Positions 1 through 64,000 of a stretch of DNA of 64,000 bases are shown in pieces; position 1 is the first letter of the stretch, and each line of letters starts with the position of its first letter. The notes under the pieces were generated by a model that had not been told where the DNA came from, made no database searches, and saw nothing but the letters and a program-made list of their open reading frames with translations. Made by a program: the position numbers and the translations under genes. The DNA is from Collimonas humicola (GTDB taxonomy: Bacteria > Pseudomonadota > Gammaproteobacteria > Burkholderiales > Burkholderiaceae_D). The DNA is taken from positions 1 to 64,000 of the forward strand of contig NZ_JAGQEE010000007.1 of NCBI RefSeq assembly GCF_018304945.1, read 5' to 3'.

Positions 1-46
1 AGTCGACTTTCGCGATGCTTTTTCGCGAAAGTCGACTCTGACCCCA
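1..46. repeat. Palindromic intergenic repeat, copy 1 (cut by window edge)
   Basis: Inverted repeat with arms AGTCGACTTTCGCGA (1-15) and TCGCGAAAGTCGACT (22-36), followed by CTGACCCCA up to 46. It matches the right half of the palindromes at 129-183, 57437-57496 and 63274-63331. The left outer arm (TGGGGTCAG) should lie just outside the window. REP/MITE-like element; function unknown. Confidence 0.8.
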
Positions 47-128
47 CATGACGGATTCGGAGAAAGATAGAACGCGCTACATGGATTTGTTTTCTAACGA
101 GGCGGCATGTACTCCGTAGCCCGCTAAG

Positions 129-183
129 TGGGGTCAGAGTGAAGTTTCTGCAAAAAGCACGCAGAAAGTTCACTCTGACCCCA
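129..183. repeat. Palindromic intergenic repeat, copy 2
   Basis: Outer arms TGGGGTCAGAGTGAA (129-143) and TTCACTCTGACCCCA (169-183) are perfect inverted repeats. An inner stem TTTCTGC (145-151) / GCAGAAA (161-167) closes a loop. It lies just past the 3' end of the response-regulator gene. The 82 bases between copies 1 and 2 hold no gene that I can see. The left flank (TGTACTCCGTAGCCCGCTAAG) reappears, reverse-complemented with small changes, beside the copy at 63274. Confidence 0.9.
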
Positions 184-247
184 GTTAGCTACGCGTGTTA
201 GGCGCGACGAAAACCAGGTTACGGTTTTGTTGCGCTTTACGAAATTC

Positions 248-964
248 TCAATGGCTTTCGACGATTTCAAACTTGTAACCCACGCCGTAGATGGCGTGGA
301 TGACATTGCGGCCGTCGAAAAAGGGCTCCAGCTTGCGGCGCAGGTTCTTGATATGGCTGTCGACTGCGCGGTCGGTCACCGGACGGTAGTCGTCATGCAG
401 CTTGTCCAGCAGCTGGTCGCGCGAGAATACCCTTCCCGGCGTCGCTGCCAACGCTTTCAGCAGCCGGTATTCCTGCGGCGTCAGGCTGAGCGTGACGCCA
501 TTGATGCTGGCGCTATGCAACTCCGCGTCGATGTGCAAGGCTGAGGGCGCGGCAGGGGTGTCGCGGCGACGGCGGCGCAGCATCGCCTTGACCCGCGCCA
601 CGATCTCGCGCGGACTGAAAGGCGTCTTGCAGATGTAGTCGTCGGCGCCCAGTTCCAGGCCTTGCAGCCGGTCTTCCTCGCCGATCCTGGCGCTCAGCAT
701 CAGGATAGGAACATCGCTGAATTCCCGCAGTTGGCGGCAGATCTGCCAGCCGTCGCAGCCCGGCAGCATGATATCGAGCAGGATCAGGTCCGGCATCCTG
801 CCGCGCACCTGCGGCAGGGCCTCGCGGCCGTCGCTGATCCAGCGCGAGGTATAGCCGGCGGCGGTCAGGTAGGTTTGCAGCAGTCCAGCCATTTTCGGCT
901 CATCCTCGACGATCAGGATATCGGCGGAAAGCGGGGCGGAAAACGTGAAGTGATCTGTCGGCAT
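248..964 (-). CDS. baeR: OmpR-family response regulator, BaeR-like
   Basis: 238 aa. Receiver domain at about residues 15-125 with acidic pocket E20/D21 and phospho-acceptor D64 in [11 protein letters not shown] winged-helix DNA-binding domain follows (about 140-235). The stretch [20 protein letters not shown] closely recalls enterobacterial BaeR. The gene starts 9 bases after the sensor-kinase stop, so the two are co-transcribed on the minus strand. Divergent placement next to an RND efflux operon suggests it activates that operon in response to envelope stress. Family and domain order are clear; BaeR orthology is inferred from similarity and context. Confidence 0.85.
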
Positions 965-973
965 GGTGAATAT

Positions 974-2383
974 TCAGGCCAGGCTGGCGGGCAGCCGTAT
1001 GCTCAGGTGCAGGCCGCCGAGCGCGGAAGCGTCGGCGTTGATGCTGCCTTCATGCGCTTCGACGATGTGCTGGCAGATCGCCAGTCCGAGCCCGGCGCCG
1101 CCATGGGCCCGGTTGCGCGAGGCGTCGGCGCGGAAGAAGCGTTCGAACAAGCGTGGCAGCGTTGCCGCCGTGGTGCCGGGCGCGCTGTCGTCGAACTGCA
1201 GCAGCCAGCGCTGCTGTTCGCGCTTGCCTGTAATGTTCAGGCGGCCGCCACCGTCGGTATAACGCAGGGTATTTTCCAGGATATTCTTGAATAATTGCTG
1301 CAGGCGGCCAGCGTCGGCATGCACCAGCATCGGCTGCTCCGGCAGGTCGATGGCGACAGCCAGGCGATGTTCGCGATAGATGTCTTCGTAAGACTGCAAG
1401 CTGGCACGCAGCAGCGCGCCGATATCGATATCGGCCTTGCGATAAGTCAGCGCGCCGGCATCGGCCAGCGATAATTCATATAGATCGTTGACAAGTTTGT
1501 TGAGCGCGGCCACTTCCGATTGCAAGGACTTGACAGTTTCCATGCTGGTGTCCAGCAAGCCGTCCTCCATCGCTTCCAGCTGGCCGTTCAGTATGCCCAG
1601 GGGCGTGCGCAGTTCATGCGAGACGTCGGCCATGAAGTCGCGCCGCATTTTTTCATTGCGTTCCAGCGTCAGCGCCAGCTGGTTGAAATCGGCGGACAGG
1701 CGGCCGATTTCATCTTGCGTCGCCACTTCAACCCGGGTGCTGTAGTCGCCGCCGGCCAGCCGGTGCGTGGCCTTGGCCAGGCGGGTCAGCGGCGACAGCA
1801 AGACGCTGGCGATCTTGATGGCAATGAAACCGGTAAATAAAATCGACACCAGGCCGATCAGCAGGTGCGCCAGCAGCTGCTTGTGCTGGAAGCGCTGGTC
1901 GATTGCCGTGATCACGCTCTCGAACGGCGTCAGCGCCACCCAGCCGATGATGGCGCCGTCGCGCATCAGGGGGCGCGGCAAGGCATCTGCCTGCATGTCG
2001 CGAAAGCCGGCCACGAACTTGCGGTCCGCGTCGAGCAGCGTAAAACGCAGATGGGCGCCGGTCAGGTCGGAACCGGATGGTGCAAAGCGGGATGACGGCG
2101 TATCGGAATCGAGCTCAGGGCGAGTGGTGCGCAACAGGTAATGCCAGGCGCCGGGATTGTCCCTCATGAATTGCCAGCTGCCGTGTTCACGGTATGACTG
2201 CTCAAGGTGCGGCGTCAGTTCTTCCATCCGCTCTTGCGCCTGCTCATTCAGGTAGCCCAGGAAATCATGGGTGAAACTGAGGCGCGCCACCACGCTCATG
2301 GCGACAATCACAGCTACCGCCATGGCCAGCATGGCGTAGAAAAGTTTTAGTCGGATGCTGGTTCCGGGCAGGATGAGGCGCAC
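974..2383 (-). CDS. baeS: Membrane sensor histidine kinase, BaeS-like
   Basis: 469 aa. First membrane helix at about residues 13-34, a periplasmic domain of about 130 residues, second helix at about 170-195, then HAMP, HisKA with the phospho-accepting His256 in DVSHELRTPLG, and a HATPase domain with the GLGLAI box near the C terminus. It senses an envelope signal and phosphorylates the regulator encoded directly downstream. First gene of a two-gene minus-strand operon, divergent from the RND genes across about 190 bases. Confidence 0.85.
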   Translation of the reverse strand: MRLILPGTSIRLKLFYAMLAMAVAVIVAMSVVARLSFTHDFLGYLNEQAQERMEELTPHLEQSYREHGSWQFMRDNPGAWHYLLRTTRPELDSDTPSSRFAPSGSDLTGAHLRFTLLDADRKFVAGFRDMQADALPRPLMRDGAIIGWVALTPFESVITAIDQRFQHKQLLAHLLIGLVSILFTGFIAIKIASVLLSPLTRLAKATHRLAGGDYSTRVEVATQDEIGRLSADFNQLALTLERNEKMRRDFMADVSHELRTPLGILNGQLEAMEDGLLDTSMETVKSLQSEVAALNKLVNDLYELSLADAGALTYRKADIDIGALLRASLQSYEDIYREHRLAVAIDLPEQPMLVHADAGRLQQLFKNILENTLRYTDGGGRLNITGKREQQRWLLQFDDSAPGTTAATLPRLFERFFRADASRNRAHGGAGLGLAICQHIVEAHEGSINADASALGGLHLSIRLPASLA

Positions 2384-2572
2384 GGCAGGGTCCTTGGCGG
2401 CTGGTCGATTTGCGGCTTAGGGTAGCAAGGAAGTGAAGTCTTGGGAAGATTTTCAGGACTATCTGCTTCCTCAATATTTCTCCACATTTTGTCCTTACCA
2501 TGGCAGATCCGATGAATTCTTAGATCGTAGCCATGCCTCGGCGCAAGTTGAGTGGGCGGCTGCGACCCCGCC
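2384..2572. other. Divergent intergenic region, kinase / RND operon
   Basis: The 189 bases separate the sensor-kinase start from the chosen start of the membrane-fusion protein. They must hold promoters in both directions. The only element I can point to is a BaeR-box-like sequence at 2475-2492, listed separately. Confidence 0.6.
2475..2492 (+). promoter_or_regulatory. Putative BaeR-type box
   Basis: TATTTCTCCACATTTTGT matches the published E. coli BaeR box (TTTTTCTCCATDATTGGC) at 13 of 18 positions by eye, including the TTTCTCCA core. It lies between the divergent baeS-like and RND genes, about 80 bases before the RND start. The match is seen; the function is inferred. Confidence 0.4.
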
Positions 2573-3754
2573 ATGCTACCTGGAAAATCCCTGTTGAAGC
2601 TGATGCTGTCGCCGTTGCTGGCCGCTGCCGTGCTGGGCGCCTGCTCAAAATCCATCGACGTGCCGGCGCCGAAAGCCGCGGCCGAAGTCGGCACTGTAAC
2701 CGTGCAGCCGGAGCCGCAGTCGGTGTCGATCGAGTTGCCTGGACGCACTGTCGCCTATCTGAGCGCAGATATACGGCCGCAGATCAGCGGCATTATCCAG
2801 CGTCGCTTGTTTACCGAAGGGGCGGATGTCAAGCAAGGGCAAGCCTTGTACCAGATCGATCCAGCCGCCTACCAGGCTGCTTTTGACAGCGCCAGGGCTT
2901 CGCTGTCGAAAGCAGAAGCGACATTGCGCGCCTCGAAACTGAGAGCGCAGCGTTACATGGAGCTGAACAAGATAGATGCGGTCAGCAAGCAGGATAACGA
3001 CGATGCGCAAAGCGTGCTGAGCGAAAATCAGGCCGCGCTGGAAGTGGCGCGCGCGGCGCTGAAGACGGCGGCCATCAATCTTGAGTTCACCCGCATCGCG
3101 GCGCCGATCTCGGGCCGCATCGAAACCTCGACAGTCACGCCGGGGGCGCTGGTGGTGGCGCAACAGAGCGTCGCCTTGACCACCATACAAAAAATCGATC
3201 CGATCTATGTCGATGTGACGCAGGCTAGCGTCGACGTCCTGCGCTTGCGGCGCGAACTGGCCAGCGGCAACATCAAGGCAGTCGGCCGCGACGAAGCGCC
3301 GGTGCGGCTGGTGCTGGAAGACGGCAGCGTCTATGCGCAGCCGGGCAAGCTCAAGTTCAGCGGCCTGAGCGTCAACACCGGCACCGGCATGATCACTTTG
3401 CGCGCCGAATTCCCGAATCCGGACGGCATGCTGCTGCCGGGCATGTATGTGCGGGCTCAGCTGGAGGAAGCGGTCGACCAGGCCGCCATCTTGGTGCCGC
3501 AGAAGGCCGTCACGCGCGACCCCTTGGGCGCAGCCACGGCCCTGATCCTGAACGATGCCGGCAAAGTCGAGCGGCGCGCACTGACGGTGGGGCGCGCCAT
3601 CGGCAACCGCTGGTGGGTGAGCGATGGCTTGCAGGCGGGCGACAGGGTGATCGTCGACGGCCTGCAAAAAATCAGGATTGGCGATAGCGTACGCGCCGTC
3701 GATATGAGCGCGCCGCCGCAGATGCAGCAGACGCCGCGGATCAGCGCGCGTTAA
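2573..3754 (+). CDS. RND efflux periplasmic adaptor (membrane-fusion) lipoprotein
   Basis: 393 aa from the ATG at 2573. I prefer this to the GTG at 2552 because it puts a lipoprotein signal directly at the N terminus, with lipobox LGAC and Cys24. AcrA/MexA-like order: barrel-sandwich half (about 60-110, IRPQISGIIQRR), alpha hairpin (about 110-170), second lipoyl half (FTRIAAPISGRI), then beta-barrel and membrane-proximal domains (VTRDPLGAATALIL). It links the inner-membrane pump to the outer-membrane channel. First gene of a tripartite operon, 9 bases before the pump gene. Confidence 0.9.
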   Translation: MLPGKSLLKLMLSPLLAAAVLGACSKSIDVPAPKAAAEVGTVTVQPEPQSVSIELPGRTVAYLSADIRPQISGIIQRRLFTEGADVKQGQALYQIDPAAYQAAFDSARASLSKAEATLRASKLRAQRYMELNKIDAVSKQDNDDAQSVLSENQAALEVARAALKTAAINLEFTRIAAPISGRIETSTVTPGALVVAQQSVALTTIQKIDPIYVDVTQASVDVLRLRRELASGNIKAVGRDEAPVRLVLEDGSVYAQPGKLKFSGLSVNTGTGMITLRAEFPNPDGMLLPGMYVRAQLEEAVDQAAILVPQKAVTRDPLGAATALILNDAGKVERRALTVGRAIGNRWWVSDGLQAGDRVIVDGLQKIRIGDSVRAVDMSAPPQMQQTPRISAR

Positions 3755-3763
3755 GGGAGGATC

Positions 3764-6700
3764 ATGGCGCACTTCTTCATCAACCGGCCCATCTTTGCAT
3801 GGGTCCTGGCCATTGTCATCATGCTGGCCGGCGTGATCTCTATCGTCTCGCTGTCGCTGGAACAGTATCCCGACATCGCTCCGCCTAAGGTCAACATCCG
3901 CGCCAACTATGCCGGCGCATCGGCCAAGACGCTGGAAGATTCTGTCACGCAGGTGATCGAGCAGCAAATGAAAGGCCTGGACAACCTGGAATACATGGCG
4001 GCCTCCAGCAGTTCTGCCGGCAGGAGCAACATCACCCTGAATTTCAAGGCCGGCACCAATCCGGATGTGGCGCAGATGCAGGTGCAGAACAAGCTGCAGC
4101 AAGCCAGCTCCCGGCTGCCGCAGGCAGTCCAGAGCACCGGCGTGACGGTGACCAAGGCCGCCAGCGACACCCTGATGATCGTATCGCTGGTCTCGGACGA
4201 TCCCAAGGTCACGGGAGTGGATATCGGCGACTTCATCAGCAGCACGCTGATTGACCAGATCAGCCGGGTGGAGGGCGTCGGCGACGTCACGGCTTACGGC
4301 ACCAACTACGCGATGCGCATCTGGCTCGATCCCGCCAAGCTGTATAAATACGCGCTGATGCCGTCCGATGTCAGCCGTGCGCTGGAAGCGCAGAATGCGG
4401 AAATCTCGGCCGGCCAGCTGGGCGGATTGCCAGCCATCCAGAGCCAGCAGCTGAACGCCACCATTACCGCCCGCAGCAAGCTGAGCACGCCGGAGCAGTT
4501 TCGCCAGATCGTGGTGAAATCCGCCAGCGACGGCGCGGTGGTGCGGTTGCAGGACGTGGCGCGGGTGGAAATCGGCGCCGAAAGCTACGATGTCAAGGCC
4601 CAGCAGAACGGCAGGCATTCCGCGGCGCTGGCGGTGCAGCTGGCGTCCGGCGCCAACGCCCTGGAGACTTCCAAGGCTGTGCTGGCCAAGATGCAGGAGC
4701 TGGAGCCGTATTTTCCGCCGGCGTTGAAACTGAGCAGCACCGTCGGTTACGACACCACGCCGTTCGTGCGGGTCTCCATCAAGGAAGTGGTCAAGACCTT
4801 GCTGGAGGCGATCGTGCTGGTGGTGCTGATCATGTACCTGTTCCTGCAGAATCTGCGGGCCACCTTCATCCCGGCGATCACGGTGCCGGTGGTCTTGCTC
4901 GGCACCTTCGGCGTGCTGTCGCTGTTCGGCTACTCGATCAATACCCTGACCATGTTCGGCATGGTGCTGGCGATCGGGCTGCTTGTGGATGACGCTATCG
5001 TAGTGGTGGAAAACGTCGAACGGCTGATGGCGGAGCAGGCGCTGAGCGCGAAGGAAGCGACCCGTAAAGCGATGTCCGAGGTCAGCGGCGCGCTGGTCGG
5101 CATCGCGCTGGTGCTGTCCGGAGTATTCATTCCGATGGCGTTCTTTGGCGGCTCGACCGGCGTGATCTATCGCCAGTTTTCCGTCACCATAGTTTCCGCC
5201 ATGAGCTTGTCGGTGCTGGTCGCCTTGACCCTGACGCCGGCGCTGTGCGCCACCATGCTCAAGCCGCATGTCCACGGCCAGGCTGCGCGGAAAGGCTTCT
5301 TCGGCTGGTTCAATCGCACGTTTGAACGCAATGCAAGGCGTTACCAGTCCGGCGTCGCTGGCGTGCTGGGGCGCGGCCGCCGCAGCCTGCTGACCTATGC
5401 GCTGATTGTGGCAGCGATGGCGGTGTGCCTGATGCGCCTGCCGACCTCTTTCCTGCCGGATGAAGACCAAGGTGTGCTGAATGCCCAGGTCCAGCTGCCG
5501 GCGGGCGCCACCGAGGGGCAGACCACGCAGGTCATGCGCACCGTGCAGCAGTATTTCCTGAAGCAGCCGGAGGTAATCGACGCCTTGCTCTCGATTACCG
5601 GTTCCGGCTCGGGCGGCAATAACCAGAACGTCGGCCGCGCCTTCATCAAGCTGCAGGATTGGGGGCAGCGCAAGGAAAAATCCCAGGGCGCGGCCGAGAT
5701 TGCGCGCCGCGCCAACCGGGATCTGGCAAAGATACGCGACGCCAGGATTTTCGTGACCCTGCCGCCGGCGGTGCGCGGCCTCGGCCAGAGTTCCGGTTTC
5801 GATGTGCAGATGAAGGATGTCGGCGGCGTCGGTCATGAGGCGCTGATGCAGGCGCGCGACGAGTTTGTCGCCTTGGCCCGCAAGAGCGACAAGCTGGCCA
5901 ATGTGCGCACCACAGGCCTCGACGACGGGCCGCAGTTCCGCGTCGATATCGACGACAGCAAAGCCGGCGCGCTGAGCTTGAGCACGGCGGACATCAATTC
6001 CACCATGTCGACCGCGATGGGCGGCGCCTACGTCAACGATTTCCTCAACAACGGCCGCGTCAAACGCGTCTATGTGCAGGGCGATGCGCCGTTCCGGATG
6101 CAGACGGATGACCTCGGGCTATGGCATGTGCGCAATTCCGCCAACCAGATGGTGCCGTTTTCCGCTTTTACCAGCGCCAGCTGGAGCTATGGACCTTCCT
6201 TGCTGGAACGTTACAACGGCGTTTCTTCCTTCGAGATCGTCGGCGAGCCGGCGCCAGGCGTCAGTTCCGGCGCGGCGATGCAGGAAGTGGAGCGCATCAT
6301 GGCGCAGATGCCGCCCGGGATAGGCTATGAATGGACTGGCCAGTCCTACCAGGAACGCCTTTCAGGCTCGCAGGCGCCGCTCCTGTATGCAGCTTCCATC
6401 CTGTTCGTATTCCTGTGCCTGGCGGCGTTGTACGAAAGCTGGTCGGTGCCGTTCGCGGTGATCCTGATCGTGCCGCTGGGGATCATCGGCACCGTGCTGC
6501 TGACCTCGGCCAGCGGCTTGTCCAACGATGTCTATTTCCAGGTCGGTCTGCTGGCCACGGTCGGCCTGTCTTGCAAGAACGCGATCCTGATCGTTGAATT
6601 CGCCAAGCAGTTGCACGAGTCTGGCAAGTCGCTGCTGGAGGCGACGCTGGAAGCGGTGCTTCTGCGCCTGCGGCCTATCCTGATGACTTCGCTGGCATTC

Positions 6701-6907
6701 ATGTTCGGCGTGCTGCCGCTGGCGCTCGCCAGCGGCGCCGGATCGGCCAGCCGGCGGGCTATCGGCACCGGTGTCCTGGGCGGGACGATTTCGGCGACGC
6801 TGCTGGGAATTTTCTTTACCCCCTTGTTTTACTATCTGATCTGCCGCCTGGTGCAACAGCGCCGCGGCGCAGTAGCAGCGGCAGAGCCGCAAAAGGCAGG
6901 TGAGTGA
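3764..6907 (+). CDS. RND multidrug efflux transporter, HAE1 family
   Basis: 1047 aa, the usual length for AcrB/MexB-type pumps. N terminus MAHFFINRPIFAWVLAIVIM is typical. Helix 4 carries the proton-relay pair in GLLVDDAIVVVENVERLM (Asp-Asp near residue 408). Two repeats of six helices each carry a large periplasmic loop, and the second ends with KNAILIVEFAKQL and RLRPILMTS. Preceded by AGGGAGG. It overlaps the outer-membrane gene by one base (TGATG). Substrate range cannot be read from the sequence. Confidence 0.93.
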   Translation: MAHFFINRPIFAWVLAIVIMLAGVISIVSLSLEQYPDIAPPKVNIRANYAGASAKTLEDSVTQVIEQQMKGLDNLEYMAASSSSAGRSNITLNFKAGTNPDVAQMQVQNKLQQASSRLPQAVQSTGVTVTKAASDTLMIVSLVSDDPKVTGVDIGDFISSTLIDQISRVEGVGDVTAYGTNYAMRIWLDPAKLYKYALMPSDVSRALEAQNAEISAGQLGGLPAIQSQQLNATITARSKLSTPEQFRQIVVKSASDGAVVRLQDVARVEIGAESYDVKAQQNGRHSAALAVQLASGANALETSKAVLAKMQELEPYFPPALKLSSTVGYDTTPFVRVSIKEVVKTLLEAIVLVVLIMYLFLQNLRATFIPAITVPVVLLGTFGVLSLFGYSINTLTMFGMVLAIGLLVDDAIVVVENVERLMAEQALSAKEATRKAMSEVSGALVGIALVLSGVFIPMAFFGGSTGVIYRQFSVTIVSAMSLSVLVALTLTPALCATMLKPHVHGQAARKGFFGWFNRTFERNARRYQSGVAGVLGRGRRSLLTYALIVAAMAVCLMRLPTSFLPDEDQGVLNAQVQLPAGATEGQTTQVMRTVQQYFLKQPEVIDALLSITGSGSGGNNQNVGRAFIKLQDWGQRKEKSQGAAEIARRANRDLAKIRDARIFVTLPPAVRGLGQSSGFDVQMKDVGGVGHEALMQARDEFVALARKSDKLANVRTTGLDDGPQFRVDIDDSKAGALSLSTADINSTMSTAMGGAYVNDFLNNGRVKRVYVQGDAPFRMQTDDLGLWHVRNSANQMVPFSAFTSASWSYGPSLLERYNGVSSFEIVGEPAPGVSSGAAMQEVERIMAQMPPGIGYEWTGQSYQERLSGSQAPLLYAASILFVFLCLAALYESWSVPFAVILIVPLGIIGTVLLTSASGLSNDVYFQVGLLATVGLSCKNAILIVEFAKQLHESGKSLLEATLEAVLLRLRPILMTSLAFMFGVLPLALASGAGSASRRAIGTGVLGGTISATLLGIFFTPLFYYLICRLVQQRRGAVAAAEPQKAGE

Positions 6908-8310
6908 TGCGCAATACTACATGGATAGCTGGCCTTGCGATCCTGCTCGGCGGTTGCGTCAACCTGGCGCCCGACTATGCGCGGCCGGCCGCGCCGGTGC
7001 CGTCCGCATGGTCGCATCATGCAAGCCAAGGGACGACGCAGGACGCCGCCGATGCGCTTGACTGGCGCAGCTTCATCATGGATGCCCGCCTGCGTGAAGT
7101 CATCGCGCTGGCGCTGGCGAACAACCGCGACTTGCGGGTCGCTGTCCTGAGCATCGAAAAAGCGCGCGCCCGATACCGGATCCAGGATGCATCCAGATAT
7201 CCGTCGCTCGGCGTCGCAGCCGGCAGCAACATCGCACGCACGCCGGCCGACCGTGCCAGCGGCAGCGCCGCGACTATCTCGCGCAACCAGAACGTGCAGC
7301 TGGGCTTCAGTTCCTACGAGCTGGATTTTTTCGGGCGGCTGAAAAACCTCAGCACAGCTGCGCAGGCGTCCTATCAGTTCAATGTGGAAATGCAGCGCAG
7401 CGTGCAGATCAGCCTGGTGGCGGAAGTCGCCGGCGCCTGGCTGACGCTGGCGGCTGACAATGAACGCCTGCTGCTGGCCAGGGATACCTTGAAGAGCCAG
7501 CAGATTTCTTACGACCTGAGCCAGCGCAGCCACGCAATCGGTTCTACTTCCGGCCTGGACTTGTCGACGGCGCAAGCCAGCGTCGAAGCAGCGCAGGTGG
7601 ATCTGGGTGAATTCACCAGTCGCGTGCAGCAGGATTTGAATGCGCTCAACCTGCTGGCCGGCACCGCCGTGCCGGCGCACTTGCTGCCGGACAGTGTCCC
7701 GCAAGCGTCGGCAGAGCTGCTGGCGACGCCTGCGGAGCTATCGTCGGACCTGCTGCTGCAAAGACCTGATGTGCTGGCGGCCGAACAAAGCCTGATTGCC
7801 GCCAACGCCGACATCGGCGCGGCGCGCGCGGCATTTTTCCCCAGCATTACGCTGACGGCCGGCGGCGGCGCCGCCAGCAGCAGCCTGGCCGGCTTGTTCA
7901 AGCCGGGCAGCGGCGCCTGGAGCTTCCTGCCGTCGATCAATATTCCGATTTTCAATGCCGGCCGCAATCGCGCCAGCCTTGATGCCGCAAAGGTGAGCAA
8001 GGAAATCGAGATCGCCAATTATGAAAAGGCGATCCAGGTCGCCTTCAGGGAGGTCGCCGACGCGCTGGCCGAGCGTGCCACGCTGTCTCAGCGCCTGGGC
8101 GCTCAGCAACGCCTGGCCGACGCTTCGGCCAGGAGCTATCGCCTGTCGGAGGCGCGCTACCGCAGCGGCATCGACAGCTATCTGAATTCGCTGGTGGCGG
8201 AACGTAGCTGGTATGGCGCACGGCAAAGCCTGATTTCCTTGCGCCTGCTGGAACAGAACAACCGGATCAATCTCTACAAGGTGATGGGAGGAGGCTGGAG
8301 CAGCTCCTGA
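6907..8310 (+). CDS. Outer-membrane efflux lipoprotein, NodT/TolC-like
   Basis: 467 aa. The ATG at 6907 shares a base with the pump stop; a GTG at 6904 is the alternative. Lipoprotein signal with lipobox LGGC (Cys17). Two outer-membrane-factor repeats rich in long helices follow, with FSSYELDFFGRLKNL and LLLQRPDVLAAEQSLIAANA characteristic of the NodT subfamily. Third gene of the operon; it forms the exit duct of the tripartite pump. Confidence 0.92.
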   Translation: MRNTTWIAGLAILLGGCVNLAPDYARPAAPVPSAWSHHASQGTTQDAADALDWRSFIMDARLREVIALALANNRDLRVAVLSIEKARARYRIQDASRYPSLGVAAGSNIARTPADRASGSAATISRNQNVQLGFSSYELDFFGRLKNLSTAAQASYQFNVEMQRSVQISLVAEVAGAWLTLAADNERLLLARDTLKSQQISYDLSQRSHAIGSTSGLDLSTAQASVEAAQVDLGEFTSRVQQDLNALNLLAGTAVPAHLLPDSVPQASAELLATPAELSSDLLLQRPDVLAAEQSLIAANADIGAARAAFFPSITLTAGGGAASSSLAGLFKPGSGAWSFLPSINIPIFNAGRNRASLDAAKVSKEIEIANYEKAIQVAFREVADALAERATLSQRLGAQQRLADASARSYRLSEARYRSGIDSYLNSLVAERSWYGARQSLISLRLLEQNNRINLYKVMGGGWSSS

Positions 8311-8427
8311 CGCACCGGATGAGATCGTGATAGGCTTCCATGTCGATGCGAGGTGCGCGGTTCTTCATTGAACCGGGCCGGATCGGCCTACGAATTGTCG
8401 ACTATTCCGAACCCGAAAGCCCGTGCG

Positions 8428-9069
8428 ATGAATACCCAGACTATCCTTACCTTCACCGCGATGGCGGCCCTGTCCATCCTGAGCCCCGGACCGTCCATCC
8501 TGCTCAGCCTGCGCAACGGCGCGACCTACGGCCCGCGCTCGGTGATGTGGTCCGGCCTGGGCAATATCTCCGGTGTGTTTTGCCTGTCGACCGCGGCGAT
8601 ACTCGGCCTTGGCGTCCTGCTCAAGTCGTCCGCGCTGGTGTTCGGCGTGGTCAAGCTGATCGGCGCCGGCTACCTGTTCTATATCGGCGTGCGCCATTTG
8701 TTCGGCCGCGGCGCCGTGCTGGCCGTCGAAGCTGAAGCGGGCAAGGAAGAAGTCCCGCCGAAGCGCCGCCAGCTGTATGGCGAAGCATTCCTGACAGCGG
8801 CCACCAATCCCAAGGCCGTGCTGTTCTTCACCGCGCTGTTCCCCCAATTCATCAGCGCCAAGACCGCCTTGCTGCCGCAGTTCCTGATCCTGATGACGAT
8901 CTTCATGACGATCTCCTACAGCACCCACCTGAGCTACGCTTTCATCGCTTCGCGCGCTCGCGGCATGCTGGTCAAGCCCTTGTTCGCCAAATGGCTCAGC
9001 CGCTTCGTCGGCGCCGCTTTCATTGGCTTTGCTTCACTGTTGCTGACGTTGCGGCGGCAGGCGGTATAA
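8428..9069 (+). CDS. LysE/RhtB-family amino-acid exporter
   Basis: 213 aa from the ATG at 8428; an upstream in-frame start at 8353 would add 25 non-hydrophobic residues. The N-terminal signature LSILSPGPSILLSLRNGATYG and about six hydrophobic segments are typical of LysE-type exporters. ATNPKAVLFFTALFPQFI is the conserved central motif. Substrate unknown. It stands alone between the efflux operon and a secreted protein. Confidence 0.85.
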   Translation: MNTQTILTFTAMAALSILSPGPSILLSLRNGATYGPRSVMWSGLGNISGVFCLSTAAILGLGVLLKSSALVFGVVKLIGAGYLFYIGVRHLFGRGAVLAVEAEAGKEEVPPKRRQLYGEAFLTAATNPKAVLFFTALFPQFISAKTALLPQFLILMTIFMTISYSTHLSYAFIASRARGMLVKPLFAKWLSRFVGAAFIGFASLLLTLRRQAV

Positions 9070-9078
9070 ACACGAGCT

Positions 9079-9099
9079 CCAGGCGAGGAGGACGCCTGG
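9079..9099 (+). terminator. Possible weak terminator after the LysE-type gene
   Basis: Stem CCAGGCG / CGCCTGG with a 7-base loop, ten bases after the stop codon. There is no T-run, so it is weak as an intrinsic terminator. Confidence 0.3.
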
Positions 9100-9185
9100 C
9101 TTGCCGCAGGATGCTGCCTGCATTTGGCCAATTATTGAACTGATAGAATGACGCTCGTCACTATTGGAGCCGATATCTCATACCT

Positions 9186-10124
9186 ATGAATTCCCATTTC
9201 AAACACCTGTTGCTATGTGCCGCCGTTTCTTTGCTGCCGCTCGCGCATGCGAATGCCGATACTACAGTGCGGTCCATCGATCAGGTGCGCGGTGCGATCA
9301 AGAACCGCGATGCGCGCGCCGCCTTCGACCGCGAAATGAGCGGTGCGCCGGCGCCGGACGGTTTCGGGGTCCGGTTGCCGCCGGGTTTCAGCAAGAGCTT
9401 GTTGGCAGCGCAACTGGCGCCTGGGAGCGACCCGGCGCGTGTGGTGCTGGCCGGCGCCAAGCCGTGGCCGCAGCGGCCGGGCTGGTATGTGGCGGTGGTA
9501 TGCCTGGCGGCTTCACCCGCACAAGCGGCGCAGGCCCTGCAGTATCAGGCATCGTCCTGCGACGGTTTCCGCGACGGCCAGGACAATGAAATCCGGTTTG
9601 GCGTCTTCGAGCGCAGTGGCGAGGCGGAACCGCGTCTTATCGCCAGGACTGAGGAAGCCGTCGCAGTGCCTACCGACTGGGGGTCGACCAATATCGACAC
9701 CCCGCAAGCGATTGGTTCGGAAGACGGCAAGGGGCCGGCAACCGGCCTGCCGGACAACTGGCAGCGCTTCGATCTCGCTCCCTACTTGCTGCGCGAGGGC
9801 GACTACGCCTTCGGTGTGCGGGCCGGATGGTTCGAAGGCTATGCCGGCGGCGGGGCTTCGTTCGAAGCCTTGTACCTGTTCCACATCGACGGCAAGTCGC
9901 TGCGGGTTGTGTTTGCCCAACCTATGCTGTTCAACAAGATGATCGCCGGCGACTGGCATAAGGACGGCACCCGCAGCCACGACATTTATTACGGCAGCAA
10001 CTCACTCAGTGTCCTGCCAGGCATGAGCGATGGCTTCCATGATCTCCAGTTGCGCGAACAGCGCGGCAAGTGGCGCCAGACCTTGCGCTGGTCGGAAAGC
10101 ATGAAGGCTTACGAGGTGCAGTGA
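9186..10124 (+). CDS. Secreted protein of unknown function
   Basis: 312 aa. Clear signal peptide (LLLCAAVSLLPLAHANA), probably cleaved near residue 24. The mature protein has no catalytic motif that I recognise. It has two cysteines that could pair in the middle part and a C terminus rich in aromatic and charged residues. The best upstream Shine-Dalgarno (TTGGAG, 9163-9168) is 17 bases from the ATG, so the start could be slightly different. Neighbours give no functional hint. Confidence 0.75.
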   Translation: MNSHFKHLLLCAAVSLLPLAHANADTTVRSIDQVRGAIKNRDARAAFDREMSGAPAPDGFGVRLPPGFSKSLLAAQLAPGSDPARVVLAGAKPWPQRPGWYVAVVCLAASPAQAAQALQYQASSCDGFRDGQDNEIRFGVFERSGEAEPRLIARTEEAVAVPTDWGSTNIDTPQAIGSEDGKGPATGLPDNWQRFDLAPYLLREGDYAFGVRAGWFEGYAGGGASFEALYLFHIDGKSLRVVFAQPMLFNKMIAGDWHKDGTRSHDIYYGSNSLSVLPGMSDGFHDLQLREQRGKWRQTLRWSESMKAYEVQ

Positions 10125-10280
10125 GCAGCCGGGAATTCCGGGTTCGGACAAGAAGCATCAAAGACAAATCCGGGAAAATATGTCACTGTAAGGCGCAAGC
10201 GCGATTTCATGTCTGCGTGCCGCCGTGAATTGGCGACGCGTCGGCAGCACGGCGAAATTTGAACCGAAGCAGGGGAGACT

Positions 10281-10493
10281 ATGAAGCTGACATATTGGGT
10301 AGCCGCAAACCTGGAAGGCGACAAGACCGACGCCATCATTGCCAGGACCAAACACGACTGCGAACAAAAAATCCTCGCCTACGGCAGTCCGGCGGAGTAT
10401 GCCCCGCCAGTAAAAAAGTCCTTCCTCTACGAAGACGTATTCGACCTGTTCGAGATGGCCACGGCCAAGGACGGCGGGCGCGGCATGGGTTAG
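10281..10493 (+). CDS. Small conserved-looking cytoplasmic protein, unknown function
   Basis: 70 aa, acidic centre, no signal peptide or membrane segment. A strong Shine-Dalgarno (AGGGGAG, 10271-10277) sits three bases before the ATG, which argues for real expression. The stretch KSFLYEDVFDLFEMATAKDG looks structured. The product may bind a partner protein, but nothing shows which. Confidence 0.7.
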   Translation: MKLTYWVAANLEGDKTDAIIARTKHDCEQKILAYGSPAEYAPPVKKSFLYEDVFDLFEMATAKDGGRGMG

Positions 10494-10582
10494 CGCCTCT
10501 GTGCGCCAGCGACTGGCGCGGCCTTCCGCCGGACAAGCTATCGCACTTTCGGTCACGTCAATAAAATAATATTGGAGACACC

Positions 10583-11821
10583 ATGAGAAAAAATGCCATG
10601 CTTACATTGCTGGCGGCAGCGTCATGCTTCATCTGCACGACCGGCTTCGCGCAAACAGACAATGCACTGATGGCCGCCGCCAACAAGAAGAAGCCGGATT
10701 TCGTGCGCGACCTCGCCACCCTGGTGAACATCGATTCCGGCACCGACGACGCCAAGGGCCTGGGACAGGTCGAGACTTTCCTTGCACAGCGCCTCAAGGA
10801 TCTCGGCGCCAAGGTCGAGATTGTCGCCGCGCCGCCCTCGGCCGGCAAAATGGTGCTCGGCGTCCTGCAAGGCAAGGGCACGAAAAACATCATGCTGATG
10901 ATTCACTTTGACACCGTGTTCGGCGTGGGCGAAGCCGCCAAGCGGCCGTTCAGGGTCGAGGGCAGCAAGGCCTTTGGTCCCGGCGTTGCCGACGCCAAGG
11001 GCGGCGCCCTGATCGTGCTGTATGCGGTCGACCTGGCGCGCGAGCGCGGCATCGATGGCTACAAGACCCTCACCGTGCTGTTCAATCCGGATGAAGAAAA
11101 GGGTTCCGCGGGTTCTCGGGAAATGATACGCAAGCTGTCTGCCGACCAGGACTACGTGCTGATCTATGAACCGCCTGAAGCCGAGCGCGTGACCGTCTCC
11201 ACCAACGGCATCGCCCACGTCAACCTGAGCGTCAAAGGCCTGGCCTCGCACGCCGGCTCGGCGCCGGAAAAAGGCCGCAACGCCGCGGTTGAAATCTCCA
11301 ACCAGATCGTGCAATTGAAAGACCTGGGCGATGCAGCGAAGGGCACCACCGTCAGCTGGACCGTCATACAGGCCGGCGACAGGGCCAACATCATTCCCGA
11401 CAAGGCCAGCGCCATCGCCGACATGCGCATGTCCGACCTGAGCGAAATCGCCCGGGTACAAGCCGATGCCGACAAGATCGTGCAGAAGAAACTCATCCCC
11501 GGCACCGAGGTCAGCGTCAAGGTCGAATACGGCCGGCCGCCGTTCAGCAAGAATCCGGCCAGCGATCGCTTGGCCGCCGTCGCCGATCGCATTTATCGAG
11601 AGCTGGGCAAGACCATCGTCCCGGTCGGCATGCGGTATGGCACCGATGCCGGCTTCGCCTACAACCCCAAGAGCGGCAAGCCGGTGGTGCTGGATGGCAT
11701 GGGCATTGTCGGCGACCGTATCCACTCGTCCGATGAATGGGCTGACCTCGACAGCGTGGCGCCACGGCTTTATCTCACGACGCGCTTGCTGGAAACTTTG
11801 GCGAAGCCGGATAGCGAATAG
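10583..11821 (+). CDS. Secreted M20 metallopeptidase, glutamate carboxypeptidase (CPG2) type
   Basis: 412 aa. Signal peptide about 1-24 (LAAASCFICTTGFAQ). Dizinc M20 motifs are visible: MLMIHFDTVF (His and following Asp), GPGVADAKGG (bridging Asp), LFNPDEEKGS (catalytic Glu-Glu), then the dimerisation domain around SKGLASHAGSAPEKGRNAA-like residues. Enzymes of this family remove C-terminal glutamate from folates and peptides in the periplasm. Preceded by TTGGAGA. Substrate specificity is inferred. Confidence 0.85.
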   Translation: MRKNAMLTLLAAASCFICTTGFAQTDNALMAAANKKKPDFVRDLATLVNIDSGTDDAKGLGQVETFLAQRLKDLGAKVEIVAAPPSAGKMVLGVLQGKGTKNIMLMIHFDTVFGVGEAAKRPFRVEGSKAFGPGVADAKGGALIVLYAVDLARERGIDGYKTLTVLFNPDEEKGSAGSREMIRKLSADQDYVLIYEPPEAERVTVSTNGIAHVNLSVKGLASHAGSAPEKGRNAAVEISNQIVQLKDLGDAAKGTTVSWTVIQAGDRANIIPDKASAIADMRMSDLSEIARVQADADKIVQKKLIPGTEVSVKVEYGRPPFSKNPASDRLAAVADRIYRELGKTIVPVGMRYGTDAGFAYNPKSGKPVVLDGMGIVGDRIHSSDEWADLDSVAPRLYLTTRLLETLAKPDSE

Positions 11822-12261
11822 GCGGTGAGAGGCTGGCTATAGGATTGTCAAAGCCGTAACCCTGTTTTTCGTCGCGCTTAACACACCAAGTTAGCGGGCC
11901 ACGAAGTACATGCCGCGTCCATATGAACACCTCCGATTTGCAAGGTTTTCGTATGTGCCGATGAACAGGATGGGTTGCAGTTCTATATCCGGCCTTATTG
12001 CAGCCTGATGCGCTGGGGCCGTCAGGAATACCTTGTTTGATCCTCCCCGCCGAGATCGCTTTCGCGCGCCTAAAAAATGCAATCCGTCGCCTCCCCAAGC
12101 AGTTCATCCATGGAAAACAGCAGGCCGGAATAGCGCCGATTGACTGTCCCTGATCCCTTATTTACCATGCCGCTTAGTCTGTTAGCGGTGCTGCGGGCAC
12201 CGCGCAAACGACATGACCCGAAAAAAATACCATTGACCACCAATCTGGAGCGACAGGGACT
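11822..12261. other. Intergenic, 440 bases, no gene seen
   Basis: I find no convincing reading frame, RNA gene or strong hairpin. The few open frames here have poor composition and no ribosome-binding site. It should contain the promoter of the hydrolase starting at 12262. Confidence 0.6.
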
Positions 12262-13386
12262 ATGAACATGTTTGGGAAAAAAATCGCAAAATTATTGATA
12301 CCGTTTCTGATTCTGGCGACAGCCGCCGCCGGCAGCATGGGCAAAGAACCAGAAGGCCGTGAAATCGTCGCCGACCTGGGAAAGATCGTCAATCCCCAGG
12401 GCGTGCAAGAGAACTACAAAGTGAAGATCGGCGGCGTCGATCAATGGCTGTTTGTGCGGGGGCAGGACCGCGACAATCCCATCATCCTTTTCATCCACGG
12501 CGGTCCGGCATCGCCCAGCGCGCCTACGATGTGGATGTACCAGCGCCCGATCGAGGAATACTTCACCGTCGTCAACTACGACCAGCGCGCTTCCGGAAAA
12601 TCCTTCCTCGAAGCCGATCCAGACGCTGTGCGCGGCAGCCTGCACATCGACCAGTATGTGAATGACGCCATCGACATCGCCCAATATGTCAGCAAAAAAT
12701 ATGGAAAGAAAAAGGTGATCCTGGCCGGCCACAGCTGGGGCACCATCGTCGGCATGAAAGCCGCACTGGCGCGGCCCGACCTGTTCTACGCCTATGTCGG
12801 CATCGGCCAGGCGATCAACGTGCGCGAGAACGAGCGCATCAGCTTCGAATTCGGCCTGGCGCAGGCGCGGAAAGAGGGCAACCAGGCTGCCGTGAAGGAA
12901 ATGGAAGCCATCGCTCCCTATCCCGGCACCCAGCCGATCACCCGCGAACGCATCATCATTGCGCGTAAATGGGCGCAGCACTACGGCGGCCTGGCGGCTT
13001 ACCGGAGCGACTTCGGCTACTACTTCAATGCACCGCTGCTGTCGCCGGAGTACGACCAGAAAGCGACCGCGGCCATTGACCAGGGCAATATGCTGACGCT
13101 GGGGGCCGTGCTGCCCGAGTTTCTCGAAGTCGATCTCAAGCCGGTAGTCAAATTCCCGATACCGGTCATCATGTTCATGGGGCGGCACGACTACACCACG
13201 CCATCCCAGCCAACCGAGGAGTGGCTGAAGAAAGTGGATGCGCCTTACAAGAAGGGAATCTGGTTCGAGCACTCCTCGCATCTGGTGCAGTTCGAAGAGC
13301 CCGGGAAGATGCTGCTGAGCTTGCTGACCTATGTGCGGCCGCTCGCAACGGACAACGCTGTCGAACTGCCAAAATCATCGCCTTGA
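12262..13386 (+). CDS. Exported alpha/beta hydrolase, proline-iminopeptidase-like
   Basis: 374 aa. A hydrophobic N terminus (about 9-24) suggests export. HGGPASPS is the oxyanion-hole motif, NYDQRASGKS the typical prolyl-peptidase segment, and GHSWGT the nucleophile elbow (Ser near 158). Acid and His are likely in MGRHDYTTPS and FEHSSHL. The PIP family removes N-terminal proline, but many members act on other amides or esters, so only the fold is certain. Convergent with the next gene. Confidence 0.8.
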   Translation: MNMFGKKIAKLLIPFLILATAAAGSMGKEPEGREIVADLGKIVNPQGVQENYKVKIGGVDQWLFVRGQDRDNPIILFIHGGPASPSAPTMWMYQRPIEEYFTVVNYDQRASGKSFLEADPDAVRGSLHIDQYVNDAIDIAQYVSKKYGKKKVILAGHSWGTIVGMKAALARPDLFYAYVGIGQAINVRENERISFEFGLAQARKEGNQAAVKEMEAIAPYPGTQPITRERIIIARKWAQHYGGLAAYRSDFGYYFNAPLLSPEYDQKATAAIDQGNMLTLGAVLPEFLEVDLKPVVKFPIPVIMFMGRHDYTTPSQPTEEWLKKVDAPYKKGIWFEHSSHLVQFEEPGKMLLSLLTYVRPLATDNAVELPKSSP

Positions 13387-13464
13387 GCGTCGCCGCAGCG
13401 AATTTTTCTGGTCAGACGTAAGGCAAGGCTGGCCTGCCTGGAAAAGGAAATACCGGACCCGGCC

Positions 13465-14256
13465 TTACTCTGGCAACAGCCAGTTCCTGGGCAAGCTGTA
13501 GTGCTGCTCGCCCAGCAGGTCGATGCCGCATTCCAGATGTTCGACCCAGTCGATGAAGCGGGCCACCATCTCCGGCCCCTGGAACATGCAGCCGTGCTGC
13601 GGCACGATGCACTGGATATCCAGCTGCCTCACCATCGCCGCCCATAGGCGGCAGGCGCGGTTGCCGCTCATATAACGGCGATGGAACGATTGCATGCTGC
13701 GCAAGTGGGCTGGAAAGTCGGTCACCGGCTGGGCCGCATCGATATTGCTGACCATCGATGCCCCCAGGTCGCCCGAGAACAGGATCTTGCTGACCGGATC
13801 GTAGAACTGGAAATTTCCTTCCGAGTGCAGGAAGTGCGCCGGCAGCGCCAGCACCTCGCTCCGGCCGATCTGGATCCGGAAGCCGTCGTCCGGGATGGAA
13901 ATGATGCGGCCGGCGGTTTTCCCCGCCGGGCAAAAGTGCGGAATGAAACGCGACCAGAGCTTGGAGATGACCACCTGGCATTCCGAACCGGTCAGCCAGC
14001 GGCCGACCGAGGCGACGATGTCCGGATCGGCATGCGAGGCCAGGATGTATTTCAGTTCCTTCGGCGGGAAGAAGCGGCTCAGCGCGATGAACAGCTCGTT
14101 GTAGGTCATCTGGCCGCCAGGATCGATCAGGGCGCCCTGGCCGTGGTCGTAGATGAAGAACTGGTTGGTCTGGACGACTTCTCCTTCATCTTCTTCGACC
14201 AGGTCGGAAAACATGACGCAGACATGCTGGCCGTTATTGAAGAGCTCGATTGCCAT
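13465..14256 (-). CDS. MBL-fold diiron protein, flavodiiron (ODP/ROO) type without flavodoxin domain
   Basis: 263 aa. The segment LIDPGGQMTYNELFIALS and the metal motif ASHADPDIVAS (H-x-D-x-D, as in oxygen-reducing diiron proteins rather than the H-x-H-x-D-H of hydrolases) place it with ROO-like domains. FSGDLGASM supplies the bridging Asp. The C-terminal flavodoxin of true flavodiiron proteins is missing. Likely an oxygen- or NO-handling or sensing protein in the cytoplasm; the role is inferred. Confidence 0.75.
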   Translation of the reverse strand: MAIELFNNGQHVCVMFSDLVEEDEGEVVQTNQFFIYDHGQGALIDPGGQMTYNELFIALSRFFPPKELKYILASHADPDIVASVGRWLTGSECQVVISKLWSRFIPHFCPAGKTAGRIISIPDDGFRIQIGRSEVLALPAHFLHSEGNFQFYDPVSKILFSGDLGASMVSNIDAAQPVTDFPAHLRSMQSFHRRYMSGNRACRLWAAMVRQLDIQCIVPQHGCMFQGPEMVARFIDWVEHLECGIDLLGEQHYSLPRNWLLPE

Positions 14257-14466
14257 TGATTTTTCTAGTGGAATGAATGATCGATGAGCGTAGTACGGAG
14301 TGCGGTTGTCATTCCTTGATAAATATCAAAGAATCGACAGCTTTTATCCAAATAGAGGAACTTGATTCAGGCGGGTGCGACTGCGGTGATTGGATACAAA
14401 GAAGTAATTACGACATAAGGATTCTGGCTCGTAGGGATGGGTTTTTTATGAAAGAGGAGATTGATC

Positions 14467-14757
14467 ATGGATAGCGGGCTGGAGCAACTCCAAGCGGACT
14501 TTCTCAAATCGGTGGAAGAGATGAAAGCCGGCAAGGCGGCGCGTTCCATGGCAGTTGTCGTGTCGCCTATTGCCAAGGTCCGGAGTCAATCCGGTCTATC
14601 GCAATCCCGGTTTGCGGCGCTGATAGGTGTATTTGTTCGTACGCTGCAGAAATGAGAGCAAGGCAGCAGAAGCCCATCCGGCGCCGCAAGAACATTGCTG
14701 AATATCGCCTTGCGTCATCCCGATATCTTGCTTGAAGAGTCGCAACACAAAGCGTAA
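14467..14757 (+). pseudogene. HTH antitoxin-type regulator broken by a TGA stop
   Basis: Translation from the ATG at 14467 (Shine-Dalgarno AGAGGAG at 14453-14459) gives an N-terminal helix, then an XRE-like helix-turn-helix with GLSQSRFAALIGV and VRTLQ. At 14653-14655 a TGA stands where related antitoxins carry Trp in the NWEQG motif. The frame continues without further stops through EQGSRSPSGAARTLLNIALR and HPDILLEESQHKA to TAA at 14755-14757. This is a single nonsense change (TGG to TGA) in an otherwise intact gene. No intact toxin is visible beside it. Confidence 0.8.
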
Positions 14758-14769
14758 TGGATGGAAGGT

Positions 14770-15696
14770 TTACTTCATCATCGTCTCAAACCCCAGCTCA
14801 AGCCCTTTCGTCCGAAGTACTTCCAACAGCATCTTGGCGCGGCGCGGCAATCCCTTGGCGCCATATACCGCGTGCATTTGCGGATTTTTCCCTGACGACG
14901 AAACCATGCGATAGGCAGGGCAAAGATGCACCAGTTCGCCGCTTTCGATTGCCGGTTTTGCTACCCAGGCCGCCAGCCGTCCTATTCCCATTCCCGCACG
15001 GATCAACCCGTACAAGCCGGTGCCGCTGCTGACGCGGTGGGTCGCCGGCATATGCATCCGTAAGGTGCGCGCAGCCGACTTGAAGTACCAGTCTTTCAAG
15101 ATGCGCGGTGCGGTATGCAGCACGATGGCGTGCCTGCTCAGATCCTCCGGTTCATCCGGTGCGCCGTGCTTTGCGATATATGCCGGGCTGGCGCACAGAA
15201 TCCGGTCATAGTCCCACAGGGGATAGCCGATCAGTTCGCTGGATAGCGGATAGGCGCCGCGGATTGAGAAATCCAGGTTTTCCTGGATCGGGTCGACCAT
15301 GATGTCGGTATAGAGGACATCGATGCGGATATCAGGAAAATCCTGCGCAAGCGTGGCGATCTGCTCCGGCAGGAAAAAGCGGCTGAAGATTTCGGGCGCC
15401 GAAAACCGGATTGATCCGGTCGCGCCCGATTGCAGGCCGGCGATTTCATTTTCTGCTTCAGCTTGCACTTCCAGCATTTTTTTCGCAGATTCGTAGTAAA
15501 GCTCGCCGGCGGCAGACAGGCTGAGCAGCTTGTGCGAGCGTTGCAGCAATTGCACGCCGAGTTGCGTCTCCAGCGCCTGCACGGTTCTCGTAGCGGAGCT
15601 GGGGGAGATGCCCATGACGCGCGCCGCCGTAACGAAACTGTGCTTTTCGACGACGGCACAGAATACCTTGAGTTCCCATAGCGTTCTGCCTTGCAT
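14770..15696 (-). CDS. LysR-family transcriptional regulator
   Basis: 308 aa. N-terminal winged HTH (about 5-63: KHSFVTAARVMGISPSSATR, LQALE-like linker), then a LysR substrate domain (from about 90: GSIRFSAPEIFSRFFLPEQI). The class resembles DmlR/CrgA regulators. It diverges from the dehydratase/RidA pair across about 107 bases, so it probably controls them, using a substrate or product as co-inducer. Confidence 0.87.
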   Translation of the reverse strand: MQGRTLWELKVFCAVVEKHSFVTAARVMGISPSSATRTVQALETQLGVQLLQRSHKLLSLSAAGELYYESAKKMLEVQAEAENEIAGLQSGATGSIRFSAPEIFSRFFLPEQIATLAQDFPDIRIDVLYTDIMVDPIQENLDFSIRGAYPLSSELIGYPLWDYDRILCASPAYIAKHGAPDEPEDLSRHAIVLHTAPRILKDWYFKSAARTLRMHMPATHRVSSGTGLYGLIRAGMGIGRLAAWVAKPAIESGELVHLCPAYRMVSSSGKNPQMHAVYGAKGLPRRAKMLLEVLRTKGLELGFETMMK

Positions 15697-15803
15697 TTAC
15701 CGGCTCCTGATGTGATTTTCTGCAACATGGTGTTGCAACAGACATTGGATGTTTGGTCTTACACTTTGCACATCTTGTTTATATCGACGGAAGAGAGCAC
15801 GAC

Positions 15804-16769
15804 ATGATGGAAACCAGCCAACTATACGCCAGCGACGTGCAACAGGCAGCGCAACGGATCAAGCATGTCGCCCATCGCACGCCTGTCCTGACGTCGCGCA
15901 CAGCCAACCAGATCGCTGGCGCCGAACTGTTCTTCAAATGCGAAAACCTGCAGCGCGTCGGCGCTTTCAAGTTTCGCGGCGCATACAACGCCTTGTCCCA
16001 ATTCTCCGAACAGCAGCGCCGCCATGGCGTGCTGTCCTATTCCTCGGGCAATCACGCCCAGGCAATTGCCCTGGCCGCCAGCCTTCTCAACATCCGCGCG
16101 GTCATCATCATGCCAGAGGATGCGCCAGAGTTGAAGATCCAGGCAACCAAGGGCTATGGCGCAGAAGTCTTGACTTATAACCGGTATACCGAAAACCGTG
16201 AAGAGATCGGCCGCAAGCTTGCGCAAGAAAGAAGCATGACGCTGATTCCTCCCTATGATCATCCAGACGTGATTTGCGGGCAAGGGACCGCTGCTTTGGA
16301 ATTGTTCGAGGATGTGGGCGAGCTGGATGTGCTCCTGGTCTGTCTCGGCGGCGGCGGCCTGCTGGCAGGATCTGCGCTGGCAGCGTCGGGCATGAGCAAG
16401 AATTGCCGGGTCATTGGCGTTGAGCCGGAAGCTGGGAATGATGGCCAGCAGTCGTTCCGCAAGGGCGAAATAGTACACATCGAAGTGCCGGACACCATTG
16501 CGGACGGCGCCAAGGTGACCCACATCGGCAATCATAATTTCGATGTGATACGGCGTCATGTACACGACATCGTTACCGTCTCTGATGCACAACTGATCGA
16601 GACCATGAAATTCTTTGCCGAAAGGATGAAGATCGTGGTTGAGCCGACCGGATGCCTGGCGGCTGCGGCGGCGCTTCAGCGCGTCTATCCGATTGCAGGA
16701 AAAAAGGTGGGGATCATCGTTAGCGGCGGCAATGTGGACTTGCAGTCCTTTGCCAAATTTATCGCCTGA
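15804..16769 (+). CDS. PLP-dependent serine/threonine dehydratase (hydroxyaspartate dehydratase/serine racemase-like)
   Basis: 321 aa from the ATG at 15804 (GAAGAGAG upstream); an earlier in-frame start at 15753 adds 17 non-conserved residues. Fold-type II PLP motifs: FKFRGAYNAL with the Schiff-base Lys, SSGNHAQAIAL, phosphate-binding loop CLGGGGLLAG, and C-terminal SGGNVDL. No ACT regulatory domain, as in catabolic dehydratases, serine racemase and threo-3-hydroxyaspartate dehydratase. The product is an enamine that hydrolyses to a 2-oxo acid and ammonia. Followed by ridA, divergent from a LysR gene. Confidence 0.87.
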   Translation: MMETSQLYASDVQQAAQRIKHVAHRTPVLTSRTANQIAGAELFFKCENLQRVGAFKFRGAYNALSQFSEQQRRHGVLSYSSGNHAQAIALAASLLNIRAVIIMPEDAPELKIQATKGYGAEVLTYNRYTENREEIGRKLAQERSMTLIPPYDHPDVICGQGTAALELFEDVGELDVLLVCLGGGGLLAGSALAASGMSKNCRVIGVEPEAGNDGQQSFRKGEIVHIEVPDTIADGAKVTHIGNHNFDVIRRHVHDIVTVSDAQLIETMKFFAERMKIVVEPTGCLAAAAALQRVYPIAGKKVGIIVSGGNVDLQSFAKFIA

Positions 16770-16846
16770 TCAGTTATCTGTATTAGCACCGAGTCTCGGC
16801 CAGGCACAGGTCGACCGGCTATTCAAAGTTTTGTATGGAGACATCC

Positions 16847-17236
16847 ATGAAAATCATTCACACCGCCGAATCACCAGCGCCGCTTGGCCACTATGCGCAA
16901 GCGGTAGAGCAGAGCGGCTTTGTTTTCCTGTCCGGAATGCTACCCGCGCGCGATCTGATCGATCCCGAAAAACATGATTTCAAGGCACAGGCCCAAGCGG
17001 TTCTTGATCAATGCCAAAAGGTCATAGAAGCTGCGGGCGGCACTTATGCGGACGTGGTTCAGGTCACCGCTTACATGGTGGGCGTGGAAAACTGGCCTGC
17101 GTTTAACGAAGTATATAGCCGCGCTTTTGGCGCGCACACGCCTGCGCGCGCCATCGTGCCGGTCCCCGCGCTGCACCATGGCTTTGCCATCGAATTGCAG
17201 GTCGTGGCATTTATTCCCGAGGAGCGTCGCCGTTAG
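16847..17236 (+). CDS. RidA/YjgF/UK114-family enamine/imine deaminase
   Basis: 129 aa, the standard length, starting at the ATG at 16847 (TGGAG upstream). SGFVFLSGML, YADVVQVTAYMV and PARAIVPVPAL carry the family pattern; the Arg that binds the substrate carboxylate is in PARAIV. RidA proteins hydrolyse reactive 2-aminoacrylate or iminobutyrate made by PLP dehydratases. Its position 77 bases after such a dehydratase gives a direct functional link. Confidence 0.88.
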   Translation: MKIIHTAESPAPLGHYAQAVEQSGFVFLSGMLPARDLIDPEKHDFKAQAQAVLDQCQKVIEAAGGTYADVVQVTAYMVGVENWPAFNEVYSRAFGAHTPARAIVPVPALHHGFAIELQVVAFIPEERRR

Positions 17237-17242
17237 GGCGCC

Positions 17243-18688
17243 TCATTTGCCGACGATTGTCTTGCCCTCTGGCCGATAACCGTCATTCAGCGTCTTCAGG
17301 AACGCCACCACATCCTTGATCTCATCATCCGTCAGCGCCGGCGGCGCACCGGCCTTGTTGTCGAACGGCGCATCGGTCACATCGACATTGGCGTGATACG
17401 CCGCAGGCAGATCGTCGTACTTGTTCAGCTTGCCGTCCTTGCCGCGCGGGTACCATTTTTCCGGCTTGGTTTCGCGCTCGACGTAAAAATGCACGACCTC
17501 TTCCAGCGAATGGAACACGCCATTGTGGAAATACACCTGGCGGGTGGCGGCGTTGCGCAAGGTGGGCGTCTTGAAGTAACCGCAGTAGTTCAGCTGCTTG
17601 GCCGCATCCTTGCGCCACGGACCGCACATGCCGAGGTCGAAATATTTGGGATCGCGGTTGGCCAGGATGGCTTTGTTGCGCGGCGCCGCCAGCGCTTCAA
17701 ACTGATAGTCGGTGAATACCGGCGGGAAGTGGCCGTCGCGCGAGGGTTTTTCGATGTGGCAGGTGGCGCAGTTTCCTTTCTTCGGATCTTTGAACAGCTT
17801 GAGTCCGCGCATTTCCTGCTCGCTCAGCTGCACCTGCTCTGCCAGGTAGTAGTCGTACTTGCTGTCGTAAGGATGGAAGCTGCGATCCTCTTTCTGGTAG
17901 AGCGCCAGCGCGTAATAGGCTTCGCCCAGCGCCAGGCTGGACGAGGTGAAGACAGCCGGACCGAACAATTGCAGCATGTCCTTGGCATAGGGCGCGGCCT
18001 TGAGCTTTGCCAGCAGTTGCGCGGCGCTCTTGTTGGCCATTTCATTCGCCGCCAGCAAGGGGCCGCCGGCCTGGTCAGTCAGGTTGGTGGCCCGCCCGTC
18101 CCAGTCGAAGCCGCCTTGCGGCACCACTTCCTGCATGGCTGCCGCCGGCTGCAGCGTTGCTTTCGCCACCGTCCGAGCGGGCGATGCTGTACCGGCCTTG
18201 GCCTCGGCTGCCTGCAGGACGGCGCCTTTATCATCTTCATCGGGCTTGGTGTCCGGGCCGATGGAGAATGCCGGCGCGTGCTCGTGATAACGCAGCGACG
18301 GCACCGCGCGTCCCCCCTGGGCTTGCAGATGCATGCCGCCCAGCTGCACCGCCAGGCCGTTGGCCGGCGCATGGGCATTGTCCGGGTTGTGGCAGGACGC
18401 GCAGGACAGCTTGCCGGATGCCGACAGGGATTGATCGTTGAAGATTTTTCGTCCGACCTCCGCCACGGCGCTTAACGGCGCCGCCGGGGCATTCAGGCGC
18501 GCCAGTGCTGCCTGGGCAGCCGTTGCCGGCGCCGGTGTTGCTGCCGCTGCGGGCGCAACGGCAGCGCTGACCTTGTCCTGGCGGTCACAGGCGCTTAGGA
18601 GAAACGCCAGCGTTGCGAACGCGAGGATGGCTGCGCGTGGCGACGCCGAGGCAGCGAGAGCAGGGTGCGGCTGAAACCGGATTTTCAT
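17243..18688 (-). CDS. Di-heme cytochrome c peroxidase, MauG/CcpA family lipoprotein
   Basis: 481 aa. Signal with lipobox LSAC, so probably a membrane-anchored periplasmic lipoprotein. Two heme-binding motifs: CASCH (about residue 99) and CATCH (about residue 307). The C-terminal segment FKTPTLRNAATRQVYFHNG is characteristic of bacterial di-heme peroxidases. It reduces hydrogen peroxide or, in MauG-like members, oxidises a protein or small substrate. Monocistronic, convergent with the ridA gene. Confidence 0.87.
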   Translation of the reverse strand: MKIRFQPHPALAASASPRAAILAFATLAFLLSACDRQDKVSAAVAPAAAATPAPATAAQAALARLNAPAAPLSAVAEVGRKIFNDQSLSASGKLSCASCHNPDNAHAPANGLAVQLGGMHLQAQGGRAVPSLRYHEHAPAFSIGPDTKPDEDDKGAVLQAAEAKAGTASPARTVAKATLQPAAAMQEVVPQGGFDWDGRATNLTDQAGGPLLAANEMANKSAAQLLAKLKAAPYAKDMLQLFGPAVFTSSSLALGEAYYALALYQKEDRSFHPYDSKYDYYLAEQVQLSEQEMRGLKLFKDPKKGNCATCHIEKPSRDGHFPPVFTDYQFEALAAPRNKAILANRDPKYFDLGMCGPWRKDAAKQLNYCGYFKTPTLRNAATRQVYFHNGVFHSLEEVVHFYVERETKPEKWYPRGKDGKLNKYDDLPAAYHANVDVTDAPFDNKAGAPPALTDDEIKDVVAFLKTLNDGYRPEGKTIVGK

Positions 18689-19172
18689 AAAGGCTCAAGG
18701 ATGTGCAACGGTGAAATTTCCAGCGCAGCCGGCAGTGCCTGCGAGCGCAGGCTGAGCATCTGGATGAAAACAATAACCCGACACAATAGCGCTGAAATAT
18801 TTCAACTTGATGAAATCGCGGGCTTTGTCATTAGAGCCGATGCATCAGGTGAGGAAACCTGCACGTCATCATGCGGTAACAAGCCGACCCTACAATCCAG
18901 CTCCGAATGTTTCTCAGTGGAATTGACACTGTGTCATTTCTCGACTGCCGGGCAGCATCCGGCAAGCGGCGTTTCAACAAATATCGGCGCGAGAGAAAGC
19001 TGCATAGCGCGCTGATGGACTATCGGACTATCGCAATTGATCATCAATAAAGAGTAATGCGGGGCGTGCTGCCTGCGCCAGGGAACAGGGTTATTGGCTG
19101 ACGACCTTGCTGCCGCTGGATGCCAGTCGAACGCAACCGTATTCATCACAAAAAACTACATCAGGAGCCTTA
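18689..19172. other. Divergent intergenic region, 484 bases, no gene seen
   Basis: Lies between the peroxidase start and the phosphoesterase start. No frame with a plausible start and composition, no RNA gene. A short direct repeat, GGACTATC twice at about 19017-19031, is the only pattern. It presumably holds promoters for both flanking genes. Confidence 0.55.
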
Positions 19173-21038
19173 ATGAAACTGCACTCAACACTTGCGGAGC
19201 ATCGCTTCGCGAAGCCGGCGCTCGCGCTGGCTATCACCGCCGGCCTGCTGGGCGGCTGCAACTCCGGCGACTCGTCGTCCGGCGTCACGGTATCGTCGGC
19301 GACATCGAAAACCGCCACGCCTATCAAGCATGTGGTTGTGATCTTCCAGGAAAACGTCTCCTTCGACCACTATTTCGGCACTTATCCAAACGCCGCCAAT
19401 CCGGCCGGCGAGCCGGCATTCACTGCCGCTGCCAATACCCCGGTCGTGAATAACCTGCAAACGCCGCTGGATGTCACCAAGAGTTTCGCGGCGCTCAGAG
19501 TGCCGAGCCTGCTGACAGCCAACCCGACCACGCTGAACGCCGGCAACGGCGTCAACGCGATCAATCCTTTCCGCCTCGACCGCTCGCAAGTCGTCATCGC
19601 CGATCAGGATCACGATTACCAGGCTGAGCAGATGGGCTTCAACGGCGGCGCCATGGACCTGTTCCCGGCCTCGCTGGGCGCCGGCAACTCGGCTGCGCCG
19701 CAAGTGCTGACGCCGCCGCTCAACACCAACGGCCTGACCATGGGCTACTTCGACGGCAATACCGTGACGGCGCTGTGGAATTATGCGCAGCACTATGCGC
19801 TCAACGATAACTCCTTCGGCACTACGTTCGGGCCGTCGGCGCCGGGCGCGATCAACCTGATTTCCGGCCAGACCAACGGCGTCATCGCCACCAACCTGGC
19901 AGCCAGCCAGGTTGATAATTATGCTGCCGGCGGCGGCTACTACGGCGAGCTGTCGAACGACGGCGCGGGCGGCATCAACCTGGCGGGCGATGCCCAGCCT
20001 TTGAACGATGCCTGCATGACGCGCGATGCAGCGCAGCTGAGCGGCAAGAACGTCGGCGACCTGCTCAACGCGGCGAACGTCAGCTGGGGTTTTTTCCAGG
20101 GCGGCTTTGACCTGACCGTGACCAATGCGGACGGCTCGACCGGCTGCAACCGCACCACCACATCGGCAATTACCGGCGTCACCAAGAAGGATTACATCCC
20201 GCATCACCAGCCGTTCCAGTACTATGCCAGCACGCAGAACCTGAAGCATGCCCGTCCCAGCGCCGTAGCGGCCATCGGCAATACCTTCCAGGCAGACGGC
20301 AAGACGCTGGATCCGGCCAACCACCAATACGACATCCACGACTTTTTCGATGCAGTATCGGCCGGCAATTATCCTGCGGTCAGCTTCCTGAAAGCACCGG
20401 GTTACCAGGACGGCCACGCCGGCTACTCCGATCCGATCGACGAGCAAGCCTTCGTCACCAAGGTCATCAACTTCCTGCAGCAGCAACCGGGCTGGAGCAA
20501 CACGCTGGTGGTGATTGCCTATGACGATTCGGACGGCTTTTACGATCACCAGGCCAGCCCGATCCTGAATCCGTCGTCCAACACCACGGCCGCCGCCGCT
20601 TTCAGCAGCAACGGCTTGACCGCGCCAGGCGTGGCGGACATGCTGAACGGTCCGGGCGTATGCAAAACCAATGGTCCGGGTTCGCTGCAAGGCACTGCGA
20701 CTGCGCTGTCCGGCGTCTCCGGCAGGACTGGCGCACAAGGCCGCTGCGGCTACGGTCCGCGCCTGCCGCTGCTGGTAATCTCGCCGTATGCCAAGACCAA
20801 CTACGTCGACCACACGCTGACCGACCAGACCTCGATCCTGCGTTTCATCGAAGACAACTGGCTGTCCGGCCAGCGCATCGCCGGTTCCTATGACGCGATT
20901 GCAGGTACGCTCAACAACATGCTGAACCTGAGCGCCGCACCGAACACATCGACGCTGATCCTCGATCCGGCGACAGGTCAGCCAACTTCCGGCACGACCA
21001 GCAAAACCGCCGTGACCGCGACTGCTTCAAAAATCTGA
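19173..21038 (+). CDS. Secreted phosphoesterase lipoprotein, phospholipase C/acid phosphatase family
   Basis: 621 aa from the ATG at 19173 (AGGAG at 19163-19167); an earlier in-frame start gives no better signal. Lipobox LGGC at Cys29. IKHVVVIFQENVSFDHYFGT is the N-terminal motif of the AcpA/phospholipase C family (metal-binding Glu-Asn), and VVIAYDDSDGFYDHQASP is the second metal motif. The family hydrolyses phosphate mono- or diesters outside the cytoplasm. It ends in a terminator at 21127-21168 and is followed by a second, different phosphoesterase. Confidence 0.87.
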   Translation: MKLHSTLAEHRFAKPALALAITAGLLGGCNSGDSSSGVTVSSATSKTATPIKHVVVIFQENVSFDHYFGTYPNAANPAGEPAFTAAANTPVVNNLQTPLDVTKSFAALRVPSLLTANPTTLNAGNGVNAINPFRLDRSQVVIADQDHDYQAEQMGFNGGAMDLFPASLGAGNSAAPQVLTPPLNTNGLTMGYFDGNTVTALWNYAQHYALNDNSFGTTFGPSAPGAINLISGQTNGVIATNLAASQVDNYAAGGGYYGELSNDGAGGINLAGDAQPLNDACMTRDAAQLSGKNVGDLLNAANVSWGFFQGGFDLTVTNADGSTGCNRTTTSAITGVTKKDYIPHHQPFQYYASTQNLKHARPSAVAAIGNTFQADGKTLDPANHQYDIHDFFDAVSAGNYPAVSFLKAPGYQDGHAGYSDPIDEQAFVTKVINFLQQQPGWSNTLVVIAYDDSDGFYDHQASPILNPSSNTTAAAAFSSNGLTAPGVADMLNGPGVCKTNGPGSLQGTATALSGVSGRTGAQGRCGYGPRLPLLVISPYAKTNYVDHTLTDQTSILRFIEDNWLSGQRIAGSYDAIAGTLNNMLNLSAAPNTSTLILDPATGQPTSGTTSKTAVTATASKI

Positions 21039-21126
21039 TAACGGCATAGCGCCAGCTAGCTTGATCGGCCGAATCCCGCCATGGGAGCGACCGATCAGGA
21101 CGGCGCGCAAAGCCTGGCTGTAGATT

Positions 21127-21168
21127 GCCCGTTCCTTGCCTGCCATGGCGGCGAGGGACGGGCTTTTT
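21127..21168 (+). terminator. Intrinsic terminator after the first phosphoesterase
   Basis: A 14-bp stem GCCCGTTCCTTGCC (21127-21140) / GGCGAGGGACGGGC (21150-21163) with two G-U pairs and a 9-base loop, then TTTTT. Confidence 0.8.
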
Positions 21169-21208
21169 GCCGGCTGCGCGCAAGGGCGATCAATCACTGG
21201 AGAATATG

Positions 21209-23038
21209 ATGAGCTTGAAGAAAATTGGTTTTTCGACGCAGTTTGCCGTACGCGTCCTGAAAACGGCGCTGGGCTGTGCGGCCGGCGTGGCGCTGCTGGC
21301 TTCTGCCGGCGCAGTCCATGCCGCAGGCAGCGGCAACCTGATCGTCAACGGCGGCGGCGAAACCGGCGTCTGCGCGACCGACTGGAAAGCGGTTAAAACC
21401 GTGCCGGGCTGGCAGGTGTTGCTGGGCAATCCGACGCTGGTATGCTATTCGGCGGCAAGCTTCACCACGCCATCCTCGCCAGCCGCCGGCAATGCTTTCA
21501 TCGCCGACGGTCCTTATGGCGACTCCGCACTGATGCAGACCATCAACGTGTCTTCCGCCAGCAGCGCGATCGATACCGGCACGGTGACTTACTCCCTGTC
21601 GGGCTGGCTGGGCGGATATACCGTGTATGCGGGGCAGGCGGTAGTTACCGCAAGCTTCCTCGACGCTGCCGGCAAGGTGCTGGGCAATCCGGGCGAACTG
21701 TCCGGCGTCACCGCCAGCGCGCGCGGCAATGCCAATGCCTTCATCGCCAAGTCGAACAGCGGGACGGTGCCGGCCGGCACGCGCTCGATTGCGGTGCAGC
21801 TGCAATTCATCAACACCTCCGGTTCCTACAACGTCGGCTACGCCGACAATCTGTCGCTCACCTTGTCGACTCCCGTGCCTGCGCCTGCCCTGGCGGCACC
21901 GGCATCAACGGTGCCGGCCTTCGACCATGTGTTTTTCGTGATGATGGAAAACACCGATTACTCGCAAGTGATAGGCGACGCCAACAACGCCCCGTTCATC
22001 AACTCGCTGGCGCAAGGCGGCACCTTGCTGACCAATTACAGCGGCGTCTACCATCCCAGCGATGAGAACTACCTGGCGGTCTCGGGCGGCGACACCTTCG
22101 TCACCGGCGCCATCTACTTTCCGAACATCAAGGTCGGCGCCAGCCACATCGGCGACCGCCTTGAAGCGATAGGCAAAACCTGGAAAGCCTATGAACAAGG
22201 CATGGGCACCCCGTGCAATACCAAGAACAATGTCGACAGCTATTACCAGCCGGACGATGCGCCGTTCATCAACTACACCAACATCTCCGGCAACCCGGCC
22301 CGCTGCGCGGCGCATCTGTTCGATACTACCCAGCTCAGCACCGACCTGCAGTCGGCAGCCACCACGCCGAATTTTTCCTGGATAGCCGCCGACGACAACG
22401 CCGATGGCGAAGCATCAGGCAACGGCTCCGCCAACAGCCTGCAGGTGCAGGACGCGTGGCTCAAGCAAACCTTGCAGCCGATATTCGCATCGCCTGCATG
22501 GACCAATGAGCGCTCGCTGCTGATACTGACATGGGACGAATCCTCGGGCAGCGCCGCCAACCATGTCGGCGCCATCGCCTACGGTTCGCAGGGGCTGGTC
22601 GGCAGCGGCGCCATCAGCACGGCGAGCTATAACCATTACAGCGCCGGCCGCACCATTGAAAGCGCGCTCGGAATCAGCCCGCTGACCGCCAACGATACTT
22701 ATGCCCAGCCGATCAACGATGCTTTCACGCCGAACGCAAAGGCCGCGGCTTCTTCGTTCAGCGCGGCCATGCCGAATGTGCAGCAAGGGGAAAACATCGC
22801 CTTCAACTTCAGCACCACGCCGGCGAATGCCAATTCGTCCAACTGGGTCGGCATCTACGCGCCTGGCAACAGCCCGGGCGCCAATAGCTCTACGATGTGG
22901 CAATACGTGGGGGCGGAAGGCGGCGTGACATCGTTCAGCACAGCGTCGCTTGCGCCTGGCGCCTATACGGCCTGGTATTTTTACAATGGGGGTTATACCA
23001 AACTGGCGGGACCGGCTACGTTTGTAGTCAGCCAGTAA
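21209..23038 (+). CDS. Secreted multidomain phosphoesterase
   Basis: 609 aa from the second of two adjacent ATGs (GGAGA at 21199-21203). Export signal about 14-37 (LLASAGAVHAAG). Three parts: an N-terminal beta-rich jelly-roll-like domain (about 40-210, starting GNLIVNGGGE), a phosphoesterase domain (about 225-500; FDHVFFVMMENTDYSQVIGD, then ILTWDESSG), and a C-terminal beta domain (about 515-609; NWVGIYAPGNSPG) of a type found on secreted phosphatases. Substrate unknown. The adjacent domains suggest binding to a surface or polymer. Confidence 0.82.
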   Translation: MSLKKIGFSTQFAVRVLKTALGCAAGVALLASAGAVHAAGSGNLIVNGGGETGVCATDWKAVKTVPGWQVLLGNPTLVCYSAASFTTPSSPAAGNAFIADGPYGDSALMQTINVSSASSAIDTGTVTYSLSGWLGGYTVYAGQAVVTASFLDAAGKVLGNPGELSGVTASARGNANAFIAKSNSGTVPAGTRSIAVQLQFINTSGSYNVGYADNLSLTLSTPVPAPALAAPASTVPAFDHVFFVMMENTDYSQVIGDANNAPFINSLAQGGTLLTNYSGVYHPSDENYLAVSGGDTFVTGAIYFPNIKVGASHIGDRLEAIGKTWKAYEQGMGTPCNTKNNVDSYYQPDDAPFINYTNISGNPARCAAHLFDTTQLSTDLQSAATTPNFSWIAADDNADGEASGNGSANSLQVQDAWLKQTLQPIFASPAWTNERSLLILTWDESSGSAANHVGAIAYGSQGLVGSGAISTASYNHYSAGRTIESALGISPLTANDTYAQPINDAFTPNAKAAASSFSAAMPNVQQGENIAFNFSTTPANANSSNWVGIYAPGNSPGANSSTMWQYVGAEGGVTSFSTASLAPGAYTAWYFYNGGYTKLAGPATFVVSQ

Positions 23039-23058
23039 GCTTTTTTAATGGCAGGATG

Positions 23059-23093
23059 AAAAGCACTTGCGGGAAACCGAAGTGCTTTTTTTT
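23059..23093 (+). terminator. Intrinsic terminator with GAAA tetraloop
   Basis: Stem AAAAGCACTT (23059-23068) / AAGTGCTTTT (23080-23089), an inner CGG/CCG stem closed by GAAA, and a run of eight T (23086-23093). It lies 21 bases after the second phosphoesterase. Confidence 0.9.
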
Positions 23094-23253
23094 CGTTCAT
23101 GGCCAGGCTGTGAACAGGTTTTGCAGCGGCATATGTGTATGGTGGTACGGTGATATATTATTACTTTGAAAGTTCGCAGCAGTTGTCAATGCCATTGTCC
23201 GGTCCGGTCCGATCCGTGCTGGCTATCGGCGCCAATGGAAAGGATTGCCAGCC

Positions 23254-23898
23254 ATGTCCAAGCTCCGTGTTCACGCTTTCTCCATATCGCTCGACGGCTA
23301 CGGCGCGGGCCCCGGTCAGACTCTCGAACACCCGCTGGGTGTCGGCGGCATGGCGCTGCACGAATGGTTCTTCGCCACGCGGACCTTTCAGCAGATGTTT
23401 GGAAGAGAGGTTGGCACGACGGGCGTGGATGACGACTTTGCCGCGCGCGGCTTCGACAACATCGGCGCGTGGATCCTGGGGCGCAACATGTTCGGCCCGG
23501 TCCGGGGCGCCTGGCCCGACGATAGCTGGAAGGGCTGGTGGGGCGACAATCCGCCTTACCATACCGAGGTCTTTGTGCTGACCAATCACCACCGGCCGTC
23601 GCTCGCGATGGAAGGCGGCACGACCTTCCATTTCGTTACAGAGGGCATCCACGCCGCTCTCCAGCGAGCCGCCGAAGCTGCCGGTAGCCGCGACATCCGG
23701 CTCGGCGGCGGCGTCGCCACGATCCGGCAATATCTTCGCGCCGGGCTGGTCGATGAGCTGCACCTCGCGATCTCGCCGGTACTGCTTGGTTCAGGAGAGC
23801 ATCTTCTGGCCGATATCGACCTGCCCAAACTCGGTTATCAATGCACTGAATATGTTCCTACGCCGCATGCGGTTCACGTCGCCCTGACGAAGACCTGA
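23254..23898 (+). CDS. DHFR/RibD C-terminal-domain family reductase
   Basis: 214 aa from the ATG at 23254 (AAAGGA at 23239-23244). FSISLDGYGAGPGQ at the N terminus, FGPVRGAWPDDSWKGWWGDN in the middle, and IRLGGGVATIRQYL plus DELHLAISPVLLGSGE at the C terminus are the signature of the RibD-C-like family. NADPH-dependent reductase fold, cytoplasmic. Substrate unknown. Convergent with the MgtC-like gene. Confidence 0.85.
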   Translation: MSKLRVHAFSISLDGYGAGPGQTLEHPLGVGGMALHEWFFATRTFQQMFGREVGTTGVDDDFAARGFDNIGAWILGRNMFGPVRGAWPDDSWKGWWGDNPPYHTEVFVLTNHHRPSLAMEGGTTFHFVTEGIHAALQRAAEAAGSRDIRLGGGVATIRQYLRAGLVDELHLAISPVLLGSGEHLLADIDLPKLGYQCTEYVPTPHAVHVALTKT

Positions 23899-23949
23899 CG
23901 CCGCCGGACCAATTGCCAGCCAAGGCGCGCAATGAACCGGGCCGGCGGC

Positions 23950-24699
23950 TCAGTTGCGGCAATGCGTCAATTCAAAGTGTTCGACACCCTCGTAGGAGTT
24001 CATCATGTGCGCCAGTTCGGACATGGAAGTTCCTTTCTTGCTGTCGATCGCGTTGGCGATGAAGTGCCATTTCGCATGCCTGTCGCGGGAGCTGATGGTC
24101 AACGAATCCTTGGAGATCTCATAGCCGTGCTCCGAGGCGATCTTGTGCAACGCATCCTCATGCGGGACAAAGCCCTTTTCGAACTCAACCGTGATGGCCA
24201 CGCCGGCACGCGAAGGCAGCCAGTATTCAAGCTTGGCCACCCAGACCATGCAGCCGGCGGATAGAACCGTGAGCGATATGGCGGCGATGTAGAATCCGAC
24301 GCCGACCAGGACCCCAACCGCCGCCGATGCCCAGATCGATGCTGCCGTCGTCAGTCCACGAATATTCAAGCCTTCTTTCATGATCACGCCGGCGCCAAGA
24401 AAGCCGATGCCGGTGACTACCCCTTGCACTACCCGGGTCGGATCCGGATTGAGAGGCATGCCGGCATGGCCGCCATACCAGAGCGCCGGATAACCGACGA
24501 ACACGGTGAGCGCCGTCGATGCCATGCACACCAGGCCGTAGGTGCGCATGCCGGCAGCTCGTCCGTGATAGGCGCGCTCGTAGCCGATCAGCATCCCTAA
24601 AAACAGGGCGCCCAACAGGTTGCAAAAAATCAGGGCGTTCGCGGTTATTTCCGGGCCCGACCAATAGGCGGCCAATGCATCGGCTGAAAGCATGTTCAT
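23950..24699 (-). CDS. MgtC/SapB-family membrane protein
   Basis: 249 aa. Four or five N-terminal helices contain the family motifs GMLIGYERAYHGRAAGMRTY and GIGFLGAGVIMKEG, then LTTAASIWASAAVGVLVG. A cytoplasmic C-terminal domain (about 155-249) follows. MgtC proteins help growth at low Mg2+ and acid pH and inhibit ATP synthase in Salmonella; most environmental homologues are uncharacterised. No Mg2+-transport ATPase gene lies nearby. Confidence 0.85.
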   Translation of the reverse strand: MNMLSADALAAYWSGPEITANALIFCNLLGALFLGMLIGYERAYHGRAAGMRTYGLVCMASTALTVFVGYPALWYGGHAGMPLNPDPTRVVQGVVTGIGFLGAGVIMKEGLNIRGLTTAASIWASAAVGVLVGVGFYIAAISLTVLSAGCMVWVAKLEYWLPSRAGVAITVEFEKGFVPHEDALHKIASEHGYEISKDSLTISSRDRHAKWHFIANAIDSKKGTSMSELAHMMNSYEGVEHFELTHCRN

Positions 24700-25407
24700 G
24701 TATCTTCTTTTAGATTTTTTATACTCCCAAAAGGGGAGAGACCGTGTTCAAGTTTATGCGCGCGGCTAACAGTTCGACTTTCTTTTGGCTCACGGCTCCA
24801 ATTGCCCGGGCTAATTTTCCTGCCGCCGCGCAAGCGTGCAAGCCTTGATTCTATCAGCCGAATTGCCCATCGACAGCATATGCCAGGGCTTAGCTTGATG
24901 AATGTCTCAATGTCACGCCGCTCCGGAGCGCGGCAATGCTTCATGCCGGAGGCATGCGCTATCGCCTGCAAGATCCTGCGGCTGACACACCGCCTGCGAT
25001 GCCGTAAGGTTCCTTGACCAGGAACAGGAACAGCTAAAACGCCTTGTCGGGCAAAAGCAGCTCGACCACAGTCAAGCTGCTACGTCCGTCAATGATCGTT
25101 CCTGCACCGTGCTGGTTGTGCCTGAGGATCGGCGGGTTGGTTTGCATTCGGTACGTAGTTCGGCACGCACCCCCAAGCGGGTACAACGCGGTACGTACCT
25201 GCTGCCAACCCGGCAATATCAGGTTCAATTTTCCGGTTCTCCGTGCGCCCAGGCTTTCGCTGCAACTAGACCATGGCCAGCAAGCCGTTGCTGATCGCAT
25301 CAGGCGCCCTCACGACGACTCTTGCCTAGCCAGGCAAGCAGCCGCTTGAGCCATCATGAATTGGCACGACGCAGCCGACGGCAGGGGCGGACGTCCCGTC
25401 GAACTCT
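24700..25407. other. 700-base stretch without a supported gene
   Basis: The part next to mgtC (24700-25030) contains GC-rich self-complementary pieces, for example CTCCGGAGCG at 24919-24928 and CTCCCAAAAGGGGAG at 24723-24737, but no riboswitch class that I can recognise. The rest has overlapping open frames on both strands with no ribosome-binding sites or known motifs. It may be decayed coding DNA. Confidence 0.5.
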
Positions 25408-25701
25408 TCACGGCATCTTGCTGAGAATCCCGTTCATCTCGTCTGCGGAAAATGCGCGAAGTGTTTGCGTCCGGACATTTCCAGCAGCACCGAGGGACAG
25501 CCCGAATGCAGTGAAGGTGGCGTCGTCGGGCGCGTCGAAGGTCACCACTAAATCGTGATTCCCCAGCGTCCAGTAAATGTCTTTCATTTCAATACCGCAC
25601 TTCTTTGCCATTTCGCGGACAGCAGCAGCTCGCTTAGTGGTGTCTTTCACGGTGCGAATTCCCTGGTCTGTGAAATTCGAGAGAACGATGTAAGTTGCCA
25701 T
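25408..25701 (-). CDS. GYD-domain protein
   Basis: 97 aa from the start at 25701 (AGGAGACTCATC directly upstream); a longer frame would add 23 unlikely residues. MATYIVLSNFTDQGIRTVKD, YWTLGNHDLVVTFDAPDD and the short C terminus match the GYD family, small ferredoxin-like-fold proteins of about 95 residues with no settled function. Stand-alone gene on the minus strand. Confidence 0.88.
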   Translation of the reverse strand: MATYIVLSNFTDQGIRTVKDTTKRAAAVREMAKKCGIEMKDIYWTLGNHDLVVTFDAPDDATFTAFGLSLGAAGNVRTQTLRAFSADEMNGILSKMP

Positions 25702-26285
25702 GATGAGTCTCCTAGTCGGCTGGGGGAGACTACGCGTTGCCGAGGCGCGCAGAATAAGTTTTTTCGGCAATTAACTTGCCATGCAAGATGGCGTTTAGTG
25801 CATGAGCCTAAAAGGCCAACCCGGACCCAGGCAACAAGGAAAATCGCCTAAATTTTGACTGATACACCTGCACGGCTGAGCTGTCAATGTTCGAGTTTAG
25901 GTTGCAACTGGCGGTGCTGGTCGCCAAGATCGGCTGCGCCATTCTGGTCGACTGAGAGGAGCCGATCACTGTTGACGCGGACGATGTTGTTTCGCCGACC
26001 TGGACTGGCAGCCATGAATGACTTTGCCACCTCCCATCACGACCTGGTAAGACGGAGGTGGTGATAGAGGTGGATGCCGTGCTTGCTCTGCACGGTATTC
26101 ATGACGCCATTAGTATGGACCATGTGCTGGTTGTGCCTGAAGTCCTTGTTGCCTTGCCGCGTAACAAATGATGGCTATCCGTTTCAGATTCGCTCGCATG
26201 TCGGGTTGTATGGCCGGCAATTGCAGTAATATTTTGACGGGCGGCAACTTGTTGAAGTCAATCTCAGAGCAGAAGGACTATCGCA
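25702..26285. other. 580-base stretch without a supported gene
   Basis: No intact gene. One plus-strand frame (about 25885-26171) reads as plausible protein interrupted by two TGA stops, ending VVPEVLVALPRNK, which could be a decayed gene. I cannot name a family. Confidence 0.4.
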
Positions 26286-26408
26286 ATGAAAAAGACAGTC
26301 GTGGCTTTGTTGGCTGTTGCGGCAGTCGGGGTCATGTCGACTAACGCGAATGCTTCCACCACTATGGGTGTACCGCTGACAAGAAAACTTGAGCTACGAT
26401 GCAACTGA
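26286..26408 (+). pseudogene. Exported-protein gene truncated at an island junction
   Basis: A 40-codon frame with a textbook signal peptide (KKTVVALLAVAAVGVMSTNANA, cleavage after ANA) and AGAAGGAC upstream, but only about 17 residues of mature sequence before TGA. High-GC signal-peptide codons give way near 26380 to the AT-richer DNA of the PIN-like gene, so the rest of the gene was probably replaced by the insertion. A real 40-aa secreted peptide is the alternative. Confidence 0.5.
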
Positions 26409-27265
26409 TGAAAACTCTCTATATTGATCACAATGTCCTGACTCATGAGGACAACTGGGAAAACTTGCGTGGAATCGTTGCTAATCACGACATACGCTTG
26501 GTTATCTCTGGCTGGAATATGATTGAAATTGAGCAAGGCGAAGATCGTGAACAAAAGGTTCGGCGAATAGAATTCATTTTGTCCTTAACGCCGATATACA
26601 TCCATGAGATGCAAACTTTGCAAAGATACGAGTTGAGAAGCTTTCTCTGGTTGTATTTTTTTCGGGCGGGGATGTTCCCGTTCATTCCCTTTAAAGTCAG
26701 GTTTTCGTCGATCCTACTCGATGATTTCAACATTCGTGTCCGTGACGACTATTCGATGATGGACTATATGCAAACCGCGAAATTAGGTGACCTTGCGAGC
26801 ATAGAAAAAGCTAAAAGCGATTTGGTTAATGTTCTGACTACGCTACAGAAGGCGGATCGACGAAGGCTGAAAGAACTAGATGAAACCATTTTCATCACTC
26901 ACCTTAACACCCTTTTCCCAAAACAATGGCCGGACGGAACCTCAATCGTCCCTAAAGACTGGCTCAACATGGGGCGGTATTGTTACCAGAACCGAGAGAA
27001 GCTATATCGATCATCACCTGCGCTATTGGCTGAAAGTGCAATGGCGGATAAACGAAGACAGGACTCTACGAGAAAACCAAATCGGGGTGATGCAGCAGAC
27101 CTGATGCACTGCACACTCGGGTTGGCGTACTGCGACTACTTTGTCACTGGCGATGGCTTTGCAGCGAAGTGCACCGAATATGCACAGAGTCAGCTTAAAG
27201 CTAAAGGGGTTCGCGCCGCTGCGCCATTTAAGTCTCTGCAAGCGTTTTGCGATCACCTTCGTTAG
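26408..27265 (+). CDS. PIN-like nuclease domain protein, stand-alone
   Basis: 285 aa from the ATG at 26408 (an in-frame ATG at 26399 adds three residues). The N terminus KTLYIDHNVL gives the first PIN acidic residue. Near the C terminus, GDAADLMHCTLGLAYC and DYFVTGDGFAAKC have the D-x-x-x-H and T-x-D spacing of PIN nucleases. About 180 residues lie between, much more than in VapC toxins (about 130 aa in all). Codons are markedly AT-rich against neighbours, so horizontal origin is likely. No antitoxin is visible. An RNase in defence or toxin function is inferred. Confidence 0.65.
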   Translation: MKTLYIDHNVLTHEDNWENLRGIVANHDIRLVISGWNMIEIEQGEDREQKVRRIEFILSLTPIYIHEMQTLQRYELRSFLWLYFFRAGMFPFIPFKVRFSSILLDDFNIRVRDDYSMMDYMQTAKLGDLASIEKAKSDLVNVLTTLQKADRRRLKELDETIFITHLNTLFPKQWPDGTSIVPKDWLNMGRYCYQNREKLYRSSPALLAESAMADKRRQDSTRKPNRGDAADLMHCTLGLAYCDYFVTGDGFAAKCTEYAQSQLKAKGVRAAAPFKSLQAFCDHLR

Positions 27266-27370
27266 TGGCACAGCGCAAAAAAACTTGCAACGGCTTGGGT
27301 CAAGTCTTGCAATGACACATGACGCACTTCAATTTGCGATTTGTTAGTAGATGGCTCCTGCAAGCGGCCG

Positions 27371-27394
27371 CCGGATTAAGAGTCCGCTACTCTA
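27371..27394 (-). other. tRNA-Lys(CTT) anticodon-arm fragment, possible attachment-site remnant
   Basis: Read on the minus strand, TAGAGTAGCGGACTCTTAATCCGG matches the D-stem/anticodon-arm part of a bacterial tRNA-Lys with CTT anticodon. The acceptor and T arms are absent, so it is not a functional tRNA. Integrases often recombine in tRNA genes, so such a fragment at the edge of a low-GC island may mark an old att site. Confidence 0.5.
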
Positions 27395-27443
27395 TTAAAT
27401 TATTTGTGCCAAATTTTGGCTCATTTGAGCTGGAATATGGCTC

Positions 27444-27768
27444 ATGAGTAAAATCAGCGATGCACGAGAGATGCTGTTGCCGTTTGAGAACCGCATCAAG
27501 TCGAAAAATAGTACTGACGATCAATGGTCCAACGGAATACCGGAGGAAACGGGAGGGGGAAATTATTTTCTTATTTCCGTCATGGGCGGACCCGAGATCC
27601 AGTTAATCGGCAAGCCTGCTGAGCATAGTGGAGCTCGATGATCTCGTAAAAATTGGGCGGCGCAGAATCTGGTCCTTTACCGAATTTGAGTTTGATGCCT
27701 ACCTTCGCAGCGGCAAAGAGCTCTATTTAAAGATCAAGAATTACTCTCAAAAAATCCGTTCATGCTGA
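27444..27768 (+). pseudogene. Hypothetical gene disrupted by a frameshift
   Basis: The frame from the ATG at 27444 runs through GGNYFLISVMGGPEIQLIGK and stops at about 27641. The +1 frame continues as protein-like sequence (SIVELDDLVKIGRRRIWSF, then EFEFDAYLRSGKELYLKIKN) to TGA at 27766-27768. One lost base between about 27600 and 27635 would restore about 107 residues. No family recognised. Its end overlaps the 3' end of the opposite-strand NTF2-like gene by 35 bases. Composition is AT-rich. Confidence 0.5.
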
Positions 27769-28093
27769 CAAGCCGACCTTGATCGTCATACTCGCCATAG
27801 CTGATCCCGGTACCGATCGTTATATTCTCCTGCGTTTTCATTTCCCAGTTGGCGACGCTTTTTTGATGGTGCGACATAAAACAGGTCGTGACAAAATGGG
27901 CGCAGGGAATCTGCTGATGCAAGTTCTCCATGTAGCTGATCAGTTCATCCCACGATGTCGCGCGCACCAGCGGGTCCGTATAAACGGCGTTGTCGGCAAG
28001 CACCTCTGAAAATGTCGCCAGTCTTTCCGCCTTGCTTGTCATTTTCCAGGCAGAAGTATATTTTTCCCAGGTCTTCTCAAGATCTGCATTCAT
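27734..28093 (-). CDS. NTF2-like/SnoaL-type small protein
   Basis: 119 aa from the start at 28093. Order of elements (helices at about 5-35, YTDPLVRATSWDELISYM, then strands ending GISYGEYDDQGRLVSMNGFF) fits the cone-shaped NTF2-like fold. Function open: enzymes and binding proteins share it. It is 20 bases downstream of the AraC-type regulator on the same strand, so the two form an operon and the regulator's ligand may relate to this protein. Confidence 0.75.
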   Translation of the reverse strand: MNADLEKTWEKYTSAWKMTSKAERLATFSEVLADNAVYTDPLVRATSWDELISYMENLHQQIPCAHFVTTCFMSHHQKSVANWEMKTQENITIGTGISYGEYDDQGRLVSMNGFFESNS

Positions 28094-28113
28094 ATCCGTT
28101 GTTCCTGTCGTGA

Positions 28114-28983
28114 TCAATTTATCGGGATGGCGTAGTGCATGACTGACGCGTCGGAGCTGGGGTTGTAGTCCGCGCCATAGAACTCCAGATCGGTCGTATT
28201 GGCATGTCTTTTTCCGCTGCGCGGCAGCCAGGTCGAGTAAATATAGTTGATGGTGTTGTCGATCAAATTGACGGCGCCGTTGTGCATGAATTTGGCATAG
28301 GTGCACACGGGGATTTTGATCGCCAGCATCCCGTCCGGAATATCTGTGAGCGCGGTCACTTCAATCGCGCAAAAATATTCCAGTTCATCGCTGTTCTCTG
28401 TGATCTGCCTGACGACGCCGTAGCAAGTGCCGCCAACTGTGTGTTTGATTTCAGATAGCCGTGCAATGAATTGCTGCCACAGAGGCGGGAGCTTTTCACC
28501 GATATTGTTTTTCTCTGAATCGGTGCCAAAGAAGCTGGTCCTTAACCCGACAAGGTGCATTTCCTTTTGCTTGTAAATCTCGGGGACGGTATTCATCCTC
28601 TTGTTGATATGTTCCAGGTAGTCTTGATCGAACTTTACCTTTTGTGGGAAAGGGCGTTTCTTTCCTGCTTTGCGATATTCGGCCGGCGTCGTGTCAAACG
28701 CGGACTTGAACGCCCGTGTAAAGCTTTCCTGGCTTTCAAAATCCGCTTCCAATGCGATGTCGATGATTTTTTTGTCGCTGTTCAACAACTGCTCAAGTGC
28801 TTTCCCCAGCCTTCGCGAGCGGATGTAGTCCTTGACAGTATCACCTGTCAATCCTTTAAAGATGCGTTGGAAATGCCATTGGCTCAGCCCGGCTCCACTT
28901 GCTACGGCACTGATGGAAATCGGCTGCTCAAGATTGGCTTCGATGTAGTCGACGCCGCGTTGGATTTGATCGAGGTAGTTCAT
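28114..28983 (-). CDS. AraC-family regulator with GyrI-like effector domain
   Basis: 289 aa. Two N-terminal AraC helix-turn-helix units (about 8-105: SAVASGAGLSQWHFQRIFKG and DFESQESFTRAFKSAFDTTP), then a GyrI-like ligand-binding domain (about 130-289, YCAIEVTALTDIPDGMLAIK). This Rob/BmrR-like layout binds hydrophobic small molecules. First gene of a two-gene operon. Confidence 0.88.
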   Translation of the reverse strand: MNYLDQIQRGVDYIEANLEQPISISAVASGAGLSQWHFQRIFKGLTGDTVKDYIRSRRLGKALEQLLNSDKKIIDIALEADFESQESFTRAFKSAFDTTPAEYRKAGKKRPFPQKVKFDQDYLEHINKRMNTVPEIYKQKEMHLVGLRTSFFGTDSEKNNIGEKLPPLWQQFIARLSEIKHTVGGTCYGVVRQITENSDELEYFCAIEVTALTDIPDGMLAIKIPVCTYAKFMHNGAVNLIDNTINYIYSTWLPRSGKRHANTTDLEFYGADYNPSSDASVMHYAIPIN

Positions 28984-29179
28984 TGGTTCTCCTTAGTGAA
29001 CCAATGATAAAAGGATTCAAATCCGGGGTTTTGATATTTTGTGCTCGATTTTGAGCTGCATGACAGCTGGCGTGTAGCCTTGAATATCGGGGCGGAGCTG
29101 AGGCGGACTTGGCTGCTGTTGGCCGCCGGATTGGGGTCAGCGTTGTCGTGAGGAATTGCAGATTTTCGGGACAAAAGAA

Positions 29180-29207
29180 AAGGGGCCACATTTGCATGTG
29201 GCCCCTT
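29180..29207 (-). terminator. Intrinsic terminator of tRNA-Asn
   Basis: Perfect 12-bp stem AAGGGGCCACAT / ATGTGGCCCCTT with a 4-base loop. On the minus strand it is followed by TTTTCTTTT, eight bases past the tRNA CCA end. Confidence 0.9.
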
Positions 29208-29214
29208 AGAATCT

Positions 29215-29290
29215 TGGCTCCCCGACCTGGACTCGAACCAGGGACCTGCGGATTAACAGTCCGTCGCTCTACCGACTGAGCTATCAGGGA
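29215..29290 (-). tRNA. tRNA-Asn (anticodon GTT)
   Basis: 76 bases, cloverleaf complete. Acceptor TCCCTGA pairs with TCGGGGA (one T-G pair), D arm AGCTCAGTCGGTAGAGC, anticodon loop CTGTTAA with GTT at complement 29255-29257, T arm with GGTTCGAGTCC, encoded CCA at 29215-29217. A single tRNA with its own promoter and terminator. Confidence 0.97.
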
Positions 29291-29305
29291 ATTGAAAGAA
29301 GCAGA

Positions 29306-29335
29306 ATTATAGTCTTGAATCGGCTGCGTTGTCAA
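29306..29335 (-). promoter_or_regulatory. Sigma-70 promoter of tRNA-Asn
   Basis: On the minus strand TTGACA (complement 29330-29335), an 18-base spacer, then TATAAT (complement 29306-29311). Both hexamers are perfect consensus, and the tRNA starts 15 bases after the -10 box. Confidence 0.9.
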
Positions 29336-29360
29336 AGCTTTTTCTAAACTTTTCTACATC

Positions 29361-29391
29361 TCCCGAAGCGTTTGTTACAACTGCTTCGGGA
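29361..29391 (-). terminator. Hairpin after the aminotransferase gene
   Basis: Stem TCCCGAAGC / GCTTCGGGA with a 13-base loop, nine bases past the aminotransferase stop. There is no T-run on the minus strand, so it may be a weak terminator or an mRNA-stabilising hairpin. Confidence 0.45.
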
Positions 29392-29399
29392 CCCGAATA

Positions 29400-30617
29400 T
29401 TACAGGACTTTTGCGATTGCGGCGACAACATTGTCAATATTTTTTGAATTCAGCGCGGCGACGCAGATACGGCCTGTGTCGACAGCGTAGATCGAGAATT
29501 CGTCGCGCAGGCGTTCGACCTGGGCCTTGGTCAGGCCGGAGTAGGAAAACATGCCGCGTTGCTTGGTCACGAAATCGAAGTCGTGGCCTGGGGCCTGTTC
29601 TTTCAGTTTCTTGACCAGCAGGTGGCGCATTTCGCGGATGCGGACGCGCATGCCGGCCAGTTCTTCTTCCCACAGCTTGCGCAGCTCCGGCGACGACAGG
29701 GCGGTGGCGACTACCTGGCCGCCGTGGATAGGCGGATTGGAGTAGTTGGTGCGCACCACGCGCTTGAGCTGCGACAGCACGCGGCCGGCTTCTTCCTTGC
29801 TGGCGGCGACGATGCTCAGGGCGCCTACGCGTTCGCCATACAGCGAGAACGATTTCGAGAACGAGTTGGAGACGAACAGCGGGCCGCCGGCTTCGGTGAA
29901 GCGGCGCACTACCTGGCCGTCGGCTTCGATGCCGTCGCCAAAGCCTTGGTAGGCCATGTCGAGGAAGGGAATCAGGCCGCGCTGGGTGACGACTTCGATG
30001 ACCTGGGTCCACTCGGCGTCGCTCAGATCGGCGCCGGTCGGATTGTGGCAGCAGGCGTGCAGCACGACGACCGAGCCGCTCGGCATGGTCTTCAGCGCGT
30101 CCAGCATGCCGCTGAAGTTGACGCCGCGTGTGCTTGGATCGTAGTAAGGATAGTTGTTGACGGTGAAGCCGGCCGATTCAAACAGGGCGCGGTGGTTTTC
30201 CCAGCTTGGGTCGCTGATCCAGACTTGCGCGTCGGCGGCGGCGAAGCGCTTGAGGAAATCGGCGCCCAGTTTCAATGCGCCGGTGCCGCCGATGGCCTGC
30301 ACGGTGATAGCACGTTTCTCTTGCACGACGGCGCTGTCGGCGCCGAATACCAGTTCTTGCACAGCCTTGTCGTAAGCGGCCAGGCCTTCGATCGGCAGGT
30401 AGGTGCGCGGCGACAGTTTTTCGATCAGCTGCGCTTCCGCTTTTTGCACGCACTCCAGCAGCGGCACCTTGCCGTTATCATCGTAGTAGACGCCGACGCC
30501 GAGGTTGGTTTTGCCTGGATTCTGATCCGCATTGAAACCTTCGGTAATGCCGAGGATGGGATCGCGCGGCGCCATTTCGATGGCGGTGAAGAGGGAGGCT
30601 GAAAGAGGTGCGTTCAT
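29400..30617 (-). CDS. tyrB: Aromatic/aspartate aminotransferase, class I
   Basis: 405 aa from the start at 30617 (MNAPLSAS); a longer frame adds nine unconserved residues. Fold-type I PLP motifs: ACCHNPTGADL (Asn and Pro of the cofactor pocket), DMAYQGFGDG (Asp/Tyr), and SNSFSKSFSLYGERVG with the Schiff-base Lys. NPPIHGG is the conserved Iota-subgroup segment of the AspC/TyrB family. Transfers amino groups between glutamate and aromatic 2-oxo acids or oxaloacetate. Divergent from uvrB. Confidence 0.87.
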   Translation of the reverse strand: MNAPLSASLFTAIEMAPRDPILGITEGFNADQNPGKTNLGVGVYYDDNGKVPLLECVQKAEAQLIEKLSPRTYLPIEGLAAYDKAVQELVFGADSAVVQEKRAITVQAIGGTGALKLGADFLKRFAAADAQVWISDPSWENHRALFESAGFTVNNYPYYDPSTRGVNFSGMLDALKTMPSGSVVVLHACCHNPTGADLSDAEWTQVIEVVTQRGLIPFLDMAYQGFGDGIEADGQVVRRFTEAGGPLFVSNSFSKSFSLYGERVGALSIVAASKEEAGRVLSQLKRVVRTNYSNPPIHGGQVVATALSSPELRKLWEEELAGMRVRIREMRHLLVKKLKEQAPGHDFDFVTKQRGMFSYSGLTKAQVERLRDEFSIYAVDTGRICVAALNSKNIDNVVAAIAKVL

Positions 30618-30743
30618 CGTGATAACATAAAAAGTTGGCTGCAAAGCGTTTCTTGTAGCCGGGTTGAATGCTGTGCCGGGTCACGAATACATCGCTGATC
30701 GGCGCGGATTTACTGCCGTCTATTTTACCAAAGGTCGAGGCCC

Positions 30744-32825
<2,082 letters not shown>

Positions 32826-32917
32826 CGCCAGCGCTGTTGAGTGAGTTGGTGCGTCGCCCCGCGCATGCGGAGCAACTTGTTGCTTTGTGTGTTTAAACTG
32901 TATTTTTTTAATGGCTT

Positions 32918-33709
32918 ATGACTGATTTTCTACCCGCTTCAATCCGCGCCGCCTTGAATGGCGTGCATCCCTCCTGGCTCGCGATCCTGGAAACCGGCCT
33001 GCGCGCCGTGGCGCAAGCGAGTCCGACGTACTTGCAGGATCTGGCCGCGGCCGACTACCTGCCGACCGAAGGCCGCATGTTTGCCGCCTTCACCCAGCCG
33101 CTGCAGGCGGTCCGTTATGTGCTGGTAGGCGAGGGTCCCTATCCGCGCGCCGCCAGCGCCACCGGCGTCTGCTTCATGGACGGCGCGGTCGGCTCCCTGT
33201 GGTCCGACAAGGGTTTGTCCAAGCAGGTGAACCGCGCTACCTCGCTGCGCAATTTCATGAAGATGCTGCTGGTGGCCGATGGCCAGCTGGCCATCGAAAG
33301 CACCACCGGGGATGCGATGTCCGGCGTGGCGCAGCAGGCGCAACTGCCCGGCTCGCCGGCGATCCAGCTGCTGGCGGACTTGCAGGACAACATGGTGGGG
33401 CAAGGATTCCTGTTGCTGAATGCGTCGCTGGTGTTCCGCTCCGACGTGCCGCCGGTGAAGGATGCCAAGGCCTGGCAGCCCTTCATGCAGGCGGTGCTGC
33501 AGGGTCTGGCGGCCGCTGCCGAAGGTCGTGGCGCGGCGCTGCCGACGCTGGTGCTGTGGGGGAAAATCGCCGAGCAGCTGAATGCCTATGCGGTCACCGC
33601 GCAGTTCCCGAAGGCGGTCGCCGAGCATCCCTACAATCTCAGCTTTATCGGCAACGTCGGCATGCAAGCCCTGTTCGGGCCGATGCGGTTGCTGAAGCGC
33701 GCGCAGTAG
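32918..33709 (+). CDS. Uracil-DNA-glycosylase-like protein with altered active-site motif
   Basis: 263 aa. The overall pattern is that of family-1 UDG: the water-activating loop region (YVLVGEGPYP, where active UNG has GQDPYH), FLLLNASLVF (compare LLLN in UNG), VLWGKIAEQL, and AEHPYNLSFIGN (compare HPSPLS). In GEGPYP the catalytic Asp of GQDPYH is replaced by Gly and the His by Pro, so normal uracil excision is doubtful. Located 92 bases after uvrB, probably co-transcribed. It could be a DNA-binding relative or a glycosylase with another mechanism. Confidence 0.7.
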   Translation: MTDFLPASIRAALNGVHPSWLAILETGLRAVAQASPTYLQDLAAADYLPTEGRMFAAFTQPLQAVRYVLVGEGPYPRAASATGVCFMDGAVGSLWSDKGLSKQVNRATSLRNFMKMLLVADGQLAIESTTGDAMSGVAQQAQLPGSPAIQLLADLQDNMVGQGFLLLNASLVFRSDVPPVKDAKAWQPFMQAVLQGLAAAAEGRGAALPTLVLWGKIAEQLNAYAVTAQFPKAVAEHPYNLSFIGNVGMQALFGPMRLLKRAQ

Positions 33710-33766
33710 GCGCGCTTCACGATGCTAGCCCGGGCTGGCCCAGGCTTAAATCATTAAATAATTAAA

Positions 33767-34540
33767 TTAAATCAGGCTCATCTGGCGCAGGTCGGTTTCG
33801 GCCTGGGCAGCGGTCTTGTCCGCCTCTGGCTCCGCTTCCGGTTCCGGCGCAAAGTCGAACTGCGGAGCGGCAGGCGCCTTTTTCGGTGCAGGGGCGGGCG
33901 CCGGCTTGACCCGCTTGCTGCCCACCGCGGCAGTGGACAGCCAGCGCTTGAGCATGTCGTCGAACAGCGCCAGCATTCCTTCCGGCACTTCCTGGGTATA
34001 AGCCTGGCGAATCACGATGCCGTCCCACATCGCGGTCAGCAGCAGCGCCGCCTGCTGGGCATCGAGCGCAGTGTCGATCTGGCCGCGTTCCTGGGCGGTG
34101 CGCAGCATGTCTGCCAGGCCGTCCACCCATTCCGTCTCCGCCTTCTTGATCACCGCGCCGACGCGCTTGCTGCGCAAGCCTTCGGCATAGATTTCCGTCA
34201 TCAGGCCGGCGTCGCTGACCGCCGCGTAACGCTGGGCGAAAGCGCGGGTGATGGCGGACAAGGCTTGCGGCAGGTCGTCGGTGTCGTGGAATTCCGACAG
34301 CATGGTGCGCGCCTGGCGCCGCTCATCCTCCGCCATGGCCGCGATGATGGCATCCTTGCTGGTGAAATAGCGATACACCGCGCCTGGTCCCAGGCCTACT
34401 TCGGTACAGATTTCCTGCATCGAGGTCTGGTGGAAGCCGTTCTTGCGGAAACACTTGCCGGCGGACTTCAGGATGTCGACGCGCTTCTGGTCGGCTCTCT
34501 GGGTCGGTGATTGCGGTGTCTTGGATTTGCGGATGGCCAT
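33767..34540 (-). CDS. TetR-family regulator with extended C-terminal tail
   Basis: 257 aa. N-terminal HTH (about 18-65: ILKSAGKCFRKNGFHQTSMQ, VGLGPGAVYRYFTSKDAIIA), then a helical ligand domain to about residue 205. The last 50 residues are low-complexity Ala/Pro/Lys/Glu (APAPAPKKAPAAP) and not part of the TetR core. Target unknown; it faces the iscR promoter region divergently. Confidence 0.85.
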   Translation of the reverse strand: MAIRKSKTPQSPTQRADQKRVDILKSAGKCFRKNGFHQTSMQEICTEVGLGPGAVYRYFTSKDAIIAAMAEDERRQARTMLSEFHDTDDLPQALSAITRAFAQRYAAVSDAGLMTEIYAEGLRSKRVGAVIKKAETEWVDGLADMLRTAQERGQIDTALDAQQAALLLTAMWDGIVIRQAYTQEVPEGMLALFDDMLKRWLSTAAVGSKRVKPAPAPAPKKAPAAPQFDFAPEPEAEPEADKTAAQAETDLRQMSLI

Positions 34541-34868
34541 GCTAAGCGTGTCGAAAGAGTACTGTGCGGGAGGGTCGACATTATAGGTTTAAGCGTCGCT
34601 TCCTTGCATAAATTTTTTGCAGGAAACGATTTTTCCCTGCTGCCGCTCTATAAGAAATGCCTCATTTTTCCCTGAAATCAGGGCTTTTCGGCATACCCCG
34701 CATTTCCGTGGTTGATTAAATGGCAATCGCCTTGAAAGCCATGGCTGGCGCGGGATTCCGGGAATCGGGTAATACCTGACGGATTCACTCAAGTTTGGTA
34801 TACTGTCGTCACACTTCGCTTTTCCTGAACGGAAGGCGCGGATAGATAGGTTTAAGAGCGGAGATTAC
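34541..34868. other. Divergent intergenic region, tetR-type gene / iscR
   Basis: 328 bases. The right-hand part holds the iscR promoter and operator, listed separately. In 34541-34760 I see no gene. Confidence 0.65.
34772..34804 (+). promoter_or_regulatory. iscR promoter with type 1 IscR operator
   Basis: -35 CTGACG (34776-34781), 17-base spacer, -10 TATACT (34799-34804). The 25 bases 34772-34796 match the IscR type 1 consensus ATASYYGACTRWWWYAGTCRRSTAT at 22 positions by my count, and overlap the -35 and spacer. IscR with a [2Fe-2S] cluster should therefore repress its own operon, as in E. coli. Confidence 0.8.
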
Positions 34869-35363
34869 ATGCGTCTGACGACAAAAGGCCGGTTTGCGGT
34901 AACTGCGATGATCGATTTGGCATTGCGCCAGGGCAAGGGTCCTGTGACCTTGTCCGCCATCAGCGAGCGGCAAGAGATTTCCCTATCGTATCTGGAACAA
35001 TTGTTCGGTAAGTTGCGCCGTCACCAGATTGTCGAATCCGTACGTGGGCCAGGCGGCGGATACAACCTGGCGCGCAAGGCGGAAGACGTCACTGTGGCCG
35101 ATATCATCATCGCGGTCGACGAGCCGCTGGATGCGACCCAGTGCGGCGGCAAGGAAAATTGCCATAGCCCGGACCACGAAGGCGGCAGCCGCTGCATGAC
35201 GCACGATCTGTGGTCGACCCTGAACGCCAAGATGGTCGAATATCTGGATTCGGTGTCGCTGAAGGATTTGGTGGATCAACAACATGCGCAGCAGCACGCG
35301 CAGCAAAAGAAGACCCTGGAACAAAATGTGGTGGTGATGCACCGGTCCCACCTGGTTGCTTGA
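34869..35363 (+). CDS. iscR: Fe-S cluster-sensing regulator IscR
   Basis: 164 aa. Rrf2-type winged HTH ([47 protein letters not shown]). Cluster ligands: C92, C98, and C109 followed by H112 (CMTH). E. coli has C92, C98, C104 and H107, so the last spacing is five residues longer here. Represses isc when loaded with a [2Fe-2S] cluster. First gene of the isc operon; GGAG lies upstream. Confidence 0.95.
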
Positions 35364-35380
35364 TTGGAGCTCAAAATAGT

Positions 35381-36634
35381 ATGAACGCACCCTTGGAAAA
35401 AAGCCTGATAGACACATTGAAGGCGCCTCACTTCCCGATTTACATGGATTATTCGGCAACCACGCCGATCGATCCACGTGTTGCCGACAAGATGATTCCC
35501 TACCTGCGCGAGCAGTTCGGCAATCCGGCTTCGCGCAGCCACATGTATGGCTGGTCCGCTGAAAAAGCCGTCGAAGACGCGCGCGAGCAGGTCGCCAAGC
35601 TGGTCAACGCCGATTCGCGCGAGATCATCTGGACTTCCGGCGCCACCGAAGGCAACAACCTGGCGATCAAGGGCGCGGCCAATTTCTACAAGACCAAGGG
35701 CAAGCACATCATCACCGTCAAGACCGAACACAAGGCGGTGCTGGACGTGGTGCGCGAACTGGAGCGCCAGGGTTTCGAGGCGACTTACCTGCAACCGCAG
35801 GACAACGGCCTGATCACGCTGGAACAGCTGGAAGCGGCGATCCGCCCGGACACCATCCTGATCTCGGTCATGTTGGTGAACAATGAAATCGGCGTGATCC
35901 AGCCTATAGAAGAAATCGGCGAACTGTGCCGCCAGAAGGGCATCATTTTCCATTGCGACGCGGCGCAAGCCACCGGCAAGGTCGTGATCGACCTGGAAAA
36001 ATGGAAAGTCGACCTGATGACTTTCACAGCGCACAAGACTTACGGTCCGAAGGGCGTCGGCGCCCTGTATGTGCGGCGCAAGCCGCGCGTGCGCCTGGAA
36101 GCGCAGATGCACGGCGGCGGCCACGAGCGCGGCCTGCGTTCGGGCACTTTGCCTACCCACCAGATCGTCGGCATGGGCGCGGCCTTTGAAATCGCCCGTG
36201 AAGAAATGGATGAAGAAATCGTCCGCATCAAGGCGCTGCGCGACCGCCTGGCGGCCGGCCTGCAAACGATCGAAGAAGTGTATGTCAACGGCGACATGGC
36301 GCACCGCGTGCCGCACAACCTGAATGTCAGCTTCAACTATGTTGAAGGCGAATCGCTGATCATGGCGATCAAGGACATCGCGGTCTCGTCCGGCTCGGCC
36401 TGCACCTCGGCCAGCCTGGAGCCGTCGTACGTATTGCGCGCGCTGGGCCGCAGCGACGAATTGGCGCACAGCTCGATCCGCTTCACCATCGGCCGTTTCA
36501 CGACCGAAGAAGACATCGATTTCACGATTGAACTGATCAAGACCAAGGTTGCGAAACTGCGTGAGCTGTCGCCGCTGTGGGATATGTATAAAGACGGGAT
36601 CGATATCAGTACGATCCAATGGGCGGCGCACTAA
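35381..36634 (+). CDS. iscS: Cysteine desulfurase IscS
   Basis: 417 aa from the ATG at 35381 (GGAG at 35366-35369). [19 protein letters not shown] at the N terminus, PLP Lys in [11 protein letters not shown], and the mobile Cys loop [17 protein letters not shown]. Removes sulfur from cysteine and passes it to IscU. It starts 17 bases after iscR. Confidence 0.97.
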
Positions 36635-36694
36635 GCTATTTCTCTGCGGCTGGTTGAGTCTTCAGCGCCGCAGCATCATACAAGGAGCAACAAA

Positions 36695-37093
36695 ATGTCT
36701 TACTCAGCAAAAGTTTTGGACCACTACGAGAATCCACGCAATGTCGGCGCCTTTGAAAAAGGCGACGAGACTGTAGGCACCGGCATGGTCGGTGCGCCTG
36801 CTTGCGGCGACGTCATGAAATTGCAGATCAAGGTCGGAGCCGACGGCATCATCCAGGACGCCAAGTTCAAGACCTACGGCTGCGGCTCGGCGATTGCTTC
36901 GTCGTCGCTGGTGACCGAATGGGTCAAGGGCAAGACCTTGGATCAAGCCATGTCGATCAAGAACACCCAGATCGCCGAAGAACTGGCGCTGCCGCCGGTC
37001 AAGATCCACTGCTCGATCCTGGCGGAAGATGCAATCAAGGCCGCGGTCGATGATTACAAGGCCAAGCACGGCGAGCAGAAGCAAGCGGCGTAA
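36695..37093 (+). CDS. iscU: Fe-S cluster scaffold IscU
   Basis: 132 aa. The three conserved ligand cysteines are in PACGDVM, YGCGSAIASSS and HCSILAEDAI, and the LPPVK motif recognised by HscA is present (ALPPVKIHC). Assembles [2Fe-2S] clusters on sulfur from IscS. Followed by a strong hairpin before iscA. Confidence 0.97.
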   Translation: MSYSAKVLDHYENPRNVGAFEKGDETVGTGMVGAPACGDVMKLQIKVGADGIIQDAKFKTYGCGSAIASSSLVTEWVKGKTLDQAMSIKNTQIAEELALPPVKIHCSILAEDAIKAAVDDYKAKHGEQKQAA

Positions 37094-37107
37094 TTACCAG
37101 CTGTTAT

Positions 37108-37147
37108 CGTTCCCTCGGCTGTCCCGAACAGGACAGCCGAGGGAACG
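37108..37147 (+). promoter_or_regulatory. 17-bp perfect hairpin between iscU and iscA
   Basis: CGTTCCCTCGGCTGTCC (37108-37124), loop CGAACA, GGACAGCCGAGGGAACG (37131-37147). There is no T-run, so it should not stop transcription efficiently by itself. Its place inside the operon suggests mRNA stabilisation or partial attenuation, which would make more iscRSU than downstream message. Confidence 0.7.
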
Positions 37148-37177
37148 AGTGAACACCAGAAAAGAGATCGACGGCAT

Positions 37178-37501
37178 ATGGCAATCACACTTACGGAAAA
37201 AGCGGCGAAGCATATCAACCGCTATATCGAGCGGCGCGGCAAGGGCATCGGCCTGCGTTTCGGCGTGCGCACCACCGGCTGCTCGGGGCTGGCTTACAAG
37301 CTGGAATACGTGGATGAGAAGACGGATGAAGACGCCGTGTTCGAATCGCACGGGATCCAGGTGTTTGTCGATCCCAAGAGCTTGCCGTATATCGACGGTA
37401 CCGAGCTCGACTTTGCCCGCGAAGGCTTGAACGAAGGCTTCAAGTTCTATAACCCGAACGTCAAGGACGAGTGCGGCTGCGGCGAGAGTTTCCGTATCTG
37501 A
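37178..37501 (+). CDS. iscA: A-type Fe-S carrier IscA
   Basis: 107 aa. The three conserved cysteines are in [13 protein letters not shown] and the C-terminal ECGCGESF. Transfers clusters or iron to target proteins. Downstream of the intercistronic hairpin in the isc operon. Confidence 0.96.
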
Positions 37502-37653
37502 CGCCGGCGCACTAGCCGCCGGGTTGCATCACGCTGGATTAGATGGACGACCAAGCCTGTTGATGTACGACAGGCTTTTGTTTTATAGCCGGACCCATGC
37601 AGATGGCCGGCCACTTCGGGCCAGGCGACGCCAGCCCAGGCTACTTGAAAACC

Positions 37654-38169
37654 ATGCAAAATCACTTCGAACTGTTCCAACTGCCGCAACACTTCACGCT
37701 GGACATGACGGCGCTGGACCAGGCCTACCACGAGGTGCAGAACCAGACGCATCCGGACCGCTTCGTCAACGCCACTGCCGCCGAAAAGCGCGTGGCGATG
37801 CAATGGACCACGCGCGCCAATGAAGCCTACCAGGTCCTGAAAAGCCCGTTCAAGCGCGCCGCCTACCTGTGCGAGCTGAACGGCGTCGCGCTGCAGGCGG
37901 AGTCGAACACGGCCATGCCGGCGGCTTTCCTGATGCAGCAGATGGAGTGGCGCGAAACGCTGGACGATGCGCGCGCCGTCAAGAACGTGGCAGCGCTGGA
38001 GCAGCTGGACCGCGAATTGCGCGCCGCCCGCAGGGCCGATCTGCTGGAGATCGGCAAACTGCTGGATGCCGGCGATTTCGAGAAGGCGGCGCAACTGGTG
38101 CGGCAGCTGATGTTCCTGGACAAGTTCGGCAACGAAATCGGCAATGCCTTCGCCATCCTTGAATCCTGA
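37654..38169 (+). CDS. hscB: Co-chaperone HscB
   Basis: 171 aa from the ATG at 37654; upstream in-frame residues (MQMAGHFGPG) are not conserved. J domain with the HPD motif (QTHPDRFVNA), then a helical IscU-binding C-terminal domain (LRAARRADLLEIGKLLDAGD). Delivers IscU to HscA. The start lacks a strong Shine-Dalgarno. Confidence 0.94.
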   Translation: MQNHFELFQLPQHFTLDMTALDQAYHEVQNQTHPDRFVNATAAEKRVAMQWTTRANEAYQVLKSPFKRAAYLCELNGVALQAESNTAMPAAFLMQQMEWRETLDDARAVKNVAALEQLDRELRAARRADLLEIGKLLDAGDFEKAAQLVRQLMFLDKFGNEIGNAFAILES

Positions 38170-38211
38170 TTAATCCGTTTATTTCAATTTCATCCTTCGC
38201 CGAGTAATAGC

Positions 38212-38832
38212 ATGCCCGAAATCTGGTTGTTCCTGATCGCTGCAATGACACTGACCCTGGCGCCTGGGCCGGACAATATCTATGTGCTGACGCGCGGCAT
38301 CGCCCAGGGCCGCAAGGCCGGGCTGGTGTCGGCGCTGGGCTTCAGCTCGGGCCTGATTTTCCATACCATGCTGGCGGTGCTGGGTTTCGCCGCGCTGATC
38401 AAGGCTTCGCCGCTGGCGTATTCGCTGCTGCGCTATGCCGGCGCCGGCTACCTGATCTATATCGGCGTGCGCACCCTGCGTTCGCACTCGGCCATCCAGC
38501 TCAACAGCGGCGCTGCTGCGGCGCCGATGAAGCTGTCGCGCATCTATTGGCAAAGCGTGATCGCCAATATCCTGAATCCGAAAGTCACGCTGTTCTTCAT
38601 CGCCTTCCTGCCGCAGTTCGTGAATGCAGGCGCCGGCCATATTCCGGCGCAGATGCTGCTGCTGGCGGCAATATTCATCCTGCAGGCGCTGGCCATTTTT
38701 AGCGTGGTCGCTCTGTTTTCCGGCATGGTCGGCGCGTTCTTCCAGCGCAAGAAATCGGCCGCGGCCATCATGAACCGTTTGGCGGGCGGTGCGTTTATCG
38801 GACTCGGCATACGCATCGCTTTGCCGCAATAA
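38212..38832 (+). CDS. LysE/RhtB-family exporter inside the isc operon
   Basis: 206 aa. [20 protein letters not shown] is the family N-terminal signature, [19 protein letters not shown] the central motif, with about six helices. It lies between hscB and hscA on the same strand with short gaps, so it should be co-transcribed, although nothing in Fe-S assembly needs an amino-acid exporter. Export of cysteine or related compounds is possible but is inference. Confidence 0.85.
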
Positions 38833-38890
38833 GCAATCGCCAGCAATCGACAGCAATCAACAGCAATCAACGAAAAGCAAGACACCCCCT

Positions 38891-40756
38891 ATGGCACTTT
38901 TGCAAATCTCAGAACCTGGCATGTCCACCGCACCGCATCAGCATCGGCTGGCGGTGGGGATAGACTTGGGCACCACCAATTCGCTGGTGGCGACGGTCCG
39001 CAACAGCATTCCCGAAGTGCTCAACGACGAAGCCGGCCGGCCTTTGCTGCCGTCGATCGTGCGCTATCTGCCGAACGGCAATGCCCACATCGGCTACAAG
39101 GCGCAGGCAGCCCAGACCACCGATCCCAAGAACACCATCCTGTCGGTCAAGCGTTTCATGGGACGCGGCCTGAAGGACATCGCCTACGCCGAAAACCTGC
39201 CTTACGATTTCCTCGATGTGCCTGGCATGGTGCAGCTCAAGACAGTGGCAGGGGTCAAGAGCCCGGTGGAAATCTCGGCGGAAATCCTGGCGACCCTGCG
39301 CCAGCAGGCGGAAGACGCGCTGGGCGACGACCTGGTCGGCGCCGTGATCACCGTGCCGGCGTATTTCGACGATGCACAGCGGCAGGCCACCAAGGACGCA
39401 GCCAAGCTGGCCGGCCTGAACGTGCTGCGCCTGCTGAACGAACCGACGGCGGCGGCGATCGCCTACGGCCTGGACAACGCCTCGGAAGGCGTCTACGTGG
39501 TCTACGACCTCGGCGGCGGCACTTTCGATATCTCTATCCTGAAGCTCACCAAGGGCGTGTTTGAAGTGCTGGCCACCGGCGGCGATTCGGCGCTGGGCGG
39601 CGATGATTTCGACCACAGGCTGATTTGCTGGATCAGCAAGGAAGCCGCGCTGGCGCCCTTGTCCGATGAGGATACCCGGATACTGATGGTCAAGGCGCGC
39701 GAAGCCAAGGAGCTGCTGTCGACCAAGGCCGAGGTGACCATCGACGCCGTCCTGAATTCCGGCGAGCGCGTGCACCTGGTGCTGACCTCTGAAACATTCG
39801 ACGAGATCACCCAGCATCTGGTGGTCAAGACTTTGACGCCAACCCGCAAGGCGTTGCGCGATGCCGAACTGAGCGTCGATGATGTCGATGGCGTCGTGCT
39901 GGTCGGTGGCGCCACGCGCATGCCCAGCATCCGCAAGGCAGTCGGCGATTATTTCCAGACTACGCCGCTGGCGAATATCGATCCTGACAAAGTGGTCGCG
40001 CTGGGCGCGGCGATCCAGGCCAATCTGCTGGCCGGCAACCGCGCTCCCGGCGACGACTGGCTGCTGCTGGATGTGATTCCTTTGTCGCTGGGCATAGAAA
40101 CCATGGGCGGCCTGGTGGAGAAGGTCATTCCGCGCAACTCGACCATTCCCTGCGCCCGCGCCCAGGAATTCACCACTTTCAAGGATGGCCAGACCGCAAT
40201 GGCGATCCAGGTCCTGCAAGGCGAACGCGAGCTGGTCAGCGATTGCCGTTCGCTGGCCAAGTTCGAGCTGCGCGGGATTCCGCCGATGGCGGCCGGCGCC
40301 GCACGCATTCGGGTGACTTACCAGGTCGACGCCGATGGCTTGCTGTCGGTATCGGCGCGCGAACTGCGCTCCGGCGTGGAAGCATCGATCAGCGTCAAGC
40401 CGTCTTACGGCCTGGCTGACGACGACATCGCCCGCATGCTGCAAGAGTCGTTTGCCTCAGCCGATGTCGACATGCAGGTGCGCGCCTTGAAAGAAGAACA
40501 GGTGGAAGCCGAACGCATCGTGCTGGCCACGGAATCGGCCTTGCAGAGCGATGCCGCGCTGTTGTCGGCGGCAGAGCAGGACGCAATTGCAGCCTTGATC
40601 GCGGCTGTCCGCGAACAAGCGCAAGGCAGCGACCACGTGGCCATCAAGGCGGCGGTCGATGCGCTGGCGCACGGCACCGAGGAATTCGCCGCGCGCCGCA
40701 TGGACCGCAGCGTCCACGATGCATTGACCGGCAAGACGCTGGACCAGGTGTCGTAA
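38891..40756 (+). CDS. hscA: Hsp70-type chaperone HscA
   Basis: 621 aa from the ATG at 38891. [15 protein letters not shown] (phosphate 1), [14 protein letters not shown] (phosphate 2), [16 protein letters not shown] (adenosine), then substrate-binding and lid domains. Works with HscB to release clusters from IscU. An Ala/Met-rich N-terminal extension of about 20 residues precedes the ATPase domain. Confidence 0.96.
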
Positions 40757-40811
40757 ATAATTGCAGAATAATTTCAGATAGCAGACCCAACTTATTCCCG
40801 AGGTAAACCAA

Positions 40812-41150
40812 GTGCCCCAAATCGTCGTATTGCCCCATCCTACCTATTGCCCAGAGGGCGTTGTGATTGAAGCCCCGCGCGGACAGTCGGTCTGCGATGC
40901 CTTGCTCGACCATGACATCGAGATCGAGCACGCCTGCGAAAAATCCTGCGCCTGCACTACCTGCCACGTCGTGGTGCGCGAAGGCTTTGCCTCGCTCGGC
41001 GAGCTGGAGGACAAGGAAGAAGACTTGCTGGACATGGCATGGGGACTGGAAGCGACTTCGCGCCTGTCCTGCCAGGCCATCCTCGGCGAGGAAGACCTAG
41101 TGGTCGAGATTCCCAAGTACACGATCAACCACGCCAGCGAAAACCACTAA
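40812..41150 (+). CDS. fdx: Isc-type [2Fe-2S] ferredoxin
   Basis: 112 aa, GTG start. Adrenodoxin-like cluster motif C-x5-C-x2-C (HACEKSCACTTCHVVV) and a fourth Cys in RLSCQAIL. Supplies electrons for cluster assembly. Confidence 0.96.
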   Translation: MPQIVVLPHPTYCPEGVVIEAPRGQSVCDALLDHDIEIEHACEKSCACTTCHVVVREGFASLGELEDKEEDLLDMAWGLEATSRLSCQAILGEEDLVVEIPKYTINHASENH

Positions 41151-41164
41151 GCGGGAGCAGCGCC

Positions 41165-41359
41165 ATGAAATGGATAGACTCGCAACAGATTGCGGAAGCC
41201 CTGTACGACAAATTCCCGGACGTCGATCCGGAAAAGATCCGCTTCACCGATTTGCACAACTGGGTGCTGGAGCTGGACGATTTCGACGATGATCCCAAGC
41301 ATACCGGCGAGAAAATCCTGGAAGCGATACAAGCAGCCTGGATAGAAGAAGCCCGATAA
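41165..41359 (+). CDS. iscX: Small acidic isc protein IscX
   Basis: 64 aa, MKWIDSQQIAEALYDKFPDV at the start and LDDFDDDPKHTGEKILEAI later, matching IscX/YfhJ. Binds IscS and iron and tunes assembly rate. Last gene of the operon, followed by a strong terminator. Confidence 0.95.
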   Translation: MKWIDSQQIAEALYDKFPDVDPEKIRFTDLHNWVLELDDFDDDPKHTGEKILEAIQAAWIEEAR

Positions 41360-41373
41360 ACGCCGGCCCGATA

Positions 41374-41415
41374 AAAAACCCGCTGTCGCTACATCAATAG
41401 CGACAGCGGGTTTTT
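41374..41415. terminator. Bidirectional terminator between iscX and the glycine-zipper gene
   Basis: Stem AAAAACCCGCTGTCGCT (41374-41390) / AGCGACAGCGGGTTTTT (41399-41415), perfect over 17 bp, with T-runs on both strands. It serves the convergent isc and 2TM genes. Confidence 0.95.
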
Positions 41416-41431
41416 ATTTGGGGCAGCGGTT

Positions 41432-42148
41432 TTAGCCGCGGCCTTCCAGATGGCCGTTGACCACCCGGACCGGATCACCGACGCGCCAGCCCTGGCTGGA
41501 TTGCGGGAAAGTACGGACCTTGCCGTCTTCCATGCGCACCACGACCTGATAGGTGGTGTTGGTGCGGGTGCGTTTTTCCACTTCGTTGCCGGCAAAGCCG
41601 CCGCCGACAGCACCGGCGACAGTTGCCAGCGTGTTGCCGTTGCCGTGGCCGACCTGGTGGCCTAGCACACCGCCCAATACCGCGCCGGCTGCAATGCCCA
41701 GGCCGCTAGGCGGGGCTGCGTGCTGGATCGCCTGGATCGATTCAACCTGGCCGCAGCTATGGCAGATGGCTGGCTGCGACGGCGCGGACTGGCGCGGCGC
41801 CTGTGCATATTCAGGACGCTGGACGGGCTGCTGTTGCGGCTGCTGGGCTTGCATCGGCGGCTGCGCGTAATTGCCGTTCTGGCCGCCTTGCTGCATGCCG
41901 TTGTTCATCGGCTGCTGCTGCTGCTGCTGCTGCTGAGGCTGTTGTTGCGCTTGTTGTTGCGCTTGTTGTTGCTGCTGGTTGTAGTCGGCAGAGCCTGGCG
42001 CCAGCGCGGCGACAGAGGCCGGCGTCGACTGCGAGCTAGGGAACAAGCCGGTCATCGCGGCCACGCCAACCAGGCTGGCCAGCGTTACTGCCACGGCCGC
42101 GGTAGCGACCAGCGGGTGAATGCGGTTGTTTGGTTTCGGGTTGTCCAT
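41432..42148 (-). CDS. Glycine-zipper 2TM-domain protein with poly-Q linker
   Basis: 238 aa. One N-terminal membrane helix (about 11-33), a Gln-rich low-complexity segment (about 58-115), a short Cys-x-x-Cys pair (CHSCGQ), then the glycine zipper (LGIAAGAVLGGVLGHQVG, AVGGGFAGNEVEKRT), as in the Rick_17kDa/2TM family, and a small beta domain (YQVVVRMEDGKVRTFPQ). Envelope protein of unknown function. Confidence 0.82.
   Translation of the reverse strand: MDNPKPNNRIHPLVATAAVAVTLASLVGVAAMTGLFPSSQSTPASVAALAPGSADYNQQQQQAQQQAQQQPQQQQQQQQPMNNGMQQGGQNGNYAQPPMQAQQPQQQPVQRPEYAQAPRQSAPSQPAICHSCGQVESIQAIQHAAPPSGLGIAAGAVLGGVLGHQVGHGNGNTLATVAGAVGGGFAGNEVEKRTRTNTTYQVVVRMEDGKVRTFPQSSQGWRVGDPVRVVNGHLEGRG
41911..41978. 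repeat. Triplet repeat encoding the poly-Q segment
   Basis: About eight GCT units (41911-41935), then repeated TTGTTGCGC-type units. On the minus strand these are CAG/CAA codons. Slippage could change Gln number between strains. Confidence 0.8.
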
Positions 42149-42372
42149 TATTACCTCCAGAAAATCTTTTGTTTGTTGAGTAATGTCATTATCAAAGCTT
42201 CACAGGCTGAACACTAGGTTGATAATGTGTCAGATGTATCCTTATGTAACGATTTTACGCCTGAAGGAAACATTTTACTGGGGGAAATGGGGTTGCCGGA
42301 TGGAAATCGGCATATGCGGCGTTTTAACCACGGGCCAGGCTGTGCCGGCCCGGGCTGGAACGCCAGGCGAGA

Positions 42373-43377
42373 TTAGAAGGTATGACTCATGCCGACCGCA
42401 TAGCCGGTGACATTGGCCTTGATTTTTTCGCGGTACAGATCGCTGTATAAACTGGTGCGCTTGGACAGCGGATGACTATAGCCCACGCTGACCTTGTGGC
42501 TGCCGCTGTCCTGGTTGCGCCCGTAGCCGGCCTTGATGGTGTCGGCGCCGACGGCGTAGGTGGCCGCCAGCACCGTCAGCCGTTCGCTGCTCCTGCCGGC
42601 TGCTGCCGCGTTGACCCCGACCAGCTTGGTGCGGGCATAGGAGCCCATGATCACCAGCCCGCCGAAACCGTAGGAGCCGCCCAGGAAGTAGATATTGTCG
42701 TTATTGTCATTGCGCTCATAGGACACCATGGCGCCTGCCGCGCCTTTGCCGTAGTTGAGCGAAATGCCGAGATTGCGCGTTTTAGCCAGCGGATTTCTTT
42801 CAACCTCGCCGGCCACTGCAAAGCGGAAGCCGGAAAAATCCGGTGAATCGTAGAACACGCCGTTGCTGATGCGGGCGAAATTGGCGTAGCCGAGGGCGGC
42901 GTCGCTGATGCCGTCGCTGCTGTAGCTGCCGGTCTGGTAGCTGGCCAGCGAGCCGTTGAAGCCGCTGTTGTACCAGGGCTCGAACAGCCAGATGTTGTTC
43001 CACAAGGGCGTCACCGCGCGGCCGATGCGCAGGCTGCCGGCGCTGCTTTTGAGGCCGACCGTGCTTTCACCCTGGAAGAAGGTAGTGGGGCGTTCCTGGG
43101 CGCCGGTGCCCGGTATGAAGCGGGTTTGCAGATTGAAAATGGCGGCCAGGCCGTCTCCCAGGTCTTCCTGGCCCTTGAAGCCCAGCCAGTTGTTGTAGCC
43201 GCGTCCCATGACGACAGCGCCGCCGCTTTCCTTGCCGATCGATACATCCAGGTTGCCATACATGGTCACGCTGGTTTGCGCCTGCGCCGGCGATGCCGCC
43301 GCCGCGAGCAGGACAAGTCCCAATGTGAGCGCGCGGCAGTGCATGTGCCGGCTGCCGGCGCGATTCAGATTTATCAT
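42373..43377 (-). CDS. Beta-proteobacterial general porin
   Basis: 334 aa from the ATG at 43377 (GGAG upstream). Signal peptide ends ASPAQAQ. The mature start TSVTMYGNLDVSIGKE and the last strand ending in Phe (VTGYAVGMSHTF, the OMP C-terminal signature) are typical of trimeric 16-strand porins. Divergent from a LysR gene. Confidence 0.88.
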   Translation of the reverse strand: MINLNRAGSRHMHCRALTLGLVLLAAAASPAQAQTSVTMYGNLDVSIGKESGGAVVMGRGYNNWLGFKGQEDLGDGLAAIFNLQTRFIPGTGAQERPTTFFQGESTVGLKSSAGSLRIGRAVTPLWNNIWLFEPWYNSGFNGSLASYQTGSYSSDGISDAALGYANFARISNGVFYDSPDFSGFRFAVAGEVERNPLAKTRNLGISLNYGKGAAGAMVSYERNDNNDNIYFLGGSYGFGGLVIMGSYARTKLVGVNAAAAGRSSERLTVLAATYAVGADTIKAGYGRNQDSGSHKVSVGYSHPLSKRTSLYSDLYREKIKANVTGYAVGMSHTF

Positions 43378-43663
43378 GTTTTGTCTCCGTGTCGTTATAG
43401 GTTTTTTGAGCGCGCACGCTGCGAGCCGGCTTATCTTCTGTGATAACGCGGATGTTTCCCAACGCAATTATTAGATGGGCCCATCGCATATTCAGATAAG
43501 TCCTACAGGCGCATGGGCAAGCGGCCGGATGGCGGCGGCGCGCCGTCCACAGCGTGTGCAGAGAAAGGAATTCCGGAGGGATTTGCCAGTAGAATGTCAG
43601 GCACAGCAGTGCATGAAATACAGACAACGCGCTGCCAAGATAACTACATCACAGGAGATACCC

Positions 43664-44629
43664 ATGGACCGTCGCTGCCTGCCATTAAATGCATTGCGCG
43701 CTTTCGAGGCGGCCGGCAAGCACCTGAGCGTGACCGCCGCGGCCAACAGCCTGTTCGTCTCGCAGAGCGCCGTCAGCCGCCATATCCTGACGCTGGAAGC
43801 CTTGCTCGGCGTGAAGCTGTTTGAACGCAAGCACCAGCACCTGGAGCTCACTGAAGCAGGGCGGGCGCTGCTGCCGGTGGTGAACAAGTCCTTCGACCGC
43901 ATCGAGCATGTGCTGAAAGACATTCTCAAGGACGGCGCCGAGTCGCGCCGCGTGCTGCACATCCAGATGCCGTCGACCTTTGCGCATAACCTGGCGGTGC
44001 CGATCCTGCGCGAATTCAGGAATATCTTTCCGGACGTGATGCTGGACCTGGTGATCCCCAACAAGGTCGGCATGCCGGATATCAACAGCGATATCGCGGT
44101 GGTGTATTCCAAGCCTGAAGTCAACGACCTGATCGCCGACCTGCTCTGGCATGTGCGGCTGACGCCGCTATGCCATCCCTGCCTGCTGCAGGCGGCCAAC
44201 GCCGCCAGCCTGGCGGACTTCGTGGCCGGCAACGAGATCGTGCACGTGATCCTGGAAGGGCAGCCGCGGCATCGCCTGTGGGACCGTTTCGTGCGGCAGG
44301 CGGAATTGCCCAAGGTATCGGTAGATCGCGGCCTGGTGTTCGAGACCGCCAACCTGGCGGCGCAGTATGCGATGAGCGGCACCGGCATCGCCTTGCTCGA
44401 TCCCTTGCTGTTCCAGGACGAGCTGTGCAGCGGCGCGCTGGTGCAGCCGTTCGACGCCTGGGTCGACGACGGCTACGGCTACTACCTGCTGACCCATTCC
44501 GACGATCTGCTGGACGAAACGATTGCCTCGTTCCGCTCCTGGATGATCCAGCGCTTCGCCAATTCTTCGCTGGAGCTGCAGCACCTGGTGCGGCGCACCG
44601 GCCTGCCTGCCGCCGCGGCGCAGGCCTAG
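43664..44629 (+). CDS. LysR-family regulator, GcvA-like
   Basis: 321 aa from the ATG at 43664 (AGGAG at 43653-43657); a longer frame from 43475 lacks conservation. [23 protein letters not shown], then a ligand domain (from about 93: [20 protein letters not shown]). GcvA-like features include [20 protein letters not shown]. Divergent from the porin and convergent with the ABC operon, so either could be a target. Confidence 0.87.
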
Positions 44630-45474
44630 GCCGGCTGGCTGCCGCCGCTGGAGCGCCGTTCGACGAAGCGCCTGACGTAATCGTCGGCAGGGCGGTTGAG
44701 AATGTCGTCGGCGCTGCCGACCTGCACCAATACGCCGTCGCGCAAGATGGCGATCTGGGCGCCGATATGGATCGCTTCATCCAGGTCGTGGGTGATGAAG
44801 ACGATGGTCTTGTTGAAGCGCTCCTGCAGCACCAGCAGCTGGTCCTGCATTTCCGCGCGTATCAGCGGATCGAGCGCGCTGAAGGCTTCGTCCATCAGGA
44901 TGATGTCGGTATCGGCCGCCAGCGCCCGCGCCAGGCCGACCCGCTGGCGCATGCCGCCCGACAGCTGGTCCGGATAGGCCTTGGAATAGCCCTTCAGGCC
45001 GACCCGTTCCAGCCACTCCTGGGCCCGTTCATGCGCCTCTTTCTTTTTCACGCCGCGCGTCAGCAGGGCAAAGGCGGTATTGTCCAGCACCGACCAGTGC
45101 GGCAGCAGGCCGAAACTCTGGAACACCATGCTGATCTTGTTGCGGCGCAGCTGGCGCAAGCCGTCGGCATCGAGCGTCAGGATGTTTTCGCCGTCGATCA
45201 GGATTTCGCCCCGGGTCGGATCGATCAGGCGGTTGAAATGCCGCACCAGGGTCGACTTGCCGGACCCGGAAAGGCCCATGATGACGGAGATCTTCGCTTC
45301 CGGAATCTCCAGTGAAATATCGCGCAGGCCGACATTGCAGCCGGTCTGCTGCAGGACTTCCGCCTTGCTCTTGTCCTGCCGCAGCAGGTCCAGCGCGGTT
45401 GCGCAATCTGCGCCAAACACTTTGTAGATGTTGCGTACTGAAATCTTGCTTGGAGTCGTGTGTGCTTGATTCAT
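44626..45474 (-). CDS. proV: Quaternary-amine ABC transporter ATP-binding protein
   Basis: 282 aa. Walker [11 protein letters not shown], signature LSGGMRQRV, Walker [14 protein letters not shown], switch His in FITHDLDEA. ProV/OpuAA type by the N-terminal [16 protein letters not shown] extension. It lacks the CBS domains of E. coli ProV, being shorter. Four bases after the permease stop. Its stop shares a CTAG with the stop of the convergent LysR gene. Confidence 0.92.
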
Positions 45475-45477
45475 GAT

Positions 45478-46350
45478 TTATTCCGGCTTGGTCAGTTGCG
45501 AGCGCTGGCGGCGGTTCATGCCGTAGGCCTGGGTGATGCGGTCGATCACGATCGCCAGGATGACGACGGCTACGCCGGCGTGGGCGCCCTTGCCGAAATC
45601 GAGATTGGTCAGCCCTTGCAGGATATCCTCGCCCAGGCCGCGCGCGCCGATCATCGAAGCCACCACCACCATGGCCAGCGCCAGCATGGTGGTCTGGTTG
45701 ATGCCTGCCATGATGCTGGGGCGCGCCAGCGGCAGCTGTACCCACATCAGCAGCTGGAACTTGGTGGTGCCGAAGGACCAGGCGGCGTCGCGGGTTTCCT
45801 GGTCGACCTGGCGGATGCCCAGCTCGGTCAGGCGTATCAGCGGCGGCAGCGCGTAGATCACGGTGGCCAGCACTGCAGGCACCTTGCCGATGCTGAACAG
45901 CATCACCGCCGGCAGCATGTAGACGAACATGGGAAAGGTCTGCATCACATCCAGCAGCGGCAGCAGCAGGCGCGAGAGCAGCTTGCTGCGCGCCATCATG
46001 ATGCCGATGGGGATGCCGATGACCAGCGAAATGATGATGGAGACCAGCATGATGCTGAGCGTCTGTATGGTCTTTTCCCACAAGCCCAGGCAGCCGATGA
46101 AATACAACGCCAGCACGAAAGCCAGGCTCAGGCGCACCCGGCGCAGGGCGTGATAGCTAATCAGGCCGACCGCCGCCAGCACCAGCCAGGGCGGTATCGA
46201 TTGCAGGAAACTTTCCAGCGGCACCATCAGGTAGCGCAGCATGAAGGTGGAAATGTCATGCAGGCCGTCGCCGTACTTCTGGACGATGCTGCTGATACCG
46301 GAATTTAAGACTTCGGAAAATGAAATCGGGATAAAGAATTCGACAGACAT
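45478..46350 (-). CDS. proW: Quaternary-amine ABC transporter permease
   Basis: 290 aa from the start at 46350 (AAGGAA upstream). About six or seven helices, with the ABC permease EAA-type loop (RQVDQETRDAAWSFGTTKFQ) and GINQTTMLALAMVVVASMIG characteristic of ProW/OpuAB. Moves glycine betaine, choline or related compounds with the ProV and ProX partners. Confidence 0.92.
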   Translation of the reverse strand: MSVEFFIPISFSEVLNSGISSIVQKYGDGLHDISTFMLRYLMVPLESFLQSIPPWLVLAAVGLISYHALRRVRLSLAFVLALYFIGCLGLWEKTIQTLSIMLVSIIISLVIGIPIGIMMARSKLLSRLLLPLLDVMQTFPMFVYMLPAVMLFSIGKVPAVLATVIYALPPLIRLTELGIRQVDQETRDAAWSFGTTKFQLLMWVQLPLARPSIMAGINQTTMLALAMVVVASMIGARGLGEDILQGLTNLDFGKGAHAGVAVVILAIVIDRITQAYGMNRRQRSQLTKPE

Positions 46351-46480
46351 GCTGATTCCTTCTGAAAGCACGATGTTGCAAGCCGATGGCGAGCGGGTGC
46401 GGCGAATACGATGAGATGGCCAGAGGCGGGATCAAGCCCGCTGCCAGCATAGCGCAGCAGCAGGCCTGAGGGGGAGTTGC

Positions 46481-47509
46481 TTACAGCTTGGTTTCGACTT
46501 TTTGCGCGACGTCGGCCGGCACCCACTGCGTCCACAGCGCTTTGTTCTTTTGCAGAAACTCCTTGGCCAGCACGGAACCGCCGACCTTACGCTCGCCCAT
46601 TTCGGTGATCGCATGGTTGACGATGTCGGCCGGCACCGAGAGCTTGCTGAAGAAGGCGATGATGTCCGGCGCGCCCTTGATGAACGGGGTAGAGACGCCG
46701 ATGGTCAGCTTGAAGGACGGCGTGCCGGTGCCGCAGACATCGTCGGTGGTGCTGTTCTGCACGGTCTTCCAGCATTTCTCCGTGAATTCCGGCTCCTGCA
46801 GCTGGACAAATTTATACTTGCCCATCAGGCCGGCCGGCGACCAGTAGTAGAAAAGGATAGGCTTGCCGCGCTCGTAAGCCGAGGAAATGGTGGCGTCCAG
46901 CGCGCCGCCGGTGCCGGGACGGAAGTTGGTGTAGCTGGCGGCCAGCTTGTACGCCTTGAATTTCTGGTTGTTGATGCGCTCGCAATCCCAGCCGGCAGGG
47001 CAGTTGAGGAAGCGGCCCTTGGCCGGATCTTCATCGTCGCTGAACAGGTCTTTGTATTTCGGCAGGTCGGCCACCGATTTCAAGCCAGGAGCGACCGCCT
47101 TGATGCCGCGCTTGGGATCGCCGTTGACTACGTAGTCCGGCACGAACCAGCCTTCGCGGGTGCCGCCGGCCAGGATATTGCCGACCAGTTCGATCTTGCC
47201 GTCGCTACGGCCCTTCTTGATGACGTTGGTGCGGTCCCATTGCTCGACCCAGACCTGCAAATCGTTCGACACCAGCGCGGTCTCGGTCACCGCGGTGCTG
47301 CCGGTGACGCTCTCGGTCTTGCAGCCGTAACCGTTGGCGACGATGAAATTGGCGATTTCGGTGAAGAACTGCGCGCTCTCCCAGGTGACGCCGGCGAACT
47401 TGACCGGCTTGCCTTCTGTGCACCATTGCGGAGTGGCGGTGGCTTGCGCCGCGCCGGCTGCCAGCGTCAGCAGCAGGGCGCCGGCGCATTTGTTGATGAT
47501 GTTTTGCAA
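46481..47509 (-). CDS. proX: Quaternary-amine ABC substrate-binding protein
   Basis: 342 aa. Signal peptide cleaved after AQA (LLTLAAGAAQA). ProX/OpuAC-type domain: VKFAGVTWESAQFFTEIANF, LQVWVEQWDRTN and LFYYWSPAGLMGKYKFVQL, rich in Trp/Tyr that can form a cation cage. Two cysteine pairs (PAGWDCER, EKCWKTV) fit disulfides. It precedes proW and proV in the same operon. Confidence 0.9.
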   Translation of the reverse strand: MQNIINKCAGALLLTLAAGAAQATATPQWCTEGKPVKFAGVTWESAQFFTEIANFIVANGYGCKTESVTGSTAVTETALVSNDLQVWVEQWDRTNVIKKGRSDGKIELVGNILAGGTREGWFVPDYVVNGDPKRGIKAVAPGLKSVADLPKYKDLFSDDEDPAKGRFLNCPAGWDCERINNQKFKAYKLAASYTNFRPGTGGALDATISSAYERGKPILFYYWSPAGLMGKYKFVQLQEPEFTEKCWKTVQNSTTDDVCGTGTPSFKLTIGVSTPFIKGAPDIIAFFSKLSVPADIVNHAITEMGERKVGGSVLAKEFLQKNKALWTQWVPADVAQKVETKL

Positions 47510-47581
47510 AGTGTTCTCCTTTGGTTTTTTATCATATCCACTGTATCTGTCGCCAGCCGTGGACTTGGTTGTTGCTGCCTG

Positions 47582-47607
47582 GCCAAAGCGCTGGACTGCG
47601 CTTTGGC
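47582..47607. terminator. Hairpin between gabD and proX
   Basis: Stem GCCAAAGCG / CGCTTTGGC with an 8-base loop, about 20 bases past the gabD stop. No clear T-run, so it may only reduce read-through into proXWV. Confidence 0.45.
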
Positions 47608-47625
47608 TTCAGCGCTTGCATGGTC

Positions 47626-49077
47626 TTACAAACCCCCCATGCACAGGTACTTCAATTCCAGGTATTCGTCGATACCGTATTTGCCGCCTTCGCGGCCCAG
47701 CCCGGATTGCTTGACGCCGCCGAACGGCGCTTCCGCATGCGAGATGACGCCGGTGTTGATGCCGACCATGCCGACTTCCAGCGCTTCGGCCACGCGCCAT
47801 ACGCGCGCCATGTCGCGGCTGTAGAAGTAGGCGGACAGGCCGAACTCGCTAGCGTTGGCCAGCGCGATCGCTTCTGCTTCGCTGTCGAAACGGAACAGGC
47901 CGGCCACCGGACCGAAGGTTTCTTCCTGCGCCAGCTGCATCTCTGGCGTGGCGTCCAGCAGCACGGTCGGCTGGTAAAAGGTGCCGCCGAGCGCATGGCG
48001 GGCGCCGCCGATGGCCAGCCGGGCGCCCTTGGCCAGGGCGTCGCCTACGTGTTCCTCCACTTTGCGCAGGGCATCGCTGTCGATCAAAGGCCCCTGGGTG
48101 GCGCCGTCCGTAGTGCCGGGAGCCACTTTCAAGGCCGCCACGCGCGCCGTCAGCTCGGCGGCGAAGGCGTCGTACACGCCGGCTTGCACCAGGATGCGGT
48201 TGGCGCATACGCAAGTCTGCCCGGTATTGCGGAATTTCGATGCCATCGCGCCATCGGCGGCGGCATCCAGGTCGGCGTCGTCGAACACGATAAATGGCGC
48301 ATTGCCGCCCAGCTCCAGCGATAGTTTCTTCAGGGTATCGGCCGATTGCCGCGCCAGCAGGCGGCCGACCGCGGTCGAGCCGGTGAACGACAGCTTGCGC
48401 ACCACGTCGCTGGCAGTCAGGACACCGCCGATCTGCACGGCGTCGCCGGTGATCACGTTCAACACGCCGGCAGGTACGCCCGCCTGCTGCGCCAAGTAGG
48501 CCAGCGCCAAGGCAGACAAGGGAGTTTGCTCGGCCGGCTTGAGAATCATGGTGCAACCCGCCGCCAGCGCCGGAGCGGCCTTGCGGGTGACCATCGCCAG
48601 CGGGAAATTCCACGGCGTGATGGCGGCGGTCACGCCGACTGGCTGCTTGATCACCACGATGCGGCGGTCATTGGCCGGTGACGGCACCACGTCGCCATAG
48701 CTGCGCCGCGCTTCTTCGGCAAACCATTCGATGAAGGAGGCGGCATAGGCGACCTCGCCGCGGGCTTCGGCCAGCGGCTTGCCTTGTTCGGCTGTCATCA
48801 GCTGGGCCAGGTCTTCCTGGCTGGACATCACCAGTTCGTACCATTTGCGCAAGATGTTGCTGCGTTCCTTGGCGGTACGCTGGCGCCAGGCAGGCCAGGC
48901 AGCGTCGGCGGCAGCGATGGCGCGCCGGGTTTCGGCGGCGCCCATGTCCGGCACGCTGGCGATGACTGCGCCGCTGGCGGGGTTGGCGACATCGAAGCGG
49001 GCCTGGCTGTCTGCATCCTGCCATTCGTTGCCGATCAGGGCCTGTTGCCGGAGAAGCTGGGGATTTTGCAATTGCAT
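47626..49077 (-). CDS. gabD: NAD(P)+ succinate-semialdehyde dehydrogenase
   Basis: 483 aa from the start at 49077 (MQLQNPQLLRQQALIGNEW). Aldehyde-dehydrogenase motifs: ELGGNAPFIVFDDADLD (catalytic Glu), NTGQTCVCANRILVQ (catalytic Cys), and ETFGPVAGLFRF. The start region and PYG-type C terminus fit the GabD branch, which oxidises succinate semialdehyde from GABA and related routes. Upstream of proXWV on the same strand. Confidence 0.87.
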   Translation of the reverse strand: MQLQNPQLLRQQALIGNEWQDADSQARFDVANPASGAVIASVPDMGAAETRRAIAAADAAWPAWRQRTAKERSNILRKWYELVMSSQEDLAQLMTAEQGKPLAEARGEVAYAASFIEWFAEEARRSYGDVVPSPANDRRIVVIKQPVGVTAAITPWNFPLAMVTRKAAPALAAGCTMILKPAEQTPLSALALAYLAQQAGVPAGVLNVITGDAVQIGGVLTASDVVRKLSFTGSTAVGRLLARQSADTLKKLSLELGGNAPFIVFDDADLDAAADGAMASKFRNTGQTCVCANRILVQAGVYDAFAAELTARVAALKVAPGTTDGATQGPLIDSDALRKVEEHVGDALAKGARLAIGGARHALGGTFYQPTVLLDATPEMQLAQEETFGPVAGLFRFDSEAEAIALANASEFGLSAYFYSRDMARVWRVAEALEVGMVGINTGVISHAEAPFGGVKQSGLGREGGKYGIDEYLELKYLCMGGL

Positions 49078-49363
49078 AAGATTCCTGGAAAGCGTTTGGT
49101 CTGTGCATATATTCGACGCAAAGGACAATCCCGCCCAGCACAATAATTAGATGGTGCTATCGAAATTTGTGATGCATGGCCGGTTGCGCAAGATATGGCT
49201 TGCGCCCAGGCAGCGGACAGTGAACGCAGCCTGGGTTTTGCCGGTTCCGGGCCTGCGGACTGTTATGCGTTTTTTAGATGACGCAATCTGTATTTGATGT
49301 TTGTCGGCAGCCGCTGCCTGCTCCTACGATGGCTGCTCATCCACCCATTTCAAAACACTTCTC
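49078..49363. other. Divergent intergenic region, gabD / catabolic cluster
   Basis: 286 bases, no gene seen. It must contain promoters for gabD and for the seven-gene cluster. I find no palindromic operator clear enough to report. Confidence 0.6.
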
Positions 49364-50359
49364 ATGCAAACTGTCCGCTTCGGCCGCACCGGCCTCAAAG
49401 TCTCGCGTTTCTGCCTTGGCACCATGTCGATGGGTTCATCGAAGTGGAAGGGCTGGGTGCTGGATGAAGACAAGACCGCGCCTATCCTGAAGAGCGCGCT
49501 CGATCTCGGCATCAATTTTTTCGACATGGCCGACTGGTATTCCAACGGCGCCAACGAAGAAGTGGTCGGCCGCACGCTGCTCAAGCTGAAGCAGCGCGAC
49601 AGCCTGGTGCTGGCCACCAAGGCCTTCTACGCCATGAGCGAGGATGCCAACGACCAGGGCTCGTCGCGCAAGCACCTGATGGCCTCGATCGACCGTTCGC
49701 TGCGCCGCATCGGCACCGACTACATCGACCTTTACCTGCTGCACGCCTTCGATCCGCACACGCCGCTGGCCGAGACCATGGAAGCCTTGCACGACATCGT
49801 CAAGTCCGGCAAGGCGCGCTATATCGGCGCCTGCACCATGTATGCCTGGCAATTCGCCGAGATGAATGCGATTGCGCGTGAAAACAACTGGACTGAATTC
49901 GTCAACATGCAATGCCAGTACAGCTTGCTGTATCGGGAAGAAGAGCGCGAGATGATGCCTTACTGCCAGGACAAGGGCATCGCGGTGTCGACTTTCAGCC
50001 CGCTGGCGCGCGGCTACCTGACCGGCGTGCAAAAGAGCGCGCGCACCGAGCACGATCCCTTCCTGTCGCAGTTCTTCGGCGACGAGATCGACGTCGAGAT
50101 CGCCAACCGCGTGGTCAAGATCGCCGCCGACCGGGCAGTGCAGCCCGGGCAGGTCGCCATGGCCTGGGTGGCGCAGAACAGCAATTCGACCGTGCCCATC
50201 ATCGGCGCCGACAGTCCGGAGCAGCTGCGCCTGGCGGTGGAGGCCGGCGAAATCGTGCTCAGCGCCGAGGAACGCCAGTACCTGGAGCAGGCCTACCGGC
50301 CGCGCGACATGATCAACGATTACAACGAAGTACGTCGTCCACGCAGTTACAAATCCTGA
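49364..50359 (+). CDS. Aldo/keto reductase, YajO/AKR11-like
   Basis: 331 aa from the ATG at 49364. Catalytic tetrad visible: Asp and Tyr in FFDMADWYSNGANE, Lys in LATKAFY, His in LYLLHAFDPHT. Cofactor-binding end GADSPEQLRLAVEAGEI. NADPH-dependent reduction of an aldehyde or ketone; substrate unknown. First gene of the cluster, 33 bases before the Fae homologue. Confidence 0.85.
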   Translation: MQTVRFGRTGLKVSRFCLGTMSMGSSKWKGWVLDEDKTAPILKSALDLGINFFDMADWYSNGANEEVVGRTLLKLKQRDSLVLATKAFYAMSEDANDQGSSRKHLMASIDRSLRRIGTDYIDLYLLHAFDPHTPLAETMEALHDIVKSGKARYIGACTMYAWQFAEMNAIARENNWTEFVNMQCQYSLLYREEEREMMPYCQDKGIAVSTFSPLARGYLTGVQKSARTEHDPFLSQFFGDEIDVEIANRVVKIAADRAVQPGQVAMAWVAQNSNSTVPIIGADSPEQLRLAVEAGEIVLSAEERQYLEQAYRPRDMINDYNEVRRPRSYKS

Positions 50360-50392
50360 ATACATAACAACTTAACGAGACAAGGAATCCAG

Positions 50393-50896
50393 ATGATCAA
50401 GATTGGCGAAGGTTTTTGCGGCAGCGGCCCGAATGCGGCACACATCAATCTCTTCCTCGGCCCGAAAAACGGTCCCATGGGAACCGCTGCCGTGACCGCA
50501 GCCAGCAGCCCGGGGCCGGGACATATCCCGTTCCAGGCGGTGCTCAAGCCCAACATGCCGGTCAAGCCCACCACCGTTTTCATCGGCAAGGCCGTGCTGA
50601 CCACGCCGAACCATGAAAACATGACCTGGGGCCCGGCCCAGGCCGGCGTCGCCCACGGCGTCACCAAGGCCCTGCTGGACGGCGTGCTGCCGCCGGAAGC
50701 GGAAGACGAATGGATCGCCGTGGCGGCAGTGTGGGTCAACCCGCTGGCCGACGACGCCGACCAGGTGTATGCCAACAATTGCGAAGCTGCCTACCTGGCG
50801 GCGCAGCGGGCGCTGGCCAGGGGCTGGCCCAGCCGCAAGGAACTGGCGGATGCGCTGGGCAGCATTTCCAATCCCTTCTATACGCCGAAAAGATAG
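50393..50896 (+). CDS. Formaldehyde-activating-enzyme (Fae) homologue
   Basis: 167 aa, the usual Fae length. VGDG-type opening (IGEGFCGSGPNAAHINLFLG) with His17, the residue proposed as catalytic in Methylorubrum Fae, then VLKPNMPVKPTTVFIGKAVL and MTWGPAQAGVAHGVTKALLD, which follow the Fae pattern closely. True Fae condenses formaldehyde with tetrahydromethanopterin. No tetrahydromethanopterin genes are in this window, so this is better called a Fae-like protein. Co-directional in the cluster between a reductase and an aldehyde dehydrogenase. Confidence 0.82.
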   Translation: MIKIGEGFCGSGPNAAHINLFLGPKNGPMGTAAVTAASSPGPGHIPFQAVLKPNMPVKPTTVFIGKAVLTTPNHENMTWGPAQAGVAHGVTKALLDGVLPPEAEDEWIAVAAVWVNPLADDADQVYANNCEAAYLAAQRALARGWPSRKELADALGSISNPFYTPKR

Positions 50897-50962
50897 CGTT
50901 CCAGGGACCAGTCCGAGAAGCTGCTATCTTGGGCCGGTCCCTTCATTTTCAGAGAGTCTGTC

Positions 50963-52387
50963 ATGCGCACCTATAAGAATTTCGTCGGCAACCGGTTTGT
51001 GGACGCAGTCAGCGATGAAGTCATCGTCGTGCGCGATCCTGCCACCGAACAACTGGTGGGCCAGGTCGCCGCCGCCACGCCGGAGCAGGCGCGGACGGCG
51101 GTCGATGCCGCCGCCGTCGCCCAAAAATCATGGCGCAAATTGCCGGCCGTGGAACGCGCCAGGCATCTGCACAAGCTGGCCGATGCTTTGGTGGCGCGCG
51201 CCGGCGAGATCGGCCAGGCGCTGGCCGCCGAATCCGGCAAGAGCCTGGAGGACGCCAGCAATGAAGCCATCTACGCTGCCGAGATCACTCGCTATCACGC
51301 CGAATGGGCGCGCCGGATCGAGGGAGAAATCATTCCCAGCGACTCGCCATCGGAAAACCTGCTGCTGATGCGTGAGCCGATCGGCGTGGTGGCTTGCCTG
51401 ATTCCATTCAACTATCCGGTCTACACCTTGCTGCGCAAGGTTGCTCCTGCCTTGATCGCGGGGAATACGGTGGTGGTCCGTCCCAGCAACAACACGCCGT
51501 GCTCGGCTTTTGAAATTGCGCAGGCAGTGCTGGATGCCGGCTTGCCGCCGGGCGTGATCAACATCCTCAGCATGCAGCACGAGGTGGCGGCCAGCGTCTG
51601 CACCCATCCCAAGGTGGGCATGATCACGCTGACCGGCAGCGTAGCCGCCGGCCGCCAGGTGCTGGAATATTCCAAGGCGAATATCGCCAAGTCTTCGCTG
51701 GAGCTGGGCGGGAAAACGCCGGTGATTGTCGAAGCGGATGCCGACCTGGAATTGGCGGCGAATGAAATCACTGCTTCCAAGACCACCAACTGCGGGCAGC
51801 TTTGCACGGCGGTGGAGCGCGTGTATGTGAATCGCAAGGTGGCGGCAAAGCTGATTGCGTTGCTCAGGGAAAAATTCAGCAAGCGGCAATGCGGCAACCG
51901 GGCCGAGCAGCCGTCGCACATGGGGCCGCTGATCAATGCGGCGGCGCGCAGCAATACGCATGGCATGGTGGAGCGGGCAATCGCCGCCGGCGCCACGCTG
52001 GAAACCGGCGGCGCAATCCCGGCCGGCAAGGGCTTTTTCTATCCGCCGACTTTGCTTAGCAACTGCCGCCAGGAGATGGAGATCGTGCAGGAAGAAGTGT
52101 TCGGCCCTGTGCTGTGCGTGATCGAGTACGACAGCGTCGAGCAGGCGCTGGAGCTGGCCAACGATCATCAGTTCGGCTTGTCCTCGATCATCTACACCGC
52201 CGATTATCGGACCGCGATGCAGGTCGCCAACAACATCGAAGCCGGCGAGCTCTACATCAACCGGATTCCGGCCGATCCTTACCAGGGCTATCACGCCGGC
52301 TGGAAGCGTTCCGGCCTCGGCGGCGACGACGGCAAGCACGGCATGCTGGAGTTCACCCAGACCCGCCTGGTGGTAGTGAAGTATTGA
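50963..52387 (+). CDS. Aldehyde dehydrogenase, AldA (lactaldehyde/glycolaldehyde)-like
   Basis: 474 aa. Catalytic Glu in ELGGKTPVIVEADADLE and Cys in TNCGQLCTAVERVYV. The ending GYHAGWKRSGLGGDDGKHGM closely recalls E. coli AldA, which oxidises lactaldehyde and glycolaldehyde. Preceded by AGAGAG. Fits removal of a two- or three-carbon aldehyde produced by the cluster. Confidence 0.85.
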   Translation: MRTYKNFVGNRFVDAVSDEVIVVRDPATEQLVGQVAAATPEQARTAVDAAAVAQKSWRKLPAVERARHLHKLADALVARAGEIGQALAAESGKSLEDASNEAIYAAEITRYHAEWARRIEGEIIPSDSPSENLLLMREPIGVVACLIPFNYPVYTLLRKVAPALIAGNTVVVRPSNNTPCSAFEIAQAVLDAGLPPGVINILSMQHEVAASVCTHPKVGMITLTGSVAAGRQVLEYSKANIAKSSLELGGKTPVIVEADADLELAANEITASKTTNCGQLCTAVERVYVNRKVAAKLIALLREKFSKRQCGNRAEQPSHMGPLINAAARSNTHGMVERAIAAGATLETGGAIPAGKGFFYPPTLLSNCRQEMEIVQEEVFGPVLCVIEYDSVEQALELANDHQFGLSSIIYTADYRTAMQVANNIEAGELYINRIPADPYQGYHAGWKRSGLGGDDGKHGMLEFTQTRLVVVKY

Positions 52388-52437
52388 GTTTTGCCGGCAC
52401 AGCGTTCGCAGAAACGCGCCGGTCTACCGGAGGAGAC

Positions 52438-53736
52438 ATGATAGATACCTTTGCAATAGCAGCAGGTACGCCCGTGCTGCAGAAGAAGCAAGACTTGAAG
52501 CGCTATTTTCAGTTTGCGTTGTTGCTGCTCGCCGCAGGCACCATCTATCCGATGCTGTATCTGCGGCAGAATTACGAACTGACCATTCTCGATGCCTTTC
52601 GCATCAGCAAGGAAGAACTGGAAAACAGCTATGCCATGCTGGGCTTGATCTATGTGATTTCCTACGCCCCCAGCGGCTGGCTGGCCGACAAGATATCGGT
52701 GCGCATCCTGATTCCGTTTTCGCTGACGCTGGTCGGCGTGCTGGGATTATGGTTCGCCACTTTTCCCGACAGGCAGTTCCTGCCGCTGATCTTCGCTGGT
52801 TGGGGCATAGGCGCCGGACTGACCTTCTGGGCAGCGCTGATCAAGAGCGTCAAGATGCTGGCAAAGCGTGAGGAACAGGGACGCTTCTTCGGCATCCTCG
52901 ATGGCGGCCGTGGTTTGATCGAAGCCTTGCTGGCCACCGCAGCGCTCAGCATTTTTGCCTACATGACGCATCAGTCGGCTTCCAGCCGGGAGGCGATGCA
53001 ACCTATCGTTCGCCTGTATTCGACCGGCTGCCTGCTGATTGCGGTGCTGATCTTTGTTTTCCTGGAAAAGCGCGGCCAGGCTGCGGATGAGAGCGCCGCC
53101 AGGCAAGATAAAGTCGGGTTGTTTGCCGGCCTGCGCATCCTGCTCGGCATTCCCCAGTTGTGGCTGATGGCCTTCGTCATCTTTACCGGCTATCAGCTTT
53201 TCTGGGTAACTTATTCTTTTTCCTCCTTCCTGCGTCAGGGACACGGCATGGATGCCATGGCGGCCGGCACCATCACCGTCATCAAATTATGGATGCGGCC
53301 GATAGGCGGTATCGGCGGCGGCTTCCTGGGCAACCGGTTTTCCAATGAAAACGTGCTGGCAGTCGCCATGCTGCTGGCAACGGCAGGACTGATCGGCCTG
53401 ATGATCTTGCCGCAGCATGCCAATACCTATGCGCTGCTTGCGCTCGTGATGCTGATCGGCACCATGACTTACACCATACGTGGCCTCTACTGGGCGCTGC
53501 TGGACAAATGCCAGGTGCCGGCATCTGTGGTTGGCTTGGCGATCGGCGTGGTGTCCATGATCGGCTACCTGCCGGATATCTTCCTGCCGAAGATCAATGC
53601 CGCACTGTTGGGCATGTATCCGGGATTGGGCGGCTTCAAAGTGTATTACGGCTATATCGTCCTGTGCGGCGTGCTAGGCGCCGCCGGCGTGTTCTATTTT
53701 AAAAAATCTACCAAGAAGGAAAGGGCGCAGCCATGA
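52438..53736 (+). CDS. Major facilitator transporter, YihN-like
   Basis: 432 aa from the ATG at 52438, with a strong GGAGGAG upstream. Twelve hydrophobic segments, MFS loop 2-3 pattern (GWLADKISVRILIPFSLTLV), and GIGAGLTFWAALIKSVKMLA as in YihN-type carriers. Likely imports the substrate of this cluster. Overlaps the next gene by four bases (ATGA). Confidence 0.85.
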   Translation: MIDTFAIAAGTPVLQKKQDLKRYFQFALLLLAAGTIYPMLYLRQNYELTILDAFRISKEELENSYAMLGLIYVISYAPSGWLADKISVRILIPFSLTLVGVLGLWFATFPDRQFLPLIFAGWGIGAGLTFWAALIKSVKMLAKREEQGRFFGILDGGRGLIEALLATAALSIFAYMTHQSASSREAMQPIVRLYSTGCLLIAVLIFVFLEKRGQAADESAARQDKVGLFAGLRILLGIPQLWLMAFVIFTGYQLFWVTYSFSSFLRQGHGMDAMAAGTITVIKLWMRPIGGIGGGFLGNRFSNENVLAVAMLLATAGLIGLMILPQHANTYALLALVMLIGTMTYTIRGLYWALLDKCQVPASVVGLAIGVVSMIGYLPDIFLPKINAALLGMYPGLGGFKVYYGYIVLCGVLGAAGVFYFKKSTKKERAQP

Positions 53737-54977
53737 AAATAGTATCAATGCAATCCCATATTGTCGCCGTGCCGCCGCCGTATTTCGGCGGCATGTACTG
53801 GATTTTCGTGACGCTGAAGACGGACTGCGGCATTGAAGGCGTCGGCGAGATATATGCCTCGACCTTTCATCCCAAGGTCATGGTGCCGGCCATCGCCGAT
53901 GTTTTCGAACGCCATCTGCTGGACCATGATCCGCACCACATCGAGCGTTTTTTCCGTTCGGCCTATTCGAGCGGTTTCACCCAGCGTCCCGACCTGACCA
54001 TGATGGGCATCGTCAGCGGCCTGGAAATGGCCTGCTGGGACATCATCGGCAAGGCGGCCAACAAGCCAGTCTATGAACTGATCGGCGGCCGCGTGCACGA
54101 ACGGCTGCGTTCCTATACCTACCTGTATCCGAAGAACAGCAAGGGCGAGTACGACTATGACGACGTCGACCTGGCGGCGGAATGCGCGGTGGACATGATG
54201 AAGCAGGGCTTTACCGCGGTGAAGTTCGATCCCGCGGGTCCATACAGTGCTTATTCCGGCCACCATCTGTCGCTGGAAGTGATGGACAAGTCGGAAGAAT
54301 TCTGCCGCAAGATCCGCGACGCGGTCGGCAGCAAATGCGATCTGTTGTTCGGCACTCACGGCCAGATGTCGACCGCTTCCGCCGTGCGGCTGGCCAAGCG
54401 CCTGGAAAAATACGACCCGCTGTGGTTTGAAGAGCCGGTGCCGCCGGGCCAGTCCGACGCCATGGCGGTGGTGGCGGGCAAGACCAGCATTCCGATCGCC
54501 ACCGGTGAACGCCTCACCACCAAGTACGAGTTCTTCGACCTGCTGAACCGTGGCGGCGCTTCGATCCTGCAGATGAACCTGGGCCGCGTCGGCGGCATCC
54601 TGGAAGCCAAGAAAATTGCCGCCATCGCCGAAGTGTATTACGCGCAGATCGCGCCGCATCTGTACAACGGCCCGATCGGCGCCGCCGCCAGCATCCAGCT
54701 GGCGACCGCCACGCCGAATTTCCTGATCCAGGAAAGCATCCGCAACTGGGACGGCTTCCATTCCGAAATCCTGAAGAAGCCGATCGCCTGGGAGGACGGC
54801 TTCATCATCCCGTCGACCGAACCCGGCCTTGGGGTAGAGTTGAACATGGAGGTGGTGGCGGCCAACTCACCGTATACCGGCGACAAGCTGCACATTTCCA
54901 TGGACCCCAAGCCGTTCGACGTCAAGCATCAATCCTCGGACAGCTGGAAAAACCGTTGGCGCGCAGAGAGTAAATAA
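53733..54977 (+). CDS. Enolase-superfamily (mandelate-racemase type) sugar-acid dehydratase
   Basis: 414 aa. N-terminal capping domain, then a TIM barrel with VKFDPAG (catalytic Lys region), LFGTHGQM and WFEEPVPPGQ (metal ligands), GERLTTKYEF (Glu ligand), and APHLYNGPIGAAASIQLATA carrying the catalytic His. The pattern is that of the D-galactonate/altronate-type dehydratases that turn aldonic acids into 2-keto-3-deoxy acids. The precise substrate cannot be told. Shares one base with the GMC gene. Confidence 0.85.
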   Translation: MKIVSMQSHIVAVPPPYFGGMYWIFVTLKTDCGIEGVGEIYASTFHPKVMVPAIADVFERHLLDHDPHHIERFFRSAYSSGFTQRPDLTMMGIVSGLEMACWDIIGKAANKPVYELIGGRVHERLRSYTYLYPKNSKGEYDYDDVDLAAECAVDMMKQGFTAVKFDPAGPYSAYSGHHLSLEVMDKSEEFCRKIRDAVGSKCDLLFGTHGQMSTASAVRLAKRLEKYDPLWFEEPVPPGQSDAMAVVAGKTSIPIATGERLTTKYEFFDLLNRGGASILQMNLGRVGGILEAKKIAAIAEVYYAQIAPHLYNGPIGAAASIQLATATPNFLIQESIRNWDGFHSEILKKPIAWEDGFIIPSTEPGLGVELNMEVVAANSPYTGDKLHISMDPKPFDVKHQSSDSWKNRWRAESK

Positions 54978-56602
54978 TGGCTTTTGATTTCATCATCGTC
55001 GGCGCCGGCTCGGCCGGCTGCATCCTGGCCAACCGGCTGAGCGAATGCGGCAAGTACAGCGTGCTGCTGCTGGAAGCCGGCGGCAGGGACGATTCCTGGT
55101 GGCTGAAGATACCGGTCGGTTTCGCCCGCACTTACTACAATCCCGACTACAACTGGATGTACTACAGCGAGCCGGAAGCGCAGATGGCCGGGCGCCGGCT
55201 GTATGCGCCGCGCGGCAAGGTGGTGGGCGGCTCAGGCAACATCAACGCCATGATCTACGTGCGCGGCCAGGCCAGCGATTTCGACGACTGGGAAGCGGCG
55301 GGCAACCCGGGCTGGGGCTATCGGGATGTGCTGCCTTACTTCAAGAAGCTGGAAGCCCATCCGCTCGGCGACACCAGTTATCACAACAGCAAGGGCCTGA
55401 TCGGCGTTACCCAGATGAAGCACGGCGCCCATCCGATCTGCCAGGATTATCTGCAGGCGTGCAGGGAGCTCGGTTATCCGCTGAACGATGATTTCAACGG
55501 CGCCAGCTTCGAAGGCGCCGGCATCTACGAAGCGAATATCCGCAAGGGCAAGCGCGATTCCAGCAGCTACGCCTATCTGCATCCGGCGCTGAAGCGGCCC
55601 AACCTGACGCTGGAGTGCCATGCCCAGGCCGAGCAGATCCTGTTCGATCCGGACAAGCGCGCGGCCGGCGTTGCGGTCATGCAGAACGGCTTGCGCCGTG
55701 TGTTCAAGGCCAACAAGGAGGTGATCCTGGCCGCTGGCGCGGTGGACTCGCCCAAGCTGCTGCAGTTGTCGGGCGTGGCCGATGCAGAACTGCTGGCCGC
55801 GCACGGCATCCCGCTGGTGCAGCATCTGCCGGGAGTGGGTAAGAACCTGCAGGATCATCTGTGCGTGTCGTTCTATTTCAAGGCCAACAAGAAGACGCTC
55901 AACGACGAGCTGGGTTCGTTGCTGGGCCAGGCCAGGGCTGGCATCCAATACTTGTTCAGGCGCAGCGGCCCGCTGGCGATGAGCGTCAACCAGGCCGGCG
56001 GTTTCTTCAAGGGCAGCGCTGAGGAGCCGCATCCCAACCTGCAGCTGTACTTCAATCCGCTGTCTTACCAGATTCCCAAGAATCCGCTGGCAAAGCTGAA
56101 ACCGGATCCTTATTCCGGTTTCCTGCTGTTCTTCAATTCGTGCCGTCCCAGCAGCCGCGGCGCAATTGAAATCGCCAGCAAGGATGTCGTCGTGCCGGCC
56201 AGGATCATGCCGAACTACCTGAGCACGCAAAAGGATCAGGACGAAGCAATCCAGGGCGGCGCCCTGATACGCAAGCTGATCCAGGCGCCGGCTTTCAAGA
56301 AGATTATCGTGGAAGAGATGTCGCCTGCCGCGGCGGTGAGCGACGATGCCAGCATGCTGCAATTCTTCCGCGAGCAAGCGGGTTCGATCTACCACCTGTG
56401 CGGCTCTTGCGCGATGGGCCCGGACCAGCAAAAGTCGGTGGTCTCCAGCACGCTGAAAGTGCATGGCGTCAAAGGCCTGCGCGTGATCGACGCCTCGGTT
56501 TTCCCCAACATCACTTCGGGGAATATCCATGCGGCGGTGATGATGGTGGCGGAAAAGGGTGCAGAGCAGATATTGACCGATTATCGCCAGCGTGGAATGT
56601 AG
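54977..56602 (+). CDS. GMC-family FAD oxidoreductase
   Basis: 541 aa. FAD dinucleotide motif DFIIVGAGSAGCILANRLSE, GMC signature 1 around RGKVVGGSGNINAMIYVRGQ, signature 2 AAGAVDSPKLLQLSGV, and C-terminal HLCGSCAMG with NITSGNIHAAVMMVAEKGAE. Choline-dehydrogenase-like enzymes oxidise alcohols or polyols, passing electrons to a quinone or cytochrome. Substrate unknown. Confidence 0.87.
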   Translation: MAFDFIIVGAGSAGCILANRLSECGKYSVLLLEAGGRDDSWWLKIPVGFARTYYNPDYNWMYYSEPEAQMAGRRLYAPRGKVVGGSGNINAMIYVRGQASDFDDWEAAGNPGWGYRDVLPYFKKLEAHPLGDTSYHNSKGLIGVTQMKHGAHPICQDYLQACRELGYPLNDDFNGASFEGAGIYEANIRKGKRDSSSYAYLHPALKRPNLTLECHAQAEQILFDPDKRAAGVAVMQNGLRRVFKANKEVILAAGAVDSPKLLQLSGVADAELLAAHGIPLVQHLPGVGKNLQDHLCVSFYFKANKKTLNDELGSLLGQARAGIQYLFRRSGPLAMSVNQAGGFFKGSAEEPHPNLQLYFNPLSYQIPKNPLAKLKPDPYSGFLLFFNSCRPSSRGAIEIASKDVVVPARIMPNYLSTQKDQDEAIQGGALIRKLIQAPAFKKIIVEEMSPAAAVSDDASMLQFFREQAGSIYHLCGSCAMGPDQQKSVVSSTLKVHGVKGLRVIDASVFPNITSGNIHAAVMMVAEKGAEQILTDYRQRGM

Positions 56603-56662
56603 GCATTCCACTCTACCCCTAATTTTTCCGATCCTAATTTTTTATTGTTTGAAAGAAAAGCC

Positions 56663-57349
56663 ATGAAAAACATTTTTATTACCGGCGGCACCAGTGGCAT
56701 CGGCGCGGCCACGGCACGCCATGCGATTGCTGCCGGCCACAATGTATTCGTCACCGGCCGCAGCGAGCCGCGACTGCAGGCTTTCCTGGATTCCTTTCAA
56801 GGCGAACAGCGTTCTCGCATTTTCGGCGAGGTGGTCGATGCCGGTTCCTGGGAGCAGACCGAGTCTGCGGTGCAGGCATGCCTGCAGCGTTGGGGCAGGC
56901 TGGATGTGGCTTTCGCCAATGCCGGATTTTCCGCACGTGGCGATCTGGCCAGCGGCGATCCGGAGAAATGGCGCGAGATGCTGATGACGAATGTGCTGGG
57001 CGCAGCGCTGCTGATAAAGGCCACCTTGCCGGCGCTTACCACGGCACGCGGCTATTTCCTGTTCACCGGCAGCACCGCCGGCCGCAAGGTTTATCCGGGC
57101 AATCTCTATACCGCAACCAAATGGGCTGTCACCGGCCTGGCGGAAAGCCTGCGCCAGCAAGTGGTGGGAAGCGGGGTGCGTGTCTCCGTCATTTCCCCGG
57201 GTCATGTAGATACCCCGCTGTGGGCCGAGCGTCCAGACGCCATGATGGAAGCAGATGACGTCGCGCGCGCGGTGATGTGGATACTGGACCAGCCCGATCA
57301 CATCGATGTCAGCGAAATGATTATCCGCGCGCTCGGGCAGGAGTTTTAG
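56663..57349 (+). CDS. Short-chain dehydrogenase/reductase
   Basis: 228 aa from the ATG at 56663. Rossmann motif ITGGTSGIGAATARHA, NAG-type segment FANAGFSARG, and the catalytic Tyr-x3-Lys in LYTATKWAVTG (Ser in FTGSTAG). NAD(P)-linked oxidation or reduction. Last gene of the cluster; palindromic repeats follow. Confidence 0.87.
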   Translation: MKNIFITGGTSGIGAATARHAIAAGHNVFVTGRSEPRLQAFLDSFQGEQRSRIFGEVVDAGSWEQTESAVQACLQRWGRLDVAFANAGFSARGDLASGDPEKWREMLMTNVLGAALLIKATLPALTTARGYFLFTGSTAGRKVYPGNLYTATKWAVTGLAESLRQQVVGSGVRVSVISPGHVDTPLWAERPDAMMEADDVARAVMWILDQPDHIDVSEMIIRALGQEF

Positions 57350-57380
57350 CCAGAGGCCCGATCCAGGTTTTAATACTTAA

Positions 57381-57396
57381 TTGGGGTCAGAGTCGA
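57381..57396 (+). repeat. Half copy of the palindromic repeat
   Basis: TTGGGGTCAGAGTCGA matches the left arm of the family, but no matching right arm follows before the complete copy at 57437. Confidence 0.8.
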
Positions 57397-57436
57397 TTTA
57401 TTTTGGCGACTGCCTGTATTTGTACTGCTTGGGACG

Positions 57437-57496
57437 TCAAATGGGGTCAGAGTAATTTTCGCAAAAAGCCGCGAAAAAAACTCTGACCCCATTTGA
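57437..57496. repeat. Palindromic intergenic repeat, copy 3
   Basis: 17-bp arms TCAAATGGGGTCAGAGT (57437-57453) / ACTCTGACCCCATTTGA (57480-57496), inner stem TTTTCGC (57456-57462) / GCGAAAA (57471-57477). It lies between the convergent SDR and lysS genes and could act as a transcription terminator for both. Confidence 0.9.
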
Positions 57497-57541
57497 CTGC
57501 GTCTGCGCTGGTTTTTGGAAAAACCAGCGCTTCCGGATATA

Positions 57542-59068
57542 TCAGTCCTCGCGGCGCAGGTGCGGGAACAGGATGACGTCGCGGATGTTCGGCGAGTCGG
57601 TGATCAGCATCATCAGGCGGTCGATGCCGATGCCGCAGCCGCCGGTCGGAGGCATGCCGTATTCCAGCGCGCGGATGTAGTCTGCGTCGTAGTACATGGC
57701 TTCTTCGTCGCCGGCGTCCTTGGCGGCGACCTGGGCCTGGAAGCGCGCGGCCTGGTCTTCGGCATCGTTCAGCTCGGAGAAGCCGTTGGCGATTTCGCGG
57801 CCGGTGATGAACAGTTCGAAGCGTTCGGTGATGCCGGGCACGGTGTCGGAAGCGCGCGCCAGCGGCGATACTTCCACCGGATAGTCGACGATGTAGGTCG
57901 GATCCCACAGCTGCGCTTCGGCGGTTTCCTCAAACAGCGCCAACTGCAGCGCGCCGAGGCCGGAGTGCGCATGCGGCTTGACGCCGAATTTCTTCAGCTC
58001 GGCCTTGATGAATTCCGCATCCTGCAATTGCGCGTCCTGGTATTGCGGCGCGTACTTGTTGATGGCGCCGACGATGGTCAGGCGCTGGAACGGCTTGCTC
58101 AGGTCCAGTTCGCGGCCCTGGTAGGTCAGGGTGGCGGTGCCGTGGGCATCGACCGCCGCCTGGCGGATCACCTGTTCGGTGAAGGTCATCAGCCATTGGT
58201 AATCGACGTAGGCTGCGTAGAACTCCATCATCGTGAATTCCGGATTGTGGCGCGGCGATACGCCTTCGTTACGGAAGTTGCGATTGACTTCAAACACGCG
58301 CTCAAAGCCGCCGACCACCAGCCGCTTCAGGTACAGCTCAGGGGCGATACGCATGAACATCTGCATGTCCAGCGCATTGTGGTGCGTGATGAACGGCTTG
58401 GCCGCGGCGCCTCCGGGGATGGCGTGCAGCATCGGCGTCTCGACTTCCATGAAGTCGTTCTTTTCCATGAAGCGGCGGATCGACGACATGGCGGCAGTGC
58501 GCGCCTTGAAGGTGCGGCGCGTTTCTTCGTTCATGATCAGGTCGACGTAGCGCTGGCGGTACTTGGTTTCCTGGTCGGCCAGGCCGTGGAACTTGTCCGG
58601 CAGCGGACGCAGCGACTTGGTCAGCAGGCGCAGCGTGGTCACCTTGACCGACAGTTCGCCGGTCTTGGTCTTGAACAGCGTGCCTTCGGCGCCGAGGATG
58701 TCGCCGAGGTCGTAGTGCTTGAAGCTGTCGTAGTTGTCTTCACCGATGTTTTCCTTGGTGATGAACAGCTGGATGCGGCCGTCGGCCTTGCTGCCCGAGG
58801 CGTCCTGCAAGGTCGCGAAGGAAGCCTTGCCCATCACGCGCTTGAGCATCATGCGGCCCGCTACCACCACCTTGACGGCGGCGGCGTCCAGCGTTTCGCC
58901 GTCCTGGCCGGCATACTCCGCCTGCACCGCGTCCGCCTTGTGCGTCGGGCGGAAATCGTTAGGGAAGGCCACGCCCTGGCTGCGCAAGGCGCCGAGCTTG
59001 TTGCGGCGTTCCGCGATGATCTTGTTTTCGTCTTGCGGGACAGGTTGCTGCTGATTGTCTGTCGTCAT
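57542..59068 (-). CDS. lysS: Lysyl-tRNA synthetase, class II
   Basis: 508 aa. N-terminal OB-fold anticodon domain, then class II motifs: motif 2 [20 protein letters not shown] and motif 3 [18 protein letters not shown]. Charges tRNA-Lys. It follows prfB on the minus strand by about 100 bases, a common prfB-lysS order. Confidence 0.97.
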
Positions 59069-59169
59069 GTCAGTGTCTTTTTAAATGATGCGGTGAAACG
59101 TCTGTGGTGCGGCGGGGAAGACCGCGCCACGGCGATGGTCCGTGGCGCGTGGTGCTGCCGAGTCTGCAA

Positions 59170-60274
59170 TTACACGCCTTGCTTGAGCGAGGCTGCGATG
59201 AAGTCGTCAAGGTCGCCGTCGAGGATGGCCTTGGTGTTGCCGCTTTCGAAGTTGGTGCGCAAATCCTTGATGCGCGACTGGTCCAGCACGTAGGAGCGGA
59301 TCTGATGGCCCCAGCCGACGTCGGTCTTGGAGTCTTCCAGTTTCTGCTGCTCGCTCATGCGCTTGCGCAGTTCCAGCTCATACAGCTTGGCTTTCAGCAT
59401 GTCCCACGCTTCGGCGCGGTTGCGGTGCTGGCTGCGGTCGTTCTGGCATTGCACCACAATCCCGGACGGCATGTGCGTCAGGCGCACCGCCGAGTCGGTC
59501 TTGTTGATGTGCTGGCCGCCGGCGCCGGAGGCGCGGTAAGTATCGACGCGCACATCGGCGGGATTGACGTCGATATCGATCGAATCATCCACTTCCGGAT
59601 ACACGAACAAGCTGGAGAACGAGGTGTGGCGGCCGTTGGCGGAATCGAATGGCGATTTGCGCACCAGGCGGTGGACGCCGGTTTCGGTGCGCAGGAAGCC
59701 ATAGGCGTAGTCGCCTTCGACTTTCAGGGTCGCGGTCTTGATGCCGGCGACTTCTCCGTCGGACTGTTCCAGGATCTCGACCTTGAAACCCTTGCGCTCG
59801 CAATAGCGCAGATACTGGCGCAGCAGCATCGAAGCCCAGTCCTGCGCCTCGGTGCCGCCGGCGCCGGCCTGGATATCGATGAAGCAGTTGTTCGGGTCCA
59901 TCGGATTGCTGAACATGCGGCGGAATTCCATGCCTTCCACCAGCTTGCGCAATTCCTCGGTATCGGCTTCCACCGCTTCTACCGTTTCTTCATCCTGTTC
60001 TTCGCGGGCCATCAGGAACAGATCGGTCGTGTCGCGCAGATCGGCTTCGATCTTGGTCAGCGTCAGCACGATGGCTTCCAGCGATTTCTTTTCTTTACCC
60101 AGGTCCTGGGCGCGCTTCTGGTCGTTCCAGACTTCCGGATCTTCCAGCTCGCCATTGACCTGGTCGAGTTTCTCTAACTTCGTATCGAAGTCAAAGATAC
60201 CTCCGAAGTTCGGCTTCGCGACTGGTCAGGTCGGCAAGCAGGTTTTGCAGGGAATTTAAGCGTTCGGCTTCCAT
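59170..60274 (-). CDS. prfB: Peptide chain release factor 2 with programmed +1 frameshift
   Basis: The first frame from the ATG at 60274 encodes 24 residues, then meets TGA at 60191-60193 in CTTTGAC. A Shine-Dalgarno-like GGAGG (complement 60200-60204) is placed as in E. coli. Shifting +1 joins the body, which ends at 59170; total 367 aa. Function: UGA/UAA stop-codon release; SPF and GAGGQHINK motifs are present. The frameshift lets RF2 level control its own synthesis. Confidence 0.97.
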
Positions 60275-60477
60275 TTTTGGCTCTTTTGCAATCAAACCCT
60301 AAATTATACGCCAGCAGCATGCCGGATGGCGCGGGTGTTTCCCGATTGACACGGATTCTGCAATGTTTTGTCTCAAATCGGAAGCAATGTGAACCATTGC
60401 GAGATGGCAGCTATCGAAGCGGCAAGCTCATTACAATGGAATACGCTTGATAACTCTTCAGCCTGGCCCTGCCGCCC
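60275..60477. other. Divergent intergenic region, prfB / lipoprotein gene
   Basis: 203 bases. On the minus strand a TATAAT (complement 60303-60308) lies 29 bases before the prfB start, a likely -10 box without a clear -35. No gene seen. Confidence 0.5.
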
Positions 60478-61227
60478 ATGCTTCTTAAACTACGATGTGA
60501 TGCCGTTTTATCATCGCTGGCGCTGCCGTTGTGCTTGATGATGGGCGGTTGCAGCATGCTGGCGCCGACGCCGGCGCCGCATGGCGAAGTGCAGGGCGCC
60601 TCCACCAGCGGGGCGGAACTGGCGCAGTCCGACGTCAACCGCATCGCCACGCTGGGCATGCGCGACAACCTGGACAGCCTGTATCGCTTGCTGGATAAGT
60701 TGTACCGGCGCAATCCGGCCGAATGGAAAAAGACCGCAAGCAGCCGCGAACTGGCCATCAAGCGGGTGCGCGATGCGATCGAAGCGCGCCAGCCATGGCC
60801 CGAGCTGCAGGGCAAGCATGACATCCAGGCGCTGTCGCTGGCGCTGACGCCCGATTTCAGCGGCGACCGCGCGGCGGCCTTCATCTATGGCGCGGCCGAC
60901 ATGATCATCGTCGCCCACGGTGGCAAGACCAGCTTCTACCTGATCGACGGCTTCGACGCCCAATACCTGTACAACGCCGCGCGCAATATGGAAATTGCCG
61001 CATGGATACTCAGCAACCGCAAGAACACGGCAGGCCAGCCCTTGCTGTTATCCAACGACATGAGCGAGAGCGAGCACAACATCAGTTTTGAAAGAGAGTT
61101 CGGCAAGATCATCGCCCGTATCGACCTGCTGGCCGAGATGACCACCGAGAAGTACCGCCGCGCCGGCATCAGCTACCTGCAGAACCTGGTCGGCGGAACT
61201 TTCCTGCAATTCCTGCCGGTGCGCTAA
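60478..61227 (+). CDS. Lipoprotein of unknown function
   Basis: 249 aa. Signal ends in lipobox MGGC (Cys25). Mature region is helical, with IYGAADMIIVAHGGKTSFYL and a C-terminal half rich in charged residues (ERE, EMTTEKYRRAG). No known domain recognised. Located alone between prfB and an HTH gene. Confidence 0.75.
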   Translation: MLLKLRCDAVLSSLALPLCLMMGGCSMLAPTPAPHGEVQGASTSGAELAQSDVNRIATLGMRDNLDSLYRLLDKLYRRNPAEWKKTASSRELAIKRVRDAIEARQPWPELQGKHDIQALSLALTPDFSGDRAAAFIYGAADMIIVAHGGKTSFYLIDGFDAQYLYNAARNMEIAAWILSNRKNTAGQPLLLSNDMSESEHNISFEREFGKIIARIDLLAEMTTEKYRRAGISYLQNLVGGTFLQFLPVR

Positions 61228-61240
61228 GGCAGGGATAGCT

Positions 61241-61522
61241 TCAGGCTGGCGCCAGTTCCACGTGCACGCGCAGGCCGAGCGCCGTCGCGATATTGACCAG
61301 GGCATCGAGGGAAAAGTGCGCCACGCGGCCGCACAGCAGATCGTCCATGCGAGGCTGGCTGATGCGGCAATGGCGGGCTGCGTCGCTTTCCGTCCATCCG
61401 CTCTGCCGCACGATTTCGCTGATTTTCTCCAGCAGTTCAGAACGTGTATGCAGGTTGGCGGCTTGTTCAGCCGCATTGGCAATCGGGTCCCACACATTGG
61501 GGTAGCTGTCGGATTTGCGCAT
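61241..61522 (-). CDS. HTH antitoxin-like regulator without a visible toxin
   Basis: 93 aa from the start at 61522 (GGAGG directly upstream). XRE-like HTH at about 40-75 (SGWTESDAARHCRISQPRMD) with DDLLCGRVAHFSLDALVNIA, the pattern of HigA-type antitoxins of the HTH_37 group. The usual upstream toxin gene is missing, since 61523-61678 has no frame, so it is an orphan. Confidence 0.75.
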   Translation of the reverse strand: MRKSDSYPNVWDPIANAAEQAANLHTRSELLEKISEIVRQSGWTESDAARHCRISQPRMDDLLCGRVAHFSLDALVNIATALGLRVHVELAPA

Positions 61523-61678
61523 TTCCCACCTCCTCTGAATATTTAGAGTCGTTATGTCCGGTTTTGTCCGCATTATGTCTACGCAGGGCATTTTTAGATA
61601 TTGGCAGCAGACTTAACATGATCTCCAGCGATGACAGTCCGGTCCCCGGGCAGCGCGTATATCGGATGAGGTCAAGAG

Positions 61679-62281
61679 ATGCTGAGCGTGGGAATACTGG
61701 TATTTGACGATGTGGAGATCCTGGATTTTTCCGGACCCTATGAAGTGTTTTCAACTGCCGCGCGGGTCCATGGCCGGAGCAATGGCAACGGCGCCGCGGC
61801 GAATCTGTTCAAGTGCTTCCTGGTCGCGCCCGCCATGCGGCCGGTGCGTGCAAGAGGAGGAATGAAAGTGTTGCCGGATTGCGTGCTGACGCCGTCTTCC
61901 GATCTCGACGTGCTGCTGGTGCCGGGTGGCGACGTGGCGGCTATCCTCAACAATGACGCGGTAATCGCGTGGATTGCCGCCCAGTCTGACAGCACGGCGA
62001 TCATGGCTTCGGTCTGTACCGGCGCCTTCCTGCTGGCCAAGGCCGGCCTCCTGAACGGGCTGGATGTGACGACGCATTGGGAAGACCTGGAGCAATTGCA
62101 AGAGGGTTTTCCGAGCCTGAACGTGAAGAGCGGCGCAGCCTGGATAGATTGCGGTAAAGTAGTGACCTCCGGCGGCATATCGGCGGGCATCGACATGAGC
62201 TTGCACCTGGTCGAGCGCTTGGCTGGACGTCCGCTGGCCGACGCCACCGCCAGACAGATGGAGTACCGATGGCTGCAATAG
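61679..62281 (+). CDS. DJ-1/PfpI-family protein
   Basis: 200 aa. VGILVFDDVEILDFSGPYEV is the N-terminal signature, VLLVPGG follows, and the nucleophile elbow Cys is in ASVCTGAFLLAKAGLL. Glutamine-amidotransferase-like fold; members include isonitrile hydratases and glyoxalases. Ends 13 bases inside the GlxA-like gene, so they are translated together. Confidence 0.85.
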   Translation: MLSVGILVFDDVEILDFSGPYEVFSTAARVHGRSNGNGAAANLFKCFLVAPAMRPVRARGGMKVLPDCVLTPSSDLDVLLVPGGDVAAILNNDAVIAWIAAQSDSTAIMASVCTGAFLLAKAGLLNGLDVTTHWEDLEQLQEGFPSLNVKSGAAWIDCGKVVTSGGISAGIDMSLHLVERLAGRPLADATARQMEYRWLQ

Positions 62282-63276
62282 CTGACAATTCGCGCCGGGC
62301 CGGGACCACGATCCCGGTCTATTTCCTCCTGCGCGACGCCACCATGACGCTTGACCTGATGGGTCCGGCGGAGGTGCTGCGCTACGCCAACCGGATCGCC
62401 GAGCGCGAAGGCCGCGCCGATTTTTTCGACCTGCGTTATGTCAGCGCGGCCGAGCGCATCAGCACCTCGCTCGGGCTCGGCCTGACCGGATTCGGTCCTT
62501 TGCCGGACAGCCTGCCGCACAACGCCATGGTGGTGCTGCACGGCTGCGTCGGCAGCGACGACGATTTCAGCAGCGCCAACGACCAGCGCGCCGTCGCCTG
62601 GCTGCGCGCCCAATGGCGGGATAGCCATCGCCTGCTGTGCAGCTGCACCGGCGCCTTGCTGGCCGGCTACGCAGGTTTGCTGGACGGCCGCCAGTGCACC
62701 ACGCATCACAGCCATTGCGACGACTTGCGCCGCATCGCGCCGCGCGCCCATGTACTGGAAAACCGCATCTTCGTTGAAGACCGCAATATCTACACCAGCG
62801 CCGGCGTCACCACCGGCATCGACCTGACGCTGCACGTGGTTGCGCAAATCGCCGGCCATGCCCGCAGCGCTTCGATTGCGCGCTCGCTGGTGATCTACAT
62901 GCGCCGCGCCGGCAGCGATCCGCAGCTGTCGCCATGGCAGGCTTGCCGCAATCACTTGCACCCCGCGGTGCACCGGGTGCAGGACGCCGTCATCGGCGAC
63001 CCCGCCCGCGACTGGGACCTGCAGCAGCTGGCCGACATCGCCTGCACCAGCGAACGCCACCTCACCAGGCTGTTCCGCGAACATACCGGCTGCAGCCTGG
63101 TCGACTACATCCAGCGCATCCGCGTCGCCCTGGTGCGCGAACTGCTGACGCAATCCAAGCTCGACATGGAGCAGGTAGCGCAGCAGGCCGGCTTCAATTC
63201 AACCCGCCAGCTAAGACGCGTATGGAGCAAATTCGAAAATTTCCCACCCAGCCAGCAACGCCAGCTCAGTAGTTAA
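62269..63276 (+). CDS. GlxA-type AraC regulator with DJ-1-like domain
   Basis: 335 aa. N-terminal DJ-1/PfpI-like domain (about 13-190; the elbow is LCSCTGALLAGY), C-terminal AraC HTH pair (about 225-330: LQQLADIACTSERHLTRLFR, VAQQAGFNSTRQLRRVWSKF). Probably senses a small molecule and controls the overlapping DJ-1 gene. Its TAA stop (63274-63276) is part of a palindromic repeat. Confidence 0.87.
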   Translation: MAAIADNSRRAGTTIPVYFLLRDATMTLDLMGPAEVLRYANRIAEREGRADFFDLRYVSAAERISTSLGLGLTGFGPLPDSLPHNAMVVLHGCVGSDDDFSSANDQRAVAWLRAQWRDSHRLLCSCTGALLAGYAGLLDGRQCTTHHSHCDDLRRIAPRAHVLENRIFVEDRNIYTSAGVTTGIDLTLHVVAQIAGHARSASIARSLVIYMRRAGSDPQLSPWQACRNHLHPAVHRVQDAVIGDPARDWDLQQLADIACTSERHLTRLFREHTGCSLVDYIQRIRVALVRELLTQSKLDMEQVAQQAGFNSTRQLRRVWSKFENFPPSQQRQLSS

Positions 63277-63331
63277 ATGGGGTCAGAGTCGAATTTTTTG
63301 AAGAACAAAAATTCGACTCTGACCCCATTTA
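63274..63331. repeat. Palindromic intergenic repeat, copy 4
   Basis: Arms TAAATGGGGTCAGAGTCGAA and TTCGACTCTGACCCCATTTA, perfect, with a T-rich/A-rich inner stem. It lies between the convergent GlxA-like and recJ genes. The right flank AGCGGACTACGGAGTACA matches, inverted, the left flank of copy 2. Confidence 0.92.
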
Positions 63332-63367
63332 GCGGACTACGGAGTACAAATATTTGCATCCGCCAAC

Positions 63368-64000
63368 CTACATCGGTTCCGCGTGCTCCACCATCAGCTG
63401 CACCTTGGTCACGCCGTTATATTCGTTCGCATCCAACCGGAACGCCACCTTAGCCTTGCTGCCCAGCTCATCGGTATGGCCGAACCAGATCGCGTCATAG
63501 CGTGTGCCATTGCGCTCCAGCAGCAGCTTCAGGTGCTTCTCCTTCAGGATGCGCTGGCTGACCACTCGGAACTCATCGCAAAACAGCGGCGGCGCAAAGC
63601 CCTGACCCCACACCTGGCCATCCATCAGCTCGATGAACTGCGTGGTGTAGTAGGCATCTTCCAGCGGGCCGTCGGTTTCCACCACGCGTTCCAGCTGGCT
63701 CTTGCCCAGCCACTCGCGCCCGACTTTTTCAAAGGCCTCGGCAAAGGCTTCAAACGCGTCGGCGCGGATAGTCAGTCCGGCAGCCATTGCATGGCCGCCG
63801 AATTTCTGGATCAGGCTGGGTGCGTGCTTGGACACCAGGTCCAGCGCATCGCGCAGATGAAAGCCGGGAATCGAGCGTCCCGAGCCCTTGATCAAGCCTT
63901 CGCCGCCCGGCGCAAAGGTAATCGTCGGCCGATAGAACTTGTCCTTCAGGCGTGACGCCACGATGCCGATCACGCCCTGATGCCATGAGGCGTCGAACAC
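63368..64000 (-). CDS. recJ: Single-strand exonuclease RecJ, C-terminal part (runs off the window)
   Basis: 210 codons present; the 5' part lies beyond 64000. DASWHQGVIGIVASRLKDKF, the DHHA1 motif region KFGGHAMAAGLTIR and the OB-fold ending (WFGHTDELGSKAKVAFRLDA) identify RecJ. 5'-3' exonuclease in recombination and mismatch repair. On the minus strand upstream of prfB and lysS, with four accessory genes in between. Confidence 0.93.
   Translation of the reverse strand: MFDASWHQGVIGIVASRLKDKFYRPTITFAPGGEGLIKGSGRSIPGFHLRDALDLVSKHAPSLIQKFGGHAMAAGLTIRADAFEAFAEAFEKVGREWLGKSQLERVVETDGPLEDAYYTTQFIELMDGQVWGQGFAPPLFCDEFRVVSQRILKEKHLKLLLERNGTRYDAIWFGHTDELGSKAKVAFRLDANEYNGVTKVQLMVEHAEPM

Follow-up and report, generated by a model that had tools for sequence, protein, structure and literature searches.

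A recurrent gene cluster around a divergent Fae homologue in Collimonas humicola, possibly for catabolism of an imported onium compound

Gene content of the locus

The window, the whole stretch of DNA analysed here, comprises 64,000 nucleotides of the Collimonas humicola genome. Seven forward-strand open reading frames between positions 49364 and 57349 encode, in order, an aldo/keto reductase (AKR), a Fae homologue, an aldehyde dehydrogenase (ALDH), an MFS carrier, an enolase-superfamily enzyme (MR), a GMC oxidoreductase and an SDR (Table 1). An earlier note, made from the sequence alone, had described these seven genes as running in one direction with overlaps of 4 and 1 bases; the open reading frames bear out each of these points, the overlaps lying at MFS/MR (4 bases) and MR/GMC (1 base), and the Pfam family assignment agrees for all seven. 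The limits given to the cluster had to be redrawn. A GabD-like ALDH and the three genes of a ProXWV importer, lying upstream on the other strand, belong to it, and probably so does a LysR-family regulator, whereas the SDR was rejected as a member since none of the other 34 loci examined, that of the same-genus genome G983 included, has a match to it of at least 80 bits.

The LysR gene likely belongs to the cluster, with a weaker case than that of the other members: a 50%-identical gene follows the Fae-ALDH pair in Ensifer, and one of 92% identity is found in G983. Its profile matches (NF008352, TIGR03418) begin at residues 65-70, and the true start probably lies about 62 codons inside the frame as drawn from the first ATG. 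The HMM names of all cluster genes are family-level assignments.

Table 1. Features of the cluster and its flanks in the window, with the profile or structure on which each name is based.
Feature	Position	Strand	Basis
LysR-family regulator, GcvA-like	43475..44629	+	NF008352 208 bits, TIGR03418 (choline sulfate regulator) 158 bits, both below cut-off
ProV-like ATPase, betaine/choline-type ABC importer	44626..45474	-	TIGR01186 348 bits (cut-off 326.6); recurs with cluster
ProW/ChoW-like permease	45478..46371	-	261 and 254 bits, below both equivalog cut-offs
ProX-like binding protein, predicted four-tryptophan onium cage	46481..47509	-	nearest solved chain 7yle, 93 bits
GabD-like (succinate-semialdehyde-type) ALDH	47626..49077 (ATG at 49077)	-	TIGR01780 724.2 bits (cut-off 646.35)
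Aldo/keto reductase (AKR)	49364..50359	+	PF00248
Fae-subfamily protein (clade X)	50393..50896	+	His17 kept, Asp19 replaced by Asn
AldA-like ALDH	50963..52387	+	NF007497 535.5 bits (cut-off 500)
MFS carrier, galactonate/PgtP-like (weak)	52438..53736	+	PF07690; TIGR00893 56 bits (cut-off 395)
Enolase-superfamily (MR/MLE) enzyme, altered metal site	53733..54977	+	PF13378/PF02746; nearest solved 4e4u
GMC flavin oxidoreductase, choline-dehydrogenase-like	54977..56602	+	PF00732/PF05199; NF002550 561 bits (cut-off 605)
SDR, adjoins cluster, outside recurring set	56663..57349	+	PF00106

Recurrence of the cluster across genomes

Gene neighbourhoods were compared in 35 loci, drawn from 29 carrier genomes (28 and that of the window), five PLSDB records and one MAG, with the duplicates L034/L052 and L036/L046 each counted once; carrier genomes number 40 in all, eleven of them, from family f31, standing outside the neighbourhood counts. 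Fae is present in 35/35 loci, a GabD-like ALDH lies near it in 30 (29 of the 34 other than the window), and AKR occurs with it in 34 (beside Fae in 33 of the 34 others), so that the grouping is not due to chance. Two modules recur, Fae-AKR-GabD and ALDH-(MFS)-enolase-GMC. In most cases ProXWV or a second MFS carrier accompanies them, which makes a set of approximately ten genes common to different bacterial families. All 13 ProX-bearing loci also carry MR and GMC, in several gene orders; the ProW group is present in 14/35 loci, one of them that of S. clavuligerus with a remote homologue, and the first MFS group (the carrier of Table 1) in 12/35. Variants include a HIBADH-type reductase in the role of AKR in Streptomyces, and, in the MAG, a different enolase-superfamily gene directly after Fae, with the usual MR missing from the stretch read. 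The genes thus do not scatter in other genomes: their orders regroup while they stay together in many of them, and the proposal that they form one catabolic gene set is supported by their being found together in other lineages.

A Fae subfamily apart from the canonical enzyme

The presence of Fae is commonly taken to indicate tetrahydromethanopterin (H4MPT)-linked formaldehyde oxidation. The copy in the window, the sole PF08714 match of its genome (142.8 bits, cut-off 27), also scores above the cut-off of TIGR03126 (128.3 against 118.05 bits), and belongs to a group of 39 sequences, here called clade X, that is grouped apart from canonical Fae in trees. Clade X shares both the Pfam and the NCBIfam family with the M. 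extorquens enzyme (EC 4.2.1.147; PDB 1y5y/1y60) at about 30% identity, and a predicted fold that superposes on 1y60 with a TM score of 0.83, the comparison being that of a monomer model with an enzyme whose active site, we assume, sits between subunits. His17, which we take to be the catalytic residue and which had been noted as kept in the window, is present in all 39 members. Against this, 24 positions are flagged as switched between clade X and canonical Fae, including D19N, N40P, Q74H, M78T, F79W, F114W, H116N and H160N; among the residues near-invariant in canonical Fae (window numbering), Asp19, Asn40, Gln74, Phe79 and His160 are altered in 39/39 clade X members and His116 in at least 92%. 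The long-branch Fae rows (L047 and the second gene of L036) were part of the first tree and of the 'canonical' switch set and were excluded from the second tree, into which loci L155 and L159 entered twice.

Relatives also carry Fae paralogues without His17 (nine rows from seven loci), presumably the Fae2 and Fae3 of the literature. These are likewise divergent from canonical Fae but, unlike clade X, have lost His17, and an assignment of clade X to them was rejected because the two form separate groups in the tree. In Methyloversatilis, single and double knockouts of fae2 and fae3 are reported to have grown as the wild type did on methanol and methylamine (PMC5023235).

No H4MPT-pathway gene had been visible around the cluster, and for mch (PF02289) and ftr (PF02741) this holds genome-wide, neither having a match in the window's genome. 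Both are missing in 26 of the 40 clade X carrier genomes, the window's included, and present in 14, which supports the view that this Fae homologue is not coupled to the H4MPT pathway. The window's genome carries a glutathione-linked formaldehyde dehydrogenase (FrmA).

Importers linked to the cluster

The likely class of cargo is suggested by the importer. In ProX, the pocket residues (W, T, W, E, W, D, Y, Y, W) are invariant in all 14 copies. Compared with the DMSP importer DmpXWV, using the pocket residues of its binding protein DmpX (PMC10030565), and with E. coli ProU (ProX), all 14 share the four cage Trp, the essential Tyr200, Thr64 and Glu113, while the position of DmpX Ala153 is Asp in every copy; whole-chain scores fall far below the ProX and choline cut-offs. 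To judge from these residues, ProX encloses a positively charged onium group in an aromatic cage. This points to a betaine-like compound rather than the polyol or sugar acid that had been proposed as substrate, although ProXWV could also be a general osmolyte importer that is co-located for other reasons.

In Streptomyces, Fae is adjoined by a second, different importer of OsmF (glycine-betaine) type. Across the 35 loci, the ProW-type permease and the second MFS carrier occur together in 1, singly in 13 and 16 respectively, and are both missing from 5 (p = 6e-5, uncorrected), avoiding each other as alternatives for one cargo would. Two observations tell against an onium reading: the second MFS carrier resembles aromatic-acid and cation carriers, with scores far below the cut-off, and in Pararhizobium the MR-GMC module lies near aromatic-degradation genes.

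Enzymes of the cluster

The nearest solved structure to MR is 4e4u (737 bits over 399 residues), one of five in the same subfamily (with 4e5t, 3t4w, 3rcy and 4j3z) that are listed by family name only. With D-galactonate dehydratase (DgoD) of E. coli MR shares the fold, two of the three metal ligands (Glu) and both His. Asp183, which supplies the first metal ligand in DgoD, is replaced by Gly in all 46 sequences compared, and Asp258 is mostly Asn or Ala; an invariant Asp166, two residues past Lys164, may replace the lost ligand. The name galactonate dehydratase was rejected on these differences at the metal site and on a score below the equivalog cut-off (247.6 against 311 bits).

The oxidoreductases are similarly placed by family. 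AKR has the motifs DMADWY, LATKAF and LLHAF, which we take to hold the catalytic tetrad. The AldA-like character suggested for the ALDH beside Fae stands (Table 1), its nearest solved relative being 'Aldehyde dehydrogenase A' (2opx/2hg2, 431 bits), and the GabD-like ALDH falls short of the narrower NF008415 (774.9 against 828 bits). The closest relatives of the GMC enzyme are choline dehydrogenase BetA and a chloramphenicol-inactivating enzyme (8b7s, the nearest solved structure); it was not named choline dehydrogenase, as it scores 472.2 bits against a BetA equivalog cut-off of 732.1. No demethylase, other evident formaldehyde maker, aldolase or kinase is among the gene groups that more than 7 of the 35 loci share; rarer groups are mostly unannotated.

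Proposed function and alternatives

The cluster's make-up, its recurrence and the conserved residues of the putative onium cage, all read from sequence, are the firm part of the picture. We tentatively interpret the locus, at a little short of even confidence, as a supercluster by which an imported onium (betaine-like) compound is catabolized and in which Fae works without tetrahydromethanopterin. ProXWV would import a small cationic compound that also bears a polar or carboxylate moiety. A CH2OH adjoining a CHOH would then be oxidized by GMC and the AldA-like ALDH to give a 2-hydroxy acid, from which MR would take the alpha proton and eliminate the beta group. Because the commonly recurring genes include no aldolase, a direct split into pyruvate and the leaving group is likelier than passage through a 2-keto-3-deoxy acid. 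AKR (or the HIBADH-type reductase of Streptomyces) and the GabD-like ALDH may then convert the leftover hydroxy or semialdehyde fragment, probably C4, to an acid, with the Fae-subfamily protein, its His17 kept and its pocket apparently rebuilt, handling or carrying a carbonyl fragment between steps and not supplying the H4MPT pathway. Both the substrate and the order in which the steps run are guesswork. A more specific version, in which clade X Fae represents a new kind of pterin-free enzyme (a lyase, a hydratase or a carbonyl carrier) of an undescribed onium pathway and MR performs the beta-elimination with its moved metal ligand, is possible but rather doubtful. One concrete, though very improbable, candidate substrate is glyceryl-trimethylhomoserine, the head group of a betaine lipid, in which case GMC and ALDH would yield a glycerate ether, MR would free pyruvate and homoserine betaine, and AKR and the GabD-like ALDH would oxidize the C4 unit.

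An unlikely alternative is closer to the original proposal, in which glycolaldehyde or formaldehyde would be the product and Fae its trap or sensor: here a polyol of C4 or longer is oxidized to an aldonic acid by GMC and ALDH and dehydrated by MR to a 2-keto-3-deoxy acid, the C4 product 4-hydroxy-2-oxobutanoate being cleaved to pyruvate and formaldehyde for Fae to handle. This would give Fae a formaldehyde role and suits both the kinship of MR with galactonate dehydratase and the AldA-like ALDH, but the Asp183 metal ligand of that dehydratase is Gly in all 46 sequences, the aldolase and kinase are missing from the common gene groups, and the onium importers are left unexplained.

Alternatively, Fae-AKR-GabD and ALDH-MFS-MR-GMC may be independent catabolic operons with one substrate each, often brought together by genome-island clustering, which we consider improbable. 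Each module does occur alone, which also tells against the onium reading. In the stretches read from Ensifer and from G441 and G460, which belong to other orders, the Fae module is accompanied by neither ProXWV nor the MR module, and in an Ensifer adhaerens replicon the two modules lie far apart. Conversely, the enolase-GMC module is found without Fae in records of the alphaproteobacteria Ensifer, Shinella, Pararhizobium and Leisingera, as well as in many genomes of other classes: 24 of the 28 genomes with an MR-subfamily gene (E <= 1e-130, 52-63% identity) in a 398-genome phylum sample are without a clade Fae match at E <= 1e-30. Of 16 PLSDB records from Ensifer, Sinorhizobium, Shinella and Pararhizobium in which MR is 71-73% identical, 15 show no clade Fae among the matches listed (the best 40 of 63). 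In Caballeronia Lep1P3, the 35-kb stretch contains the MR-GMC module but no clade Fae. Against independence stands the co-occurrence of an MR ortholog (E <= 1e-150) with clade X Fae in 37/40 genomes (the exceptions being G441, G460 and G673), even on separate contigs, as in G119 and G255. All four genomes of the phylum sample with MR of at least 77% identity carry clade Fae (Fisher p = 1.5e-8, uncorrected for kinship), as do, on the same record, 6 of 7 PLSDB records with MR of at least 77%, and divergence is correlated within and between the modules (r = 0.93 for Fae/AKR, 0.91 for Fae/MR and 0.92 for MR/GMC distances). Least probable of these alternatives is that Fae traps or senses formaldehyde from N-demethylation elsewhere in the cell while the rest of the cluster supplies betaine, a role that the modelled Fae fold, the kept His17 and the linked betaine-type importers would suit but that sits poorly with the absence of a common demethylase, the exit offered by FrmA, the switched positions (Asp19 among them) and the many carriers without mch and ftr.

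In keeping with the earlier note, which knew of no pathway of this composition, no precedent for the gene set came to light: open-licence papers, the only ones covered and hence a weak negative, yielded no description of a characterized operon with this gene set, betaine-lipid catabolism included. Three candidate papers were set aside: PMC4349456 (on a methylglyoxal regulator) and PMC4744692, not relevant as far as their available text goes, and PMC5209427, whose 'formaldehyde-activating' gene is, in the text available, of the glutathione type.

The cluster names partners and a likely cargo class for an enolase-superfamily group whose five solved structures carry function-free names, and so offers a testable handle on that group. 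For Fae the consequence concerns annotation, since clade X occurs mostly in genomes without the H4MPT pathway and nearly always beside AKR, and inferring C1 metabolism from its gene would mislead. In the automatic annotation of C. grimmiae and S. clavuligerus, clade X already bears the name fae.

Gene content and extent of the cluster

The seven plus-strand genes that the earlier note had assigned to one catabolic cluster, encoding an aldo/keto reductase (AKR), a Fae homologue, an AldA-like aldehyde dehydrogenase (ALDH), an MFS carrier, an enolase-superfamily enzyme (MR), a GMC oxidoreductase and an SDR, were all present where claimed, and Pfam and NCBIfam confirmed their families. From AKR to SDR they are separated, by their coordinates, by 33, 66, 50, -4, -1 and 60 bases; the window lies on a 341-kb contig of a 5.6-Mb genome. 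Membership of the SDR did not hold up, as none of the 34 other loci compared gave a match of 80 bits or more to it. The genes very probably form, with the upstream importer, one recurring catabolic set in the window's group.

Positions of genes upstream of the seven-gene run, and of the second enolase-superfamily gene found at other loci
Feature	Position	Placement
GabD-like ALDH	47626-49077	upstream, opposite strand to the seven genes
ProX	46481-47509	upstream, opposite strand to the seven genes
ProW	45478-46371	upstream, opposite strand to the seven genes
ProV	44626-45474	upstream, opposite strand to the seven genes
LysR gene	43475-44629	past ProV
Second enolase-superfamily gene (MAG type)	L032:6372-7676	
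Second enolase-superfamily gene (MAG type)	L086:15963-17093	
Second enolase-superfamily gene (MAG type)	L088:2223-3434	
Second enolase-superfamily gene (MAG type)	L090:2496-3626	

A separate subfamily of Fae

The window's Fae belongs to a group of 39 homologues (clade X) that forms one side of a branch, with support of 95/86 in a first tree, whose bootstrap had not settled and whose Streptomyces row was long, and of 94/83 in a second tree with further paralogues added. Identities are 45-68% among members, 96% within the window's genus and ∼30% to canonical Fae. All 39 keep His17 (window numbering), and all 39 have Asn for Asp19, Pro for Asn40, His for Gln74, Thr-Trp for Met78-Phe79, Trp for Phe114, Val for Ile115 and Asn for His160; Asn replaces His116 in 92%. 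Twenty-four positions were flagged between clade X and canonical Fae, and at 19 of these each side reaches at least 90%; most canonical values peak at 94% because two odd long-branch rows are among the 32 sequences of that set. A third Fae group, without His17, occurs at seven loci (L153-L155, L159-L162); its His17 region reads MPEI rather than AHID, and it stands apart from both clade X and canonical Fae.

The best of five AlphaFold models of clade X Fae, built from six sequences, reached pLDDT 80 (the others 55-72) and pTM 0.77. It matches 1y60 and 1y5y with TM 0.80-0.83, and a structure search returned nothing else at E < 0.03. Clade X thus has the fold of Fae, but many otherwise fixed residues have changed, and the pocket is presumably rebuilt. 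Residues 127-286 of PDB 8ub7 chain B (290 residues, named Avd) also match the window's Fae, at 80 bits; this chain is a Fae-like domain joined, naturally or as a construct, to Avd, which we take to be a diversity-generating retroelement protein.

Forty distinct genomes of the searched set carry clade X Fae. It occurs in seven of 300 genomes of the order (the window's own included; matches of at least 48% identity), 37 of which have any Fae match, in 6 of 398 genomes of a phylum sample (E ≤ 1e-30), in 7 of 61 and 28 of 150 genomes of two other families of the order, in 3 of 195 of the window's own family, in one metagenome genome (MAG) and, among the PLSDB matches listed, in records of Ensifer, Burkholderia, Caballeronia and Streptomyces clavuligerus. 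The distribution is patchy, since the own-family search (195 genomes) gave no clade X Fae in ten further members of the window's genus. In the tree, the Fae of G874 (own family) and of G672/G673 is nested within a different family's group, which suggests transfer.

Gene neighbourhoods

We compared 35 loci (28 genomes, five PLSDB records, the MAG and the window; 11 further carriers were left out) over stretches of 16 to 34 kb, shorter on one side at contig ends. AKR adjoins Fae in 34 loci, the exception being S. clavuligerus, where a HIBADH-type reductase stands instead, and the GabD-like ALDH is near Fae in 30. ProX occurs in 13 loci, all with MR and GMC. Four genomes of one family have the one-direction order ALDH-(MFS)-MR-GMC-Fae-AKR-GabD-ProX-ProW-ProV, and in the two inspected for this (G283 and G117) regulator genes separate GMC from Fae. 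The modules Fae-AKR-GabD and ALDH-(MFS)-MR-GMC are apart or inverted in Burkholderia and its relatives. The search for the same gene order elsewhere was thus borne out in part: the genes recur together, but their orders differ and the SDR does not recur.

A MocR-type regulator related to the ectoine regulator EhuR is found in seven of the 35 loci. In G283 such a gene (453 bits to EhuR, cut-off 480) and an IclR-type regulator related to BhcR occupy the stretch between GMC and Fae (L040:10510-12750); relatives of the MocR group are at L039, L081, L082, L086, L088 and L090. A second MFS gene, present in 17 loci, resembles aromatic-acid/cation carriers far below cut-off in the two members scanned, and accompanies a ProW-type permease only in B. 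multivorans among the 35. Directly 3′ of Fae in the MAG is a second, distant enolase-superfamily gene, with 53-56% relatives within ∼8 kb in G755, G791 and G835; it is 24% identical to the window's MR and, unlike it, has by eye the usual Asp metal-ligand motif. At L054 (G460) the Fae-AKR-GabD module adjoins apparent N-acetylglucosamine genes (PTS, deaminase, deacetylase, repressor), called by eye from protein starts only.

Co-inheritance of Fae and MR

MR at 74% identity or more accompanies Fae in 37 of 40 carriers, the other three (G673, G441, G460) giving no MR match at E ≤ 1e-150. In the 398-genome phylum sample, all four genomes with MR at 77% or more have Fae (Fisher p 1.5e-8, ignoring kinship and with the identity line set after the data were seen), as do six of seven such PLSDB records among the matches listed. 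The link is strong inside the window's group but weak outside it, because more distant MR mostly comes without Fae: 24 further phylum-sample genomes without clade X Fae contain a member of the MR subfamily at 52-63%, and just one of 16 Ensifer, Sinorhizobium, Shinella and Pararhizobium records with MR at 71-73%, among the PLSDB matches listed, has Fae (E. adhaerens CP118611, with the two genes ∼0.9 Mb apart). Pairwise distances correlate at 0.93 for Fae/AKR, 0.80 for Fae/GabD-like ALDH, 0.91 for Fae/MR, 0.92 for MR/GMC and 0.77 for Fae/ProX, for which shared genome ancestry accounts in part.

The nearest solved relatives of MR are 4e4u (737 bits), 4e5t, 3t4w, 3rcy and 4j3z, which bear family names only. 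Across 46 MR sequences (52-100% identity, the window's included), Lys164, Asp166, His209, Glu233, Glu259 and His309 are invariant. All 46 have Gly where DgoD has Asp183; at the site of DgoD Asp258, 25 have Asn, 10 Asp, 10 Ala and one Gln. If the compared DgoD residues have the roles we assume, one metal ligand now sits elsewhere, with Asp166 a candidate, and MR probably catalyses a reaction other than galactonate dehydration. GMC accompanies MR in 17 of 26 loci outside the window's group, of which three (L102, L104, L148) belong to Fae carriers; a LysR gene and either an ALDH or a HIBADH-type reductase are often present too. We found no Fae in the MR stretches of named Ensifer, Shinella, Pararhizobium and Leisingera records, and no GMC gene in those of bacterial family f95 (seven of seven loci); the MR family is therefore broader than the cluster.

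Independence from the H4MPT pathway

A whole-genome check for mch and ftr agreed with the absence of H4MPT genes near the cluster: the window's genome has neither. It does have FrmA (625 bits, cut-off 544). Both mch and ftr occur in just 14 of the 40 clade X carriers, the same 14 for each gene (for mch, one of nine carriers in one 11-genome set and 13 of 31 in another), and the subfamily is hence independent of the pathway. Carriers with the pathway can also have canonical Fae; in G119 a second Fae match, 3 kb from mch, groups with the canonical sequences. We are highly confident that Fae does not serve H4MPT in genomes lacking mch and ftr.

Importer and proposed pathway

The DmpX study places Trp35, Thr64, Trp84, Glu113, Trp152, Ala153, Tyr200 and Trp202 at the DMSP site, and reports that binding was lost when Tyr200 was replaced by Ala or Phe and that betaine, choline and carnitine were hardly bound (PMC10030565). 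The window's ProX has 7yle as its nearest solved chain (93 bits), whose residues at the DmpX numbers agree with DmpX. The 14 ProX sequences of the cluster, from 13 genomes or records (G755 has two), without exception keep the four Trp, the Tyr, Thr and Glu and carry Asp at the place of Ala153. This pattern supports a putative cargo that bears both an onium and a polar group; an onium compound is the somewhat likelier cargo, and we do not claim DMSP. The Streptomyces Fae stands after an ABC system with an OsmF-type binding protein (186 bits, cut-off 400), a second kind of betaine importer.

From the enzyme families, GMC and the AldA-like ALDH would convert a CH2OH group to COOH, AKR (or the HIBADH type) and the GabD-like ALDH would do so for a second CH2OH, and MR would act between the pairs by alpha-proton removal and beta-elimination. 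The nearest solved chains to the AldA-like ALDH are aldehyde dehydrogenase A (431 bits), betaine-aldehyde dehydrogenase (338), another AldA (335) and D-glyceraldehyde dehydrogenase (322), relatives that would fit a 2-hydroxyaldehyde substrate; for the second pair, the GabD-like type of enzyme points to a C4 semialdehyde. None of the gene groups shared by more than seven of the 35 loci is an aldolase, the rarer groups being mostly without annotation. The scheme as a whole is tentative, with its chances close to evenly balanced.

Flanking features

Two DJ-1/AraC-type regulator genes follow each other with a slight overlap on the plus strand at 61679-63276, some 4 kb from the cluster; a class II tRNA synthetase gene (lysS by eye) and what by eye is a prfB-like gene lie in between. 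Both regulator genes are related to GbdR/FtrA far below cut-off, and the first is without the DNA-binding half. The sequence GGGGTCAGAGT and its reverse complement form short inverted pairs at 35-182, 57383-57490 (directly past the cluster) and 63279-63326, which resemble a dispersed REP-type repeat.
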